Assembly: GCA_027627705.1 (NCBI GenBank)
Contig: CP091242.1
Coordinates: 62,001 to 126,000, forward strand
Direction: 5' to 3'
DNA: 64,000 nucleotides
From: Hyphomonadaceae bacterium BL14
GTDB lineage: Bacteria > Pseudomonadota > Alphaproteobacteria > Caulobacterales > Maricaulaceae
Each line of letters begins with the position of its first letter. Positions within the stretch are counted from its first letter, which is position 1. Both the position numbers and the translations under genes were made by a program. The notes beneath the pieces were generated by a model that saw nothing but the letters and a program-made list of their open reading frames with translations, was not told the origin of the DNA and did not search any database. Of the stretch, positions 1-64,000 are shown piece after piece.

Positions 1-1162
1 GGAAGTTATAGCCGCCGAGCCAGCCGGTCACGTCGACGCATTCGCCGATGAAATAGAGCCCCGGCACAAGCCGGCTCTCCATGGTTTTTGACGAAAGGCC
101 GCCGGTGTCGACGCCGCCCACGGTGACCTCCGCCGTGCGCCAGCCTTCGGTGCCCGCCGGCTTGATGGTCCAGCGCGACAGATGGGCCGTCAGAGCGTCG
201 ATCGCGCCGTGGGACAGATCGGCCATGCGCGCCACGTCCGCAATATCGCCGCGTGTCTGGAGCAAGGCCACCAGCCGGGCCGGCAACAGGGTTTCCATCG
301 CGGTGGTCAGGGATTTTTTCGGGTTCTGCGCCTTGAAGGCGGTCAGGGCTGCATTGGCATCCAGTCCGGCCAGCAGGTCCAGCGTGACCGGTTCGCCCGC
401 ATTCCAGTAGGACGAGATCTGGAGGATCGCCGGACCGGACAGGCCGCGATGGGTGAACAGCATCGCTTCCTCGAACGCGGCGCGGTCATTGTGCGCGCGA
501 ACCGGGCAGGCAAGGCCGGAGATGGAGGCGAAATCTTCCTTGTCGCGGCCTTCAAACACAAAGGGGACGAGGGCCGGGCGCGGATCAATGATGGCGTGTC
601 CGAACCGGCGCGCCACATCATAGGCGAAACCTGTCGCCCCCATTTTCGGAATGGACAGCCCGCCACTGGCGATGACCAGGCGCGCCGCGTCAATCACACC
701 GCCTGACGTGATGACGCGGAAGCCGGCTCCGGTTTTCTCGATATCGCGGACAGACGTGTTGAGGCGAAGTTCGCCGCCCGCCGCCCTGAGCTCGCTGAGC
801 AGCATGTCGATAATCGCACCCGACCGGCCATCGCAGAACAGCTGGCCCAGCGTCTTCTCGTGCCAGGTGATGGCGTGACGGGCGAGCTGATTGATGAAAT
901 CCTGCGGGGTGTAGCGTGCCAGGGCCGACTTGGCGAAATGCGGGTTGGCGCTGATGAAGTTTTGAGGCGCAGTGTGGATATTGGTGAAATTGCACCGGCC
1001 GCCGCCGGAGATGCGGACCTTCTCCGCGGGCTTGGCGGCATGATCGACGATCAGGACCCGCAATCCCGCTTGGCCCGCGCGCGCCCCATAGAACAGTCCC
1101 GCGGCACCGGCCCCGATGACCAGCGCGTCGCATGAGTTGGGTGTATCGGTGTTTGTCGCCAT
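1..1162 (-). CDS. BaiN/HI0933-family FAD-dependent oxidoreductase (3' end beyond window)
   Basis: Read on the minus strand from the ATG at 1162, this frame stays open for 387 codons to the window edge. The N-terminus holds a dinucleotide-binding GAGAAG motif (about residues 17-22), followed by ISGGGRCNFTN, a signature of the HI0933/YhiN/BaiN flavoproteins. The C-terminal part contains VGGVDT, GLYFIGECVDVTGWLGGYN, where the FAD-binding fold closes; only roughly 15-20 residues should be missing. Family members bind FAD and are annotated as NAD(P)/FAD-dependent oxidoreductases. BaiN acts on bile acids in gut clostridia, but the substrate of the proteobacterial proteins is not established, so I assign none. 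The gene is transcribed away from the PRC-barrel gene that starts at 1516. Confidence 0.9.
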   Translation of the reverse strand, partial: MATNTDTPNSCDALVIGAGAAGLFYGARAGQAGLRVLIVDHAAKPAEKVRISGGGRCNFTNIHTAPQNFISANPHFAKSALARYTPQDFINQLARHAITWHEKTLGQLFCDGRSGAIIDMLLSELRAAGGELRLNTSVRDIEKTGAGFRVITSGGVIDAARLVIASGGLSIPKMGATGFAYDVARRFGHAIIDPRPALVPFVFEGRDKEDFASISGLACPVRAHNDRAAFEEAMLFTHRGLSGPAILQISSYWNAGEPVTLDLLAGLDANAALTAFKAQNPKKSLTTAMETLLPARLVALLQTRGDIADVARMADLSHGAIDALTAHLSRWTIKPAGTEGWRTAEVTVGGVDTGGLSSKTMESRLVPGLYFIGECVDVTGWLGGYNF

Positions 1163-1515
1163 GGCGCACGCTGTCGGGCGTGACGCGCCGCCGGTCAAGG
1201 CCCTGGCACCGGTGGCGGCAACCCGTTGGTAATTTCAGGAACCGGCTGCCCTGCCGGGACCGGGTGGGCGAACATGGCCCGGCACATGAATCCTGCCGCC
1301 GTGCCTGAGGGTGTGACAGGGCCGCGCCATCCAGACACGTCAATCCTCTATCAAAACGCGTTCAAAAAAATATAAATCGTTCGCGAGTGGACATTTTTAT
1401 ATCGCGTTACCTAAACTGTAAAAATTAAAGCTCTTATGGAACGGTGTGGTCCGCTCCGGGTTGTTAGTCGAGTGTCCTTGAAAACAGGATGTACGAAAAA
1501 CAGATGGAGATACCC
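1163..1515. other. Divergent intergenic region, 353 bases
   Basis: This region separates two divergently transcribed genes. The first 180 bases are GC-rich and show no convincing reading frame. The segment 1340-1440 is clearly AT-richer than its surroundings and leads into the EcfG-type promoter at 1438-1462. A GGAGA ribosome-binding site lies about 7 bases ahead of the ATG at 1516. I see no RNA gene or strong terminator here. Confidence 0.6.
1438..1462 (+). promoter_or_regulatory. Putative EcfG-type (general stress sigma) promoter
   Basis: GGAAC at 1438-1442 is followed, after 17 bases, by GTT at 1460-1462. This matches the GGAAC-N16/17-(C)GTT promoter recognised by EcfG/SigT sigma factors of alphaproteobacteria. 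It would start transcription near 1470, giving a leader of about 45 bases before the ATG of the double PRC-barrel gene. An EcfG-like sigma gene lies 2 kb away and the second PRC-barrel gene has an equally good match, which supports the call. Confidence 0.6.
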
Positions 1516-2781
1516 ATGAAGAAGTTTTTGCTCAGCACCGCCCTTGCCGCTGTCACCACTTTCGGCATGACCGCGCATGCCAGCGCCGCCCAGACTCCGG
1601 CGCAGGCGCAGGCCGACACCCGCGCGGCCGCCCAGTCCAACTCCAGCACATCCGTGCCGGCCTTCCTGTCCAGCTCGTTCACCGGCATGTCGGTCTATAA
1701 TCTCGACACCGATACCGATAGCGCCACGGCGCTTCGTAACCGCAATTCGGATTCCGCATCGCCGCAGAACACCTCGCGCTGGACTCGTTCGGACACGTTC
1801 AGCTCTGATCGCGACGACTGGAATGATATCGGCAATATCAAGGATATCGTCATGACCCAGGACGGCGAGATCCACGGCATCCTGGTGGATGTCGGCGGCT
1901 TTCTCGGCCTTGGCGCGCATACCGTGCTGGTCGATATCGACGAACTGTATTTCGTGTCCGACAGTGACCAGACCGATGAGCTGGAAGACTTCTTTGTTGT
2001 GATCTCCATGACGCGGGACGAACTCGAAATCCTGCCCGAATGGAATGACGGCCTGCTCAGCGCCGGTTTCGGTACGCGCAACGGTACGGCCCAGGGCAGC
2101 GCCAGCATGCAGACCGAAATGTCGCAGACACACCGCACTTCGATGACGCCGGCCCAGACCCAGGCGACCCGCGCGCCGACCACGTCAACCTCCGGGATGA
2201 CCGAGGGCAATAACGCCCGCATGGAGGCTGCTGACGCCCGCGCCGACGCCCGCGCCGAAGTCACGGCGTTGCGCGCCGAGCGTAGCGACTCTCCGAGCAA
2301 TCGGTCCGAGGCTGAAGCCGAAGCGGTTGCCGAGCGCAATGAGCGCACAAACGCTCAGGCCGAAGCCGCTGAAGCCCGTGCGGAACGCGCCGCCGCCCAG
2401 GCCGAGACGACGGCAGCCCGCGAAGAGGCCGCCCGGGCTGATCGCGCCGAACGCGATGAAGCACGTTCGGATGCGGTGTTCGCCGACAATTACGAGATGC
2501 TCGGCACCGAAGAGCACACCGTAGATCGTTTGATGGGTGCTGATGTGTTTGACAATGCCGGCAACAAGGTCGGTTCGGTCAAGGACGTGGTCATCGGCGG
2601 CGACGACGATGTGCTCAGCCTTCTGGTTGATGTCGGCGGTTTCCTCGGGATGGGTGTGCACACCGTGAACCTTCCGATTGATGACGCCGAAATCGGCTGG
2701 AGCCAGAGCAATGACGACGTGCGTGTGCAGGTCTCCATGACCCGCTCGCAGCTCGAGGCCATGCCGGCCCACGAAAGCTAG
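1516..2781 (+). CDS. Exported double PRC-barrel protein with coiled-coil linker
   Basis: The product is 421 aa. I chose the ATG at 1516 because it follows a good Shine-Dalgarno and opens with a typical signal peptide (MKKFLLSTALAAV, cut likely after AHASA); an in-frame ATG lies 27 bases upstream. Two PRC-barrel domains are visible, at about residues 100-185 and 335-418. Both carry the hallmark LVDVGGFLG(L/M)G.HTV and end in SMTR.(E/Q)LE. Between them lies a stretch of about 130 residues that is strongly rich in Ala, Glu and Arg and should form an extended coiled coil. PRC barrels are small beta-barrel modules found in photosynthetic reaction centre H subunits, RimM and many stress proteins of unknown role. 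The probable EcfG promoter suggests an envelope stress function; ligand and partners are unknown. Confidence 0.85.
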   Translation: MKKFLLSTALAAVTTFGMTAHASAAQTPAQAQADTRAAAQSNSSTSVPAFLSSSFTGMSVYNLDTDTDSATALRNRNSDSASPQNTSRWTRSDTFSSDRDDWNDIGNIKDIVMTQDGEIHGILVDVGGFLGLGAHTVLVDIDELYFVSDSDQTDELEDFFVVISMTRDELEILPEWNDGLLSAGFGTRNGTAQGSASMQTEMSQTHRTSMTPAQTQATRAPTTSTSGMTEGNNARMEAADARADARAEVTALRAERSDSPSNRSEAEAEAVAERNERTNAQAEAAEARAERAAAQAETTAAREEAARADRAERDEARSDAVFADNYEMLGTEEHTVDRLMGADVFDNAGNKVGSVKDVVIGGDDDVLSLLVDVGGFLGMGVHTVNLPIDDAEIGWSQSNDDVRVQVSMTRSQLEAMPAHES

Positions 2782-2806
2782 TCTTTACTGCAGATCAAAC
2801 GGCGAG

Positions 2807-2888
2807 GGGGTCCGCGCGAGCGGGCCCCCTTTGTCATTTGGGGTGCCATGGGGTCCGCGCGAGCGGGGCCCCTTTGTCATTTGGGGTG
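2807..2888 (+). repeat. Duplicated terminator hairpin (two 39-bp direct repeats, 43-bp period)
   Basis: Copies at 2807-2845 and 2850-2888 differ at one base position. Each begins GGGGTCCGC-GCGA-GCGGG, which folds into a GC-rich stem with a GCGA tetraloop, and is followed by CTTTG. In the first copy the stem is fully paired with one G-U wobble; in the second the change introduces a one-base bulge. They begin 26 bases after the stop codon of the double PRC-barrel gene and probably act as tandem transcription terminators created by a local duplication. Confidence 0.65.
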
Positions 2889-2963
2889 ATCGTGTTTGCA
2901 TTGAGCGCCATGGCGTTGGGTGCCGTGATCGCCGATAAGGCCATGAGCCATCCGGTCAGTTGA

Positions 2964-2994
2964 GAAAAAGGCCGCACAATCACTTGTGCGGCCT
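2964..2994 (-). terminator. Intrinsic terminator for the minus-strand PRC-barrel gene
   Basis: An 11-bp perfect stem (AGGCCGCACAA at 2969-2979 with TTGTGCGGCCT at 2984-2994) has a 4-base loop. Reading on the minus strand it is followed by a CTTTTTCTC tract. It lies 24 bases past the stop codon of the 120-aa PRC-barrel gene. Confidence 0.8.
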
Positions 2995-3018
2995 CGTCTC
3001 GTTTAGTGCAGGCTCAGG

Positions 3019-3381
3019 CTATTTGGCGTCGTGGTGCGGCATCGCCTTGAGCTGGTCTTTGGTGGCGTCCAGGTGGACGCGCACATCGTCACCGTCGGTC
3101 TTGCGAAGGACGGCGAGCTGGCCGAACGGGAGCTGGACGGAGTGGGCACCCATGCCGAGGAAGCCGCCGACATCGATGACGGCTTGGGTGATCTTGCCGT
3201 CCGGGCCGACCTTCAGATCGGTGATCGATCCGATGGAATTGTCGGTGCGGTCATAGACTTTCGCACTTTCAATGTCGGAGGCAGTGAGAGCATGGACCTC
3301 GGCCCGGTGATAACCATCGCGGGCGAACCCGAAGGCGCCGCCGTGATCATGTCCGTGCGGCGTGTTGGCTGGATGTGTCAT
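3019..3381 (-). CDS. Single-domain PRC-barrel protein
   Basis: A 120-aa protein. The ATG at 3381 is preceded by AAGGAG at ideal spacing; the frame stays open further upstream, but that extension is Arg/Pro-rich and crosses the likely promoter, so I reject it. The first 25 residues are His/Gly-rich (MTHPANTPHGHDHGG) and there is no signal peptide, so the protein should be cytoplasmic, unlike its neighbour. Residues about 35-118 form one PRC barrel with DVGGFLGMGAHSVQLP, nearly the same core as in the double-barrel protein, ending HLDATKDQLKAMP. The biochemical function is unknown. It lies downstream of and in the same direction as the sigma factor gene, with its own EcfG-type promoter in the gap. 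Confidence 0.85.
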   Translation of the reverse strand: MTHPANTPHGHDHGGAFGFARDGYHRAEVHALTASDIESAKVYDRTDNSIGSITDLKVGPDGKITQAVIDVGGFLGMGAHSVQLPFGQLAVLRKTDGDDVRVHLDATKDQLKAMPHHDAK

Positions 3382-3527
3382 GGGAAGTCTCCTTGATCCC
3401 GGGGGGCGGGATGATTGACGCAGGGGCCTCCTGCAGGGTTGTGGCCGGTTCGGCGAGCGGCGTCGCCGCGACCGGGGGGCGTTGCGCGGCTGGGATCGCT
3501 GCGAGCATGAGCCGGCCACAGACAAGA

Positions 3528-3552
3528 AACGCCGCAGTGCGTTGGACGTTCC
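3528..3552 (-). promoter_or_regulatory. Putative EcfG-type promoter of the small PRC-barrel gene
   Basis: On the minus strand GGAAC (3552-3548) is followed after exactly 16 bases by CGTT (3531-3528), a full match to the consensus of EcfG/SigT promoters. The predicted start lies near 3520, leaving a leader of about 140 bases before the ATG at 3381. It sits in the 224-base gap just downstream of the EcfG-like sigma gene. Confidence 0.65.
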
Positions 3553-3605
3553 CGCGCGAACACGGCGATTGGCGTCAGCGCTGCTACCCGGCACGGGGAT
3601 CGATG

Positions 3606-4184
3606 TCAGCGCGCGCGGCGTGGTGCCATGTGGGCTGGCAAGAGCGCACCCAGGGAAACGCGGGCGCGCGACACTCGGCTTTTCACGGTGCCAATGGCGC
3701 AGCCGAGGCGAAGCGCGGCCTCTTCCTGGCTGTACCCGGCGGCACCCACCAGTGTCAGGGCCTGACGCTGGCTGTCGGGCAGGGCCGTCATGGCTTTCAT
3801 CAACTCGGACAGCGCAACCGCGTGATCCTGCGAGGGCGGTTGAGACAGTTTCGCGGTCAGATGACCGTCCGCATCCTCGACCTCGCGCCGACGCTTGCGC
3901 ACATCGCTGAGGAAGGTATTGCGAAGAATGGTGTGCAGCCAGGCGCGCAGATTGGTGCCCGGCGTGTAGCGGGCCCGGTTGGCCCAGGCCTTGGTCAGGG
4001 TCTCCTGCACCAGATCCTGTGCGCGATGCCAGTTGCGCGTCAGGCGGATCGCGTGCCGGCGCAGCTCGGGTGTTTGGGTTCGCAGCTGGTCGTGAAACGG
4101 GTGTGGCCCGGCCGGGCAGGCGGAAGGCGGCGGGGTGTGGGCGAGGGCATGCTTGGGTTTGGACATGACAGTGTCTTGGTTCAT
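3606..4184 (-). CDS. EcfG-like ECF RNA polymerase sigma factor
   Basis: A 192-aa sigma factor with region 2 at about residues 35-95 (RAQDLVQETLTKAWANR, then PGTNLRAWLHTILRN) and region 4 at about 125-185 (LPDSQRQALTLVGAAGYSQEEAA, GTVKSRVSRAR). The PGTN and LVGA.G...EEAA motifs are typical of the EcfG/SigT group that runs the alphaproteobacterial general stress response. That group is normally held by the anti-sigma factor NepR and released by PhyR; neither gene is next to this one, so it may be a paralogue of the main EcfG. A second in-frame ATG lies at 4166. The two nearby PRC-barrel genes both carry GGAAC...GTT promoters and are likely targets. No such promoter was found ahead of the sigma gene itself. 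Confidence 0.88.
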   Translation of the reverse strand: MNQDTVMSKPKHALAHTPPPSACPAGPHPFHDQLRTQTPELRRHAIRLTRNWHRAQDLVQETLTKAWANRARYTPGTNLRAWLHTILRNTFLSDVRKRRREVEDADGHLTAKLSQPPSQDHAVALSELMKAMTALPDSQRQALTLVGAAGYSQEEAALRLGCAIGTVKSRVSRARVSLGALLPAHMAPRRAR

Positions 4185-4310
4185 GGGGCCACTCTCTTCC
4201 TGAGGCTGAATGTCAGGCTAGCGCGCGCCCTGCCGCGGGCGGCTAACCTCGATCAGGCTGCCTTGGCAGAGGCCTGAGACCGGCTCTTTGCGCATCGGGG
4301 GGAGGGGTCT

Positions 4311-5699
4311 GTGAGCGCGCACCCCGTGACCTTCGCCGCGCGCGACCTAGAACGTGCTCATCAGGCCCTTCGGGTCAGGGAGCGCGTCATGGCCGACAAC
4401 ACACCGCGCGGCGTCGCCACGCCGTCAGGACGCATCAGCCGCACCGCGCGAGTGGCGGGCCTGGGCGTGGAGCTGGCCGGACGGGCGCTGATCACCGGTG
4501 CCGGTGCTCTGGCGCGCGGCGAGCCGTTTGCGCCGCGCGATCTGGTGCTGACGCCCGGCAATCTGAACCGTCTGGCCGACGAGCTGGCGCGCCTGCGCGG
4601 CGCAGCGATGAAGGCAGGCCAGCTGGTATCCATGGATTACGGGGCGGTCTTGCCGCCGGAGCTGGCTGGGCCGCTGGCCCGCCTGCAGGAGAGCGGTCCG
4701 CCCATGCCGCCGCGCCAGCTGCGCCGGGTGCTCGACCGGGCCTGGGGGCCGGGATGGATGGCGAAGTTCGAGCGGTTCGAGACCCGTCCCGCCGCGTCGG
4801 CCTCCATCGGCCAGGTGCATCGGGCGCGCCTGCGCGGCGGGCGTGATCTGGCTGTGAAGGTCCAGTTCCAGGGCGTGCGCGACAGCATCGATGTGGACCT
4901 CGACACGCTGGCCTTCATGGTGCGCCGGTCGGGCTTTTTGCCCAAAGGTGCTGATCTGGATCCATTCCTGGACGGCGTGCGCACGCGCCTGCACCGCGAG
5001 GCCGACTATGTCAGCGAGGCGGCGAGTTTGAAGGCCTATGCAGATGCGCTGGGTGCCGATCGCGACTTTCTCACGCCCGGTGTCCTCGAAGACCTGAGCG
5101 GCGAGAGCGTGCTGGCCATGGACTGGCTGGAGGGCGGGCCGCTCTCCACGCTGGACGGTGCCGATCAGGCCGTGCGCGACCGGGCGGCGCAGGCTCTGGT
5201 GCGGCTGACACTGCGCGAGGTCTTTGTGTTCGGCCTGATCCAGTCTGACCCCAACCCGGCCAATTTCCGCTTCCGCGCCGACGGCCGCATTGCCCTGCTG
5301 GATTTCGGGGCCACGGAAACCGTGACGCCAGAGCGCGCGGCGAGCCTGCTGATGGTATTGCGGGCGGGGCTTGCGGGCGATGATGCGGCGTTGGGCGATG
5401 CACTGACCCGGGCGGGTGCCATCGCCGACGTCCAGCCTGCGGAGGTGCGGGCCCGCGCCATAACCGCGGCACGGATGGCGCTGGCACCGCTTGGCAGTGC
5501 GGCCCCGTTCGATTTTGCCGGCGCCGGGCTGGTGGACCGCCTGCGCGAGGAGGGCACCGCGCTTCAGGCAGGCGGCTTCAACCACACCCCGCCGGTGGAT
5601 TTGGCCTATATCCAGCGCAAGGTGGCGGGTGTCTATCTCATCGCCGCGAGGCTGCAGGCGAAGCTGGCGTTGAGGCCGCTGGTGGCGGACTGGCTGTGA
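4311..5699 (+). CDS. ABC1/UbiB-family atypical kinase
   Basis: The product is 462 aa from a GTG start with a strong GGGGAGGGG upstream; an ATG at 4389 (MADNTPRGVATPSGRISR) also fits how family members often begin. Conserved UbiB features are all present: the KxGQ motif (KAGQ, K101), the Ala-rich loop ASIGQVH, the VKVQ lysine, QSDPNPANF (catalytic D313, metal-binding N318) and DFG (D331). Bacterial UbiB supports ubiquinone biosynthesis as an ATPase or lipid-access factor. This protein lacks the C-terminal membrane helices of E. coli UbiB and is shorter, so it belongs to the soluble ABC1 branch of less certain role. It is divergent from the sigma factor gene. Confidence 0.85.
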   Translation: MSAHPVTFAARDLERAHQALRVRERVMADNTPRGVATPSGRISRTARVAGLGVELAGRALITGAGALARGEPFAPRDLVLTPGNLNRLADELARLRGAAMKAGQLVSMDYGAVLPPELAGPLARLQESGPPMPPRQLRRVLDRAWGPGWMAKFERFETRPAASASIGQVHRARLRGGRDLAVKVQFQGVRDSIDVDLDTLAFMVRRSGFLPKGADLDPFLDGVRTRLHREADYVSEAASLKAYADALGADRDFLTPGVLEDLSGESVLAMDWLEGGPLSTLDGADQAVRDRAAQALVRLTLREVFVFGLIQSDPNPANFRFRADGRIALLDFGATETVTPERAASLLMVLRAGLAGDDAALGDALTRAGAIADVQPAEVRARAITAARMALAPLGSAAPFDFAGAGLVDRLREEGTALQAGGFNHTPPVDLAYIQRKVAGVYLIAARLQAKLALRPLVADWL

Positions 5700-5786
5700 C
5701 GCGGCGCACTGGACGCCGCCGCGCCGATAGGAGAGGCTGAAGTGTCAACCAGACTGGACGCCTGACTCGCGAGGACTAGCGGCCGC

Positions 5787-6725
5787 ATGGACAAGACACT
5801 TCTCATAGCGGCGGTCGTAATTGGCATGCTGGTGGCCGTGGGTGTCTGGCTGTGGACGCCGGATCTGTCGCGTGAGCGGCTGGAGGCGGCGTATTTGCGT
5901 TCTGCCTCGGACATGATGGACGTGGAGGGCGCGCGCCTGCATGTGCGTGTCGACGGGCCGGACGCCGGGCCTGCGCTCATCATGATCCACGGGTTCGGCT
6001 CAAGCCTGCACACCTGGGACGACTGGGCTGCCGCGCTGTCGGACCGGTACCGTGTGGTGCGGTTCGATCTGCCCGGCTCCGGCCTGTCGCCGCCGGACCC
6101 GACGGGCCGCTATGACGATGCGCGCGCGTTTGAACTCCTCCTTGGACTGATGGCCCGGCTGGGCATTGGCGAAGCGGCGATCATCGGCAACTCCGTCGGT
6201 GGCCGCATCGCCTGGTCGTTCGCCAGCGCGCATCCGGACCGGGTGTCGCGGCTGGTCCTGGTCGCGCCTGACGGTTTTGCCAGCTTGGGATTTGAATATG
6301 GCGAAGCACCGGAGATCGGCGCGGTAACCCATGCCATGCGCGTGATCCTGCCGCGCTTTCTGGTGAAGATGAATCTGGATCAGAGCTACAGCGATCCCGG
6401 CAAGCTCGAAGCCGATGTGGTGACGCGCTATCACGCGCTGCTGCGCGCGCCCGGTGCGCGCCTGGCCCTGATCCAGCGCATGGAGCAGACGATCTTGACC
6501 GACCCGCTGCCGCGCCTGCGGGCGCTGCAGACGCCGGTGCTTTTGCTCTGGGGCGAGGATGACCGTCTGATCCCGATGTCCAATGCGCAGGACTATCTGG
6601 GCGCGTTGCCGGACGCGCAGCTGACCGCATTGCCCGGAGTGGGGCACCTGCCCCAGGAGGAGGCGCCGGATATGAGCCTGGTTTCAGTCGACGCTTTTCT
6701 GCGCGCGTTAAGGGATGGCTCATGA
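5787..6725 (+). CDS. Membrane-anchored alpha/beta hydrolase
   Basis: A 312-aa alpha/beta-fold hydrolase with an N-terminal hydrophobic anchor (about residues 4-23) and then the hydrolase fold. The oxyanion strand HGFGSS is at about 68-73. The nucleophile elbow GNSVGG gives Ser136, the acid is in WGEDD (D258 or D259), and the catalytic His is in GVGHLPQEE (His287). The body should face the periplasm. The substrate cannot be told. Its stop overlaps the start of the next gene by 4 bases (ATGA), so the two are probably co-translated. Confidence 0.85.
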   Translation: MDKTLLIAAVVIGMLVAVGVWLWTPDLSRERLEAAYLRSASDMMDVEGARLHVRVDGPDAGPALIMIHGFGSSLHTWDDWAAALSDRYRVVRFDLPGSGLSPPDPTGRYDDARAFELLLGLMARLGIGEAAIIGNSVGGRIAWSFASAHPDRVSRLVLVAPDGFASLGFEYGEAPEIGAVTHAMRVILPRFLVKMNLDQSYSDPGKLEADVVTRYHALLRAPGARLALIQRMEQTILTDPLPRLRALQTPVLLLWGEDDRLIPMSNAQDYLGALPDAQLTALPGVGHLPQEEAPDMSLVSVDAFLRALRDGS

Positions 6726-8011
6726 CCGGCGCAGGCTTGGGGAAGGGGCCTGACGCTGACGGTGTCACCGCGCCGGCGGTGCGCGAGCCGGTGGCGCGTC
6801 ATCTGTGTACCGATTGCGGTGTATCGAGGATGGAGGACCCGAAAGCCTGCGGGCGGGCCTGCCAGTTCATCAAGCCGGACTATGAGCGCTTGGAAACGAA
6901 AGTGCATGGCCGCACCCGCGATCCGGCGCGTCCCGACGAGCTGCATTTCGGGCCCTTCCGCCGCATGGTTCGCGCTTCGCTGAAAGCCCCGCGTCCGGGT
7001 GCCCAATGGACCGGCATTACGACGCGCCTGGCCGAGCGCCTGCTGGAGCGGGACGCCGTGGATGTGGTGCTGACCATGGCACCGGACCCCGAGGACCGGT
7101 GGAAGCCGGTGCCGGTTCTGGTGACCAAGGCAGAGGGCATGGCGCAGGTGCGCGGCATGCGCATGGGCTATGCGCCGCTTCTGGCGCTGCTCGAACCGGT
7201 GCGCGAGCGTGGTTACAGGCGCGTCGCCGTCATCGGCATTCCGTGTCAGGTCTATGCGCTGCGCGAACTTGAGGAAGAGCTAGGCCTCGAGAAGCTGTAT
7301 GTTATCGGTACCCCGTGCTCGGACAATACCACCACCGAGCGCTTCCATGATTTTCTGGCGCTCCTGTCCGACCAGCCCGGGACCATCACCTATCTGGAGT
7401 TCAGGGCCGATTATCAGGTGGAGCTGCGGTTCGAGAACGGGCAGGTCAAAACCATCCCCTTCCTGAAGCTGCCGATCTCCAAACTCCCGCCCGATTTCTT
7501 CCCGCTCACCTGCCGCACCTGCGTGGATTACACCAATGTGCTGGCCGACATCACTGTGGGTTATATGGGCGGGCAGGGCGAGCAATGGCTGCTGGTGCGC
7601 AATGAGACCGGCGAGGAACTGATCTCGCTGATCGAGGGCGAGGTGACGCTGGCCGAGCCGGGCTCGGCGGGCAAGCGCCAGTCAGCCGTCACGGGTTTCA
7701 TTGCCAATACCGAGCGCGCGGCGGGCGGGCTCCCCTTGCGCGGCATGCCGGACTGGGTGCGGCCTCTGGTGGCCTGGCTGATGCCAAGGATCGGGCCGCG
7801 GGGCCTGGAATTTGCCCGCGCGCGCGTCGAGATGAAGGCGTCAGAGACGGTGCTGCACCTGCGCCGCCAGGAACAAAGGCGCATGAAGTCCATGATCCCC
7901 GATCATGTCTGGCGGCTGGTGGCACCCTATGGGCTCACGCCCGAGCCCGGCGAGCAGGCCGGCAATGATGCGGATGCCGCACAGGACGCGCCGCCAGATG
8001 TAGTCGGGTAG
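6722..8011 (+). CDS. FrhB/BciB/HCAR-family iron-sulfur flavoprotein reductase
   Basis: The product is 429 aa. An N-terminal cysteine set (C29, C32, C43, C47) is followed by the F420-hydrogenase beta-subunit N and C domains: GIPCQVYALRELE, GTPCSDNT, and a late CRTCVDYTN.LADI.VGYMGG. The last motif, followed by QWLLVRN, is characteristic of the branch with plant 7-hydroxymethyl-chlorophyll a reductase and bacterial BciB, the ferredoxin-dependent 8-vinyl reductase. Those enzymes bind FAD and two [4Fe-4S] clusters and take electrons from ferredoxin. No bacteriochlorophyll genes lie in this window, so a role in pigment synthesis is not shown and another substrate is possible. It overlaps the upstream hydrolase gene by 4 bases. 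Confidence 0.8.
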   Translation: MTGAGLGKGPDADGVTAPAVREPVARHLCTDCGVSRMEDPKACGRACQFIKPDYERLETKVHGRTRDPARPDELHFGPFRRMVRASLKAPRPGAQWTGITTRLAERLLERDAVDVVLTMAPDPEDRWKPVPVLVTKAEGMAQVRGMRMGYAPLLALLEPVRERGYRRVAVIGIPCQVYALRELEEELGLEKLYVIGTPCSDNTTTERFHDFLALLSDQPGTITYLEFRADYQVELRFENGQVKTIPFLKLPISKLPPDFFPLTCRTCVDYTNVLADITVGYMGGQGEQWLLVRNETGEELISLIEGEVTLAEPGSAGKRQSAVTGFIANTERAAGGLPLRGMPDWVRPLVAWLMPRIGPRGLEFARARVEMKASETVLHLRRQEQRRMKSMIPDHVWRLVAPYGLTPEPGEQAGNDADAAQDAPPDVVG

Positions 8012-8057
8012 TGGCCGCCGCGCAGACTGGCCGCGCCCGTGCGCCGACCTATGTTCT

Positions 8058-8089
8058 GGCTGAGGCGATCAGCCACGCTTGCTTTTTTT
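8058..8089 (+). terminator. Possible intrinsic terminator after the FrhB-family gene
   Basis: GGCTGA (8058-8063) pairs perfectly with TCAGCC (8069-8074). A run of seven T follows at 8083-8089. The gap of eight bases between stem and T run is longer than ideal, which lowers confidence. Confidence 0.4.
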
Positions 8090-8160
8090 CACGCGCGCCA
8101 TAAGCGCCTGATGCGAGGTGGGCTTGATGATCACGGGCACTGACAGGGGGCTGACAAGCA

Positions 8161-8574
8161 ATGAGTGTATTTCGGGCCATCTACACTTCCCGGCCCTTCG
8201 GATTCGACACCGGTCTGTTGCGCAGCGTCCTGATGGACGCCCGCCGCTGCAATACGCGCGACGGCATCACCGGTGCCCTGATCTGCCGCGCGGACATTTA
8301 CCTGCAATGGCTTGAGGGTCCGGAAGAGCTGGTTCGCCGCACGCTGGAGCGCATCAAGCGCGATGACCGCCATCTCGAGGTCAAGCTTCATGTGGCCGAG
8401 ACCGTGCCCGGGCGGGTGTTCGGCGAATGGGCCATGCTTCACGATCCGTCGACCACGTGGATATGGACCCAAGATGAGGTGACGGCGGGGGCCGCAGAGC
8501 GCGCAACCCCTGACGAGGTAACCGGCTTTTTCCTGAAGCTGCGCGAAGAAAGCCGGACGCCGGAAGCGGGCTGA
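8161..8574 (+). CDS. BLUF-domain blue-light photoreceptor
   Basis: A 137-aa protein made almost entirely of a BLUF domain (about residues 3-95). The residues that form the FAD photocycle are in the expected places: Tyr8 (RAIYTS), Asn31 (CNTRDGITGALI) and Gln49 (YLQWLEG), and FGEWAM supplies the usual Trp/Met near residue 90. BLUF domains bind FAD and shift their hydrogen-bond network on blue light. This is a short stand-alone type with no output domain, so it must act by protein-protein contact, as other short BLUF proteins do. The partner is unknown. It lies between the FrhB-family gene and the propionyl-CoA synthase gene, all in the same direction. Confidence 0.93.
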   Translation: MSVFRAIYTSRPFGFDTGLLRSVLMDARRCNTRDGITGALICRADIYLQWLEGPEELVRRTLERIKRDDRHLEVKLHVAETVPGRVFGEWAMLHDPSTTWIWTQDEVTAGAAERATPDEVTGFFLKLREESRTPEAG

Positions 8575-8764
8575 CGTGATCAGGCGGCTGTGTCCGAAGT
8601 CAGACCGGTTTTGTTGCAAAGCAACAGATGGACGGATGAACTCACGTAAGCTAGCGTTTACGAAAGTTTCGGCCTGCCCGGGCGGACCAGCCCGAATGTG
8701 GCGGGCAATAAAAAGCGCCGCCGGCCATTCTTGTCTGGCATAGGCGCGACCGGGGGGACGAGCT

Positions 8765-11700
8765 TTGACCAACAAGATTGCAGTGCCTCCTGTTGCCGCG
8801 CGCAATGAAGTCGTTGACGCCAAGGCCTGGACCGCCATGCGCGAGGCCTGCCTGGCGGATCCGGGTGCATTTCATGGCGCGCTGGCCAAGCGCCATCTGG
8901 CCTGGCTGATCCCCGATCAGGGCGAAAGTGGCGTCTGGGCGCAGCTCGACCGCGATAGCGGGACCTGGCGGGGATGGGATGCGGCGACAGCAGCGCCAGT
9001 GACGCTGGACCTGCCCGAAACGTTCGAGCCCTGGGATCAGGCGTTCAATGCCTCGGACGCGCCGAGCTGGCGTTGGTTCGAGGGCGGGCTGACCAATGCC
9101 GCCTTCAATGAGGTGGACCGCCATGTGCTGGCCGGTCATGGTGATGAAGCGGCGCTGATCTTTGAAGGCGACCGCTGGAACATGTCCAGCGATGGGGGGC
9201 GCGGCGGACCGGTGGACAGCTATCCGGTGTCGCGCAAGACCCTGCTTCTGGAGAGCGCCAAGTGCGCGCTGGCGCTCAAAGCGCTGGGCCTGAAGCCCGG
9301 CGACCGCATCGCGCTGAACATGCCCAATATCCCGCAACAGATTTTCTGGACCGAGGGCGCCAAGCGCCTGGGCGTGATTTACACGCCGGTGTTCGGGGGC
9401 TTCAGCGACAAGACGCTGTCGGACCGCATCGCGGACGCCGGTGCGCGCGTCATCGTGACGGCGGACGGCACGTATCGCAACGCGCAGCTGGTGCCGTTCA
9501 AGCCCAGCTATACCGACCCGGCGCTGGACAATTTCATCGCGGTTAGCGTCGCCAAGTCGATCTTGGCCGAAACCCTGGCGAACCCGGCGCTGCAGATCAG
9601 TGCCGAGGATGCTGCGCGCATCACCGCCGCCGTGGACGAGACGCTGGCGGGAGAAGTGACGGTGGAGCGATCCGACGTCATGCGCGGCGTCGGGCGGGCC
9701 CTGTCGGAAATGGGCCAGACCGGATCGATCAGCGCCCGGCAGGCTGCTGATCTGCGCATTGCGGCGGCGGCCGCGCTGGTGGATTCGCCCGCGCGCGCGG
9801 ATACCGTCATCGTGGTGCGCCATACCGGCCAGGCGGAGCTCAACTGGACCGCGTCGCGCGACCGCTGGAGCCATGAGCTGACGGATGCCGCCGGCGACAC
9901 CCTGCTCAAGGCCGCGCGCGCCGCCGGGTTTGATGTGGCCGATGAAGCGGCCCTGCTGGCGCTGCCCGATGGCGAGTTTGTGCGGGCGGTCTGGGCCGCG
10001 TCCAGGCCGCTGCCGGTGGACGCGGAATACCCCAATTTCATCATCTACACTTCGGGCTCCACGGGTAAGCCCAAGGGCGTGGTCCATGTCCATGGCGGCT
10101 ATTGCGCCGGGATCGCGGCGACCATGGAGGTCGCGTTCGATGCCGCGCCGGGCGATGTCATGTTCGTGGTGGCTGATCCGGGCTGGATCACCGGCCAGTC
10201 CTATCTGATCGCCGGAGCGCTGCTGACGCGCGTCACCTCGATCATCGCCGAGGGCTCGCCGGTGTTTCCTCATGCGGGGCGCTTCGCCTCGATTATCGAG
10301 CGCCACAAGGTCAACATCTTCAAGGCCGGGGTTACCTTCCTGAAATCGGTCATGCAGGACCCGGAAAACCTCAACGACATCAAGACCTATGATCTGTCAG
10401 GCCTGAAGGTCGCCACGTTCTGCGCCGAGCCGGTCTCGCCCGCCGTGCAGGCCTTCGCCATGGAGCATGTGGCCCCCTGGTACATCAATTCCTACTGGGC
10501 GACCGAGCATGGCGGGATCGTCTGGACGCATTTCTATGGTGCGCAAGATTTTGCCCTGCGCCCAGACGCCCACACCTATCCGCTGCCGTGGATTGTCGGC
10601 GATGTGTGGGTGGAGGACGCCGGTGCCACCAAGCCGGACGCGGGCGCAGACGTGCTGACGCGCGGCGAGACCCAGGGTGCGCCCTGGCGGCGTGCAGACA
10701 AAGGCGAGAAGGGCGAGATCGTCATTGCGCTGCCCTATCCGTATCTGGCGCGCACGATCTGGGGCGACACACAGAATTTCGTGGTGGAATCCGACGGTCC
10801 CGGCGCGCGCGTGCAAGCGGGCTGGCGAGGCGATTCCCGGCGCTATGGCGACACCTACTGGCGGCGCTGGCGCGGGGCATGGGCCTATACGCAAGGCGAT
10901 TTCGCCATTGCCCATGATGACGGCTCGTTCTCGCTGCATGGCCGCTCGGACGATGTGATCAATGTCTCGGGTCACCGTATCGGCACCGAGGAGATCGAAG
11001 GCGCGATCCTGCGCGACAAGGCGCTCGATCCCAACTCGCCCGTGGGCAATGTGCTGGTTATCGGCGCGCCGCACCGCGAGAAGGGCGTGACCCCGGTGGC
11101 CTTTATCACCCCGGCGGCGGGCGCGAAACTGACCCTGGACGACAAGCGCCGGCTCACAGACCTCGTTCGGACCGAAAAAGGCGCGGTCGCCGTGCCGTCA
11201 GACTTCCTGGAAGTGCCGGAGTTTCCCGAAACCCGTAGCGGCAAATATATGCGCCGCATGGTGCGCGCGATCGTGGAAGGCGGCGAGGTGGGCGACATCT
11301 CCACCTTGCGCAATCCCGAAAGCCTCGACGCCTTGCGCCGCGTGGTGGAGGACTGGGCGCGCCGCCAGAAGCGCTCTGAAGAGCAGGCTTTGTTCGAGCG
11401 TTACCGCTATTTCCTGGTCCAATACAACGCCGCCGCCAAGGGCAAGCGGGTGGCCACGGTCACGGTCAACAACCCGCCGGTGAACGCGCTGAACGAACGC
11501 GCCATCGACGAGTTGGCCACCATAGTGGAGCACTTGTCGCGCAAGGATGATGTGGCCGCCGTGGTGTTCACGGGTTCCGGCTCCAGCTCCTTCGTGGCGG
11601 GCGCGGACATTCGCCAGATGCTCGAGGAGGTCAACACGCTGTCCGAGGCGATGGCCCTGCCCAGCAACGCCCAGCTGGCCTTCGGGCGCATCGAAATGAT

Positions 11701-14269
11701 GAACAAGCCTTGCATCGCGGCGATCCAGGGCCTGGCGCTGGGCGGGGGCATGGAGTTTGCGCTGGCGTGCCACTACCGCATCGCCGAGCCGACGGCGCGT
11801 TTCGGCCAGCCGGAGATCAATCTGCGGCTTCTGCCGGGCTATGGCGGCACGCAGCGTCTGCCGCGCCTGCTGGCCGACCGCAATCCGGAGACCGGCCTGC
11901 GCGATGCGCTGGACCTGATCCTGGGCGGACGCGCGATTGACGCCGGTGCCGCCCTGTCATTGGGTGCCATCGACGCCGTGGCGGACGGCCCAACAGATGC
12001 CCTGTCGCTGGCTCATGCTGCCGTGCGCGATTTCGTACGTGATCCCGATGGCAGCGCGCTGGGCCGGGCCTTCACTGAACGCCGCGCTGCCACGGAACGC
12101 TGGGCCAAGCCCGGCGAGGCCGATCTGGATGCGGCGCTGGCCGATGATTTCGTGCAGCGCATCCTGCGTCAGCTGGACTGGGCCGGGCGGGGCAAGGCGG
12201 GAGCGCGCGCGCTGGACGCCATCACCACCGGCTGGCGCTCGGGGATGGCAGAAGGTTTGCAGCGCGAGGCCGAGGCCTTCGCCGAAGCGATCATGGACCC
12301 CGAGGGCGGCAAGACCGGCATCCGCCTGTTCATGGACAAGCAGGCACCACCTTTGCCTGTTCGCCGCGATGGCGTGTGGATCGATGAAGCGCATGAACCG
12401 CGCAAGGCCGCGCTGATCGGGGACGGCGAGATGCTGGCGCTGGGCGCGCCCTTCTATCCCGGCATCACGCCGATCCCGCCCTACCAGCTGGCCTTCGGGA
12501 TTGCGCGCGACCCTGAGACCGGCGCGCCGCGCTTCGGTCCGCCGGCCACGCACGAAAAGGAGCTGATCGTTCCGGTGCGCCTGCCCGAGCCCAATGAGGC
12601 GCTGGTCTACATGCTGACCTCGGAGGTCAATTTCAACGATAACTGGGCGCTAACCGGCATTCCGGTCTCGCCGTTTGACGGCCATGACGAGGACGTCCAG
12701 ATCACCGGCTCGGGCGGTCTGGCTCTGATCGCAGCCCTGGGGACCGAGGCCAAGGCCGAAGGCCGGCTGAAAGTCGGTGACCTGGTCAATGTCTATTCGG
12801 GCACCAGCGAGCTGTTGTCCCCGGCGGCGGGCGAGGACCCGATGTATGCCGGCTTCGCCATCCAGGGCTACGAGACCAAGACCGGCAGCCACGCCCAGTT
12901 CCTCAATGTCCAGGCACCCCAGCTCCATGTTCCGCCTGCGGACCTGACGCTGGAGCAGGCGGGCGCGTATACACTGAACCTGGGCACGATCACGCGCTGC
13001 CTGTTCACCACGTTGCAGATCACGCCGGGCAAAACGATTTTCGTCGAGGGTGCCGCCACCGGCACCGGACTGGATGCGCTCAAAAGCAGCGTGCGCACCG
13101 GGCTGGCGGCCACGGGGCTGGTGTCCAGCGAGGACCGTGCGGACTTCATCAAGACCCAAGGTGCCGTTGGGGCTATCAATCGCAAGGACCGCGCAATCGC
13201 GGACGCTTTCACGCCGGTCCCCGACGATGCCGAAGAGGCCAGGGCCTGGGAAGCGGCGGGACTGCCGATCCTGGAACGCTACAAGGCCATGAATGATGGC
13301 AAGCTTGCCGATTATGTGGTGAGCCACGCCGGCGAGCGTGCCTTCCCCAGAAGCTTCCAGCTCCTGGCCGAGGGCGGCGCGCTGGCCTTTTACGGCGCGT
13401 CGTCGGGGTATCATTTCAGCTATATGGGCAAATCGGGCGAGGCCTCGCCCGCCGACATGCTGGCGCGCGCCGGCCTGCGCGGCGGGGAATCGGTGCTGCT
13501 CTATTACGGGGCGGGGTCCGGCGAGCTGGCCGATCCCAAGGGGCTGGAGATGATCGAGGCGGCGCGCCTGTTCAAGGCGCGCATCGCGGTGGTCACCTAT
13601 TCCGACGCCCAGCGTGAATTCCTGCAATCGCTGGGGCTGGAAGATGCAGTCGAGGGTGTGATCTCTATTGAGGGCCTGAAACGCCGGGACGCTGATTTCC
13701 ACTGGCCGCTCACCCTGCCGCGCCTGCCGGACGCCAAGACCGAGACCGAAGCGTTCAAGCGCGGCGTGCGCGACTACCAGCAGAATACGCTCAAACCCTT
13801 CGGGTCGGCGGTGGGCAGGCTGTTGCGCTCACCGGGCAATCCGCGCGGGGCACCGGATCTGGTGATCGAGCGTGCGGCGGTGGATACGCTGGGCGTCTCG
13901 TCTTCGCTGGTGCGCCCGTTCGGCGGCCGTGTGGTCTATGCCGAGGACATGTCCGGCCGGCGCTTCACTTTCTACGCTCCCCAGGTCTGGACGCGCCAGC
14001 GGCGCATCCTGATGCCCACCGCTTCGATCCTGGGCACGCATTTGTGCAACGCCTACGAGGTCACGGTCATGAACTCCATGATCGCGGCGGGCCTGCTGGA
14101 CGTGACCGAACCGACCATGACCCCTTGGGAAGACCTGCCCAAGGCCCATCAGGCGATGTGGGACAATGCCCATTCGGGGGCGACCTATGTGGTCAATCAC
14201 GCCTTGCCGGCGGCGGGTTTGCGCAGCCGGGACGAGTTGTTGGAGCATTGGGCAGCGGCCGGGGATTAA
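8765..14269 (+). CDS. pcs: Trifunctional propionyl-CoA synthase (3-hydroxypropionate to propionyl-CoA)
   Basis: This 1834-aa fusion has three enzymes in order. Residues 1 to about 860 form an acyl-CoA synthetase, with the AMP-binding loop YTSGSTGKPKG at 428-438 and the late lysine K827 in GKYMRRM. Residues about 880-1200 form an enoyl-CoA hydratase, with Glu997 in GGGMEFAL and Glu1017 in GQPEINLRLLPGYGG. Residues about 1240-1834 form an NADPH-dependent acrylyl-CoA reductase, with NADP loop EGAATGTGL. This order, the length and long blocks of near identity match propionyl-CoA synthase of the Chloroflexus 3-hydroxypropionate bi-cycle. It activates 3-hydroxypropionate, dehydrates it and reduces acrylyl-CoA within one polypeptide. 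The start is TTG behind GGGGGG; this gives an N-terminus (ADPGAFHGAL) that aligns with the family. The malonyl-CoA reductase gene follows 45 bases downstream. Confidence 0.96.
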   Translation: MTNKIAVPPVAARNEVVDAKAWTAMREACLADPGAFHGALAKRHLAWLIPDQGESGVWAQLDRDSGTWRGWDAATAAPVTLDLPETFEPWDQAFNASDAPSWRWFEGGLTNAAFNEVDRHVLAGHGDEAALIFEGDRWNMSSDGGRGGPVDSYPVSRKTLLLESAKCALALKALGLKPGDRIALNMPNIPQQIFWTEGAKRLGVIYTPVFGGFSDKTLSDRIADAGARVIVTADGTYRNAQLVPFKPSYTDPALDNFIAVSVAKSILAETLANPALQISAEDAARITAAVDETLAGEVTVERSDVMRGVGRALSEMGQTGSISARQAADLRIAAAAALVDSPARADTVIVVRHTGQAELNWTASRDRWSHELTDAAGDTLLKAARAAGFDVADEAALLALPDGEFVRAVWAASRPLPVDAEYPNFIIYTSGSTGKPKGVVHVHGGYCAGIAATMEVAFDAAPGDVMFVVADPGWITGQSYLIAGALLTRVTSIIAEGSPVFPHAGRFASIIERHKVNIFKAGVTFLKSVMQDPENLNDIKTYDLSGLKVATFCAEPVSPAVQAFAMEHVAPWYINSYWATEHGGIVWTHFYGAQDFALRPDAHTYPLPWIVGDVWVEDAGATKPDAGADVLTRGETQGAPWRRADKGEKGEIVIALPYPYLARTIWGDTQNFVVESDGPGARVQAGWRGDSRRYGDTYWRRWRGAWAYTQGDFAIAHDDGSFSLHGRSDDVINVSGHRIGTEEIEGAILRDKALDPNSPVGNVLVIGAPHREKGVTPVAFITPAAGAKLTLDDKRRLTDLVRTEKGAVAVPSDFLEVPEFPETRSGKYMRRMVRAIVEGGEVGDISTLRNPESLDALRRVVEDWARRQKRSEEQALFERYRYFLVQYNAAAKGKRVATVTVNNPPVNALNERAIDELATIVEHLSRKDDVAAVVFTGSGSSSFVAGADIRQMLEEVNTLSEAMALPSNAQLAFGRIEMMNKPCIAAIQGLALGGGMEFALACHYRIAEPTARFGQPEINLRLLPGYGGTQRLPRLLADRNPETGLRDALDLILGGRAIDAGAALSLGAIDAVADGPTDALSLAHAAVRDFVRDPDGSALGRAFTERRAATERWAKPGEADLDAALADDFVQRILRQLDWAGRGKAGARALDAITTGWRSGMAEGLQREAEAFAEAIMDPEGGKTGIRLFMDKQAPPLPVRRDGVWIDEAHEPRKAALIGDGEMLALGAPFYPGITPIPPYQLAFGIARDPETGAPRFGPPATHEKELIVPVRLPEPNEALVYMLTSEVNFNDNWALTGIPVSPFDGHDEDVQITGSGGLALIAALGTEAKAEGRLKVGDLVNVYSGTSELLSPAAGEDPMYAGFAIQGYETKTGSHAQFLNVQAPQLHVPPADLTLEQAGAYTLNLGTITRCLFTTLQITPGKTIFVEGAATGTGLDALKSSVRTGLAATGLVSSEDRADFIKTQGAVGAINRKDRAIADAFTPVPDDAEEARAWEAAGLPILERYKAMNDGKLADYVVSHAGERAFPRSFQLLAEGGALAFYGASSGYHFSYMGKSGEASPADMLARAGLRGGESVLLYYGAGSGELADPKGLEMIEAARLFKARIAVVTYSDAQREFLQSLGLEDAVEGVISIEGLKRRDADFHWPLTLPRLPDAKTETEAFKRGVRDYQQNTLKPFGSAVGRLLRSPGNPRGAPDLVIERAAVDTLGVSSSLVRPFGGRVVYAEDMSGRRFTFYAPQVWTRQRRILMPTASILGTHLCNAYEVTVMNSMIAAGLLDVTEPTMTPWEDLPKAHQAMWDNAHSGATYVVNHALPAAGLRSRDELLEHWAAAGD

Positions 14270-14314
14270 AGGCCGCCCGCCATACCGATTTTTTGAGTGA
14301 CCAGGAGAGCTTTC

Positions 14315-17300
14315 ATGGCCGGCAAGACCCGCGACGTCGCAGCGCCTCAATCCCGCTCCTCCGGCGCGGGCCGATTGGATGGAAAAACCGTCCTGATCAC
14401 GGGTGCAGCGGGCAATCTTGGCAGTGAGATGGCGCGCCGCTTCGCCGATGAAGGGGCCACGCTGATCCTGACCGGGCGCACGCGCGACCGCATCGAGGCG
14501 GCATGCGCGGATGTGGTGGCCCGGACCGGCGTTCCCGCGGAGCGCGTTGCCCCTTTGGTGCTCGACGGTGGTGATCCGGGGTCTGTGCGTGCGGCGATGG
14601 ACGAGGTTAAGGCGAAGTTCGGCCGCATCGACGTGCTGGTCAACAATGCCGGATCGGCTGGTCCCAAGCAGCCCCTGGACAATGTCCCGCTGTCGAAAGC
14701 CGAGATGGAGGCCAATGGCGATACCGAGACGGTCGGCGACGCCATGCGCAACATTCTGGCGGTCACCTGGAATCTGGCGCGCGCGGCGGCTGATCTGATG
14801 CCCGCGGGTGCAGCGATCATCAATATCTCCACGATTTTCTCCCATACGCGCTATTACGGTCGCATCGCCTATGTGGTGCCCAAGGCCGCACTGAATGCGC
14901 TGTCGCGGCAGCTGGCCAGCGAGTTCGGCGCGCGCGGCGTGCGGGTGAACACCGTGTTCCCCGGCCCCATCGAGAGCGAGCGCATCCGCACGGTCTTCGC
15001 GGCGATGGACAAGGTTCAGGGCAATGAGGACGGCGAGACCGCCGACTATTTCATGGGCCGCATGTCGCTACGCCGCAGCGTCGATGGCGCGCCGCCCGCG
15101 CGCACCCTGCCGACCCCGGCCGACATCGCCCAGACCTGCCTGTTCCTGGCGAGCGAGGATTCGGCTGCGCTCAACGGCGCGGAGATCGATGTCGCTCACG
15201 GCATGAGCGTGCGCAAGGAGTCGCGCTCCACCTACAAGACCCGGCCCTCCTTGCGGGCGCTGGATGGGGCCGGCCTGACCGTACTGATCGTGGCGGGCGA
15301 GAGCTGGGATGATGCGCTGGAGACGGCGCGCATCCAGATCGGCTGTGGCGCGCGTGTGCTTCTGGGCATGGCCCGTGAAGCCGACGTGGCACAGGCCAGG
15401 GCCCGCACCCAGGCGCAAGGCCTGGTCGACGGCCTGACCATTGTGCGCTTCAACCGCACCGAGCCGGAAACCATGGGCGAGACGCTGGACGCCTACAGTG
15501 TGCAGCACGGCCCGGTGACCAGCGCCATCGTGCTGCCGCTCAAGCCGGCGCAATACTTCGCCGGGGCCCTGCTCGACGCCGAAGACGCGACCGTGGACGA
15601 GTTCATGGATGTGGAGCTGGTGGGCGGTATCGCCATCGCCCGCGCCCTGTCGCGCTACTGGAAGACCCGCAGCGATCTTGAACAGCCGCCGCGCTATGTC
15701 TTCATGAGCAACGCCAGCGACGGCGCGGGCGATGTGTACAGCCAGGTGCTCACCGCCGCGATGACCCAGCTGATCCGCATCTGGCGCGACGAAGCACGCG
15801 TGGATGTGGAGGCAGGCCGCTTCCCCCATGCTGTATGGGGCAATCAGATTGTGCGCTTCTCCAATCGTGAGCGCGAGAATATCCGCTTCGCCGCCGGCCA
15901 TGCGACCCGCATCGTCTTCAAGGAGCAGAGGATCGCCAATATCGATCTGCATGTGCCCGAGAAGATCGGCGAGGAGACCGGTGCCACCAGCGCCATGGTC
16001 GGCTTTGCCGAGAACATTACCGGCCTGCATCTGGGCAAGGTCGCCCTGATCACCGGCGGCTCTGCCGGGATTGGCGGACAGGTGGCGCGCCTGCTCGCGC
16101 TGGCCGGTGCCAAGGTGATGATGGTCGCCCGGCGCGCCAGCGAACTGGAAGCGGCGAGAGATCGCATCATCGGCGAGCTTCAGGATATCGGCTTTTCCGG
16201 CGTGGAGCGCCGGGTGCGCATCATGGCCGATGTGGATGTCAGTGATTTCGCGTCGCTCAAAACCGCGCTCGACGCCACGATCGCGGCGTGGGGCCGGGTG
16301 GACTATCTGATCAATAATGCCGGGGTCGCCGGAGCCGAGGACATGGTCGTCGACATGGACCTCGACGCCTGGCGCTTCACCCTCGATGCCAATCTGATTT
16401 CCAATTATTACCTGACACACCATGCGGCGCCGCTGATGAAGGCGCAGGGCGGTGGCTATGTGCTGAACGTATCGTCCTATTTCGGGGGCGAGAAGCTGCG
16501 CGCCGTGGCCTACCCCAACCGGGCCGACTACGCCGTCTCCAAGGCCGGCCAGCGCGCCATGGTGGAAAGCTTCTCGCAGTTTCTCGGCCCCGTGATCCAG
16601 CTAAATGCCATTGCGCCGGGCCCTGTGGATGGTGACCGCCTGTCCGGCGTGGGCGGCAAGCCGGGCCTGTTCCAGCGCCGGGCGCGTCTGATCCTGGAGA
16701 ACAAGCGCCTCAACTCGGTCTATGCCGAGGTGATCAAGTCTGTGCGCGAGGGCGCGTCTGTGGCCACTGTGCTCAACCGGCTGTCGCACAATACCGCGGG
16801 CGTTCTGTCCCATGACATGCTGGCACCGGCTGGCCTGCGCAAGCTGGCGCTGAAAATCGCCCGGGAAGGCGATGGCGTCTGCACATGGGATCAGTACATC
16901 CTGACCCCGGCGCTGGCCGAACGTCTCCTGTCGCGCTTGCGTCTGGGCGGGTATCTGCTGGACGTGCCGGCCTGGCGCGACCTGCCCGGGGACAAGGCCA
17001 AGGGCGGCTGGCTGCGCATTACGCCGCCGGACGATGCGCCCTTCCTGCCGCAGGGCCTGATCAACAAGAACGCCGAGCAGATCGGAGAGGGCGTGTTATC
17101 CCAGTTGCATCTGGGCAAGATGCCTACCGAGGCCGATGTGGCCCAAGCGACGGTGTTCTATCTGGCTGACCGGGCGGTCAGCGGCGAGACCTTCATGCCG
17201 TCCGGCGGTCTGAATGTGGAGCGCTCCACGGTGGAGCGCGACATGTTTGGTGGGCCGCGCCCGGAACGTGTCGAGAAGCTGCGTGGCAAAACGGTCTGGT

Positions 17301-17995
17301 TTGCCGGTGATCATCTGGCCGACTACATCGCTGCGGCCTCCCAGCGCCTGATCGACGAATGCGGTGTGGCCGGGGTGGTCGTCCTGGCGCGCACCAAGGT
17401 GGGCGGCAAGGCGGTCACGGACATGATCACCGGCGAGGCGGCCAGGTCGGTCCATGTGGTCGTGTCCGGCGATATTATCGAGGATGCCATGGACACTGCG
17501 CTGGCCAAATGGGGCCGGCCCGCCACCGTGGTGTCGCTGCCCGGCGACGCGCTGCCCGACCGCCTGTTCGAGGATGATGCGCCGCTGACGCCTGAAGCCT
17601 TCAGCCAGGTGGTGGAGGACAATCTGACCCGGCATTTCCGGGTGTCGCGCAAGGCCTCTCTCTATGACGGGTGCCAGCTGGTACTGGTGTCGCCGGATGT
17701 GGCGGTGGGCGCCAATGCCCCGGCCCACGCCATCGCCAATTTCATCAAGACAACCCTGCACGCCTTCACGGCTACGCTGGCGGTGGAGAATGAGCGACTG
17801 GTGCACAATGTGCCGACCAATCAGATCAACCTCACGCGCCGCGTGCGCTCGGAAGAGCCGCGCAACGAGGAAGAGCACCAGGAAGAGCTGCGCCGCTTCG
17901 CCACGGCCATTTTGCTGGTCGGGGCACCGCTGCCCGATTCCCAGGATTCACGCTATCGCTCGCGCATCTATCGCGGCACGTCGATGACGGTCTAG
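14315..17995 (+). CDS. mcr: Bifunctional malonyl-CoA reductase (malonyl-CoA to 3-hydroxypropionate)
   Basis: The product is 1226 aa, close to the roughly 1220 aa of the Chloroflexus enzyme. The ATG at 14315 follows AGGAGA; a GTG 18 bases upstream is less likely. It has two halves built of short-chain dehydrogenase folds. The N-terminal half has T29GAAGNLG and Y186-V-V-P-K190; it reduces malonate semialdehyde to 3-hydroxypropionate. The C-terminal half has T580GGSAGIGG and Y739-A-V-S-K743; it reduces malonyl-CoA to the semialdehyde. Each half also contains a second, degenerate SDR-like unit. The C-terminus RIYRGTSMTV resembles the family end. Both steps use NADPH. Its product is the substrate of the upstream enzyme, so the two genes form one pathway module. 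Confidence 0.95.
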   Translation: MAGKTRDVAAPQSRSSGAGRLDGKTVLITGAAGNLGSEMARRFADEGATLILTGRTRDRIEAACADVVARTGVPAERVAPLVLDGGDPGSVRAAMDEVKAKFGRIDVLVNNAGSAGPKQPLDNVPLSKAEMEANGDTETVGDAMRNILAVTWNLARAAADLMPAGAAIINISTIFSHTRYYGRIAYVVPKAALNALSRQLASEFGARGVRVNTVFPGPIESERIRTVFAAMDKVQGNEDGETADYFMGRMSLRRSVDGAPPARTLPTPADIAQTCLFLASEDSAALNGAEIDVAHGMSVRKESRSTYKTRPSLRALDGAGLTVLIVAGESWDDALETARIQIGCGARVLLGMAREADVAQARARTQAQGLVDGLTIVRFNRTEPETMGETLDAYSVQHGPVTSAIVLPLKPAQYFAGALLDAEDATVDEFMDVELVGGIAIARALSRYWKTRSDLEQPPRYVFMSNASDGAGDVYSQVLTAAMTQLIRIWRDEARVDVEAGRFPHAVWGNQIVRFSNRERENIRFAAGHATRIVFKEQRIANIDLHVPEKIGEETGATSAMVGFAENITGLHLGKVALITGGSAGIGGQVARLLALAGAKVMMVARRASELEAARDRIIGELQDIGFSGVERRVRIMADVDVSDFASLKTALDATIAAWGRVDYLINNAGVAGAEDMVVDMDLDAWRFTLDANLISNYYLTHHAAPLMKAQGGGYVLNVSSYFGGEKLRAVAYPNRADYAVSKAGQRAMVESFSQFLGPVIQLNAIAPGPVDGDRLSGVGGKPGLFQRRARLILENKRLNSVYAEVIKSVREGASVATVLNRLSHNTAGVLSHDMLAPAGLRKLALKIAREGDGVCTWDQYILTPALAERLLSRLRLGGYLLDVPAWRDLPGDKAKGGWLRITPPDDAPFLPQGLINKNAEQIGEGVLSQLHLGKMPTEADVAQATVFYLADRAVSGETFMPSGGLNVERSTVERDMFGGPRPERVEKLRGKTVWFAGDHLADYIAAASQRLIDECGVAGVVVLARTKVGGKAVTDMITGEAARSVHVVVSGDIIEDAMDTALAKWGRPATVVSLPGDALPDRLFEDDAPLTPEAFSQVVEDNLTRHFRVSRKASLYDGCQLVLVSPDVAVGANAPAHAIANFIKTTLHAFTATLAVENERLVHNVPTNQINLTRRVRSEEPRNEEEHQEELRRFATAILLVGAPLPDSQDSRYRSRIYRGTSMTV

Positions 17996-18013
17996 GCAGG
18001 CGGCGCAGGGCCT

Positions 18014-18661
18014 TTAATCGGCCCGGGCGACCTCGATCATCACCTCGTTGCGCCGCATCGGGGTGGGGGTCCAGGGCGGGTTGTAGCGGGCATAGACCGG
18101 CTCGCCGATGATCTCGTAGCCCTCAGCCGCGAGGAAAGCGGCGAGCTCTTCAGCCTTGCGCGCAAAGCGTGACTCGTTTGGACCGCCCGAAAAGCGGATC
18201 GCGGCCAGGCGTCTGGCCGGTTGCTCGCGGATGATCACATCGGGGTCGTTGGGACGGGGCAGCGTCTCCATCGTCCAGCTTTCCGGCATGATGAACGCCA
18301 CGCGCCATGTTTCGCCGTCGCCCGCTGTGCGGCTCTGCGTAACGGGAGAGGTCATGGCGATGCGCTCTGACCTGGACTGGATCACCGGGGTTGTCATGGC
18401 GATATTGGCGCTGCTGTCTTCGCCGGGTGCCTGATTGTCGCCGAAGATGAACCCGGCCAGCGGGCGGAAGCCCTGATTGCCGGCCCTGGTCATGTCGCCG
18501 CTGACTTCGACTTCCGCGAGGATCAGAGCGGGATAGTCACGAACCTCGATGGCACCCTGCGCGCGCACCAGCACATAGGACGGTTCATCAGAGGCTTTGG
18601 CTTGGGATGAGGCGGCGGTGACCATGATAAGGACCAGAATTGAGCGGAGCATGTGGATCAT
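18014..18661 (-). CDS. SOUL-family heme-binding-like exported protein
   Basis: The product is 215 aa from the ATG at 18661, which has AGGAG seven bases ahead. A hydrophobic N-terminus (MLRSILVLIMVTAASS, cut likely before DEPSY) marks export. The rest is a SOUL domain: YVLVRAQGAIEVRDYPALILAEVEV near the start, GFRPLAGFIFGDN, repeated IAMT(T/S)PV motifs, WRVAFIMPESW, and a final YARYNPPWTP. Eukaryotic SOUL/p22HBP proteins bind tetrapyrroles; the bacterial ones have no settled role. It is convergent with the malonyl-CoA reductase gene, with 18 bases between. Confidence 0.88.
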   Translation of the reverse strand: MIHMLRSILVLIMVTAASSQAKASDEPSYVLVRAQGAIEVRDYPALILAEVEVSGDMTRAGNQGFRPLAGFIFGDNQAPGEDSSANIAMTTPVIQSRSERIAMTSPVTQSRTAGDGETWRVAFIMPESWTMETLPRPNDPDVIIREQPARRLAAIRFSGGPNESRFARKAEELAAFLAAEGYEIIGEPVYARYNPPWTPTPMRRNEVMIEVARAD

Positions 18662-18723
18662 TGGCGATCTCCTAAACAAACCCCTTATACGTCAAACGCG
18701 TCCCGCCGGATCGCGTTCCGCAA

Positions 18724-19440
18724 TCAATGCCCATGGGCACCCCACACCCCCAGAGCGGTGAGCAGAGCGAGCCCCCCCAGCAAGGCGGCGGCCAGATAGC
18801 GCCAGACGGGGCGGCGCAGCAGGGCCGCCATGGACGCTGCCCCGCCCGCCAGTGCAGTGAGGGCGGGAATGGTGCCGAGCCCGAACCCCGCCATCACCAG
18901 CGCGCCCTGAACTGGACTGCCGGTCAGGCCCGCATAGAAGGTCGCCAGATACACCATGGCGCAGGGGATCAGCCCCCAGGCAAGGCCCAGCCCGGCCGGG
19001 CCCAGCCGGTGGAGATGATGCAGCCGGCGCGTCATGGGCGAGAACAGCCGTCCGGCCAGCCGGCCGCCCGCGCCGCCGAACACAGGAATATCCAGCACCG
19101 AGAAGGCGGCGGCCATGAGTACCGCGGCGCTGAGCCAGCGCGCGATGGTACGTGCAAGGTCCGGCGGCTGGCTGTCGTGAAATCCCCATCCGATGGCACC
19201 CGCCGCTGCGCCCAGCGCGATATAGACGCAGACCCGGGCCACCTGCGCCTGGGTCAGCACCACAAGGCGCCGGCGTGCGCCCGTGCTGCCCGCGCCCTGA
19301 ATGGCAATGGCCGCCGCGATGCCGCCGCACATGGCCAGGCAATGAACGCTCGCCGACAGCCCTGCGATGAAGCCCGCAAGCATGTCGAGTTCCAGCCGGC
19401 CCTCCAGGGCGGGGCCGATATCCATGCCGGGGTGGGTCAC
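18724..19440 (-). CDS. TauE/SafE-family (UreH-like) membrane protein
   Basis: A 238-aa membrane protein with about six helices. Helix 1 carries SASVHCLAMCGG, the conserved H-C-x2-M-C-G-G motif of the UreH-like branch that often accompanies cbb3 oxidase genes and is suspected to handle metal. The GTG at 19440 is used here; ATG codons at 19425 and 19383 are also in frame and the last would start right at the first helix, so the true start is uncertain. It is divergent from ccoN, which supports a role in assembling the cbb3 oxidase, for example in metal handling, but this is inference. Confidence 0.75.
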   Translation of the reverse strand: MTHPGMDIGPALEGRLELDMLAGFIAGLSASVHCLAMCGGIAAAIAIQGAGSTGARRRLVVLTQAQVARVCVYIALGAAAGAIGWGFHDSQPPDLARTIARWLSAAVLMAAAFSVLDIPVFGGAGGRLAGRLFSPMTRRLHHLHRLGPAGLGLAWGLIPCAMVYLATFYAGLTGSPVQGALVMAGFGLGTIPALTALAGGAASMAALLRRPVWRYLAAALLGGLALLTALGVWGAHGH

Positions 19441-19577
19441 GCGTCAGCTGCTTTAGGCATACAAATATAACCTTTGCCGAGTTGCGTCCTGAAACTGTCA
19501 GGCCATGCTGACGCCGAGGCGTAAACCTAGCCGGACTGCATGGGCCGGCAAGATGAGACATAATGCCCTACTGCTAT

Positions 19578-19595
19578 TGCGGATATTTATCCGCA
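19578..19595. promoter_or_regulatory. Perfect 18-bp inverted repeat upstream of ccoN
   Basis: TGCGGATA at 19578-19585 and TATCCGCA at 19588-19595 are exact inverted repeats with a TT spacer. The site ends 39 bases before the ccoN ATG, in the divergent promoter region. It does not match the FNR/FixK consensus (TTGAT-N4-ATCAA). It may be an operator for another dimeric regulator, or a leader hairpin ahead of the AAGGAGG ribosome-binding site. Confidence 0.5.
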
Positions 19596-19634
19596 CAAGG
19601 GGTGTGAGTTTGAGTTCCGGCCAAGGAGGGGCGG

Positions 19635-21290
19635 ATGACCACGGTCGCTGCAGGCAAGAAAACTGGTTTTGATTACAATGCGATGGTGGTGCTTGGCATC
19701 TGCATCGCGGGGGCAGTCTGGGCGATTCTGGCGGCTGCCATTGGTGCCGATGCGGCCATGCGCATCCATGCGTGGCTAATCCTGGCGGGCTTTCTGACCG
19801 GGATTCTGATCCTGGTCGGTGCCTATTCGAATGGCGGCGTGGACGTCGACAAGCGCGAGTACAACGAATCAATCGTGCGCTATGGCGTGATTGCGTCCAT
19901 GTTCTGGGCCATTGTCGGCATGCTGGTAGGGGTGATTATCGCCGCCCAGCTCGCCTGGCCGACCCTGTTCCAGTTCGAAGCCTTCCCGCAGATCAATTTC
20001 GGGCGCCTGCGCCCTGTGCACACGTCGGGCGTGATCTTCGCCTTTGGCGGAAATGTGCTGATCGCCACCAGCTTCTACGTCGTCCAGCGCACCTCGCGGG
20101 TGCGCCTGGCGGGCGGGGTGTGGCCCTGGTTTGTTTTCTGGGGCTATCAGTTCTTCATCGTCATGGCGGCCACCGGATATCTGCTGGGCATCACCCAGTC
20201 GAAGGAATACGCCGAGCCCGAATGGTATGCTGATATCTGGCTGACGCTTGTGTGGGTCGCCTATCTCCTGGTCTTCCTGGTGACGCTGGCGCGGCGCAAA
20301 GAGCCCCACATCTATGTGGCCAACTGGTTCTACCTCGCCTTCATCGTCACCATCGCGCTGCTGCATGTGATCAACAATCTGTCCATGCCGGCCGACTGGT
20401 TCGGATCGCGCAGCTATTCGGCCTTCGCCGGAGTGCAGGACGCCATGACCCAGTGGTGGTACGGCCACAACGCCGTGGGCTTCTTCCTGACGGCCGGCTT
20501 CCTGGGGATCATGTACTACTTCATCCCCAAGCGCGCCGAGCGGCCGGTGTTTTCATACCGCCTGTCCATCGTGCACTTCTGGGCGCTGATCTTCATCTAT
20601 ATCTGGGCGGGCCCGCACCACCTTCACTACACCGCGCTGCCCGAATGGACGCAGACGCTGGGCATGACCTTCTCGATCATGCTGCTTATGCCCAGCTGGG
20701 GTGGCATGATCAACGGCCTGATGACCCTGTCGGGTGCCTGGGACAAGCTGCGCACCGACCCGGTCATCCGCATGCTGGTGGTGTCGGTGGCCTTCTATGG
20801 CATGTCGACATTCGAAGGCCCGGTCATGAGCATCAGGGCGGTCAACTCGCTCTCGCACTATACTGACTGGACCATTGGCCACGTGCACTCGGGCGCGCTG
20901 GGTTGGGTGGGCTTCATCTCCTTCGGGGCGATCTACTGCCTGGTGCCCTGGCTATGGAAGCGCAAGTCTATGTTCTCGCGCGCCCTGATCGAATGGCACT
21001 TCTGGCTCGCGACGCTTGGCATCCTTCTCTACATCACGTCGATGTGGGTGTCGGGCATCATGCAGGGCCTGATGTGGCGCGCCTATAACGAGCTCGGCTT
21101 CCTGGAATACTCCTTCATCGAGACCGTCGAGGCGATGCAGCCCTACTACATCATCCGTGCCGGGGGCGGGCTGCTGTACCTGGTCGGCGCACTGCTCATG
21201 GCCTGGAATGTCTACAAGACGATCCGGGGTGATGTGGCCGACGTCGAGGAAGTCGCCGCCCAGCAGACGCTCCAGAAGCCTGCGGAATAG
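19635..21290 (+). CDS. ccoN: cbb3-type cytochrome c oxidase subunit I
   Basis: A 551-aa polytopic membrane protein, the catalytic subunit of the high-affinity terminal oxidase. It should carry heme b, heme b3 and CuB. Histidines are in the expected family motifs: [28 protein letters not shown] and [10 protein letters not shown]. About 12-14 hydrophobic segments are visible. The ATG follows a strong AAGGAGG. It is the first gene of an eight-gene block (ccoNOQP then ccoGHIS) in standard order, with ccoO 12 bases downstream. Confidence 0.97.
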
Positions 21291-21302
21291 GGGAAAAACA
21301 CA

Positions 21303-22061
21303 ATGGCCAAGAAACCCAATCCGATCTGGAACTGGCACAAGCGGGTGATGGAGAAGAATTCGCTTCTCCTCACTGTGGGCATTATCGGCGTCGTCTCCAT
21401 CGGCGGGCTGGTGGAAATTACCCCGCTCTTCTATCTCGACGAGACGATCGAAGAGGTCGAAGGGGTGCGCCCCTATTCGCCGCTCGCACTGATGGGCCGG
21501 GACATCTACATCCGCGAGGGCTGCTACACCTGCCACTCCCAGATGATCCGGCCGCTGCGCGACGAGGTGGAGCGGTACGGGCATTACTCGCTGGCCGCCG
21601 AAAGCATGTATGACCGGCCGTTCCAGTGGGGGTCCAAACGCACCGGCCCGGACCTGGCGCGCGTGGGTGGCAAGTACTCTGATGAATGGCATCGCGATCA
21701 CATGCGCGATCCGCGCTCGGTGGTGCCCGGCTCGATCATGCCGCCCTACGCCATGCTTGAGCGCACCCCGCTTGAGCTGGAGGTGATTCCGGGGCGCATG
21801 CGCGCGCTGCAGCGCCTGGGTGTGCCCTACACAGACGAGATGATTGAGCTGGCCATCGACGATGTGCGCACACAGGTCGATCCGTTTGCATCCGGCTATG
21901 ACGCTTTCCTGGCGCGCTATCCCGGTGCCCCGGTGCGCAATTTTGATGGCAATGAGCGCGTGGTAACCGAGCTCGACGCCATGATCGCCTATCTGCAGGT
22001 GCTCGGTACCATGGTGGATTTCTCCACCTATGAAGCCGACGCCGACGTCAATCTGAGGTGA
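21303..22061 (+). CDS. ccoO: cbb3-type cytochrome c oxidase subunit II (mono-heme)
   Basis: The product is 252 aa: one N-terminal membrane anchor (about residues 20-42) and a periplasmic mono-heme c domain. The heme site is C74-Y-T-C77-H78, and the axial Met is likely in [10 protein letters not shown]. It passes electrons between CcoP and the CcoN active site. A good GGGG-rich Shine-Dalgarno precedes the ATG. ccoQ starts 6 bases after its stop. Confidence 0.97.
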
Positions 22062-22067
22062 CCGGCG

Positions 22068-22268
22068 ATGTATGAAGCCCTTGCCAGTTTCGCGCAGTCT
22101 TGGGGCCTGGTCGCCTTCATGGCCTTCTTCATCGGGGTCATCGCCTACGCCGTCTGGCCGAAGAACCGCGAAAAATTCAATGCCGCCGCCCATTCGGTGC
22201 TGGACGAAAACGCTCGCCCCGCCGAGGCCGACAAACCGGCCGACACGAAGGAAGACCGCCATGGCTGA
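22068..22268 (+). CDS. ccoQ: cbb3-type oxidase small subunit CcoQ/FixQ
   Basis: The product is 66 aa with one membrane helix (about residues 9-29, ending AVWPKNREKF) and an acidic, hydrophilic C-terminal tail. Length, position between ccoO and ccoP, and the W-P-x-N-(R/K) helix end fit CcoQ, which stabilises the oxidase complex. Its 3' end overlaps the ccoP start by 8 bases, so translation of the two is probably coupled. Confidence 0.93.
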   Translation: MYEALASFAQSWGLVAFMAFFIGVIAYAVWPKNREKFNAAAHSVLDENARPAEADKPADTKEDRHG

Positions 22269-23220
22269 GCATGAGAAAATGCCTGTCGACGAGATCACCG
22301 GGGTCGAGACTACCGGTCATGAGTGGGACGGGATCACCGAGTTGGACAATCCGCTGCCGCGCTGGTGGCTGTGGATTTTCTACGCCAGCATTGTCTGGTC
22401 CATCATCTACATGATCTTCATGCCGGCCTGGCCCGCGCTTCCGGGCTTTGACGGCCACACGCGCGGCCTGCGCAATCACTCTGAACGTGCCAATGTGGCG
22501 GTGGCCATGAGCGAGCTGGAAGCGCGCCGCGGTCCGATGTTCGAGCAGTTGCAGCGCGTGGTCGATGACGGCGGTGTCACGGCCATTCTGGACGATGGCG
22601 ATCTGTTGAACTTCACCCTGGCGGCGGGTCGCTCGGCCTTTGGAGACAACTGCGCCACCTGCCACGGCGCGGGCGGCGGCGGCGGTCTTGGCTATCCCAA
22701 TCTACGTGACGACGACTGGATCTGGGGCGGCTCCTATGACGCGATCCGCCATACCATTGTGGGCGGCGTGCGCTGGGACGCGCATCCCGACACGCGCTTC
22801 TCGCAGATGCCGGCGTTTGGGCGCGACGGGCTTCTGACGCGTGACGAGATCAGCGCGGTGACAGATTATGTGATGACCCTGTCGGCGCTGACCGTGTCGG
22901 CAGACGCCGATCTGGCGCTGGGCAGCGAAATCTATGCGGCTCAGTGTGCCAGCTGTCACGGCGCTGACGGCCGGGGCGACACGACGCAGGGTGCGCCGAA
23001 CCTGACCAATAATATCTGGCTCTATGGCGGATCGCGCGAACAAATCCAGGCCAGCATTCATCGCGGACCGTATGGTGCCATGCCGTCCTGGGACAACCGC
23101 CTGCCCGAACCGGTGATAACGGCGCTGGCGGCCTATGTGTATCTTCTGGGCGGTGGCGAGACGCTGGCGTCCATGGAGGAGGCGTCTCTCCCGGCGCCTC
23201 AGACCGGTCAGCCCGGCTAG
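22261..23220 (+). CDS. ccoP: cbb3-type cytochrome c oxidase subunit III (di-heme)
   Basis: The product is 319 aa from the ATG at 22261. The N-terminus has the family motif HEWDGI.ELDNPLPRWW before a single membrane helix. Two cytochrome c domains follow, with heme sites C131-A-T-C134-H135 and C229-A-S-C232-H233. It receives electrons from cytochrome c and hands them to CcoO. An open frame runs back into ccoQ, but the homology clearly begins at MAEHEK. Confidence 0.97.
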   Translation: MAEHEKMPVDEITGVETTGHEWDGITELDNPLPRWWLWIFYASIVWSIIYMIFMPAWPALPGFDGHTRGLRNHSERANVAVAMSELEARRGPMFEQLQRVVDDGGVTAILDDGDLLNFTLAAGRSAFGDNCATCHGAGGGGGLGYPNLRDDDWIWGGSYDAIRHTIVGGVRWDAHPDTRFSQMPAFGRDGLLTRDEISAVTDYVMTLSALTVSADADLALGSEIYAAQCASCHGADGRGDTTQGAPNLTNNIWLYGGSREQIQASIHRGPYGAMPSWDNRLPEPVITALAAYVYLLGGGETLASMEEASLPAPQTGQPG

Positions 23221-23262
23221 CGGACGAAAGGCGCGCCGGTCGCCGGCGCGCGGAGGCAGGTC

Positions 23263-24753
23263 ATGAACCTCATCCATAACAGGCCGGACGCCGGTGGCGA
23301 CGCCGCCGAAGGCGTGGCGCGCAACGATGTCGAGGCCGTCAACGCTGCCGGTCAGCGCGACCTCTACCAGAAGCGCCAGCAGATCTATCCCAAGCTGGTC
23401 CATGGCAAGTTCCGCATGGCCAAATGGGTGTTTCTGGTGCTGGCGCTGGGCGTGTACTACCTGTTGCCCTTCGTGCGCTGGGACCGGGGCCCGGATGCAC
23501 CCAGCCAGGCGGTACTGATCGATTTTCCCAACACGCGTTTCTATTTCTTCTTCATCGAAATCTGGCCCCAGGAAGTCTACTACATCACAGGACTGCTGAT
23601 CCTTGCGGCGCTGGTACTGTTCCTCGTGACGGCCCTGTTTGGTCGGGTCTGGTGCGGCTATGCCTGCCCGCAAACCGTATGGACCGACCTGTTCATCGCC
23701 GTGGAGCGCCTGTTCGAGGGTGACCGCAACAAGCGTATCCTGCTGGATCGCGCGCCGATGAGTTTCAACAAGGCCTGGCGCAAAGGCGGCAAGCATGCCG
23801 TCTGGGTGCTCATTGCTGCGGCCACAGGCGGTGCGTGGATTCTCTATTTCCACGACGCGTTCGATCTCCTGCGCGATTTCTTCACCGGCCAGGCGCCACT
23901 GACAGCCTATCTGTTCTGTGCCGTCCTGACCTTCACCACCTACTCGCTGGCCGGCCTCATGCGCGAGCAGGTGTGCATCTATATGTGCCCCTGGCCGCGC
24001 ATCCAGGCTGCGCTGACCGATCGTGAATCGCTCAATGTCACCTACCGCACCGACCGGGGCGAACCCCGCGGCCGCCATAAGAAGGGTGAGAGCTGGGAGG
24101 GCCGGGGCGATTGCATCGACTGCAAGGCCTGCGTGGCCGCCTGCCCCATGGGGATCGATATCCGGGACGGGGCGCAGCTGGAATGTATCGGCTGCGCGCT
24201 GTGCATCGATGCCTGTGATGACATCATGGACAAGATCAGCCGCCCGCGCGGCCTGATCGCCTATGACACTGACGACAATGTGACGCGGCGCAGCCAGGGC
24301 GAAAAACCCCGATTCAGCTTCATCCGGCCGCGTATCATCCTTTATGTAGTGCTGGTGATTGGGGTGAGCGCGCTGATGATGCTCGGCCTGAACACGCGCG
24401 ATGAGCTAGGCCTGCACGCCGACCGGGATCGCAACCCGAATTTCGTCGTGCTGACCGATGGATCGGTGCGCAATACCTACACCATCAATGTCCAGAACAA
24501 GGCCTATGCGGACCGCGCGCTGCGCCTCGACGTAGCGGGTGATCCGGCGCTGCAGGTCCAGGTGCTGGGTGTGCGCGGGGAGACAGTGCTGGAGATCGGT
24601 CCGGACCGGACGCGCCTGTTCCAAGTCTTCCTGACTGTGCCGCCCGAGGCGGCGTTGCGCCATTCCATACCGGTGACCTTCACCATCACCGATCCGGCGA
24701 CGGGCGAAACGGCCACGGCGGAAAGCTTTCTGGTGACGGGAGCTGCACCATGA
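23263..24753 (+). CDS. ccoG: CcoG cupric reductase / ferredoxin-type cbb3 assembly protein
   Basis: A 496-aa membrane protein with about five helices and a cytoplasmic ferredoxin domain near residues 280-325. That domain has two clusters, CIDCKACVAACP and CIGCALCIDACDD; CGYACPQTVW and CIYMCPWPRIQ are further conserved cysteine motifs. The C-terminal 120 residues are an Ig-like periplasmic domain. CcoG reduces Cu(II) to Cu(I) for delivery to the CuB site of the oxidase. It begins 42 bases after ccoP, and its stop overlaps ccoH by 4 bases. Confidence 0.95.
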   Translation: MNLIHNRPDAGGDAAEGVARNDVEAVNAAGQRDLYQKRQQIYPKLVHGKFRMAKWVFLVLALGVYYLLPFVRWDRGPDAPSQAVLIDFPNTRFYFFFIEIWPQEVYYITGLLILAALVLFLVTALFGRVWCGYACPQTVWTDLFIAVERLFEGDRNKRILLDRAPMSFNKAWRKGGKHAVWVLIAAATGGAWILYFHDAFDLLRDFFTGQAPLTAYLFCAVLTFTTYSLAGLMREQVCIYMCPWPRIQAALTDRESLNVTYRTDRGEPRGRHKKGESWEGRGDCIDCKACVAACPMGIDIRDGAQLECIGCALCIDACDDIMDKISRPRGLIAYDTDDNVTRRSQGEKPRFSFIRPRIILYVVLVIGVSALMMLGLNTRDELGLHADRDRNPNFVVLTDGSVRNTYTINVQNKAYADRALRLDVAGDPALQVQVLGVRGETVLEIGPDRTRLFQVFLTVPPEAALRHSIPVTFTITDPATGETATAESFLVTGAAP

Positions 24754-25244
24754 CCCGAAGCGAAGACACACCGACGCGCCGCCGCGAATTTCGTCTGACA
24801 GGATGGCATGTGCTGGCGATTCTGCTGGCCTTTTTCGGCGTGGTGTTCTCGGTGAACGGGTTTTTCATCACATCGGCGCTCACCACCTTTACCGGCGAGG
24901 AGGCGACGCGCGCCTATGTGCGCGGGCTGGAATACAATGCGGTGCTGGACGCACGCCGCGCCCAGGCCGAGTTGGGCTGGAGCGCCGCGGTCAATGTGGC
25001 TGACGGGCGCGTGCTGGTCAGCGTGACCGATCCTGACGGTGCGCCTGTGGGCGGACTGGACCTCTCCGGCGAGTTGCGCCGTCCAGGAGACCCGCTGCTG
25101 GACCGGCCGCTGACATTTTCTGAAATCCGCGCGGGCGTCTATGCTGCGCAGAGTGAAGATATGGTGATCGGCCGCTGGCTGGTGCGCGTCCGCGCGGCGG
25201 GCGATGACCCGTTCGAGCTGGAGCGCGATGTGTGGCTGCAATAG
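24750..25244 (+). CDS. ccoH: FixH/CcoH cbb3 oxidase assembly protein
   Basis: The product is 164 aa with one N-terminal membrane helix (about residues 18-38) whose end, GVVFSVNGFFI, matches FixH proteins. A periplasmic domain follows with LGWSAAV and a final ERDVWL. FixH/CcoH is needed for stable assembly of the cbb3 complex. It overlaps ccoG by 4 bases and ccoI by 13 bases, so all three are tightly coupled. Confidence 0.92.
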   Translation: MTRSEDTPTRRREFRLTGWHVLAILLAFFGVVFSVNGFFITSALTTFTGEEATRAYVRGLEYNAVLDARRAQAELGWSAAVNVADGRVLVSVTDPDGAPVGGLDLSGELRRPGDPLLDRPLTFSEIRAGVYAAQSEDMVIGRWLVRVRAAGDDPFELERDVWLQ

Positions 25245-27424
25245 ATGCCTCCTGGGCCGATGGCGAAGCGGCGGCCTTTGTGCGGGCCCAAGGCGATGAC
25301 CGCGCCCTGGATCTGGCCGTTGAAGGGGCCTGGTGCGGCGCATGCATTGCCAAGATTGAAGGCGGTGTATCGCAGTTGCCGGGCGTGCAGCGCGCGCGGC
25401 TGAACCTGACCTCCGGGCGCCTGTCCATCAGTTTCAACGGCCCCGATGCGCTGGCGGACCGGATCGTCGAGGCGATCCGGGCCCTGGGTTATGGCGCGCG
25501 GCCCTATTTGCCTGAAACTGCAGCGGATGCGGTCACGGCGCAGGAAAAGAACCTGCTGCGTGCCATGGCGGTCGCGGGCTTTGCCACCGCCAATGTGATG
25601 CTTCTGTCCATCGCGGTCTGGTCCGGCGCTGGCGAGATGACCGCATCCACGCGCACGCTGCTGCACTGGGTGTCAGGTGCCATCGCCCTGCCGGCCGTGG
25701 CCTATGCGGCGCGGCCATTCTTTGCCAGCGCGTTTCGGGCGCTGAAAGCGCGCCGGGTCAACATGGACGTGCCGATATCGCTCGGCGTGTCGCTGGCCTG
25801 CGCGCTGTCGGTCTATGAGACCGTGATCGGGCATGGCGACGCGTATTTCGATGCGGCTGTGATGCTGCTCTTCTTCCTTTTGATCGGGCGCTATCTCGAC
25901 ATGCGCCTGCGAGCGCGGGCCGGGGCTGCGGCCCGGCGCCTCGCCGCGCTGGAGGCGCGCGCGGCGCGACGGGTGGAGCCCGACGGCAGTTTGCGCGCCG
26001 TGCCCGCCAGCGAGATCCGCCCGGGCGATCACTTGCTCATCTCCGCCGGGGAGCGCATCGCGGTGGATGGTGTGGTCAGCGAGGGCGAGGGTGAAGCCGA
26101 CGCCTCTCTGGTGACCGGTGAGTCGGCACCGGTGGCGCTGAAAGCCGGCAGTCAGGTCTGGTCCGGCATGGTCAATCTGGGTGCGGCGCTGACCGTGCGG
26201 GCCACGGCGGCGCGCGATGACTCCCTTCTGGCGGAGATCACCCGGCTGGTGGAAGCCGGCGAACAGGGGCGGTCGGCCTATGTGCGCCTGGCCGACCGGG
26301 CCGCGAAAATCTATGTGCCGCTGGTTCACATCATGGCGTTCTCCACGCTGGTGGGCTGGTTCATCATCGCCCAGGAGCCGCGCCCGGCGATCATCAATGC
26401 GATTGCAGTGCTGATCATATCTTGCCCGTGCGCGCTGGCGCTGGCCGTGCCGGCGGTGCAGGTGGTCGCCTGCGGGCGGCTCTACAAGGATGGCGTGCTG
26501 GTGCGTTCGGGCGATGCCCTGGAGCGGCTGGAGCGGGTGACGGTTGTGGTGCTCGACAAGACCGGCACGCTCACCGAAGGCCGGCCGCGCCTGCTCAATG
26601 TGGATGGGCTGCCGGACGGCATCCTGGCGCTGGCCGCGCGCCTGGCGCGGGCATCGCGCCACCCGCTGTCGCAGGCGCTGGCCGAAGCCGCTGGCCCCGG
26701 CGAGGCGGCTGCCGGCGCGGTGGAAGTGCCCGGCCGGGGCGTCGAAGCCGAAATTGACGGCCGCCGGATGCGGTTTGGCTCAGGGCGCTGGATCGGAGCG
26801 CCGGCCCAGCCTGGCAGCACTGAGGGCGAGGGCGCTTTCGAGCTGGAAGCCTGGCTGCAGGTTGAGGGCAGACAGCCGGTGCGTTTTGCGTTTGCTGACC
26901 AGCTGCGCGCCGATGCGCGAGAGATGGTCGATGCCCTGCGCGCGCGCGGGCTGGAGCCGGAATTGCTGTCCGGTGACCGCGAGGCACCAGTGGCGGCGGT
27001 CGCGCATGCGCTCGGGATCACACGCTGGCGGTCCGGTCTGGCACCGGCAGACAAGACGACACGCCTGTCAGAACTCGCCGCCTCAGGCGAGCGAGCGCTG
27101 ATGGTGGGTGACGGGCTGAATGACGCCCCGGCGCTGGCGGGTGCCTATGCGTCCATCTCCATGGGGTCGGCGGCGGACATTTCGCGTTCGGCCGCCGATC
27201 TGGTGATCCAGCGTGACCGGTTGAGCGCCATTCCGCTGGCGCTGGACGTGGCGCGCGCGGCGCGCCGCCGGGTGGATGAGAATTTCGCGCTGACGATTTT
27301 GTATAATCTGATTGCCGTGCCCATCGCGGTGCTCGGCTTCGTGACGCCGCTGGTGGCGGCAGTGGCGATGTCGGCATCGTCGGTGGTGGTGACGCTTAAT
27401 GCCATGCGGCTTATGCGCCGATGA
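25232..27424 (+). CDS. ccoI: Copper-exporting P1B-type ATPase for cbb3 assembly
   Basis: The product is 730 aa from a GTG start inside the end of ccoH; no other in-frame start exists before the first domain. The N-terminal metal-binding domain has a C35-G-A-C38 site. Membrane helices then lead to the transport motif C398-P-C400, the phosphorylation motif D442KTGT and the hinge GDGLNDAPAL. The CPC motif and operon position identify it as CcoI/FixI/CtpA-type, which moves copper across the inner membrane for the oxidase's CuB. Its stop overlaps ccoS by 4 bases. Confidence 0.95.
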   Translation: MAAIDASWADGEAAAFVRAQGDDRALDLAVEGAWCGACIAKIEGGVSQLPGVQRARLNLTSGRLSISFNGPDALADRIVEAIRALGYGARPYLPETAADAVTAQEKNLLRAMAVAGFATANVMLLSIAVWSGAGEMTASTRTLLHWVSGAIALPAVAYAARPFFASAFRALKARRVNMDVPISLGVSLACALSVYETVIGHGDAYFDAAVMLLFFLLIGRYLDMRLRARAGAAARRLAALEARAARRVEPDGSLRAVPASEIRPGDHLLISAGERIAVDGVVSEGEGEADASLVTGESAPVALKAGSQVWSGMVNLGAALTVRATAARDDSLLAEITRLVEAGEQGRSAYVRLADRAAKIYVPLVHIMAFSTLVGWFIIAQEPRPAIINAIAVLIISCPCALALAVPAVQVVACGRLYKDGVLVRSGDALERLERVTVVVLDKTGTLTEGRPRLLNVDGLPDGILALAARLARASRHPLSQALAEAAGPGEAAAGAVEVPGRGVEAEIDGRRMRFGSGRWIGAPAQPGSTEGEGAFELEAWLQVEGRQPVRFAFADQLRADAREMVDALRARGLEPELLSGDREAPVAAVAHALGITRWRSGLAPADKTTRLSELAASGERALMVGDGLNDAPALAGAYASISMGSAADISRSAADLVIQRDRLSAIPLALDVARAARRRVDENFALTILYNLIAVPIAVLGFVTPLVAAVAMSASSVVVTLNAMRLMRR

Positions 27425-27636
27425 CCTCGCTTTTGTGGCTCATTCCTCTGGCATTAATGCTCGGTGCGCTGGGGCTGCTGGCCTTTTTCTGGTCGATGCG
27501 CACAGGCCAGTATGACGACATGCAGGGCGCTGCCGAACGCATTCTCATCGATGATGACAAGCCGATTGTGGACAATGAGCCGAACGGCGCAGACGGCACC
27601 GCAGACGATGCGTCGGACAGGGCCGCTCCGCGTTAG
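27421..27636 (+). CDS. ccoS: cbb3 oxidase maturation protein CcoS
   Basis: The product is 71 aa: an N-terminal membrane helix (about residues 4-25), then the family-typical FFWSM.TGQYDD.QGAA.RIL.DD, and a short acidic tail. CcoS is required for cofactor insertion into the cbb3 oxidase. It ends the operon and lies 16 bases from the convergent DUF2189 gene. Confidence 0.93.
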   Translation: MTSLLWLIPLALMLGALGLLAFFWSMRTGQYDDMQGAAERILIDDDKPIVDNEPNGADGTADDASDRAAPR

Positions 27637-27652
27637 ATCCGGTACAATCTGA

Positions 27653-28435
27653 TCAGGCGCGCTCGGCCGCTATCGCCTCGCGGGACGTGGCCGCCCGGGG
27701 AGCGAAATCCTTGTAGGCGCGCCAGCTGGCATGGGCGATCAGCGGGAAGGTGAAGGCCAGCCCGATCAGCAAGGCTGCCGAGCCGAGCAGGGTGATCACC
27801 GCAATCAGCCACGCCCAGGTCAGCATGACGCCGGGCTGGGCCTTCATGGCTTTCACACTGGCCGCGATGGCGGTGAAGGCGTCCACATCCTGATCGACCA
27901 GCATGGGAAACGAGATCGCCGAGATCGTGAAGGCACCCAGCGCCAGTGCGCCGCCAATAAGCGTGCCCACCACCAGAAGGGCGAGCCCCTGCGGGTCGGT
28001 GAGCAGGAAGGGCACGACATTGGTAATGGAAAAGTCAGAGCCGTGGGCAAACATGGCGAACAGGAATTGAGCCAGCCGCGCCCAGGCAAGGAAGAAAACC
28101 AGGAGCAGCACGCTCAGGAGCGCGAGCTGTGTGACCCGGCCCACGGCCATGGACCAGAAATCGAACAGGCGCGGCTTGCCACCGGCATCGCGCACCTGAC
28201 TGATACGGTAGACGCCGATCGCGAAGGCGGGAGCAACCAGCGCAAAGCCCGCCACAAAGACCGGTGCCAGTCCGCCATAACCCAAAGCGGTGAGGCCCAG
28301 CGTGATCGCAACGCCGGCAAGGGTGAAGACCGCGCCATATCCCAGCGAAATGCCAGGTTCTGCCGCCAGGTCGGCCAGCCCGGCCTTGAGCCAGGCCCAG
28401 GGCGCGTCGCGGCGCACTTTCTCGATAATCACCAT
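27653..28435 (-). CDS. DUF2189 multi-pass membrane protein
   Basis: The product is 260 aa from the ATG at 28435, which follows GGAGG; an in-frame ATG further upstream would add 46 unrelated residues. After a short basic N-terminus (APWAWLKAGLADL) there are about six membrane helices arranged as two similar halves, and a short cytoplasmic tail. The pattern fits DUF2189, found widely in alphaproteobacteria near cytochrome oxidase genes. Its biochemical role is unknown. It is convergent with ccoS. Confidence 0.8.
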   Translation of the reverse strand: MVIIEKVRRDAPWAWLKAGLADLAAEPGISLGYGAVFTLAGVAITLGLTALGYGGLAPVFVAGFALVAPAFAIGVYRISQVRDAGGKPRLFDFWSMAVGRVTQLALLSVLLLVFFLAWARLAQFLFAMFAHGSDFSITNVVPFLLTDPQGLALLVVGTLIGGALALGAFTISAISFPMLVDQDVDAFTAIAASVKAMKAQPGVMLTWAWLIAVITLLGSAALLIGLAFTFPLIAHASWRAYKDFAPRAATSREAIAAERA

Positions 28436-28603
28436 GTCCGCCTCCACCAGAACTGCACCGCGAGTCTCCGGAAAAGCCCTTCCAATTGCAAGGAGATTCT
28501 GCGAGGCGCGCGGTGATCTGTTCGCTGCCGGATGGCCCATAGGTGGGACCAGGGCGCGAGTGCGCTGCAACATAAGCGCTATCTATAGCCCTCATCAATA
28601 TAA

Positions 28604-30877
<2,274 letters not shown>

Positions 30878-30902
30878 TCCGTTTTGGCCAATCTGCTATG
30901 GC

Positions 30903-30937
30903 GGCGCTCCGGTTTCACCGGGGCGCCGTTTCTTTTT
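30903..30937 (+). terminator. Intrinsic terminator of katG
   Basis: GGCGCTCCGG (30903-30912) pairs with CCGGGGCGCC (30918-30927) over 10 base pairs including one G-U. The loop is TTTCA and GTTTCTTTTT follows. It starts 25 bases after the katG stop. Confidence 0.88.
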
Positions 30938-31012
30938 GAGCTTGGCGCTGGCGGGGGCCGGGACGGGGTGTATGCTGCGCGCCAAAACATGACAGTCGGG
31001 GAGTGACATACA

Positions 31013-33343
31013 ATGAACTGGAAACTTCTGGCGGCGGGTGCCGCTCTGGTCTGGGCGGGCGGATGTGAAAGCCTGCCGGCAGCCGCCAACTGGATGGGCG
31101 CGCGCGATGCGGCTCAAGAGGCCAGCAGCGAGACCTCGCCGGCGTTCGAGGCCGAAATTCTGCGCAGCGCCTATGGCGTGCCCCATATCATCGCCGCCGA
31201 TCATGGCGGGCTGGGCTATGGCCTCGGCTATGCCGCTGCGCAGGACAATATCTGCGAGATCGCCGATCGGGTGGTGACGGTGCGCGGCGAGCGCGCGGCC
31301 TTCCTGGGTGCAGGATCGCAGAACGCCAACATCGCGTCGGACCTGTTCCATCGCGGCGCGGCCAGCGCGGCGGTGGTGGAAGCCTATCTGAACGGTCCGG
31401 GCGGTCATCCCGATACGCCCAGCGACGAGGCGCGGGCCTTCGTAGCGGGCTTTGCGGCAGGCATTAATCGTTATCTGAGGGAGACCGGTGTAGATGACCT
31501 GACCGATCCGCGCTGCCGCGGCGCGGCCTGGGTGCGTCCGGTGTCGGACATCGATGTCTGGCTGAGCGCGCTGATCGCCCCGTTCGGCAATCCGGTCTCC
31601 TCGATCGCTAACGCCGCCCCGCCTGCCGACCCGGTGCCGGTGACCGAGGCGCGCCTGGACCCGGATTTCGATGAGCCGGTGATGGGCAGCAACGCCTACG
31701 GCCTGGGGCGTGAGGCGACGCGCGGCGGGCGCGGCGCGCTGCTGGGCAACCCGCATTATCCCTGGAACGGGGCGTTGCGCTTTTACCGCTCCCACCTGAT
31801 CATTCCGGGCGAGCTGAACGTGGTGGGCGCGGGCCTCATCACCACGCCGTTTCCCGGCATCGGCCATACCGAATACCTAGCCTGGACCCACACGGTCTCA
31901 ACCGCACGCCGGTTCGGCTATTTCGAGCTGACCCTGGATCCGCAAGACCCCACCCGCTACCTCGTCGACGGCGAATATCGCGACATGACGCGCGAGGATG
32001 TGACGCTGGACGTGCTGGGCCAAGACGGCGCGCTGACGCCGGTCACCCGCACGCTCTATTCCACCGAGTTCGGGCCGCTGGTGGTCACCGGTGATCTGCC
32101 CTGGACGCGCGAGCGCGCCTATGCCCGCGCGGCACCCAGCGAGGGGTTGCGCACCATTGACCAGTATCTAGCGGTCTGGGCGGCGCGTGATGTGCGTGAA
32201 CTGCACGATGCGCTGGGCCGCTATCAGGCGACGGCGTTCAATACAATCGCCGCCGACGCCTCGGGCGAGGCGTTTCACGGCGATATGGGCATGGTCCCGC
32301 ACGTGACATCTGAGCTGATCGCCGCGTGCGCGCCCTCGCCAACAGCGCGCGGAGCCTGGGCGTCCTTGCGCATCCCCATGCTGGATGCATCGCGGCCCGA
32401 ATGCCGCTGGGGCAGTGACCCGGACGCGACTCGTCCCGGTGTGTTCGGCCCGTCCAGCGCGCCGGCCATTTTTCGTGATGACTGGGTGGCCCAGAGCAAT
32501 GACAGCCATTGGCTCAGCCAGCCGGCTGCACCCATGACCGGCTACAGCCCGATCTATGGCGACGAGACCGGCGCGCGCAGCCTGCGCACGCGGCTCGCGA
32601 TCGACATGATCGAGCAGCGCCTGGCCGGCACCGACGGGCTAGGCGAGCCGGGCTTTGATCTCGAAACGATCACCGGGGCGATGTTCTCCAACCGCCACCA
32701 TGGCGGCGAGCTGGCGCGCGATGACCTGGCCCGGTTGTGCCGCTCGGAGGGCGGGGCTGATCTGGCGCCGGTCTGTGCCGCGTTGGAGGGCTGGGATTTG
32801 CGCGTGGACCGCGACAGCCGGGGCGTGCTGCTGTTCAACCTGTTCGTCGAGGCAGGCGGGCTGAAATGGCGCCAGGGCTTCGACCCGGCCGATCCTGCGC
32901 GCACACCGCATACGCTGGATGTGTCCGACCCGGCCGTGCTGGAGGCCCTGCGCACGGCGGCCGGTCAGCTTGAGGCACTGGGGATTGCGCCGGAGGCTCG
33001 TCTGGGCGACGTCCAGGCGGAAATGCGTGGTGAGGAGCGCATCGAAATCCATGGTGCCACGCGCGGCATGGGTGTGTTCAACATGATCATTCCTGCTACG
33101 CCGCGCCCGCTGGTTGGGTCACAGCGCATCGTTCACGGGTCAAGCTGGATCATGGCGGTGGAGTTCACCGATGAGGGCCCGCGCTCGCGCGGCCTTCTGA
33201 GCTACTCCCAGTCCACCGACCCCAGTTCGCCTCACTATGGCGACCAGACGCGTCTGTATTCGGACAAGGGCTGGGACGAGCTGTATTTCGATGAAGCAGC
33301 GGCGCGGGCCAATGCCGTGTCGGCGCGCAGCTTGCGCGAATAG
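31013..33343 (+). CDS. Penicillin-amidase-family (Ntn-hydrolase) acylase
   Basis: The product is 776 aa. The hydrophobic N-terminus ending WAGGCES suggests export and perhaps lipid attachment at Cys18, though the lipobox is not ideal. Family motifs are LRSAYGVPHI.A near residue 50 and the self-cleavage site G225|S226-N-A-Y-G. Ser226 would become the catalytic N-terminus of the beta subunit (226-776) after removal of a spacer from the alpha subunit. Members hydrolyse amides such as penicillins, aculeacin or acyl-homoserine lactones; the sequence resembles the aculeacin/AHL-acylase branch more than classical penicillin G acylase. The substrate is not proven. The cell location should be periplasmic. 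Confidence 0.88.
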   Translation: MNWKLLAAGAALVWAGGCESLPAAANWMGARDAAQEASSETSPAFEAEILRSAYGVPHIIAADHGGLGYGLGYAAAQDNICEIADRVVTVRGERAAFLGAGSQNANIASDLFHRGAASAAVVEAYLNGPGGHPDTPSDEARAFVAGFAAGINRYLRETGVDDLTDPRCRGAAWVRPVSDIDVWLSALIAPFGNPVSSIANAAPPADPVPVTEARLDPDFDEPVMGSNAYGLGREATRGGRGALLGNPHYPWNGALRFYRSHLIIPGELNVVGAGLITTPFPGIGHTEYLAWTHTVSTARRFGYFELTLDPQDPTRYLVDGEYRDMTREDVTLDVLGQDGALTPVTRTLYSTEFGPLVVTGDLPWTRERAYARAAPSEGLRTIDQYLAVWAARDVRELHDALGRYQATAFNTIAADASGEAFHGDMGMVPHVTSELIAACAPSPTARGAWASLRIPMLDASRPECRWGSDPDATRPGVFGPSSAPAIFRDDWVAQSNDSHWLSQPAAPMTGYSPIYGDETGARSLRTRLAIDMIEQRLAGTDGLGEPGFDLETITGAMFSNRHHGGELARDDLARLCRSEGGADLAPVCAALEGWDLRVDRDSRGVLLFNLFVEAGGLKWRQGFDPADPARTPHTLDVSDPAVLEALRTAAGQLEALGIAPEARLGDVQAEMRGEERIEIHGATRGMGVFNMIIPATPRPLVGSQRIVHGSSWIMAVEFTDEGPRSRGLLSYSQSTDPSSPHYGDQTRLYSDKGWDELYFDEAAARANAVSARSLRE

Positions 33344-33344
33344 T

Positions 33345-33390
33345 AAAAGCCGGCCGGCCCCGCGCGGTCAGCGCGCGGGGCCGGGGCTTT
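33345..33390. terminator. Bidirectional terminator between convergent genes
   Basis: A long GC-rich inverted repeat (AAAGCC...GGCCCCGCGC with GCGCGGGGCC...GGCTTT, small internal bulge, GGTCA loop) is flanked by A and T runs. It therefore reads as a terminator from both sides. It fills the 55-base gap between the acylase and peroxiredoxin stop codons. Confidence 0.8.
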
Positions 33391-33398
33391 GGCCGGGA

Positions 33399-33881
33399 CT
33401 AGAGCTGGCTCAGCATATGGTCGGCGCTGGAGACTTCGAAGCCGCCGCCGGCTTCGACAAAAAGATGCTCGACCACACCGTCATTGACGACCATGGCGTA
33501 GCGCTGGGAGCGCGGACCCATACCGAACTTTGACCCGTCCAGCTCCAGACCGATGGCCGAGGCGAACTGGCCGTTGCCGTCGGCGAGCATAAGTACATCC
33601 TCGCCCGCGCCCTGATCCTTGCCCCAGGCCCCCATGACGAACACGTCATTGACCGAGGTGCAGGCGATCCGGTCGATGCCTTTGGCTTTCAGCTCGCCTG
33701 CCTTGGCGATGAAGCCCGGCAGATGTTTGGCCGAACAGGTAGGGGTGAAGGCACCGGGCACGGCGAACAGCGCCACGCGCTTGCCCTTGAAGGCGTCCGC
33801 CGTGGACATCGGTGCCGGGCCGTCCGCGGTCATTGTCATGAAGGTCACGTCAGGCAGGGCGTCGCCGGTCTTGATGGTCAT
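33399..33881 (-). CDS. Prx5-type peroxiredoxin
   Basis: The product is 160 aa from the ATG at 33881 behind GGAGG; an 11-residue upstream extension is possible but has no support. The peroxidatic cysteine is Cys49 in PGAFTPTCSAKHLPGF. MGAWGKD, the GMGPRSQRYAMVV segment and the C-terminal HMLSQL fit the AhpE/Prx5 group that uses glutathione or glutaredoxin as reductant. It removes hydrogen peroxide and organic hydroperoxides in the cytoplasm. It is convergent with the acylase gene. Confidence 0.92.
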   Translation of the reverse strand: MTIKTGDALPDVTFMTMTADGPAPMSTADAFKGKRVALFAVPGAFTPTCSAKHLPGFIAKAGELKAKGIDRIACTSVNDVFVMGAWGKDQGAGEDVLMLADGNGQFASAIGLELDGSKFGMGPRSQRYAMVVNDGVVEHLFVEAGGGFEVSSADHMLSQL

Positions 33882-34019
33882 GGGGCCTCCGAGGGGTTTG
33901 CGTCCGGCGCACACACGCGCCGCCTACTCATGCGAGATAAGCCGCAGCTGGGTGCCGCGCAAGGCGAAGCTGGCGGACCTGACTGGACAGACCCCCGTCC
34001 GGCGCGAGAGACTTGAGCC

Positions 34020-34604
34020 ATGAGCCGCCCGCTGCCCCATACCGCCGCCGGTTATCTCGGCGGACGCCTGCTGATCGCCAGCCCGCTGATCGGCGACCCG
34101 CGCTTTGACCGCGCCGTGGTGTTCATGTGCGCCCATGGCGAGGACAGCGCGATGGGGCTGATCATCAATCGGCCAATGACCGGGCTGCGCCTGCGCGATC
34201 TTCTGGACCAGCTGGACGTGGCCGGGGCGGAGACGGCGCAGGACTGTCCCGTCCATGATGGCGGCCCGGTGGATCGTGACCGGGGCTTTGTCCTGCATAC
34301 GCTGGATGTGACCTGCGGCCCGGCGACCTTGCCGGTGGGCGCAGGGCTGGGCCTGACAGCGACCCGTGAGATTCTGGACGCCCTGGCCTCGGGTGCCGCG
34401 CCGCGCCGCGCGCTCATGGTGCTGGGTTATGCCGGCTGGGAGGCGGGCCAGCTGGAGGACGAGATCGCGGCGAACGCCTGGCTGGTCTGCGATGCCGACG
34501 AGGCGCTGGTGTTCGAGGCTGATGACGAAGAGAAATGGGCTCGGGCCCTGAGCACGCTGGGTGTGACGCCGGAATACCTGACTGGTGCCTCGGGTCACGC
34601 ATAA
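34020..34604 (+). CDS. YqgE/AlgH family protein
   Basis: The product is 194 aa and spans the whole family domain: YLGGRLLIASPLIGDPRFDRAVVFMCAHGED at the start, MGLIINRP, GGPVDRDRGFVLH, and LGYAGWEAGQLEDEIA.NAWLV. AlgH was named from Pseudomonas alginate regulation, but its molecular role is still unclear. The fold is a compact beta sandwich and the protein is cytoplasmic. A TetR gene follows shortly downstream in the same direction. Confidence 0.93.
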   Translation: MSRPLPHTAAGYLGGRLLIASPLIGDPRFDRAVVFMCAHGEDSAMGLIINRPMTGLRLRDLLDQLDVAGAETAQDCPVHDGGPVDRDRGFVLHTLDVTCGPATLPVGAGLGLTATREILDALASGAAPRRALMVLGYAGWEAGQLEDEIAANAWLVCDADEALVFEADDEEKWARALSTLGVTPEYLTGASGHA

Positions 34605-34630
34605 CGCAGACGCAGGCAGTTGACGGGACG

Positions 34631-34642
34631 AACGAACGTTCG
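34631..34642. promoter_or_regulatory. Likely TetR-type operator
   Basis: CGAACGTTCG (34633-34642) is a perfect 10-bp palindrome inside CGAACGAACGTTCGC and directly abuts the ATG of the TetR-family gene. Operators of this ACGAACGTTCGT look are common for small TetR regulators, so self-repression is likely. Only one site was found. Confidence 0.5.
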
Positions 34643-34643
34643 C

Positions 34644-35243
34644 ATGAACTGCGACATGAGCGCTGCTGACACCCGCACCCGAATCCTGGATGCCGCCCTG
34701 GCCGCCTTGCCGGCGGAGGGGTTTGAAGGGCTGTCCATCGGGCGGCTTGCGACGCGCACCGGCCTGTCCAAGAGCGGTCTGTTTGCGCATTTCGGCGGGC
34801 AGGGCGCGCTGCAGATCGCGGTTATCGATGCGGCGGCGGCACGGTTTGAAGACAGGGTAACGCGCCCCGTGCTGGCTGAGGCGGACCCGCTGGAGCGGTT
34901 GCATTTGCTGGCAGCGCTCTGGCTGGACTGGGTCACGACGAACGGGCAGGGCCGGCCCTGTCCGCTGATGCAGGCAGCGATAAGTGCGCCGGGTCTGGCC
35001 GATGAGGCGGGCGATCATGCCAGGGACGTGCGGGCCCGCTTCCATCCTTTTGTTGCAAGGCTAGCGCGCCGAGCGGTACAGGCCGGCCAGCTGCGTGCTG
35101 GCACCGATCCCCAGCGCTTCGCCTTCCGCTTTGAAGCGCTCGGCCTTGCGGCCGGACTGCACGCCCTGAGCGAGGACCCGGCGCGTGTGCGCGCCTGTGC
35201 TCAGGCGGAATATGCCGCCCTGTTCGAGGACTGCGCCGTATGA
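34644..35243 (+). CDS. TetR/AcrR-family transcriptional regulator
   Basis: The product is 199 aa from the ATG at 34644; ATG 34656 (MSAADTRTR) and TTG 34620 are also in frame. The N-terminal DNA-binding domain has RILDAALAALPAEGFEGLSI, then the helix-turn-helix GRLATRTGLSKSGLFAHFGGQGAL. The C-terminal ligand-binding part has CPLMQAAISAPG and many Ala/Arg-rich helices. Its gene overlaps the following hydrolase by 4 bases (ATGA), so the hydrolase is probably a co-transcribed target. The ligand is unknown. Confidence 0.9.
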   Translation: MNCDMSAADTRTRILDAALAALPAEGFEGLSIGRLATRTGLSKSGLFAHFGGQGALQIAVIDAAAARFEDRVTRPVLAEADPLERLHLLAALWLDWVTTNGQGRPCPLMQAAISAPGLADEAGDHARDVRARFHPFVARLARRAVQAGQLRAGTDPQRFAFRFEALGLAAGLHALSEDPARVRACAQAEYAALFEDCAV

Positions 35244-36052
35244 GAATGATTGCGGTGAATCTGGCTGCGCGCCTGACCCCGCAGCGCTTTCGCGCCGAGG
35301 CGGGCCGGCGCTTCATCACGCCGCGCGTGCGCCGTCAGTCCGATACGGGCCGCGACTTTCTGCATCAGCTGGAGCGGGCTGAGTTTGACGGCCCGCTGGG
35401 CCGGCAGCGTGCCTGGACGGGCGGTCAGGGGCCGCTGGTGTTCTTCCAGCATGGCTGGGAGGCCGACAGTGCGGATCTGGCCACGCTGGCTGAGGCGGTG
35501 CTGGCGCGCGGAGCGCGTGTATGCCTGATTGATGGTCCGGCCCATGGCGAGAGCGAGGGATCGACCGCAACCCTGCTCGATTTCGCCGCCGGCATTGCCG
35601 CCGCCGCACGGGCGTTTGGTCAGCCGGACGCCGTCGCCGCCCATTCCATGGGATTGCCCGCAACCGTGATCGGCATGCGCCGCCATGGCCTGGCACCGGC
35701 GCGCGTGGCGGGGATTGCCGGGCCGGACGCCTTGCCCGCCAATGTCCGCTTCCAGGGCGGCCATATGGGTATGAGCGAAACGGCGATCCGGCGCTTGCTG
35801 GAGGCGGTGAGCTTCCGGCTGGGCGAGCCCGCAGACGGGCTGAGCGTGCTGCGTGAGGCCCATGCCCTGACCGCGCGGGCGCTGATTGTTCACGGGCGGG
35901 GCGATGTCATCACCCCGCCCGAGGCCGGCGAGCGCATTGCATCCGCCTGGCCGGGCGCTGAGCTTGCGATGTTTGACGGGCTGGGTCATCGCGCGGTGCT
36001 GCGCCACCCCGATGTAGTGGCGCGCGTCAGCGGCTTTCTCGCGCCCGATTAA
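35240..36052 (+). CDS. Alpha/beta hydrolase
   Basis: The product is 270 aa with no signal peptide. Visible features are the oxyanion strand FFQHGWEADSADL, IDGPAHGESEG, the nucleophile elbow AAHSMGLP, an acid in VHGRGDVITPPE and the catalytic His in GLGHRAVLRHP. The RFITPRVRR segment near the N-terminus is common in a group of TetR-linked hydrolases of unknown substrate. Translationally coupled to the TetR gene. Confidence 0.85.
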   Translation: MRMIAVNLAARLTPQRFRAEAGRRFITPRVRRQSDTGRDFLHQLERAEFDGPLGRQRAWTGGQGPLVFFQHGWEADSADLATLAEAVLARGARVCLIDGPAHGESEGSTATLLDFAAGIAAAARAFGQPDAVAAHSMGLPATVIGMRRHGLAPARVAGIAGPDALPANVRFQGGHMGMSETAIRRLLEAVSFRLGEPADGLSVLREAHALTARALIVHGRGDVITPPEAGERIASAWPGAELAMFDGLGHRAVLRHPDVVARVSGFLAPD

Positions 36053-36126
36053 AAAGCAGGTGTGGCGGGACGCCCGCCGAGGCCCTAGATAGGCCCTTAT
36101 CAAGCCGCCTTGCGAAAGGGCCGTTC

Positions 36127-37581
36127 ATGGCCGCTACCCGCGCCGCCCGCGACCTGACCAAGGGTCCGGTCTTCGGCCATGTTCTGCGCATGGTCATCCC
36201 GATGTCGTTCGGGATCGTGGCCATGATGCTGGTCGGCGTCGTGGACGCCTATTGGGTGGGACGGCTGGGCACAGCGCAGCAGGCTGCAGTGCAGTTCGTT
36301 TTCCCGGTCTCCATGCTGGTGACGAGCATCGCCATCGGGCTGGGTGCCGGGGCTGTGTCCGTGGTGGCGCGTGCCGCCGGGCGCGGCGATCACGGCCGGA
36401 CCCGCCGGGTTGCGACCGACGCGGTCACCCTGTCGCTGATCGTTGTCGTCATCGTCGCCGCGCTGGGCGTCGCCACGATTGATCCGGTGTTCCGTGCGCT
36501 GGGTGCCACCGAAGCGATGATGCCGTTCGTGCGCGAGTACATGGTCATCTGGTTTGCCGGCATCGTGTTCATGGTCGGCCCCATGGTAGCGGGTAATCTG
36601 CTGCGGGCGCTGGGCGATGCGATCATTCCCAGCCTGATCATGGTCTTTGCGGCGATCATCAACATGATCCTGGACCCAATCCTGATCTTCGGCTGGGGAC
36701 CCATCCCGCGCATGGAGGTGCAGGGCGCGGCTTGGGCTACGCTGATCTCCAACCTGGTGGTGTTCATCCTGGCCATGGGGATCATCATCTGGCGCGAAAA
36801 GCTCATCGACTTCTCTTTCCCGGGCTGGAGCGAGCTGGTCTGGAACTGGCGCGAGATCGCCCGGGTGGGTGTTCCGGCGGCCGGCTCCAACATGATCGGT
36901 CCGCTGGCCAATACCGCCGTGTTCGCCGCAGTGGCAGGCTTTGGCGAACCGGCTGTGGCAGGCCTCGGCGTCGGGATGCGGGTCGAGGCGCTGGCGATCA
37001 TTCCGCTGTTTGCGCTGTCGGGCTCCATCGGGCCAATCACGGGACAAAATGGCGGTGCCGGGCGGATCGACCGGGTGCGCGAGGCGTTCGTCAAATCCTT
37101 CTTGTTCAGCCTGGGCTGGGGCCTGTTTGTGGCGCTGCTTCTGGCGGCGCTCAGTTCAATTCTCGCGCCTGCCTTCCTGCCCGGCGAGGACGGTCAGGAC
37201 ATGGCGCGTGCCTACTGGCTGATCGCGCCCTTCGCCGTGGCCGGCTATGGCGTGGCAATGGCAGCGGCGGCGGGGTTCAATGGCCTCGGCCGTCCACTGA
37301 TGGGGGTGGCGGTCAACCTGTTCCGCGGCGTGGCCCTGGTGGCGCCGCTGGCCTGGCTGGGCGCGGTGCTGGGCGGGGCCACGGGCGTCATCTGGGGCGT
37401 GTTCGCCGCCAACATGATCGCCGGTATGGTGATCGCCGCTGTTGTGCTGCGCCTGTGTCCGCTGACCGCTGTGGATGCCCGCACCCGTCGGCCGGATCCG
37501 GCACCTAAAGCGCCGGACGCCGTATCAGACGCGCAGCCAGCTCCGCTTTATCGCTCAGATGCGGATGGGGATACGCGGTAA
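36127..37581 (+). CDS. MATE-family multidrug/sodium exporter
   Basis: A 484-aa inner-membrane protein with 12 hydrophobic segments in two halves of six, as in MatE proteins (MIPMSFGIVAMMLVGVVDAYWVGRLG at the start, ARVGVPAAGSNMIGPLANTAVFA in the second half). Such transporters expel cationic drugs or metabolites in exchange for Na+ or H+. The last 26 codons, a hydrophilic tail rich in Asp, Ala and Pro, overlap the 3' end of the convergent methyltransferase gene by 77 bases. Confidence 0.92.
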   Translation: MAATRAARDLTKGPVFGHVLRMVIPMSFGIVAMMLVGVVDAYWVGRLGTAQQAAVQFVFPVSMLVTSIAIGLGAGAVSVVARAAGRGDHGRTRRVATDAVTLSLIVVVIVAALGVATIDPVFRALGATEAMMPFVREYMVIWFAGIVFMVGPMVAGNLLRALGDAIIPSLIMVFAAIINMILDPILIFGWGPIPRMEVQGAAWATLISNLVVFILAMGIIIWREKLIDFSFPGWSELVWNWREIARVGVPAAGSNMIGPLANTAVFAAVAGFGEPAVAGLGVGMRVEALAIIPLFALSGSIGPITGQNGGAGRIDRVREAFVKSFLFSLGWGLFVALLLAALSSILAPAFLPGEDGQDMARAYWLIAPFAVAGYGVAMAAAAGFNGLGRPLMGVAVNLFRGVALVAPLAWLGAVLGGATGVIWGVFAANMIAGMVIAAVVLRLCPLTAVDARTRRPDPAPKAPDAVSDAQPAPLYRSDADGDTR

Positions 37582-38128
37582 GCGCGTTGTCCGGCCAGAT
37601 CCAGCGCGTGTCCGGCAAAAGCGCACGCATGGCGTCCAGGGCGCAGCCATAGGGTGGCCCGCCGGGCTCGTCCTTCTGCATGAACAGGGCGAACAGCGAC
37701 CCGCCCGGCCGGAGGCTGGCATGCACCATGGCCTCCCAGTCCGCCCTCAGGCGCGGATGTATGGCGCACAGAAAGGTCTGCTCCCACACCGCGTCGAACG
37801 GCGTGTCCGGGCGGAAGGCCAGGGCGTCAGCCGCCATGAAGGTGCCGGTGAGTGCCTCCCGAGCGAAACGGTCACGCTGCCAGCCGATGGCGCTGGGGGC
37901 CAAATCGACGCCGGTTACGGCCAGACCCAGCCGGGCGAAGGCTTCGGGCTCGGCCCCGCGACCGCATCCGGGAACCAGAATGCGGTCGCCCGGTGTGAAC
38001 GCGCCGGCTTCAGCCCAGTCCGCCAGAGCGGGGTGAACGCCGCCGCGCTCCCAAGGGGCGTCATTGGCGCGAAAGCGCGCATCCCAGTCCACGCCCGTCC
38101 GGTCTTCAGATTTCGATGTATTGGTCAT
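37505..38128 (-). CDS. TPMT-like SAM-dependent methyltransferase
   Basis: The product is 207 aa. The Rossmann fold starts with RILVPGCGRGAEPEAFA (SAM-binding motif I), GVDLAPSAIGWQRD, and the thiopurine methyltransferase marks WEQTFLCAIHPR and GG.LFALFMQKDEPGGPPY. The N-terminus has WDARFRANDAPWERGGVHPAL, again typical. Bacterial relatives methylate thiol, selenium or tellurium compounds; the substrate here is unknown. The gene is convergent with, and overlaps, the MATE exporter, perhaps hinting at a shared detoxification role, but that is only a guess. Confidence 0.9.
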   Translation of the reverse strand: MTNTSKSEDRTGVDWDARFRANDAPWERGGVHPALADWAEAGAFTPGDRILVPGCGRGAEPEAFARLGLAVTGVDLAPSAIGWQRDRFAREALTGTFMAADALAFRPDTPFDAVWEQTFLCAIHPRLRADWEAMVHASLRPGGSLFALFMQKDEPGGPPYGCALDAMRALLPDTRWIWPDNALTAYPHPHLSDKAELAARLIRRPAL

Positions 38129-38247
38129 TCCCGGTTCATGGCCCTCGCCACAGCGTGTGTAAATAGCGGGTCATCTAGCGGCTTCCCTGATTTCGGCGAT
38201 GGCGGCTACACTGGCTGTCAGTTGGAGGCAGGCCAGGGGAGGGCGCG

Positions 38248-40152
38248 ATGACGGTGTGGGCGCATGACGCGGCACCTGCCCCTGTTCGAACCGGTGTGCG
38301 CCGCCTGCCGCCCGCGATCCTGTTCGCCAGCGCGGCCGGTGTTGTGCTGGCCCTGTCAGGTCTGATGGTGCTGGCCAGCCTCAATGCTGCGCCGGACTGG
38401 TCGCAGGGCTGGCACCCGATCCGATCCCCGCTGGAGCTCGATGGCCGCTTCTGGGTGTCGGTGATGACCGGTGCCCTGGCTGCCCTCTCTTCGGCCTGGA
38501 TTTGGTCGTTGAAGCCCTCCGACCCGGCGGTGCGCCTGTTTGCGCTTAGCGGCGCGGCGACCTTTCTGTTCTGCATGGGCGCGGCAGGCAATCTCTCAAC
38601 CAGCGTGGTGCCCTTCGCGGCCGCCCTGTCCTTCGCAATGTCAAACGCTATCGGCGCTGTCGCCTTCGGTCTGGTGATGATCGCCCTGTTCGCCATCTAC
38701 CCGGCCCGCCTGCCCGGCGCGGCGTGGTTGATTGCGGCCAGCGTGACGGTGTTCGGCAGCTGGACGATGGTCGCCGCCTTCGGTCCCCTGGACCTGTCCA
38801 TCGCGGTTCAGCGGATCACGTTTCTGGAAATGCTGCTCATTGTCGTGGTCAGCCTGGCGCAGATCGTGGCGGCGCGGGGCGATCCGGTGCAGCGCGCCAT
38901 TGCTGTGTGGCTGAGCGCCAGCGTGATCATTGGCGCGGGCGGGTTCATCGCCACGGTGGCTGCGCCTGTAACGTTTGGCGCCAGGCCGCTGATCCATCCC
39001 CAGTACGCCTTTGCCTTCTTCCTGATCATCTATGCAGGGCTGGCCGTGGGCCTTTTGCGCTACCGCGTGTTCGGGCTGGGGCGCTGGGCCTATCAGGTCC
39101 TGTTCACCGTCGCGGCGGCGATCATCGTGCTGGCGGTGGATGCGGCGCTGATCGTGATGCTGTCGCTGGACCCGGCGCGGGCCATTGGCCTGTCGCTGTT
39201 CCTGGTCGCCGTCGCCTATCTGCCCGCGCGCGCCTGGCTGTGGTCGCGCCTCTCGCAGCCCAGGCGCATGGATCAGGCCGCACTGATGCGCGCTGTGGCC
39301 GATGTGGCCCTGCAGCCGGGTGCTGATCAGCGCGCGCAGCGCTGGCAGGCCTTGTTGCGCGATCTGTTTTCACCGCTCGACATCACGCCGGCGTTGGCCG
39401 GCATGCGCGAGGGCGGGATCGAGGCCGATGGCCGGCGCCTGACCGCGCCGGCGCGCGCGGGACTGCCAGGGCTGGTCCTGCACGACAAGGACAAGGGCCG
39501 CGCCCTGTTCACACCGGAAGACTGGGACACGGTGCGCGAGCTGGGCTCGCTGGCCGACTATCTCGACGAAAGCCGGACCGCCTATGACCGGGGTGCCGCC
39601 TGGGAGCGCACGCGCATCGCCCGTGACATCCACGATCATATCGGCGCCCAGCTCCTGACCGCTTTGCATGTGCGCGAGGACAATCGCAAGGACGAGCTGA
39701 TCCGCGCCACCATCGGCGATCTGCGCGATGTGATCCGCAATGCCGAAGGCGAGCCGGCACCGTTTGATACGCTGATGGCGGATCTGCGCGCGGAAACCGC
39801 CGACCGGCTGGAGGCAGCGGGGCTGGAGCTGGACTGGCAGATGGACACCGGGCGTGAAGACGCGCCGAACCGCGCCGCCATGCAGACATTGCGCGCGCTG
39901 GTGCGTGAGGCAGTCAGCAATGCCATCCGCCATGCCGCGGCCTCAACATTGACCGTCGCGCTGGCGCTGGACGGCGATGCGCTGACCCTGACCATCCGCG
40001 ATGACGGGCGCGGGTTCGACCCGGACGCGGCCCGCGCCGGGCGCGGGCTGGACAACATGGCAGCGCGGGTTGAGGCGTTGGGCGGAAGCTTCTCGATGGA
40101 CACAGGCCCGGGCGGATCGATCCTGCACGCGGTGTTTGCGGCGTTCAGATGA
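38248..40152 (+). CDS. Membrane sensor histidine kinase (HisKA_3 / NarL type)
   Basis: The product is 634 aa. The first 330 residues contain about eight or nine membrane helices, so sensing is probably in or near the membrane. A cytoplasmic linker (340-445) follows. The phosphoacceptor box RDIHDHIGAQL gives His462. The ATPase domain has the N box VREAVSNAIRHA, G1 DDGRGFD and G2 GRGLDNMAARVEALGG. This is the NarX/DesK class, which partners LuxR-type regulators. Such a regulator lies tail-to-tail 7 bases downstream on the other strand. The signal is unknown. Confidence 0.92.
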   Translation: MTVWAHDAAPAPVRTGVRRLPPAILFASAAGVVLALSGLMVLASLNAAPDWSQGWHPIRSPLELDGRFWVSVMTGALAALSSAWIWSLKPSDPAVRLFALSGAATFLFCMGAAGNLSTSVVPFAAALSFAMSNAIGAVAFGLVMIALFAIYPARLPGAAWLIAASVTVFGSWTMVAAFGPLDLSIAVQRITFLEMLLIVVVSLAQIVAARGDPVQRAIAVWLSASVIIGAGGFIATVAAPVTFGARPLIHPQYAFAFFLIIYAGLAVGLLRYRVFGLGRWAYQVLFTVAAAIIVLAVDAALIVMLSLDPARAIGLSLFLVAVAYLPARAWLWSRLSQPRRMDQAALMRAVADVALQPGADQRAQRWQALLRDLFSPLDITPALAGMREGGIEADGRRLTAPARAGLPGLVLHDKDKGRALFTPEDWDTVRELGSLADYLDESRTAYDRGAAWERTRIARDIHDHIGAQLLTALHVREDNRKDELIRATIGDLRDVIRNAEGEPAPFDTLMADLRAETADRLEAAGLELDWQMDTGREDAPNRAAMQTLRALVREAVSNAIRHAAASTLTVALALDGDALTLTIRDDGRGFDPDAARAGRGLDNMAARVEALGGSFSMDTGPGGSILHAVFAAFR

Positions 40153-40159
40153 GCCGGCC

Positions 40160-40804
40160 TCAGGCTTCGCTCGGTGCCGACAGGCCTAGGCGCGCGGCAT
40201 GCCAGGCGGCCTCGGCGCGCGAGGAGATGCCCAGCTTGCGGTAGACCGCCTTGATATGGCCGGCCACGGTCTGCTCGGCGATGCCCAGCGCGGCCGCGGT
40301 CTCGTGATTGCGCAGGCCCCGGCCGATATGGGCCAGCACTTCCTTCTCCCGCATGGTCAGGTCGCAATCGGGAGCCGCCGGCCCGGTGAGGCGGAAATGG
40401 TCCATGATGCGCCGGGCGATGGAGGGTGACAGCGCCGGCGCGCCCGCCAGCGTCTGACGGACCTGGCGGGTCAGCACTTCGGCGGGCTGGTCTTTGAGCA
40501 GATACCCGTCCGCGCCGGCGGCCAGCGCGCCCACGATGGAGGCGTCATCCCCCAGAATTGTTGCCACCACGCACAGCGTCCGGGGCGCATGGGTCTTGAT
40601 GGCGCGCAAGACATCCACCCCGGATCCGTCGGGCAGCCCCAGATCCACCAGCGCCAGATCAAACACCTCGCGCCCCGCCAGTTCGCGGCCCTGGCGCACG
40701 TCCGGTGCCGTCGTGATCTGTGCGTCCGGGCAGGCGTCTGTCACCACATTGCACAGCCAGGCCCGGACGTCGGCAATGTCTTCAACGATCAGTACACGCG
40801 TCAT
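40160..40804 (-). CDS. LuxR/NarL-family response regulator
   Basis: The product is 214 aa. The receiver domain (1-120) has acidic E8/D9, phosphoacceptor Asp54 (LALVDLGLPDGSG) and Lys103 in YLLKDQP. The C-terminal domain (about 148-205) is a LuxR helix-turn-helix: LTMREKEVLAHIGRGL, ETAAALGIAEQTVAGHIKAVYRKLG. It is very likely the partner of the convergent HisKA_3 kinase. Since the genes are convergent they cannot share a promoter, so their levels can be set independently. Confidence 0.93.
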   Translation of the reverse strand: MTRVLIVEDIADVRAWLCNVVTDACPDAQITTAPDVRQGRELAGREVFDLALVDLGLPDGSGVDVLRAIKTHAPRTLCVVATILGDDASIVGALAAGADGYLLKDQPAEVLTRQVRQTLAGAPALSPSIARRIMDHFRLTGPAAPDCDLTMREKEVLAHIGRGLRNHETAAALGIAEQTVAGHIKAVYRKLGISSRAEAAWHAARLGLSAPSEA

Positions 40805-41107
40805 GTGGGGCCTCCCGCGGACACCATGGCCGTTCCAGTATTGCCGTTCGCCCGCTCGCGCGCACCCCCCGGTTCAAGGGGGGCGGGTCAGGCGCGCCGG
40901 GCTGAGGCAATCCATAACGAAACTGCACACGTCATCAGGCACGGGCTGCACGCAGGCCGTCCCCTTGCCGCATGCAGCCCGCCTCAGGTGCAGTCCCCCC
41001 CTGGGCCTGCACGAAGAATACTGCAGGTGATCCGGGCGTCACGGCGCCCCCTGTTCAGGGGGGACAGTCTTGCCAGCCCGCAGCGCGCGCCGTACATCGG
41101 CTGCCAT
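40805..41107. other. Intergenic region with two G/C-tract hairpins, 303 bases
   Basis: This gap lies between the response regulator start and tRNA-Leu. I see no credible protein gene. Two similar hairpins stand out: CCCCCC-GGTTCAA-GGGGGG at 40865-40883 and CCCCC-TGTTCA-GGGGG at 41047-41062. The region must contain the tRNA promoter, but no clear -35/-10 pair could be chosen by eye. Confidence 0.5.
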
Positions 41108-41192
41108 GCGGGTGTGGCGGAACTGGTAGACGCGCTGGATTTAGGTTCCAGTGGGGCGACCCGTGGAGGTTCGAGTCCTCTCACCCGCACCA
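41108..41192 (+). tRNA. tRNA-Leu (anticodon UAG)
   Basis: The 85 bases fold as a class II tRNA. The acceptor stem GCGGGTG pairs with CACCCGC (41182-41188). The anticodon stem CTGGA/TCCAG encloses the loop TTTAGGT with anticodon TAG, which reads CUN leucine codons. The long variable arm is GGGGCGACCCGT-like, and the T arm is GAGG-TTCGAGT-CCTC. Discriminator A and an encoded CCA (41190-41192) are present. An 85-bp repeat array begins 36 bases downstream. Confidence 0.97.
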
Positions 41193-41228
41193 TCTTTACA
41201 AGTGCTCACGCCCGTCCGGGCGTTCGCG

Positions 41229-41792
41229 TCCTCGCTGACGCTGCGGGCGCGCGGTCGCGCTTGCGAACCCTGACGGGTTCGGTTTTCTGGTTCCTCTCGC
41301 TCCGCTCGGTCGGTCCTCGCTGACGCTGCGGGCGCGCGGTCGCGCTTGCGAACCCTGACGGGTTCGGTTTTCTGGTTCCTCTCGCTCCGCTCGGTCGGTC
41401 CTCGCTGACGCTGCGGGCGCGCGGTCGCGCTTGCGAACCCTGACGGGTTCGGTTTTCTGGTTCCTCTCGCTCCGCTCGGTCGGTCCTCGCTGACGCTGCG
41501 GGCGCGCGGTCGCGCTTGCGAACCCTGACGGGTTCGGTTTTCTGGTTCCTCTCGCTCCGCTCGGTCGGTCCTCGCTGACGCTGCGGGCGCGCGGTCGCGC
41601 TTGCGAACCCTGACGGGTTCGGTTTTCTGGTTCCTCTCGCTCCGCTCGGTCGGTCCTCGCTGACGCTGCGGGCGCGCGGTCGCGCTTGCGAACCCTGACG
41701 GGTTCGGTTTTCTGGTTCCTCTCGCTCCGCTCGGTCGGTCCTCGCTGACGCTGCGGGCGCGCGGTCGCGCTTGCGAATCCTGACGGGTTCGG
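41229..41792 (+). repeat. Tandem array of 85-bp repeats (six full copies and a 54-bp partial)
   Basis: Full units start at 41229, 41314, 41399, 41484, 41569 and 41654; the seventh copy (41739-41792) stops after 54 bases. I see no mismatch between the full units; the partial copy has one C-to-T change at 41778. Each unit contains GCGCG-CGGT-CGCGC and then CGAACCC-TGAC-GGGTTCG followed by GTTTTCT, which looks like an intrinsic terminator on the plus strand. The partial copy lacks the T run, but its C-to-T change keeps the stem paired as G-U. All three minus-strand frames stay open because the unit has no stops, and 85 is not a multiple of three, so the periodic peptides are chance. There are no spacers, so it is not a CRISPR array. 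Its function is unknown. Confidence 0.95.
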
Positions 41793-42006
41793 GGATAGGC
41801 AGCGCGTCGCAACATGTGTGTTTTCGCGACACGCGCAGGCCCTGCGGTCCTGACTGACCCCCGTTGCGCACGGAAAATCCCCGTGACATAACGCGCGCTC
41901 GCTTCTAAAGCGGGCGTGACCGGACCGGCGCATCGCCCGCGCCTGTCTTAATGAACGCCTTGGCGCAATGCTGACGGCCCCCAAAATCACGAAGGCCCTT
42001 TACCTC
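41793..42006 (+). other. Leader region of the trigger factor gene
   Basis: 214 bases without a gene separate the repeat array from tig. An ATG at 41968 is in frame with tig but would add 13 residues not expected in trigger factor. The tig promoter should lie here; I could not pick a confident sigma-70 or heat-shock consensus. Confidence 0.45.
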
Positions 42007-43482
42007 ATGAACGTCCAAGAGAAATCTTCTGAAGGTCTGTCGCGCACGTTCGAAGTGGTGGTCCCGGCCGCCGACCTCGAAAAGAAGCTCGCCGCCAAGA
42101 TCGAGGAGATCCGCCCCGAGGTGCGCCTGAAGGGCTTCCGTCCCGGCAAGGTGCCTGCGGGTCATATCCGCAAGATGTTCGGCGCGTCGATCATGGGCGA
42201 TATCCTTCAGGAAATCGTGCCCGAAGCGACACAGAAGACGCTGGACGAGCGCAATCTGCGCCCGGCCTCCCAGCCCAGCATCGAGGTTAGGTCCGACGCC
42301 GACGACGTCCTCAAGAAGGGCTCCGATTTCGCGTTCCAGATCGCCGTTGAGGTGATGCCGGAGTTCGAGCCGGTCGATCCCAAGACCCTGTCTGTGACCC
42401 GTCCCACGGCACCGGTGGGTGACGACCAAGTGGACGACGCGCTGGGCGAGCTGGCCCGTCAGGCCCAGGCCTATGAGCCCAAGGCCAAGACCGCCAAAGC
42501 CGCCGATGGCGACAAGCTGGTGATCGATTTCGTCGGCATGATCGATGGCGAAGCATTTGACGGCGGCACGGCCGAGGACGCCGAGCTGGTGATCGGCTCT
42601 GGCCAATTCATCCCGGGCTTTGAAGAGCAGCTGGTCGGCGTCAAGGCCGGCGACACGCTCGAGGTGAAGGTGACCTTCCCCGAGGCCTATCAGGCTGCCC
42701 ATCTGGCGGGCAAGGCGGCGGTGTTCAATACCACGGTCAAGGAAATCCAGGAGCCGGCTGAAAGCGCCATTGATGATTCGCTCGCCGAGCGTCTGGGTCT
42801 CGAGAGCCTGCAGTCGCTCAAGGACCTGCTGGTCAAGCGCTTCGAAGCCGAGCACGCTCAGGCCTCGCGCATGAAGGTCAAGCGCGCTCTGCTCGACCAG
42901 CTCGACGCGGCACATGACGGTATTGACCTGCCCGGCCGCATGGTGGAGCAGGAATTTGAATCCATCTGGCGTGAAGTCGAACAGGCCATCAAATCGGGCG
43001 AGCTTGATGACGAGGACAAGGAAAAGTCCGAGGACGAGCTGAAAGCCGATTACCGCAAGATCGCCGAGCGCCGTGTGCGCCTCGGGCTGGTGCTGGCCGA
43101 GATCGGACGCAAGGCCCGTGTGGACGTCACCCAGGAAGAGATCGCGCGTGCGGTCAACCAGGAAGCAGGCCGCTATCCCGGCCAAGAGCGCCAGGTGGTC
43201 GAGTTCTACCAGAAGAACCCGGGTGCCCTGCAGTCCCTGCGCGCGCCGATCTACGAGGAAAAAGTGGTCGATTACATCCTCGAGCTTGCCGATGTGAGCG
43301 AGGTGGAGATCACCCGCGACGCTCTGTTCTCTGACGAGGACGAGGCTCCGGCCAAGAAAGCGCCGGCCAAGAAGAAGGCAGCCCCCAAGAAAGCCGCTGC
43401 CAAGGCCGATGCTGACGACGGTGCCAAGAAAGCCCCCGCGAAGAAGGCTCCGGCCAAGAAGGCCGCCGCCAAAAAGGACTAG
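42007..43482 (+). CDS. tig: Trigger factor chaperone / peptidyl-prolyl isomerase
   Basis: The product is 491 aa. The ribosome-binding domain comes first and holds the signature GFRPGKVP (about residue 45). The FKBP-type isomerase domain (about 150-245) has [20 protein letters not shown] and [12 protein letters not shown]. The helical C-terminal chaperone domain ends near residue 445. After it comes a tail of about 45 residues made almost only of Lys, Ala and Pro (repeats of PAKKAPAKK and AAAKKD), like histone H1, which is not part of the classical E. coli protein. Trigger factor binds nascent chains at the ribosome exit. Followed by clpP and clpX, the usual alphaproteobacterial order. Confidence 0.97.
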
Positions 43483-43580
43483 CGGCTGCCATCGCCGGTT
43501 TGCGCTCCCGCACCCGCCGCCTAGAGTGGTGCAGCGGGCCATCCGGCTCGCAACGCCCATCCGAATGCACGGAGCCGAAC

Positions 43581-44213
43581 ATGCGTGACGACCCGCAGGA
43601 CGTGATGATGAACCTGGTCCCCATGGTGGTCGAACAGACCGCGCGGGGCGAGCGGGCCTATGATATCTATTCGCGCCTGCTCAAAGAACGCATCGTCTTC
43701 GTGACCGGCGTGGTCGAGGATCACATGGCCTCCTTGATGGTGGCCCAGCTGCTGTTTCTCGAATCAGAGAATCCGAAAAAAGAAATCGCCATGTACATCA
43801 ACTCGCCTGGCGGGTCGGTGAGCGCGGGCCTGGCGATCTATGACACCATGCAATACATCCGCTGCCCCGTGGCGACAGCCTGTGTCGGCATGGCCGCCTC
43901 CATGGGCTCGCTGCTGCTGGGTGCCGGCGACAAGGGCATGCGATTCGCCACGCCGAACGCGCGAATCATGCTGCACCAGCCCTCCGGCGGGTTCCGCGGC
44001 AACACGGCTGATATCGAGCGTCACGGCGAAGACATCCTGAAAATCAAGCGGCGGATGAACGGTATTTACGTCAAACACACCGGCCAGGATCTGGCTGTGG
44101 TGGAGAAAACACTCGACCGCGACACCTTCATGGACGCTGAAGAGGCCCTGAAATTCGGCCTTATCGACCATGTTTACGAGAAGCGTGGCGGGCCTGAGGT
44201 CGCCGGATCTTAA
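43581..44213 (+). CDS. clpP: ATP-dependent Clp protease proteolytic subunit
   Basis: The product is 210 aa from the ATG at 43581; the open frame extends upstream but without homology. The catalytic triad is Ser107 (GMAASMGS), His132 (MLHQPSGG) and Asp181 (DRDTFMD), with the same 25 and 49 residue spacings as in E. coli ClpP. The Gly-rich SPGGSVSAG forms the oxyanion region. Two heptamers form the degradation chamber that ClpX, encoded 255 bases downstream, feeds. Confidence 0.98.
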
Positions 44214-44468
44214 GACTATTTCCCCTAAAGTGAGCCGGACCCGGGCTGCGCAAAAGCGGCACGGTGCAGTTTTGCGCGCTTGATCGCAGGCGCGCGCGTG
44301 TGTTCGTATGGGCGATGGAAACGTTTCGCTAAGGTCCGGCCCTGATCTTGCTTGAGACGCAAACGCGCGACTCAAGCTGGCCCGGACCGGGCCTGGCGCG
44401 CGTCGCGCAGAGGGGCTGAATGTGGATTGTATGATCCGCACGGCGAAGCCGGACCGACTGGAGCAGGC

Positions 44469-45743
44469 ATGACCAAGGCGACAACAGGCGACGGAAAGAG
44501 CACGCTGTACTGCTCGTTCTGCGGCAAAAGCCAGCATGAAGTCCGCAAGCTGATCGCCGGACCGACGGTGTTCATCTGCGATGAATGCGTCGAGCTGTGC
44601 ATGGACATCATCCGCGAGGAGAACAAGACCTCACTGGTGAAATCCAAGGAAGGCGTGCCGTCTCCACAGGAAATCTATCAGGTGCTCGAGGATTATGTGA
44701 TCGGCCAGGGCCACGCCAAGCGCGTGCTGTCGGTGGCGGTGCACAATCACTACAAGCGCCTCAATCACGCCGGGCAGAATGGCGATGTCGAACTGTCCAA
44801 ATCCAATATTCTTCTGGTCGGCCCGACAGGCTGCGGCAAGACACTGCTGGCCCAGACGCTGGCGCGCATCCTCGATGTGCCCTTCACCATGGCTGACGCC
44901 ACCACGCTCACCGAAGCGGGTTATGTCGGTGAAGATGTGGAGAATATCGTCCTGAAGCTGCTGCAGGCGGCCGACTACAATGTCGAGCGTGCCCAGCGCG
45001 GCATCGTCTACATCGATGAGATCGACAAGATCAGCCGCAAGTCCGACAATCCGTCCATCACCCGCGACGTGTCGGGCGAAGGCGTGCAGCAGGCGCTGCT
45101 GAAGATCATGGAGGGCACTGTGGCCTCCGTGCCGCCCCAGGGCGGGCGCAAGCATCCCCAGCAGGAATTCCTGCAGGTGGACACCACCAATATCCTGTTC
45201 ATCGTGGGCGGTGCCTTCGCCGGGCTGGAAAAGATTATCTCGCTGCGCGGCAAGGGCTCAGCTGTCGGATTCGGTGCCGATGTGCGCGATCCCGATGCGC
45301 GCCGGCAGGGCGAAGTTCTCAAAGAGGTCGAGCCCGATGATCTCCAGCGCTTCGGGCTGATCCCGGAATTTGTCGGCCGACTGCCGGTTATCGCCACCTT
45401 GGAAGATCTCGACGAGGCCGCGCTGATCCAGATCCTGACCGAGCCGAAAAATGCGCTGGTGAAGCAATACCAGCGCCTGTTCGAGATGGAGGGCGTCGGC
45501 CTGTCCTTCACCGAGGATGCGCTGGCGGCGATCGCCCATCGCGCTATTGCCCGCAAGACCGGCGCGCGCGGGCTGCGTTCGATCATGGAGGGCATTCTGC
45601 TCGACACGATGTTCGAATTGCCCGGCCTCGACGGCGTTGAAGAAGTGGTGGTCAACGCCGAAGTGGTCACCGGCGCGGCGACCCCGCTGCACATCTATTC
45701 CAAGAAGCACCAGGCCCAGGCCGCCCCGCAAAAGGGTGCCTGA
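44469..45743 (+). CDS. clpX: ClpX AAA+ unfoldase subunit
   Basis: The product is 424 aa from the ATG at 44469. The N-terminal zinc-binding domain has C15, C18, C37 and C40. The AAA+ module has Walker A GPTGCGKT (118-125), Walker [11 protein letters not shown] and the pore loop [26 protein letters not shown] forms the sensor-2 region. ClpX recognises tagged substrates and threads them into ClpP. In Caulobacter relatives ClpXP drives cell-cycle proteolysis. The 255-base gap before it suggests a promoter of its own. Confidence 0.98.
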
Positions 45744-45799
45744 ACCGGCCTGACGTCATAAAGAGAGCTTTCAGGCGGCGGTCCCTCAAAGGTCCGCCG

Positions 45800-46366
45800 T
45801 CAGCTTTCCAGCTCCACATCCCAGTAGAGATAATCGAGCCAGCTTTCGTGCAGGTATTTGGGCGGAAAGCGGCGGCCTTGCGCCTGCAGCTGATGCATGT
45901 TCGGCCGCTCGGCCGGCCGGTGCAGGGGCATCTTGGCCTCACGCGGCGTGCGTCCGCCCTTTTTCAGATTACAGGGCGCGCAGGCGGTGGCGATATTGTC
46001 CCACGTGGTGCGCCCGCCATAGGCGCGCGGGATCACGTGATCGAAGGTCAAAAGGTCCAGCTTGTCCGTACCGCAATACTGGCACCGGAAACCGTCGCGC
46101 AGGAACAGGTTGAAGCGGGTGAAGGCCGGCGGGCGGTCCTGGCTGATATAGTCACGCAGCGCCACCACTGAGGGTGCCGGCAGGGAGACGCTGGGCGAGC
46201 GGATCAGCGTGTCATACTCCGACACGATGTCGACGCGCTCCAGGAACACCGCCTTGATGGCTTCCTGCCAGGGCCAGGTGGACAGGGGATAGTAGGAGAG
46301 GGGCTGGTAGTCCGCGTTCAGGACCAGACAGCGCAAGTCTTCAGGAGCGGTTCTGAACACCCGCAT
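45800..46366 (-). CDS. HNH endonuclease domain protein
   Basis: The product is 188 aa from the ATG at 46366 behind GAGAGGG; an upstream in-frame start would add 34 unrelated residues. The N-terminus LRCLVLNADYQPLSYYPLSTW.W.EAI is typical of a widespread chromosomal HNH family. The nuclease core at about 100-150 has CQYCGTDKLDLLTFDHVIPRA, then GG.TTWDNI and CAPCNLKKGGRTP. The two CxxC pairs bind zinc and DH...N forms the metal site. The physiological role of this housekeeping-like HNH group is unknown. It is convergent with clpX. Confidence 0.9.
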   Translation of the reverse strand: MRVFRTAPEDLRCLVLNADYQPLSYYPLSTWPWQEAIKAVFLERVDIVSEYDTLIRSPSVSLPAPSVVALRDYISQDRPPAFTRFNLFLRDGFRCQYCGTDKLDLLTFDHVIPRAYGGRTTWDNIATACAPCNLKKGGRTPREAKMPLHRPAERPNMHQLQAQGRRFPPKYLHESWLDYLYWDVELES

Positions 46367-46599
46367 CACACCCTCTCGACGGGCGGATCGCGCGGGGTGT
46401 CCGCGACAGTCAACGGGCCAGTGGCCCCGTATGATGCCAAAGGCGTCCTGAAGACGCGTCTCCTTCACAGCAGACGCCGGTAATCGTTGGACGAATCACC
46501 GGCGCGATCCTTTGGTCGGGCGCACTCTAACCGAGGTCGTGTTACACGCCTATGACAGTGCGCTGACAGGTCTTTGATTATATGGGGACGAGGCTCGCC

Positions 46600-47259
46600 T
46601 TAAACCAGCTTGCCGGCGAAGGCGTCCTTCAGGAAGCGCCCGCCAAGCTCGAGACCGTCCGGCCCGATGGAGTGGGGTATGCCGCCGGAGATGTGAAACT
46701 CCGCCCCGTGGCCTGCCGCCGCCAAACCCTGCGCCGCCATCAGCGTCATGCCCACGGGCAGCACCTCGTCCTGATCGCCATGAATAAGCAGGATGGGCGG
46801 TTTGCAGGTCATTTCCTGCGCCAAGCGTTCCGGCCCGGCCAGCGCGCCCGAATAGCCCAGGATCGCAGCGGGGGCGGTGTCGCGGCGCAGGCCCGCGTGC
46901 AGGGCCATCATCGTGCCCTGGCTGAACCCGATGATCGCCAGATCCGATGGCTGCAGCGCCCATCGGTTCAGTTCCGATTTCAGGAATTGCTCGGCGCTGG
47001 CATGGGCGCTGCGCACGCCCGATTCCATCGCCACCGGGTCCAGGCGGCTGATGGGAAACCACTGATATCCGCCGGGATAGCCCGGCACGGGTTCGGGGGC
47101 GTTGGGGCTCGCCCAGGCCACGTCCGGGAAGTCGGGTGCCCAGGCTTGCGCCAGGCCCGCCAGGTCAGCGCCATTGGAGCCATAGCCGTGAAACAGCACG
47201 ACCAGCTTCTTCGCCTTGCCGCCGCGGGGCGGAATGCGCGGTCCGTCAATCAGGATCAT
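46600..47259 (-). CDS. Phospholipase/carboxylesterase-type alpha/beta hydrolase
   Basis: The product is 219 aa from the ATG at 47259; a TTG at 47295 is also in frame. It contains LVVLFHGYGSNGADL, the nucleophile elbow GFSQGTMMAL, IHGDQDEVLPV (acid) and GIPHSIGPDGLELG (His), which match the abhydrolase_2 / YpfH group. It probably hydrolyses short-chain esters in the cytoplasm. It is divergent from gluQ. Confidence 0.88.
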   Translation of the reverse strand: MILIDGPRIPPRGGKAKKLVVLFHGYGSNGADLAGLAQAWAPDFPDVAWASPNAPEPVPGYPGGYQWFPISRLDPVAMESGVRSAHASAEQFLKSELNRWALQPSDLAIIGFSQGTMMALHAGLRRDTAPAAILGYSGALAGPERLAQEMTCKPPILLIHGDQDEVLPVGMTLMAAQGLAAAGHGAEFHISGGIPHSIGPDGLELGGRFLKDAFAGKLV

Positions 47260-47393
47260 GGAAAGCAGCAGGCCTCTGTCAGCAGAAACAATCAACTGGG
47301 ATCATAGCGCGCCCGCGGGCGGTGCGAACCCCGCGGCTGCGCGCGGGCTTGCCGGTCCGCGACAGCCGCGGACGCTTGCGGTAGCATCTTGGC

Positions 47394-48269
47394 ATGACCG
47401 GTTTTATCACCCGTTTCGCGCCGTCGCCCACGGGGCGATTGCATCTGGGCCACGCGTTTTCGGCGCTGACGGCGTTTGACGCGGCGCGGGCGGCAGGGGG
47501 CGTGTGCCTTCTGCGCATCGAGGACATCGACCTGACGCGTTGCACGCCGGACTTCGAGGCAGGTGTTTACGAGGATCTGGCCTGGCTGGGGCTGGACTGG
47601 CCCCGGCCTGTGCGCCGACAGAGCGATCATTTGCCTGAATACAGCCGCGCGCTGGGGCGGTTGGCGCGCGATGGTCTCGTCTATCGCTGCTTCAAGACCC
47701 GCAAGCAGATCGCCGAGGAGATTGGCCGCGCCCCCCATCACCCCGGCGAAGGGCCGGAGGGGCTGATCTATCCCGGGCCGGACACGCCCTTGAGCGAGGC
47801 GGAGGAAGTTGACCGCCTGGCGCGCGGCGAGGCCTATGCCTGGCGGCTGTCGCTGAAGGCCTGCCGCGAGGCTCTGGGCGCGCGCTATGACGCGCTGACC
47901 TTCATCGAGGAGGGCGAGGGGCCCGAGGGCGAGCATGGCGCGATCGCCGCGCGTCCGGACCTGTTGGGCGATGCCATCCTGGCGCGCAAGGATGTGGGCG
48001 CGAGCTATCACATGGCCTGCGTCCATGATGACGCGCTGCAAGGCGTCACCCATGTGATCCGCGGGCACGACTTGTTCTTCGCCACCCATCTGCACCGGCT
48101 GTTGCAGGCCTTGCTGGATCTGCCCGTGCCGGTCTGGCACCACCACCGCCTGCTGACCGACAACACCGGGCGCCGCTACGCCAAGCGCGACCGGTCCCTG
48201 ACACTGGAGGCTTTGCGCCAGGCGGGGGTCACGCCGGAGGATATCCGCGCGCGGGTGGGGCCGGGCTGA
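47394..48269 (+). CDS. gluQ: Glutamyl-Q tRNA(Asp) synthetase
   Basis: The product is 291 aa, the length of a GluRS catalytic core without an anticodon-binding domain. The class I signature is H17-L-G-H20 inside RFAPSPTGRLHLGHAFSAL. RIEDID follows, and the KMSKS-like loop is KRDRS near residue 264. GluQRS loads glutamate onto the queuosine of tRNA(Asp) rather than onto a tRNA end. The zinc-binding cysteines of E. coli GluQRS are not obvious here (only one Cys near YRCFKTRKQ), as in some other members. Confidence 0.92.
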   Translation: MTGFITRFAPSPTGRLHLGHAFSALTAFDAARAAGGVCLLRIEDIDLTRCTPDFEAGVYEDLAWLGLDWPRPVRRQSDHLPEYSRALGRLARDGLVYRCFKTRKQIAEEIGRAPHHPGEGPEGLIYPGPDTPLSEAEEVDRLARGEAYAWRLSLKACREALGARYDALTFIEEGEGPEGEHGAIAARPDLLGDAILARKDVGASYHMACVHDDALQGVTHVIRGHDLFFATHLHRLLQALLDLPVPVWHHHRLLTDNTGRRYAKRDRSLTLEALRQAGVTPEDIRARVGPG

Positions 48270-48336
48270 TCGCCAAGCAGCCCGCGCGCCTTGCCCTGAC
48301 GGGCGGGTCAGCGTCTATTGGGGGTGGTGAGATCAC

Positions 48337-48933
48337 GTGTATGGACGACCCCCCATGGCCCTGTGGCGCGACGATAATCAGGAGCTGGTGCTGTGGGGCG
48401 AGGGCGTGCGTCTGCGCCCGCCTCATGCCGATGATTACGAGGCGTGGGCCAAGTTGCGCTATGCCAGCCGCCCCCATACCGAACGCTGGGAGCCGGCCTG
48501 GGCCGAGGATGAGTTGACGCGCTCGGCCTACAAGCGCCGCCTGCGCCGATATCAGACAGATCTCGACAACGGGACGGGCTATCCGTTCTTTGTGTTCCGC
48601 CATGACGATGACGTGCTGGTGGGTGCGTGCAATCTCAACAATGTCCGGCGCGGCGTGCTCCAGGCCGCGGATCTGGGATACTGGATCGGCACGCCCTATG
48701 TGCGCCGCGGTCATGCCCGGGCGGCGGTGCGCCGCGTCGTCGGCTACGCCTTTGCCACCTTGCGCCTGCACCGTGTCGAAGCGGCAACGCGGCTGGAGAA
48801 TCACGCCTCGCGCGCCCTCTTGGAATCACTCGGCTTCACCCATGAAGGCCGGGCCCGCGAGTTTCTGAAAATCCATGGGGCCTGGCGCGATCATGACCGG
48901 TTCGCGATTTTGGCAAGTGATCCGATCCGATGA
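48337..48933 (+). CDS. GNAT-family N-acetyltransferase (RimJ-like)
   Basis: The product is 198 aa from a GTG at 48337; the ATG at 48355 is an alternative. The fold shows VRLRPPHADDYEAWAKLR, GACNLNNVRRG, the acetyl-CoA loop YVRRGHARAAVRRVVGYAF and ATRLENHASRALLESLGF.HEGRAREFL.I.GAWRDHDRFAIL. This is the RimJ/RimL group, which acetylates protein N-termini or small molecules. Its 3' end overlaps the EAL gene by 4 bases. Confidence 0.9.
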   Translation: MYGRPPMALWRDDNQELVLWGEGVRLRPPHADDYEAWAKLRYASRPHTERWEPAWAEDELTRSAYKRRLRRYQTDLDNGTGYPFFVFRHDDDVLVGACNLNNVRRGVLQAADLGYWIGTPYVRRGHARAAVRRVVGYAFATLRLHRVEAATRLENHASRALLESLGFTHEGRAREFLKIHGAWRDHDRFAILASDPIR

Positions 48934-50072
48934 GCGAGGCAGCGTTCAGGTCAGCGGCTCTCGCTGCCGGCGCGCTGGCGCTGGAATGGGACGCGGTTAC
49001 GCAAACGCTCACCCTGTCAGGCGACGCGAGCGCCATGGGCCTGGCCGGCGTGGCCGGGGCCGGTTGCCTGGCGGCGCTGGGCGAGCGCCTGGCACCGGGT
49101 GACCGGGCTGCGCTTGGAGCGCTCGGCGCGGCCCGCGAGCTGGACGTGCGCCTGCGCCTGGTGGGTGAGGACCGGCGCCTGCGGCTGGTGCGCCTGATCG
49201 GAAAAAGCGAAGCGGGGGTCTGGCGCGGCCTGATCCTGCCAGCCGGTGTGACGCCGGAGGACGGGCTTGAGCGCCTCGACCTGGAGGCCGATTTGTGCGC
49301 GGCGCTGGACACCGGCGCGATCACTGCCCATCACCAACCCATTGTATCTCTGGCCGGCCGGCACCTGGCCGGGTTCGAGGCGCTGGCGCGCTGGGTGCGC
49401 CCTGATGCCAGCGTCATGCGCGCCGATGATTTTGTGCCGCTGGCGCTGGAGCTTGGCCTCGCCGGTCAGATCGGGACGGCTGTGCGCGCAGCGGCGGCGG
49501 CCGATGCCGCCGCCTGGCGCGCGCTGGTACCGGACGCCAACGCTTTGTTCGTCGCCGCCAACGCTACGGCGGGCGAGATTTGCGATGCCGGTTTTGCCGA
49601 TGCGCTGATCGCGACCGTGGAGGCGGCGGGCCTGCCTGCCCGCGCCTTCAAGCTGGAGATTACCGAAACGGAAATCATGCGCGATCCCGATGCCGCCGAA
49701 CGGGCCATGCAGGCGCTTAAATCGGCCGGGTTCTCGCTCGCGCTGGATGATTTCGGGACCGGATATTCCTCGCTGGCCCGGCTCGACCGCTTTCCCTTCG
49801 ACACGGTCAAGGTCGACCGCTACTTCGTGCGCGCAGCAGGCGCGGATGCGTCGGCGCGCGCCATCATCTCATCGGTGGTGCGCATCGCCCACAGCTATGG
49901 CATGGGCGTCGTGGCCGAGGGCGTGGAAACCGAAGCGGACGCGGTTTTGTGCGCCGAGCTAGGCTGTGATCTGGCCCAGGGCTTCCGCTTTGCGCGCGCC
50001 CTGTCCGGCGACGCGGCGGGGGAAGCGGTGGTGAGCGGCGTGGCGGGGCGGTTCCTCGCGCCCGTTGCCTGA
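48930..50072 (+). CDS. EAL-domain cyclic-di-GMP phosphodiesterase
   Basis: The product is 380 aa. An N-terminal region of about 110 residues is Ala/Leu-rich, PAS-like in feel but not assignable. The EAL domain (about 120-365) keeps the catalytic set: E150-A-L (GFEALARW), NATAGE, LEITETE, D273-D274 in DDFGTGYSSLARL, KVDRYFV and EGVET. Cleavage of c-di-GMP to pGpG is therefore likely. No GGDEF domain and no membrane helix are seen, so it is cytoplasmic. Coupled by a 4-base overlap to the GNAT gene, convergent with rnhA. Confidence 0.92.
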   Translation: MSEAAFRSAALAAGALALEWDAVTQTLTLSGDASAMGLAGVAGAGCLAALGERLAPGDRAALGALGAARELDVRLRLVGEDRRLRLVRLIGKSEAGVWRGLILPAGVTPEDGLERLDLEADLCAALDTGAITAHHQPIVSLAGRHLAGFEALARWVRPDASVMRADDFVPLALELGLAGQIGTAVRAAAAADAAAWRALVPDANALFVAANATAGEICDAGFADALIATVEAAGLPARAFKLEITETEIMRDPDAAERAMQALKSAGFSLALDDFGTGYSSLARLDRFPFDTVKVDRYFVRAAGADASARAIISSVVRIAHSYGMGVVAEGVETEADAVLCAELGCDLAQGFRFARALSGDAAGEAVVSGVAGRFLAPVA

Positions 50073-50076
50073 CCGG

Positions 50077-50538
50077 TCAGGTTTCAGCGGCGTCCACCGG
50101 ACCGTTCAGAGTTTTGATTGCGGCGCGCGCCAGGGCGTCGGCGCGCTCGTTCTCGGGATGGCCGGCATGGCCCTTGACCCATTCCCAGACGATCTCGTGG
50201 CGGGCCGTGGCTGCATCGAGCCGCTTCCAGAGGTCCTCGTTCTTCACCGGCTTCTTCGCTGAGGTCTTCCAGCCATTGGACTTCCAGGCGTTCATCCAGC
50301 GCATCACACCGTCGCGCACATAGGTGGAATCGGTCACCAGCCGCACCCGGCAGGGGCGCTTTAGCGTTTCCAGCGCCACGATCGCGGCCATCAGCTCCAT
50401 GCGGTTATTGGTGGTGTCTGCCTCCCCGCCGGACAGCTCACGCTCCCTGCCGGCATACTCCAGCAGCGCACCCCAGCCGCCGGGGCCCGGATTGCCTGAA
50501 CAGGCGCCGTCGGTGTGGATGACGACGGTCTGGCTCAA
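50077..50538 (-). CDS. rnhA: Ribonuclease HI
   Basis: The product is 153 aa. All active-site residues sit at the same numbers as in E. coli: Asp10, Glu48, Asp70, His124 and Asp134. The basic protrusion ([20 protein letters not shown]) that binds the DNA strand is present. It degrades RNA in RNA-DNA hybrids. Its start overlaps the ispH stop by 4 bases, so it is translated with ispH. Confidence 0.98.
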
Positions 50539-51479
50539 GCCACTTCCCGGGGTAGTTTGAACACCACATCCTCGCGCGCCACGGTCACTTCGCGAATGGT
50601 GATTGCGTAGCGCCCGGCCACCGCCGCGATCAAATCCTCAACCAGGTCCTCGGGCGCGCTGGCACCTGCGGAGACGCCCAGCGTGGTGACTCCGTCCAGC
50701 CACGCCCAGTCAATCTCGTCAGCGCTGGGGACCAGATGCGCGGCGCGGGCCCCGGCTTTGAGCGCCACTTCGACGAGGCGCACCGAGTTGGATGAGTTGG
50801 CCGCGCCCACCACCAGCACCAGGTCTGCATCCGCGCCGATCGCCTTGACCGCCGCCTGGCGGTTGGTGGTGGCGTAGCAGATGTCTTCCTTGTGCGGCGC
50901 AGCCATGGCGGGAAAGCGCGCCTGCAGGGCGCTGACAATCTCGGCGGTGTCATCCACCGACAGCGTGGTCTGGGTCACGAAGGCAAGATTGCCCGGATCG
51001 CGCGGGGTGAAGGCTTGTGCATCCGCTACGGTCTCGATCAGGTGAATGGCGCCATCGGGCAGCTGGCCCAGCGTCCCGACCACTTCGGGGTGGCCGGCAT
51101 GGCCGATCAGCAGAATTTCCTTGCCTGCCTTGTGATGGCGCTCCGCCTCGACATGGACTTTGGAGACCAGCGGGCAGGTCGCGTCGACATAGAGCAGATT
51201 GCGCCGGGCAGCCTCGTGGGGCACGCGCTTGGGCACGCCATGGGCGGAAAACACGACGGGGCGGTCATCGGGGCAGTCGTCAAGCTCCTTGACGAACACC
51301 GCGCCCATGGTCTTGAGCCGGTTGACCACATGCTTGTTGTGCACGATCTCATGGCGCACATAAACCGGCGCGCCATAGCGCTCCAGCGCCTTCTCGACGA
51401 TCTGGATCGCCCGGTCCACGCCGGCGCAGAAGCCGCGCGGGGCGGCGAGCAGAACGGTCAGGGCAGGTTTGGCGGTCAT
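50535..51479 (-). CDS. ispH: 4-hydroxy-3-methylbut-2-enyl diphosphate reductase
   Basis: The product is 314 aa. It catalyses the last step of the MEP pathway, giving IPP and DMAPP. Cluster-binding cysteines are C18 (APRGFCAGV), C102 (DATCPLV) and C201 (ICYATTNRQ). [24 protein letters not shown] and SSNSVRL line the active site. The gene forms an ispH-rnhA pair; the thrB often placed between them in other alphaproteobacteria is absent. Confidence 0.98.
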
Positions 51480-51636
51480 CGCAGTCCTCTGTCAGCCGGC
51501 GCGGGCGGGCGTTGCCCTTCGCGCGCGCGCGTCGTAGAGACGTCTACCAGACCCGGCCCGCCCCGCAAGGGTGCGCCGGACGAAGTCATCGGCGGCGCCG
51601 CCCGGCGCCGCGCTCTCAGGTCCGGGACTTTTCGTC

Positions 51637-52227
51637 ATGCGTTTCGCCGTCATCAGCCTCGCCGCCGCCGCCCTGACCCTCTCCGGCTGCCAGGGAGTGC
51701 GGAACTCGCTGAGCGGACCGCAACCCAATCCGGGACCCTGCCCGAACGCCCTGTCGCTCTATGACGCCCACCGGATCGTCAATTTCGCCGGCCCGGACAT
51801 CGTCTACGGCAATGTGGGCTTTACCGGTGAGATTCTCAATGTGGTCAGCAGCTGCACCTATGATGACCGGGCGGCGACCCCGATCGACATGGAGATGGGC
51901 ATGCGCCTGGGCTTTGGCCGCGGCCCGGCAGCGATCGGCGACAGCGAGACCTACGAGCTGTTCATCACCGTGGTGCGCCTGGACCCTCAGCGTAATTTTA
52001 TGGCTGTGATCCACCGGGAAAGCTTTCAGGTCACGGCAAATTTTCCGGCGGGCGTTGACCGGGTCGAGATCGTCGAGGAGTTCTCGTCGATCCGCATTCC
52101 GCGGGTGGAGCGGGACACTTCGGGCGTCAATTTCGAGGTGCTGGTCGGCTTCGAACTGACCGACGAGCAGCTGGAGTTCAACCGGTCTGGCATGCGGTTC
52201 CGTGTCAATGCCGGTCAGGACGGCTAG
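51637..52227 (+). CDS. Hypothetical lipoprotein
   Basis: The product is 196 aa from the ATG at 51637. The N-terminus is a lipoprotein signal with a clean lipobox, LTLSGC, so the mature protein starts at Cys18 and is membrane-anchored. Further in are CPNALSLYDAHRIVNF, GEILNVVSSCTYDD (two cysteines that could pair) and a beta-rich C-terminus. I do not recognise a characterised family; it resembles conserved lipoproteins of Caulobacterales/Maricaulales of unknown role. argS begins 9 bases after it, so the two may be co-transcribed. Confidence 0.75.
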   Translation: MRFAVISLAAAALTLSGCQGVRNSLSGPQPNPGPCPNALSLYDAHRIVNFAGPDIVYGNVGFTGEILNVVSSCTYDDRAATPIDMEMGMRLGFGRGPAAIGDSETYELFITVVRLDPQRNFMAVIHRESFQVTANFPAGVDRVEIVEEFSSIRIPRVERDTSGVNFEVLVGFELTDEQLEFNRSGMRFRVNAGQDG

Positions 52228-52236
52228 AGCGCGCCC

Positions 52237-54000
52237 ATGACGTCCCTTGTTGAAGACCTGACCGGCGCGGTCTCGGCCGCGTTCGAGTTGGCGGGCCTGC
52301 CGCCCGAGTTGGGCGGTGTGATCGAAAGCGACCGCCCCGATCTTGCGCCGTATCAGTGCAATGGCGCGCTGGCGGCCGCCAAAGCGGCCAAGGCCAATCC
52401 GCGCGCACTGGCAGCTTCCATCGCCGAGCACCTCAAGGCTTTGCGGCCTGACCTGAGCGTTGAAATCGCCGGGCCGGGCTTCCTCAATCTGATCCCGCCT
52501 GCATCGCTTTACGCCAATCGGGCGCAAGCGCTGTCCGCTGATCCCCGCACCGGCGCGCGCCTGGCACCCGATCCGCTGCGGGTCGTCATCGACTTTGGCG
52601 GCCCCAACGTCGCCAAGCCCATGCATGTGGGCCATCTGCGCTCCAGCGTGATCGGCGACAGCCTGCAGCGCCTCATGCGCTTTCTTGGACACAGTGTGAC
52701 CAGCGATATCCATCTGGGCGATTGGGGCCTGCAGATGGGCCAGCTGATCACCGAGCTGGAAGACGAGCAGCCAGATCTTCCTTACTTTGACGCCGGATTT
52801 TCAGGACCTTATCCGGAGGCCGCGCCGGTCACCATTGATGATCTGGCCCGGCTCTATCCGCAGGCCAGCGCCAAGGGCAAGGTCGACCCGGCGCGCCAGG
52901 AGCGCTCGCGTCACGCGACGGCAGAGCTGCAGGCCGGCCGGCCGGGCTACCGCGCGCTGTTGCGCCATTTCATCTCGGTGTCGATTGCGGCACTGAAAGT
53001 GGATTTCAATGATCTCGGCGTGCATTTCGACCTTTGGAAGGGCGAGAGCGACGTCAATGACCGGATTGCCGGTATGGTCGCCGATCTTCGAAAGCGCGCG
53101 ATTGCTGAAGAGAGCGATGGCGCACTGGTGATCCGGGTGGCGCGTGAGGATGACAAGAAGGATCTGGCGCCCCTCATTCTGGTCAGCTCGCAAGGCTCGG
53201 CGCTCTACGCCACCACCGATCTGGCCACCATTCTGGAGCGCCGCCGCGAGCTGGATCCCGACCTGATGCTTTACGTGGTCGACCTGGGCCAGTCGGACCA
53301 TTTCGAACAGGTGTTCCGCGCCGCTGTTCTGGCGGGCCTGGCTGAAGACGGCGGGCTGGAGCATGTGAAGTTCGGGACGGTCAATGGCCCGGACGGCAAG
53401 CGCCTGCGTACCCGCGATGGCGGCACGTTCCGCCTGGCTGACCTGATCGGTCAGGCCCGCGAGCGCGCCCGCGCCCGTCTGACCGAGGCGGGGCTGGGAA
53501 CCGAACTGCCGGCCGAGGCTTTCGAGGATGTGGCGCGCAAGGTCGCCAATGCGGCGATCAAATTCTCCGACCTGCAGAACGTGCGCACCACCAATTACGT
53601 CTTTGATCTGGACCGGTTCGTCAGCTTTGAGGGCAAGACCGGTCCGTACTTGCTGTATCAGGCCGTGCGCATTGGCTCGCTCTTGCGCAAGGCCGCAGGC
53701 GAGGGTCTGAAAGATGGCCCGGTGCAGATCAGCCATGACGCCGAGGCCGCGCTGGTGCGCCGGCTGGACGGATTCGATGCGGCGGTGCAACGGGCCGAAA
53801 GCGGGCGTGCGCCGCACATATTGTGCGAGCACGCCTTCAACCTCGCCCAGGCGTTTTCCGCCTTCTACACCCAGTGCCCGATCCTGCCGGAGAAGGACGA
53901 AGCGGTTCGCGCCGCCCGCCTGACCCTGGCGCGTACCACACTGACCCAGTTGCGCACCGTGCTGGACCTGATCGGCCTGGATGTGCCGGAGCGGATGTAG
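52237..54000 (+). CDS. argS: Arginyl-tRNA synthetase
   Basis: The product is 587 aa, a class I synthetase. The N-terminal Add1 domain (LAPYQCNGALAAAK) precedes the catalytic core: FGGPNVAKPMHVGHLRSSVIGD with H130-V-G-H133, and DIHLGDWGLQMGQLI. The DALR anticodon-binding domain ends the protein (RLTLARTTLTQLRTVLDLIGLDVPERM). The first ATG is kept because the N-terminus fits the family. Confidence 0.97.
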   Translation: MTSLVEDLTGAVSAAFELAGLPPELGGVIESDRPDLAPYQCNGALAAAKAAKANPRALAASIAEHLKALRPDLSVEIAGPGFLNLIPPASLYANRAQALSADPRTGARLAPDPLRVVIDFGGPNVAKPMHVGHLRSSVIGDSLQRLMRFLGHSVTSDIHLGDWGLQMGQLITELEDEQPDLPYFDAGFSGPYPEAAPVTIDDLARLYPQASAKGKVDPARQERSRHATAELQAGRPGYRALLRHFISVSIAALKVDFNDLGVHFDLWKGESDVNDRIAGMVADLRKRAIAEESDGALVIRVAREDDKKDLAPLILVSSQGSALYATTDLATILERRRELDPDLMLYVVDLGQSDHFEQVFRAAVLAGLAEDGGLEHVKFGTVNGPDGKRLRTRDGGTFRLADLIGQARERARARLTEAGLGTELPAEAFEDVARKVANAAIKFSDLQNVRTTNYVFDLDRFVSFEGKTGPYLLYQAVRIGSLLRKAAGEGLKDGPVQISHDAEAALVRRLDGFDAAVQRAESGRAPHILCEHAFNLAQAFSAFYTQCPILPEKDEAVRAARLTLARTTLTQLRTVLDLIGLDVPERM

Positions 54001-54014
54001 GCGCGCCTTCCCGA

Positions 54015-54042
54015 TTGACTCGACTCTGCGTCTGGCTAGTTT
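54015..54042 (+). promoter_or_regulatory. Possible sigma-70 promoter for the glycine riboswitch operon
   Basis: TTGACT (54015-54020) and TAGTTT (54037-54042) are 16 bases apart, a good -35/-10 pair for a GC-rich genome. Transcription would start near 54049, about 50 bases before the first aptamer. Confidence 0.45.
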
Positions 54043-54098
54043 GGCGCGTCGGTTGCGAGCGCCGGGAGGCGGACGGGATCGGGTATGCATGAAGGCCC

Positions 54099-54297
54099 CC
54101 TGCGGGAGAGACCGGCCAAAGACGCCGGCGCCGAAGGCGCAACCGCCCCGGAAACGCTCAGGCGACAGGACCGCAGGATGATGGCCGACGCTGGAAAGCG
54201 GGCGCGGGTGCATGGCATCCGCCGCCCCACCGAAGGAGCAATGCGCCGCAGGCCCGGGGTCTGTGGACGCAGGAATCTCTCAGGTCTCGGGACAGCG
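54099..54297 (+). promoter_or_regulatory. Tandem glycine riboswitch (gcvT motif, two aptamers)
   Basis: Aptamer 1 spans 54099-54177, closed by a perfect 7-bp P1 (CCTGCGG with CCGCAGG). It contains GGGAGAG, GCGCCGAAGGCGCAA and GAAACGCTCAGGC...ACAGGACCG. Aptamer 2 spans 54189-54297, closed by CGCTG/CAGCG, and holds CTGGAAAG, CCACCGAAGGAGCAA and GAATCTCTCAGGT...GGGACAG. These are the conserved cores of the cooperative glycine riboswitch. A short hairpin (CCGGC-TCAC-GCCGG, 54313-54326) lies between it and the gcvT start and may belong to the expression platform; there is no T run, so control may be translational. Glycine should switch the cleavage operon on. Confidence 0.93.
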
Positions 54298-54364
54298 GGG
54301 GCGCATACGGTACCGGCTCACGCCGGATCGTAGCCGCCAACCCGCGCTTGAGGATTCCGACGAG

Positions 54365-55465
54365 ATGGCCGACGACGCAAGCCTTCACAAGACCCCGCTT
54401 TACGACCTCCATGTTGAGCTCGGCGCGCGCATGGTGCCGTTCGCGGGCTATGCCATGCCGGTTCAGTATGACGGCGTCATGGCCGAACACAACCATACCC
54501 GCGCCGCCGCGGGGCTGTTTGACGTGTCCCATATGGGTCAGGCGCGCGTGTCGGGTGACGAAGCCGCCTTCGAGGCGCTGATCACCGCCGATCTCGGCGC
54601 GCTGGGCGTGGGCGAGCAGAAATACACCCTCCTGCTCAATGACCAGGGCGGGATCATGGACGATCTGATGATCTCGCGGCCGGACGACGGCGATCTGTTC
54701 ATGGTGGTCAACGCTGCGTGCAAGGACAGCGACTTCGCCCACATGCGTTCGCGCTTCGGCTCGCGCGCCGGGCTTCACGAACTGAACGACCGCGCATTGC
54801 TGGCTCTGCAGGGGCCGCAGGCGGGCGCGGTGATGGCCGATCTGTGCCCGGATGCGGCCAAGCTGGTGTTCATGCAGGCGAGTGCGGTCACGCTGGACGG
54901 TATGGACTTGCTGGTGTCGCGCTCGGGTTATACCGGCGAGGACGGGTTCGAGATTTCGGTGGCCGCCCATCAGGCCGACGCGCTGGCACGCCGTCTCCTG
55001 AGCGATGAGCGGGTCAAGCCCATTGGCCTGGGCGCGCGTGATTCGCTGCGGCTGGAGGCCGGCCTGTGCCTCTATGGCCATGACATGGACGAGACGATCA
55101 CGCCGGTGGAGGCGAGCCTAGTCTGGGCGCTCGCCAAGTCGCGCCGCGAGCGGGGTGATTTCCCCGGCTCCGCGCGCATCCTGGCCCAGCTGGAGGCTGG
55201 CGCAGAGAAGAAGCGTGTCGGCATTCTGCCCGGCGACCGCGCCCCGGCCCGCGAGGGTACGCAGATTGTCGTGGGCGGTGAAACCGTTGGGGTGATCACC
55301 TCGGGCGGGTTCGGCCCGACCGTGGGCGGGCCTGTCGCCATGGGCTATGTCCGCACGGATCTGGCCAAACCCGGCCAGCCCGTCGAGCTGATGGTGCGCG
55401 GCAAATCGCGCCCGGCCGAAATCGCCAAAACCCCATTTGCGCCGCACCGCTTCTATCGCGGCTGA
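54365..55465 (+). CDS. gcvT: Glycine cleavage system T protein (aminomethyltransferase)
   Basis: The product is 366 aa from the ATG at 54365. An earlier in-frame ATG lies inside the riboswitch and would add 51 meaningless residues. GcvT moves the aminomethyl carbon to tetrahydrofolate and frees ammonia. Family marks are [37 protein letters not shown], the central [33 protein letters not shown] and the C-terminal GVITSGG.GPT.G.P.AMGYV. First gene of the glycine cleavage operon; gcvH starts 25 bases later. Confidence 0.97.
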
Positions 55466-55490
55466 TCTGATTGTCTGGAGGAGACGCACC

Positions 55491-55856
55491 ATGACCACCC
55501 GTTACACCAAGGACCATGAATGGATACGCATCGATGGCGATTTCGCTGTTGTGGGGATCACCGCCTACGCCGCCGAGCAGCTGGGCGATGTGGTGTTCGT
55601 CGAGCTGCCCGAAATCGGCAAAACCCTGTCCCAGGGCGATGAAATGGCCGTGGTCGAGAGCGTCAAGGCGGCCTCGGAGGTTTACGCCCCGGCCTCGGGC
55701 GAAGTGGTCGCGGTCAATGACGCGCTGGAAGGCACGCCGGCCATGGTCAACGAGGCACCGGACGGGGAGGGCTGGTTCGTCAAGCTCAAGCTGTCCGACC
55801 CTGCCCAGCTTGAGGCCATGATGGATGACGCTGCCTACAAGGCGCACACGAGTTAG
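55491..55856 (+). CDS. gcvH: Glycine cleavage system H protein
   Basis: The product is 121 aa from the ATG at 55491, which follows GGAGGAGA. It begins [14 protein letters not shown], typical of GcvH. The lipoyl-lysine is Lys59 in [13 protein letters not shown]. The lipoyl arm carries the methylamine between the P, T and L proteins. A PaiB-like gene starts 16 bases downstream. Confidence 0.97.
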
Positions 55857-55872
55857 AAGGGCTGATCGCGCG

Positions 55873-56517
55873 ATGAGCTGGCCGCCGCACGCCTTTGCTG
55901 TCACCGACCGGGCCGAAGCGGCGTCTGTGATCGCGGCCTGGCCCTTCGCTACGATCGTGGTGAATGGCCCGGACGGCCTGGTGGCGGCGCGCACGCCAGT
56001 GGCGCTGGAGCACGCCGCAGATGGCGGGCTGGAGGCGCTGGTGGGCCATGTATCGCGGGCCAACCCGATCTGGTGCGCTATAGGCGAGGGCGCTCCGGCG
56101 ATGGCATTGTTTTCCGGGCCGCACGCCTATGTCAGTGCCTCGGCCTACCCGTCCAAGGCGGTGCATCGACGCGCGGTGCCAACCTGGAATTACGTTGCCG
56201 CCGAAGCCCATGGCGATGCGGTTGTGTTCGAGGACGAGGCGCAGCTGCACGCGCTGGTCGAGGCGCTGACGCAGCGCTTTGAATCGGGCCGCGCGCAGCC
56301 CTGGTCTGTCGCCGACGCGCCGGCGGACTATGTGTCGGCGCTCATGAAAGGAATTGTGGGCCTGCGCCTGACAGTGCGCGAGGTCCATGCGACGAAAAAG
56401 CTCAGCCAGAACAAGGCGGGCGCAGACTTTGACGGGGTGAAGGCGTTTCTGAACGCCGAACCTGAACCGGGCGCCCGCCAGACGGCGGCGCTGATGAGCG
56501 AACTGGAGCGAGGCTGA
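55873..56517 (+). CDS. PaiB/FMN-binding negative transcriptional regulator-like protein within the gcv operon
   Basis: The product is 214 aa from the ATG at 55873. The fold is the split-barrel flavin-binding type named after Bacillus Pai[40 protein letters not shown] and especially [13 protein letters not shown], which contacts FMN, and the late [11 protein letters not shown] are family hallmarks. No helix-turn-helix is visible; despite the family name, many members are probably flavoenzymes. It sits between gcvH and gcvPA, and its stop TGA shares the A with the ATG of gcvPA, so expression is tied to the glycine cleavage genes. A link to glycine metabolism is inferred from position only. Confidence 0.87.
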
Positions 56518-57863
56518 TGCGCTATCTGCCGCTGACACCTGAAGACCGCAAAGACATGCTGGAGACGATCGGGGCACCCAGCGTGGACGCGCTGTTCGCC
56601 GACGTGCCCGAAGCGGCGCGGCTGAAAGGCCCCGTGGACCTGCCGCGCAGGGCCACCGAGCTGGAAGTGGAGCGCGCCTTCACCGCAATGGCGGGACGAA
56701 ACCTGAGCGCCTCCACCGCGCCGTTCTTCGTGGGCGCGGGCGCTTACAAGCACCATGTGCCCGCGACGGTGGATCATCTGATCCAGCGCTCGGAGTTTCT
56801 GACCAGCTACACGCCCTACCAGCCTGAAATCAGCCAGGGCACGCTGCAGACGCTGTTCGAATTCCAGACCCAGGTGGCGCTGCTGACCGGGACCGATGTG
56901 GCCAATGCGTCCATGTATGACGGGTCCACAGCCTGCGCCGAGGCGGTGCTGATGGCCTGCCGCATCACCAAGCGCCAGCGCGCCGTGCTCAGCGGCAATC
57001 TGCATCCCCATTATGCAGAAGCCACGCGCACGCTGGCCAAATACATGGATATCGAGATCGAGGCGGCGGCACCGGTGCCCGGCGGGCTCGACGCGGTCAG
57101 CGACGCGCTGACCGACGATGTCGCCTGCGTGGTGGTGCAGAACCCGGACGTGTTCGGCCAGGTTCATGACCTGCGGCCGCTGGCCGAAGCCGCCCATGCC
57201 AAAGGTGCGCTGCTGATTGCCGTGTTCACAGAAGTGGTGTCGCTGGGCCTGATCGAAAGCCCCGGGGCCATGGGTGCCGACATCGTGGTGGGCGAGGGCC
57301 AGTCGCTGGGCGTGGGCCTGCAGTTTGGCGGGCCGTATGTGGGCCTGTTCGCCTGCCGCGACGACCGCAATTTCATCCGCAACCTGCCCGGCCGCCTGGC
57401 CGGTGAGACGGTGGATGCCGACGGGCGGCGCGGCTTTGTGCTGACCCTGTCAACGCGCGAGCAGCACATCCGGCGCGACAAGGCGACGTCGAATATCTGC
57501 ACCAACTCCGGGCTGATGGCGCTGGCCTTTACCATCCACATGACGTTGCTGGGCGAGACGGGCCTGCGCACGCTGGCCCGTCTGAACCATGAGCGCGCGT
57601 GCGAGATGGCTGACCGGCTCGCCGCCCTGCCGGGCGTGGAGGTGCTCAACAGCGCCTTCTTCAACGAGATCACTGTCCGCCTGCCCAAACCCGCCGCGGG
57701 CGTCGTGGAGGCGCTGGCCGCCAAGGGGATACTGGCAGGCGTGCCCGCCAGCCGGTTGTTCCCCAAAGGCGGACTGGACGATCTTCTGATGCTGGCCGCG
57801 ACCGAAACCACTACCCAAGCCGACCTCGACGCGCTCGAGGCGGGCCTGAAAGAGGTGCTGTAA
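56517..57863 (+). CDS. gcvPA: Glycine dehydrogenase (decarboxylating) subunit 1
   Basis: The product is 448 aa, the N-terminal half of the P protein in organisms where it is split. Features are [52 protein letters not shown] and [19 protein letters not shown]. The PLP lysine is on subunit 2. P protein decarboxylates glycine and passes the aminomethyl group to lipoyl-H protein. Its TAA stop overlaps the gcvPB ATG (TAATG). Confidence 0.97.
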
Positions 57864-59434
57864 TGAGCATGAACGCACAAGGCCGCCCCTCCCGTCCGCT
57901 CCACGCCCATGATGCGGGTGCGTATCAGGACACGTTCTCCGGCTCGCGCGGGTTGGACCAGGCCGAGCCGCTGATCTTTGAGCGCGGGCGTGTGGACGTG
58001 ACGGGTGTGGATCTGCCCGACCCGACCGGCGCGCCATCGCGCATTGGCGGACTGGAGCGCAAGGCCGAGATTGGCCTGCCGGGTCTGGCCGAGCCTGAAA
58101 CCATGCGCCATTACGTGCGGCTGAGCCGGAAGAATTACGCCATCGATCTGGGGCTTTATCCGCTGGGTTCGTGCACCATGAAGCACAATCCGCGCCTGAA
58201 TGAGAAAATGGCGCGCCTGCCGGGCTTTGGCGATATCCACCCGCTGCAGCCCCAGTCCACAGTTCAGGGCGCGCTGGAGCTGATCGGTGAGCTGGCACAC
58301 TGGCTGATGGTCCTGACCAACACGCCGTGCGTGGCGATGAGCCCGAAGGCCGGTGCCCATGGCGAGTTGTGCGGCATGATGGCGATCCGTGCGGCGCTGG
58401 ACGCGCGCGGCGAAACCGGACGCCGGCGTGTGCTGGTGCCCGAAAGCGCCCATGGCACCAACCCGGCCACCGCCGTGCAGTGCGGCTTCTTCTGCGACGA
58501 GATTCCCGCCGACACTACGGGCCGCGTGGACATGGAGGCGTTCAAGGCCAAGCTGGGGCCTGACGTGGCCGCCATCATGCTGACCAATCCCAACACGTGC
58601 GGATTGTTCGAGCGCGATATCAAGGAAATCGCCGACCTGATCCATGAGGCGGGCGGGTATTTCTATTGCGACGGCGCGAACTTCAACGCCATCGTGGGCC
58701 GCGTGCGGCCGGGCGATCTGGGCATCGATGCGATGCACATCAATCTGCACAAGACCTTCTCGACTCCCCATGGCGGCGGCGGTCCGGGCTCGGGTCCCAC
58801 CGTGTTTTCGCAGGCGCTCGCGCCCTTCGTGCCCGTGCCTTTCGTGGTGCGTGAGGGCGAAACCTGGCACCTGGTGGAGCACGAGCACGAAGCCGAGGGT
58901 CAGCCCTTCGGCCGCATGGTCGCCTTCCACGGCCAGATGGGCATGTTCACGCGGGCGCTGAGCTACATGATGAGCCACGGCTCGGACGGCCTCAGACAGG
59001 CCGCCGAGGATGCGGTATTGAACGCCAACTACGTGCTGGCGCGCCTGCGCCATGTGATGACGGCGGCGTTCGACGGTACCTGCATGCACGAAGCCCTGTT
59101 CGATGACCGCTTCCTGAAAGGCACGGGCGTGTCCACCCTGGATTTCGCCAAGGCGATGATCGACGAGGGCTATCACCCGATGACCATGTACTTCCCGCTG
59201 GTGGTCCACGGTGCCATGCTGATCGAGCCGACCGAAACCGAAAGCAAGGCCTCGCTGGACCGGTTTTGCGATACGCTGGAAGGACTTGCCCTGGCCGCCA
59301 AGGCCGGCGAGGCCGAGCGCTTCACCGCTGCGCCGCGCCATGCGCCGGCCAAGCGCCTGGACGAGACACGCGCTGCGCGCAGCCCGGTCCTGCGCTGGAG
59401 TCCGCCGGCGCAAACGCCGCAGGCGGCCGAGTAA
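57863..59434 (+). CDS. gcvPB: Glycine dehydrogenase (decarboxylating) subunit 2
   Basis: The product is 523 aa, the C-terminal half of the split P protein. The pyridoxal-phosphate lysine is K297 in NLHKTFSTPHGGGGPG. Also seen are the early LGSCTMKHNP and the LVPESAHGTNPAT loop. The last 30 residues are rich in Ala, Pro and Arg and extend past the family domain. Last gene of the operon. Confidence 0.97.
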   Translation: MSMNAQGRPSRPLHAHDAGAYQDTFSGSRGLDQAEPLIFERGRVDVTGVDLPDPTGAPSRIGGLERKAEIGLPGLAEPETMRHYVRLSRKNYAIDLGLYPLGSCTMKHNPRLNEKMARLPGFGDIHPLQPQSTVQGALELIGELAHWLMVLTNTPCVAMSPKAGAHGELCGMMAIRAALDARGETGRRRVLVPESAHGTNPATAVQCGFFCDEIPADTTGRVDMEAFKAKLGPDVAAIMLTNPNTCGLFERDIKEIADLIHEAGGYFYCDGANFNAIVGRVRPGDLGIDAMHINLHKTFSTPHGGGGPGSGPTVFSQALAPFVPVPFVVREGETWHLVEHEHEAEGQPFGRMVAFHGQMGMFTRALSYMMSHGSDGLRQAAEDAVLNANYVLARLRHVMTAAFDGTCMHEALFDDRFLKGTGVSTLDFAKAMIDEGYHPMTMYFPLVVHGAMLIEPTETESKASLDRFCDTLEGLALAAKAGEAERFTAAPRHAPAKRLDETRAARSPVLRWSPPAQTPQAAE

Positions 59435-59496
59435 CGGGCGCGGCGCCAGAGACACGGCGCCACAAATTCGCCCCGCGATCCGTTCACTGACTGCAC

Positions 59497-59531
59497 AAAC
59501 CGGCCCGGCCCCCTTGGTCAGGCCGGGTTTG
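59497..59531 (+). terminator. Possible terminator of the gcv operon
   Basis: AAACC(GGC)CCGGCC pairs with GGCCGGGTTT (59521-59530), with a small bulge in the left arm and an 11-base loop. The AAA/TTT ends give a short U tract. It begins about 60 bases after the gcvPB stop. Confidence 0.45.
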
Positions 59532-59597
59532 GCGCTCTAGATTGATGTCCCTCCCGTCAGTGACCGGCCGGGACGCGGGAGCTGGAATGTGGTGGCG

Positions 59598-59879
59598 ATG
59601 AACGATCATCTCAACGGCTGGGGGAAAAACGGGGTTGTGCAGATCGTCCAGGCGGTGCTGCGCGCTATTGGCGTGGCCTTGGGCCTGTTCATGTTGGCCA
59701 TTGCCATACCGTTGTTTTTCCTGCCTATTCCGCTCGGGCTGCCGCTCGCGATCCTGGCGCTGATCCTGTTGGCAGCCACCTCCAAGACCGCCCACCGCGC
59801 GATCACGGGCTGGTTGCGCCGCCATCCGAAAGTCTGGGAGAAGGTCAAGCATTTGTTTGACCGAGGCGAAAAGGACTGA
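59598..59879 (+). CDS. Small two-helix membrane protein
   Basis: The product is 93 aa from the ATG at 59598; a GTG at 59589 would add three residues. Two closely spaced hydrophobic segments (about residues 20-39 and 41-60, joined by LPIPLGLP) form a hairpin in the membrane. A basic C-terminal tail follows (HRAITGWLRRHPKVWEKVKHLF). The layout resembles small PGPGW-type membrane proteins, but the motif itself is absent. Function unknown. Confidence 0.65.
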   Translation: MNDHLNGWGKNGVVQIVQAVLRAIGVALGLFMLAIAIPLFFLPIPLGLPLAILALILLAATSKTAHRAITGWLRRHPKVWEKVKHLFDRGEKD

Positions 59880-59924
59880 ATTTCGCCGGTCAGAAATTTA
59901 ATTTAAGATCCAAGGGGTTCGCCC

Positions 59925-60548
59925 ATGACAATCATCCTGCACCATCTCGGTCAGTCGCGTTCCGAGCGCATTGTCTGGCTGCTGGAGGAGCTGGGGACCC
60001 CCTATGAGCTGGTCCGCCACAGCCGTGACCCGCAGACCCGTCTGGCACCCGCGGCGCTGGGGGATATCCATCCGCTGGGCAAGGCCCCGGTTCTGGTGTT
60101 CGACGATGGGCGCACGCTCGCCGAAACAGGTGCTATTGCGCAGTATTTACTGGAGAAATTCGATCTGGCGAACCGGCTTCATCCGGTTCCGGGCAGCGCG
60201 GCCTGGCCGGTATTTCTCGAATGGATGCACGCCAGCGAGGGCGCGGTCTTCCTGCCCTTCCTGATGAACGCGTATCTGCGCCCCAGCGGGCTGATGGAGA
60301 GCCCGCTGGGGCAGTTCATGGCGGCCGAGCGGGCCAAGGTGCTGCGCCATGTGGAGGCTCACCTCAAACGCCATAGCTGGTTTGCTGGCGAGGCGTTCAG
60401 CGCGGCGGACTGCCTGATGGGATTCCAGCTGGAAGCAGCAGAAAAAGCCGGTGTGATTTCAGAAGGTTCGTCCGTTCACGACTGGCTGACCCGCGCCCGC
60501 GCCCGGCCCGCCCACCAGGCGATGCGTCAGGTGACGGCGCAGGACTGA
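59925..60548 (+). CDS. Glutathione S-transferase family protein
   Basis: The product is 207 aa. The thioredoxin-like N-terminal domain has LHHLGQSRSERIVWLLEELGTPYEL, the cis-proline segment GKAPVLVFDDG and ETGAIAQYLLEKF. The all-helical C-terminal domain contains WFAGEAFSAADCLMGFQLEAA. It conjugates glutathione to electrophiles or acts in redox defence; the substrate is not known. A 45-base gap separates it from the preceding small membrane protein, and it is convergent with the helicase gene. Confidence 0.92.
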   Translation: MTIILHHLGQSRSERIVWLLEELGTPYELVRHSRDPQTRLAPAALGDIHPLGKAPVLVFDDGRTLAETGAIAQYLLEKFDLANRLHPVPGSAAWPVFLEWMHASEGAVFLPFLMNAYLRPSGLMESPLGQFMAAERAKVLRHVEAHLKRHSWFAGEAFSAADCLMGFQLEAAEKAGVISEGSSVHDWLTRARARPAHQAMRQVTAQD

Positions 60549-60713
60549 TTGACGGCTCCGCCTATCCCCACCCCACACCCTCACTTGTCCCCTTCCCGTG
60601 GGGTCGTCTGGCACCTCTTTTCGGGTCGAAAACCGGCCTCTGAATGTCCAGAACCGGCCCTGAGGGGTTCAAAACGGCCATTTTCGGGTTCAAGCGCACC
60701 GGACGCCCTCACC

Positions 60714-63314
60714 TCACCCCATCGCTTCGCTGGCGAGCGCCGCGCTGGCGTCTTCCAGGATGGCGTCGCCGGCCTCGCCGAACACCGCCTCGCGCCCGAC
60801 CTCGAGCATGACGGGGACGGCCAGCGGCGAGATTTTGGCGAGCGCCATGTGATCGACCCGGCCCGCGACTTTGGCGAGCCGGTCGGCGAGGCGGCGGATG
60901 TCCAGAAGGCCGGACGCGGCGTCCTGCCAGGCCGCTTCGAGCAGGATGTGGCCCGGCTCATGCTCGCGCAGGACCTTGTAAATGAGGTCGGCGGAAAACG
61001 TGACCTGACGGCCGGTTTTCTCCTGACCGGGCAGGCGGCGCTCGATCAGGCCGGCGATCAGGGCGCAGTTGCGGAAGGTGCGCTGCATCAGCGCGCTTTC
61101 AGCCAGCCAGGCGTCGAGATCGTCGCCCAGCATGTCTTCGCTGAACAGGGCCGCCATATCGCAATCGGCCATGTCGGACAGGCCCCAGACCGCCAGCGCA
61201 TATTCATTGGCGACAAAGCCCAGAGGCCGCTTGCGTGCCCGCTCCAGCCGGCGGGTCAGCAGCATGCCCAGGGTCTGGTGAGCCAGGCGGCCCTCGAACG
61301 GATAGCAGACCAGATAGAATTTGCCGCCGCGCGGGAAGGTCTCCACCAGCAGCCGGTCAGGCTCGGGCAGGCGCGAGCGCTCTTTCTGCAGGGCCAGCCA
61401 CTCGCGCACCTGGGCGGGCAGGCCGTCCCAGGCGTCGGGCGTGTGGACCAGCTCGCGCACCCGCTCGGCCAGGAAGGTGGTGTAGGGAAATTTGCCGCCC
61501 TGCCAGCTGGGGATTTTCGGGTCGGTGCCGCTGGCGCGGCTGACCAGGCATTCGGTTCCGCTGACCCCTTCAAAGCGCAGCATCTGGCCGGCGAACAGGA
61601 AGGTGTCGCCGGGGGTGAGCTGGTCGGCAAACCATTCCTCCACCTGACCCAGGCGCGGGCCGCCGCCGCGCAGGGCAGGCGTGCGGGCGATTCCAGAAGC
61701 GGCGGGCAGGGGTGCCCCGGCGGCGTAGGACGGCGGGGCGGTGAGGCGCGCGGGCGCGGCGCGCTGGCTGAGGCTGGCGGTCTGCGGTGGAGGCGCTGGC
61801 GTGGTGGCACCCTTGCGCCCGGCGGCCAGGCGCACGTCCAGCATCGGGCTTTCGATGATCACGCCGATATTGAGCCGGTGGCGCTGGGCGGTGTCGCGAT
61901 TGCGGGCGCGCCAGAGCCCGTCGCGCCCCTTCACGATGCGCCGGAACCGGTCATAGGAGCCCAGCGCATAGCCGCCCGTGGCCACGAACGCCAGCACCCG
62001 GTCAAACACATCGCGCTGAAGGCCCGCATAGGGCGCGGCCCGGCGCACCTCGTCATACAGCGCATCAGCCTCGAACGGATCACCGCAGGCGCGGCCCATG
62101 ACATGCTGGGCCAGCACGTCCAGCGCGCCGTCGCGCAAGGGTTCCCCGTCCAGCGCGCCGGCGTTCACCGCGTCGCGCGCGCAGGCGCATTCGAGGTGCT
62201 CGAACCGGTTGGTGGGGACCAGCACGGCACGCGAGGGCGCATCGAGCCGGTGATTGGCCCGGCCCAGGCGCTGCATCAGGCGCGCGGCACCCTTGGGCGC
62301 GCCCATCTGGATGACCAGGTCCACATCGCCCCAGTCAATGCCGAGATCGAGGGTGGAGGTGCACACCACCGCGCGCAGTTTTCCCGCCGCCATGGCCGCC
62401 TCCACCTTGCGGCGCTGCTCCACCGACAGCGACCCGTGGTGCAGGGCGATGGGCAGGGCGTCCTCATTCACGCCCCACAGCATCTGGAACACGAACTCGG
62501 CCTGGGAGCGGGTGTTGACGAAGACCAGCGTCAGGCGCGCGTCGCGGATGCGGGCATAGACATCGTCAATGGCGTGGCGGCCCGAATGGCCCGCCCAGGG
62601 GATGCGCGCCGCGTCGGGGGTCATGATCTCGACCACCGGCGCGGCACCCGGCGCGCCCCGGATGATGCGGGCCTGACGGCTTTCGCTTGGGCTTTGACGC
62701 GCCAGCCAGCTTGCATGGCCCGCCTCATCCATCACGGTGGCCGACAGCCCCACCCGGCGCGCGTGCGGCGCGTAGGTGGACAGCGCCGCCAGACCCAGCG
62801 CCAGCAGATCGCCGCGCTTGCCCGGTGCCAGCGCATGCACCTCGTCAATGATCACGGCCCTGAGGTCGGCAAAGAACGCCGCACCGTTTTCCTGTGCACA
62901 GAACAGGGCGAGCTGTTCGGGCGTGGTCAGCAGCATGTCGGGCGGGGAGGCGCGCTGGCGGGTGCGGCGCGATGGCGGCGTATCGCCGGTGCGCGTCTCG
63001 ATGCGCAGGTTCAAACCCATCTCCGCCACCGGATTGGTGAGATTGCGCGCCACATCATAGGACAGCGCCTTGAGCGGCGAGACATAAAGCGTGTGCAGGC
63101 GGTGCGGCCGGTCCGCGCCCGCGCCCTCGGTCAGGTCGGCCAGCTCGGTGAGGCTGCCCAGAAACCCGCCCAGCGTCTTGCCCGCGCCGGTGGGCGCGAT
63201 CAGCAGCGCATCCTCGCCCGCCTGCGCCGCCGCCAGCATGTCCAGCTGATGGGCCCGCGGCGCCCAGCCACGCGCGTCGAACCAGGCTTCAAAACGGGCG
63301 GGCAGGGCGCTCAT
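60714..63314 (-). CDS. Lhr-type DEXH helicase (ligase-associated DNA damage response type)
   Basis: The product is 866 aa. RecA domain 1 has the Q motif region PRAHQLDMLAAA, Walker A APTGAGKT (40-47), YVSPLKALSYD, TTPEQL, DEVHAL and LSATV. RecA domain 2 has FVNTRSQAEF, TSTLDLGIDWGDVDLVIQ.GAPKG and QRLGRANHRLD. A winged-helix and Lhr-specific core follow. The length and motifs fit the ligase-associated DEXH helicase usually encoded with an ATP-dependent DNA ligase, a phosphoesterase and an exonuclease, none of which is adjacent here. Around residues 505-565 is a low-complexity Ala/Pro/Arg-rich insertion that probably forms a flexible linker. Confidence 0.9.
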   Translation of the reverse strand: MSALPARFEAWFDARGWAPRAHQLDMLAAAQAGEDALLIAPTGAGKTLGGFLGSLTELADLTEGAGADRPHRLHTLYVSPLKALSYDVARNLTNPVAEMGLNLRIETRTGDTPPSRRTRQRASPPDMLLTTPEQLALFCAQENGAAFFADLRAVIIDEVHALAPGKRGDLLALGLAALSTYAPHARRVGLSATVMDEAGHASWLARQSPSESRQARIIRGAPGAAPVVEIMTPDAARIPWAGHSGRHAIDDVYARIRDARLTLVFVNTRSQAEFVFQMLWGVNEDALPIALHHGSLSVEQRRKVEAAMAAGKLRAVVCTSTLDLGIDWGDVDLVIQMGAPKGAARLMQRLGRANHRLDAPSRAVLVPTNRFEHLECACARDAVNAGALDGEPLRDGALDVLAQHVMGRACGDPFEADALYDEVRRAAPYAGLQRDVFDRVLAFVATGGYALGSYDRFRRIVKGRDGLWRARNRDTAQRHRLNIGVIIESPMLDVRLAAGRKGATTPAPPPQTASLSQRAAPARLTAPPSYAAGAPLPAASGIARTPALRGGGPRLGQVEEWFADQLTPGDTFLFAGQMLRFEGVSGTECLVSRASGTDPKIPSWQGGKFPYTTFLAERVRELVHTPDAWDGLPAQVREWLALQKERSRLPEPDRLLVETFPRGGKFYLVCYPFEGRLAHQTLGMLLTRRLERARKRPLGFVANEYALAVWGLSDMADCDMAALFSEDMLGDDLDAWLAESALMQRTFRNCALIAGLIERRLPGQEKTGRQVTFSADLIYKVLREHEPGHILLEAAWQDAASGLLDIRRLADRLAKVAGRVDHMALAKISPLAVPVMLEVGREAVFGEAGDAILEDASAALASEAMG

Positions 63315-63390
63315 GGGACATGAGATAGCGCAAGGGGCGGGGAAAGGGGATGGGGGAGGAAGACTGATCAGACACCCTCACGCCGGTTTT

Positions 63391-63502
63391 CCCGGAAGCC
63401 GCGACGCGGCGGTCCGGGACCCATCCCGCTGTGTTTGAACCGCCGCGACGGCGGACAAGATCGGTGGATGGGTCCCGGCTCTCCCCCGGATCAAGTCCGG
63501 GG
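63391..63502. repeat. Nested inverted-repeat element
   Basis: Four perfect inverted repeats are packed here. CCCGGA (63391-63396) pairs with TCCGGG (63413-63418). CCGGGACCCATCC (63414-63426) pairs with GGATGGGTCCCGG (63466-63478) over 13 bp. Inside that loop CCGCCG-CGA-CGGCGG (63440-63454) forms a hairpin. CCCCGGA-TCAAG-TCCGGGG (63484-63502) follows. The shape is like dispersed intergenic palindromic elements of alphaproteobacteria, but only one copy lies in this window. Confidence 0.6.
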
Positions 63503-63557
63503 TCGGCCGGGACGGCAGTGTTGGAGACCCACCGCTGCACCTGCCCGCCCGGCCTGA

Positions 63558-63586
63558 CTTGAAGGGGCGGGTGCGGGGCTCCACTT
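63558..63586 (+). promoter_or_regulatory. Possible heat-shock (sigma-32) promoter of lon
   Basis: CTTGAA (63558-63563) matches the alphaproteobacterial sigma-32 -35 box. After 17 bases CCACTT (63581-63586) is a weak -10. The start would be near 63593, about 80 bases ahead of the lon ATG. Lon is commonly heat-shock induced, but the -10 match is poor. Confidence 0.3.
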
Positions 63587-63673
63587 GTGTCTGCACACGA
63601 AGCGGGCGACGCTGGCCCGCATGGCATGATGGCGCCCGGACGCGTATCGTCACGGGCGCGGAGAACCAAGCTG

Positions 63674-64000
63674 ATGACCGAGACCCGGACCCTTCCCCTT
63701 CTGCCGCTGCGCGATATCGTGGTGTTTCCGCACATGATCGTGCCCCTGTTTGTGGGCCGCGAGAAATCCGTGCGCGCGCTGGAAGAAGTCATGCGCGGCG
63801 ACAAGCAGATCCTGCTGGCCACCCAATTGAGCGCGGCGGACGATGACCCGTCGTCCGAGGCGATTTATGGCCAGGGCGTGATCGCCTCTGTGCTGCAGCT
63901 TCTGAAACTGCCTGACGGCACGGTGAAGGTTCTGGTCGAGGGCGGGCGGCGCATGGACGTGCTGCGCTATCTCGACAACCAGGCCTATTTCGAGGCCGAG
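63674..64000 (+). CDS. lon: Lon protease (N-terminal part only)
   Basis: 109 codons are present before the window ends; the full protein should be about 800 aa. The start TLPLLPLRDIVVFPHMIVPLFVGR is the classical Lon substrate-binding domain opening, followed by SVRALEEVM.GDKQILL.TQ and IYGQGVIASVLQLLKLPDGTVKVLVEGG. Lon is the ATP-dependent protease for damaged and certain regulatory proteins. In Caulobacter it is encoded next to clpX; here about 18 kb separate them. Confidence 0.97.
   Translation, partial: MTETRTLPLLPLRDIVVFPHMIVPLFVGREKSVRALEEVMRGDKQILLATQLSAADDDPSSEAIYGQGVIASVLQLLKLPDGTVKVLVEGGRRMDVLRYLDNQAYFEAE

What the first reader, a model, noticed from the sequence alone, without database searches (positions are those of the whole stretch)
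8765..17995. Complete malonyl-CoA to propionyl-CoA arm of the 3-hydroxypropionate bi-cycle in an alphaproteobacterium
Two adjacent same-strand genes encode full-length propionyl-CoA synthase (1834 aa, three active domains) and malonyl-CoA reductase (1226 aa, both halves with intact cofactor and YxxxK motifs). These enzymes define the first half of the Chloroflexus CO2-fixation bi-cycle. Homologues are known in a few marine aerobic bacteria such as Erythrobacter sp. NAP1, where their purpose is unclear. Every catalytic motif I could place is intact, so the pair is not decaying. Possible uses are assimilation of 3-hydroxypropionate (for example from DMSP or acrylate breakdown), a sink for malonyl-CoA and NADPH, or net bicarbonate fixation through acetyl-CoA carboxylase. 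In the seen sequence nothing proves autotrophy.
Basis: partly seen in the sequence, partly recalled or inferred. Interest (0 to 1): 0.85.

Follow-up and report, generated by a model that had tools for sequence, protein, structure and literature searches.

The report
Half a CO2-fixation cycle in phototrophs
Two adjacent genes in this Oceanicaulis-like bacterium encode the enzymes that turn malonyl-CoA into propionyl-CoA, a known pair that in the related genomes checked here sits almost only in light-harvesting bacteria, which suggests that light pays for extra CO2 uptake rather than for self-sufficient growth on CO2.

Summary
PCS (8765-14269) and MCR (ATG at 14315, end 17995; 1226 aa) are full length and intact; solved structures of both match along their whole length. 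The pair itself is known. The genome (one 3.03 Mb contig, Oceanicaulis group) carries PufL/PufM, methylmalonyl-CoA mutase, a PccB-like gene and isocitrate lyase. No Chloroflexus-type malyl-CoA lyase or mesaconyl-CoA transferase was found, so the bi-cycle looks incomplete. The new part is comparative. Of 63 MCR-positive genomes examined, 58 carry reaction-centre genes; in a follow-up set of sphingomonads it was 34 of 36 against 5 of 44 MCR-negative controls. MCR and PufLM trees disagree, so the two were not simply inherited together. In 14 of 53 genomes an acetyl/acyl-CoA carboxylase gene follows MCR directly. Best reading: a light-paid side route, acetyl-CoA + 2 HCO3- to succinyl-CoA, for CO2 co-assimilation. 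My own idea that it replaces the glyoxylate shunt is refuted (ICL in 26 of 27 MCR-positive genomes). The pair is a new member of a known kind; the link to phototrophy and the carboxylase operons make its purpose testable.

The parts
8765..14269 (+). propionyl-CoA synthase (3-hydroxypropionyl-CoA ligase / dehydratase / acryloyl-CoA reductase), 1834 aa from a TTG start
   Evidence: (full length to PDB 6eqo, 3184 bits)
14315..17995 (+). bifunctional malonyl-CoA reductase, 1226 aa, ATG at 14315 preceded by AGGAG (frame open from GTG 14297)
   Evidence: (8hi4, 8hjw, 6k8s, 6k8v)
8161..8574 (+). BLUF blue-light sensor protein directly upstream, same strand
   Evidence: PF04940; next to PCS also in L001 and within a DNA block aligned to G227
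6722..8011 (+). FrhB/FdhB-family gene, BciB-like (8-vinyl reductase of bacteriochlorophyll synthesis; the name BciB is recalled)
   Evidence: PF04422/PF04432; best solved relative is chloroplast 7-hydroxymethyl chlorophyll a reductase 5dqr, 230 bits
18014..18679 (-). convergent gene that bounds the pair on the right (SOUL-type by eye; not scanned against any library)

Best explanation
[quoted passage not shown] Together with acetyl-CoA carboxylase, propionyl-CoA carboxylase and methylmalonyl-CoA mutase they form a linear route: acetyl-CoA + HCO3- to malonyl-CoA, then to 3-hydroxypropionate (2 NADPH), then to propionyl-CoA (1 NADPH, ATP to AMP), then + HCO3- to methylmalonyl-CoA and succinyl-CoA. 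In this presumed aerobic anoxygenic phototroph the route most likely runs when light supplies ATP and spares respiration. It turns each acetyl-CoA into a C4 unit with two bicarbonates added, next to the glyoxylate shunt and not in place of it. Shown: identity and integrity of both enzymes; presence of PufL/M, methylmalonyl-CoA mutase, a PccB-like gene and ICL; no match of Chloroflexus-type Mcl and Mct; association with phototrophy; carboxylase genes directly behind MCR in some relatives. Inferred: direction of flux, light dependence, and that PccA and methylmalonyl-CoA epimerase, which I did not look for, are present.
For: Both enzymes full length with conserved catalytic motifs. PufL/M at C1:1840264-1841923, amid genes that by eye are a bacteriochlorophyll/puh cluster. 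MutB 1235 bits, above its NCBIfam cut-off; MutA-like small subunit and the PccB-like protein are best matches below the NCBIfam cut-offs but over Pfam's. AccA present; an AccD-like match. MCR in 9 of 398 genomes of the order, all 9 PufLM-positive, against 61 of 398 overall. Follow-up family: 34 of 36 newly tested MCR-positive genomes PufLM-positive against 5 of 44 MCR-negative controls; Fisher p 9e-15, not corrected for relatedness. MCR and PufLM trees conflict: MCR data reject one clade of the 8 rows of this order (p-AU 3e-48) and of the 22 sphingomonad rows (5e-9); PufLM data reject the 14-row MCR clade (9e-4) and, weakly, Burkholderiales + f5 (0.037), so shared ancestry alone does not explain the association. 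AccA follows MCR within 53 nt in 10 sphingomonad genomes, and a ~1800-aa biotin carboxylase/carboxyltransferase within 247 nt in 4 of 4 Burkholderiales genomes; 14 of 53 genomes in all. In print: in Porphyrobacter ULC335, 3HP bi-cycle genes are up by day and CO2 co-assimilation is proposed (PMC10674011, passages); propionyl-CoA formation by 3HP reactions is proposed as a way to refill the TCA cycle during acetate photoassimilation (PMC8307300, passages).
Against: No flux, enzyme or light data exist here for this organism. Five MCR-positive genomes have no PufLM match (G404, G412, G413, G437, G605); their completeness is not told, and real exceptions are possible (G404 has an intact pair). My MCR-positive genomes are all relatives of the window's MCR; PMC9802188 (section 7) reports key 3HP enzymes also in Actinobacteriota and Gemmatimonadota MAGs, without naming photosynthesis there, and proposes assimilation of organic substrates for the former. 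Two phototrophs of the same genus (G173, G262) lack MCR, so phototrophy does not require it. No carboxylase gene is next to the pair in the window, nor directly behind MCR in 39 of the 53 genomes (the window's own among them). PpsR-type sites (TGTN12ACA) are not enriched upstream of PCS: 1 of 39 loci, against 4 of 41 downstream of MCR and 17 of 430 background windows. The pair lies far from puf in this genome.
Confidence: 0.62

Rival explanations
1. Redox and carbon overflow valve: the pair mainly burns NADPH and malonyl-CoA when light or fat oxidation over-reduces the cell; carbon gain is a by-product.
For: Three NADPH per turn (known chemistry); found mostly in phototrophs.
Against: An overflow route would not need a dedicated carboxylase gene behind it, as 14 of 53 genomes have, and the product propionyl-CoA can be carried on by MutA/B and a PccB-like enzyme in this genome.
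Confidence: 0.15
2. Assimilation of external 3-hydroxypropionate or acrylate (for example from DMSP), with PCS as the main enzyme.
For: PCS alone converts 3-hydroxypropionate to propionyl-CoA (known chemistry).
Against: MCR is not needed for this, yet PCS sits directly before MCR in 41 of 43 loci (one of the other two starts inside MCR); carboxylase genes extend the row in some relatives. DMSP and acrylate genes were not searched.
Confidence: 0.08
3. Full autotrophic 3-hydroxypropionate bi-cycle.
For: MCR, PCS, methylmalonyl-CoA mutase, AccA and a PccB-like gene are present.
Against: PF03328 matches in the genome are one 273-aa CitE-like protein (best named family RipC/Ccl, 223 bits, below its cut-off of 375; only 59 bits to 4l7z, by recall the Chloroflexus lyase) and two matches inside frames of 953 and 562 aa. 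The four CoA_transf_3 proteins score 103, 81 and 68 bits, and the fourth is not listed, against the mesaconyl-CoA isomerase cut-off of 725.
Confidence: 0.03
4. Replacement of the glyoxylate shunt for growth on acetate.
For: The route makes C4 from acetyl-CoA, as the shunt does.
Against: Tested: isocitrate lyase is present in this genome (C1:328898-330130) and in 26 of 27 MCR-positive genomes, but in only 15 of 48 MCR-negative phototrophs of the order (I counted matches with E <= 1e-18, and G415 by two contig-edge pieces).
Confidence: 0.03
5. Supply of propionyl-CoA for odd-chain or branched lipids or polyhydroxyalkanoate.
For: Propionyl-CoA is the direct product.
Against: Among the neighbour families that recur in 43 loci I saw no lipid or PHA genes by eye; does not explain the link to phototrophy.
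Confidence: 0.06

Closest known systems
PCS of Erythrobacter sp. NAP1 (PDB 6eqo; strain name recalled) and MCR of Porphyrobacter (6k8s, 6k8v; source recalled)
   Same: Full-length alignment, domain order, catalytic motifs; an adjacent PCS-MCR pair is also the rule in the sphingomonad genomes seen here.
   Different: The host here is an Oceanicaulis-group bacterium of another order; the site has a BciB-like gene and a BLUF gene beside it.
3-hydroxypropionate bi-cycle of Chloroflexus aurantiacus
   Same: MCR and PCS chemistry of the first half.
   Different: In Chloroflexus mcr (Caur_2614) and pcs (Caur_0613) are apart and genes of the second half are listed (PMC3150298, passages); here the pair is adjacent and no Mcl/Mct was found.
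Porphyrobacter sp. ULC335, day-induced 3HP bi-cycle genes with proposed CO2 co-assimilation (PMC10674011)
   Same: Aerobic anoxygenic phototroph with key enzymes of the same pathway; same proposed use.
   Different: That paper studies one strain; the passages I read hold no test across genomes.
Phototrophic Burkholderiales MAGs with 3HP bi-cycle genes (PMC9802188)
   Same: Predicted photosynthesis together with 3HP genes (section 7 read).
   Different: There the glyoxylate-arm genes are reported in one operon; the one-chain carboxylase behind MCR seen here in L015, L016, L017 and L022 is not mentioned in the section I read.

Membership tests
propionyl-CoA synthase | Ligase, hydratase and reductase domains fused in one ~1800-aa chain, alignable end to end with a solved PCS | tested here: met
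propionyl-CoA synthase | Catalytic motifs conserved | tested here: met
   (38 proteins; motif roles recalled)
propionyl-CoA synthase | 3-hydroxypropionate- and NADPH-dependent activity | not testable with these tools
   needs enzyme assay
bifunctional malonyl-CoA reductase | Two SDR halves, each alignable with solved MCR halves, both YxxxK motifs | tested here: met
complete 3-hydroxypropionate bi-cycle | Methylmalonyl-CoA mutase | tested here: met
complete 3-hydroxypropionate bi-cycle | Propionyl-CoA carboxylase and methylmalonyl-CoA epimerase | tested here: inconclusive
   PccB-like protein at C1:396170; PccA and epimerase not searched
complete 3-hydroxypropionate bi-cycle | Malyl-CoA/methylmalyl-CoA/citramalyl-CoA lyase of Chloroflexus type | tested here: not met
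complete 3-hydroxypropionate bi-cycle | Mesaconyl-CoA C1:C4 transferase | tested here: not met
aerobic anoxygenic phototroph | PufL/PufM and a bacteriochlorophyll gene cluster | tested here: met
   PF00124 over cut-off, two genes; bch/puh/acsF genes recognised by eye, not scanned
aerobic anoxygenic phototroph | Bacteriochlorophyll made and light benefits growth | not testable with these tools
   needs culture

The most novel reading that the evidence does not exclude
In Proteobacteria the PCS-MCR pair, with or without its own acetyl-CoA carboxylase gene, is a light-paid carboxylation module. Anoxygenic phototrophs have gained it repeatedly and separately from their reaction-centre genes, and it adds CO2 to acetyl-CoA in many phototrophic sphingomonads, in Oceanicaulis and in Burkholderiales. 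If so, half of the bi-cycle is a widespread and so far uncounted mode of light-driven CO2 uptake that is not autotrophy.
Probability: 0.5. Interest if true: 0.72.

Novelty: new member of a known kind. Interest (0 to 1): 0.52.

Why it matters
The near-restriction to phototrophs, the separate gene histories and the attached carboxylase genes point to one answer, and it can be tested in culturable sphingomonads. If light drives this route, phototrophic bacteria add more CO2 to biomass than respiration-based budgets assume.

Tried and rejected
Replacement of the glyoxylate shunt: my first hypothesis, refuted. Full bi-cycle: the cluster at G000:C1:2.506-2.512 Mb looked like a second arm (two CoA transferases, acyl-CoA dehydrogenase, MaoC, CitE-like), but its hydratase and lyase have the itaconate-type RipB/Ich and RipC/Ccl as best named families, below cut-off. 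Shared PpsR control: no motif enrichment. Recent mobility: the repeats shown for 8300-18400 (20 of at least 60 direct families, 25 of 123 inverted pairs) do not mark the ends of an element, and composition is as in the window; the 4.1 kb extra in G227 after MCR holds, by eye, thiolases and a carotenoid-oxygenase-like gene, not an insertion sequence. Plasmids: no record among the 5000 best covers 80% of MCR (limit reached). The pyruvate-carboxylase-like gene (by eye) 2.2 kb from MCR in L003 is a single case and not counted. Promoter and terminator scan: nothing above shuffles. Not done for lack of searches: PccA, epimerase, RuBisCO, DMSP and acrylate genes, the empty site in MCR-negative genomes, and whether the MCR-linked AccA is a second copy.
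Full report
What is there. The frames 8765-14269 and 14297-17995 on the + strand are real, long and intact. The first is propionyl-CoA synthase: ACAS_N, AMP-binding, AMP-binding_C, enoyl-CoA hydratase and zinc-dehydrogenase domains in order, and 3184 bits over residues 18-1832 to solved PCS 6eqo (the PDB calls that chain acetyl-coenzyme A synthetase, the name PCS is recalled). The second is the two-part malonyl-CoA reductase: 1117 bits to 8hi4 over residues 24-1232, and strong matches to 6k8s and 6k8v for the two halves (the PDB calls them short-chain dehydrogenases, the name MCR is recalled). The ATG at 14315, with AGGAG in front, gives 1226 aa. In 38 PCS and 40 MCR full-length proteins from 42 loci given, the motifs that carry catalysis are invariant (roles recalled).

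Where it sits. The window is C1:62001-126000 of a single-contig genome of 3,031,807 bases. Three same-genus genomes coincide by contig coordinates with records named Oceanicaulis (G366 = L004, G128 = L020) or Maricaulaceae (G034 = L003), so the host is of the Oceanicaulis group. Directly upstream of PCS lie a BLUF blue-light sensor and a BciB-like reductase whose best solved relative is chloroplast 7-hydroxymethyl chlorophyll a reductase. This arrangement is shared with L001 and, in an aligned block, with G227. In L002, L003, L004 and L020 of the same genus the flanks, as far as held, are different. The genome has PufL and PufM, and the surrounding 60 kb hold what by eye are bch, crt, puh and acsF genes.

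What else the genome has. The large subunit of methylmalonyl-CoA mutase is clear, and the small subunit next to it is over Pfam's cut-off but below NCBIfam's. Of six carboxyltransferase matches, four are full-size genes, of which C1:396170 scores by far best to the MmdA/PccB-like family (763 bits, cut-off 999); one of the two partial matches is AccA (read), the other AccD-like and not checked. Isocitrate lyase is at C1:328898-330130. The only malyl-CoA-lyase-type match of about the right size is a 273-aa CitE-like protein closest to the itaconate lyase RipC (223 of 375 bits), in a cluster with a RipB/Ich-like hydratase and CoA transferases. No CoA transferase comes near the mesaconyl-CoA isomerase cut-off. 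So acetyl-CoA to succinyl-CoA is encoded as far as I looked (PccA and epimerase were not searched), and a Chloroflexus-type glyoxylate arm was not found. By simple bookkeeping this cannot give net autotrophy, because acetyl-CoA is not regenerated (inference).

Link to phototrophy. In the order, MCR was found in 9 of 398 genomes and PufL/M in 61 of 398; all 9 are among the 61. In the genus, 7 of 14 have MCR (one frame-broken, G128) and all 7 have PufL/M; of the 7 without MCR, 2 have PufL/M. For 18 further MCR-positive genomes reached through named records, 15 have PufL/M. As a follow-up test I searched the family of G401: 39 of 397 have MCR; of the 36 not yet tested, 34 have PufL/M, against 5 of 44 MCR-negative controls (20 of these controls were the first listed and 24 were spread by handle number). 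Without double counting, 58 of 63 MCR-positive genomes have PufL/M. The exceptions are G404, G412, G413, G437 and G605. G437 has MCR on two contigs. G412 (L019) has a frame-broken MCR beside an IspH-like gene (by eye) with no PCS in the 3.8 kb upstream. G404 (L011) has an intact pair. Fisher tests are and ignore relatedness. All these genomes were found with the window's own MCR, so carriers with distant MCR (Actinobacteriota and Gemmatimonadota in PMC9802188) are outside this count.

Not just common descent. MCR and PufLM trees for 39 genomes (41 for PufLM) conflict. The f5 genomes of this order group with Burkholderiales for MCR but not for PufLM. Four sphingomonads and four other alphaproteobacteria group with Oceanicaulis for MCR, while for PufLM these sphingomonads stay with other sphingomonads and three of the four others go with Burkholderiales. 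Approximately-unbiased tests reject the alternatives (MCR: 3e-48 and 5e-9; PufLM: 9e-4 and 0.037; the PufLM groups were named after seeing the MCR tree; quick trees, LG+G4). Distances still correlate (Spearman 0.45, Mantel p 0.001), as expected with partly shared descent. Within the genus the MCR tree follows the PufLM tree.

The carboxylase clue. Among 43 loci (one per genome, the window included) PCS is directly upstream of MCR in 41; L022 starts inside MCR and L019 is the exception. Of 53 distinct genomes with at least 900 bases downstream (80 loci; duplicates removed by hand), 14 have a carboxylase gene directly after MCR on the same strand: AccA in 10 sphingomonads (0-53 nt; identified above cut-off for L014, the others by similarity) and a ~1800-aa biotin-carboxylase/biotinyl/carboxyltransferase chain in 4 Burkholderiales (11-247 nt; domains scanned for L015, the others by similarity). 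One more, G487, has AccA 2.1 kb downstream. The window itself has none. These two attachments look independent and fit flux from acetyl-CoA through malonyl-CoA.

Results against simple stories. The pair does not replace the glyoxylate shunt: isocitrate lyase is in 26 of 27 MCR-positive genomes (G034 has no match) but in 15 of 48 MCR-negative phototrophs of the order (four more phototrophs were left out by the handle limit), possibly because whole families without ICL also lack MCR. No enrichment of PpsR-type sites. Two phototrophs of the genus lack the pair.

What is in print. PMC10674011 (passages) reports day-induced 3HP bi-cycle genes in Porphyrobacter ULC335 and proposes CO2 co-assimilation. 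PMC8307300 (passages) lists propionyl-CoA formation by 3HP reactions among ways to refill the TCA cycle during acetate photoassimilation. PMC9802188 (section 7) reports 3HP genes with predicted photosynthesis in Burkholderiales MAGs. PMC12700997 (passages) describes phototrophy across this very order, including Oceanicaulis (Alkalicaulis), with the Calvin cycle in some; the term 3-hydroxypropionate does not occur in its main text. PMC11089705 (passage) suggests 3HP use by bloom-associated phototrophs, with propionyl-CoA carboxylase not detected. PMC6593406 (passages) describes the reverse case, symbionts with the rest of the bi-cycle but no MCR or PCS. In the searches I saw no paper whose title or abstract start reports a genome-wide association test or the carboxylase operons; most subscription papers are not held.

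Verdict. As enzymes the pair is a new member of a known kind. The most likely use, light-paid CO2 co-assimilation from acetyl-CoA to succinyl-CoA, is supported by association and operon evidence but not shown.

Noticed in passing
L015:13729-19203, also L016, L017, L022 downstream of MCR: A ~1800-aa one-chain biotin-dependent acyl-CoA carboxylase in phototrophic Burkholderiales (L015 scanned: biotin carboxylase, biotinyl and carboxyltransferase domains, with about 640 residues between the last two matching no Pfam model); unusual architecture for bacteria (recalled).
   Followed up: partly
G000:C1:2499241-2512042 (L060:1242-14043): Itaconate-type gene set (CoA transferases, acyl-CoA dehydrogenases, RipB/Ich-like, RipC/Ccl-like) near a LeuCD-like pair and a methylisocitrate-lyase-like gene; possible C5-dicarboxylate pathway.
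   Followed up: partly
window 41228-41792: Tandem array of an 85-base unit, 6.6 copies, 99% matches, just after a tRNA gene at 41108-41189.
   Followed up: partly
window 54093-54183: Glycine riboswitch (RF00504, 68.6 bits) upstream of what by eye is a glycine-cleavage gene set.
   Followed up: no
window 19635-27424: cbb3 oxidase genes (CcoN, CcoO, CcoP, CcoG, copper-ATPase) soon after the pair; high-affinity respiration in a phototroph.
   Followed up: no
G262 (same genus): Two separate PufL/PufM pairs in a one-contig genome without an MCR match; one pair may be of other origin.
   Followed up: no
L020/L058 (G128) and L019 (G412): MCR split by a change of frame in draft genomes; could be assembly error or decay.
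   Followed up: partly
L060:5442-7985: 847-aa protein that reads as a fused aspartate kinase / diaminopimelate decarboxylase (by eye).
   Followed up: no
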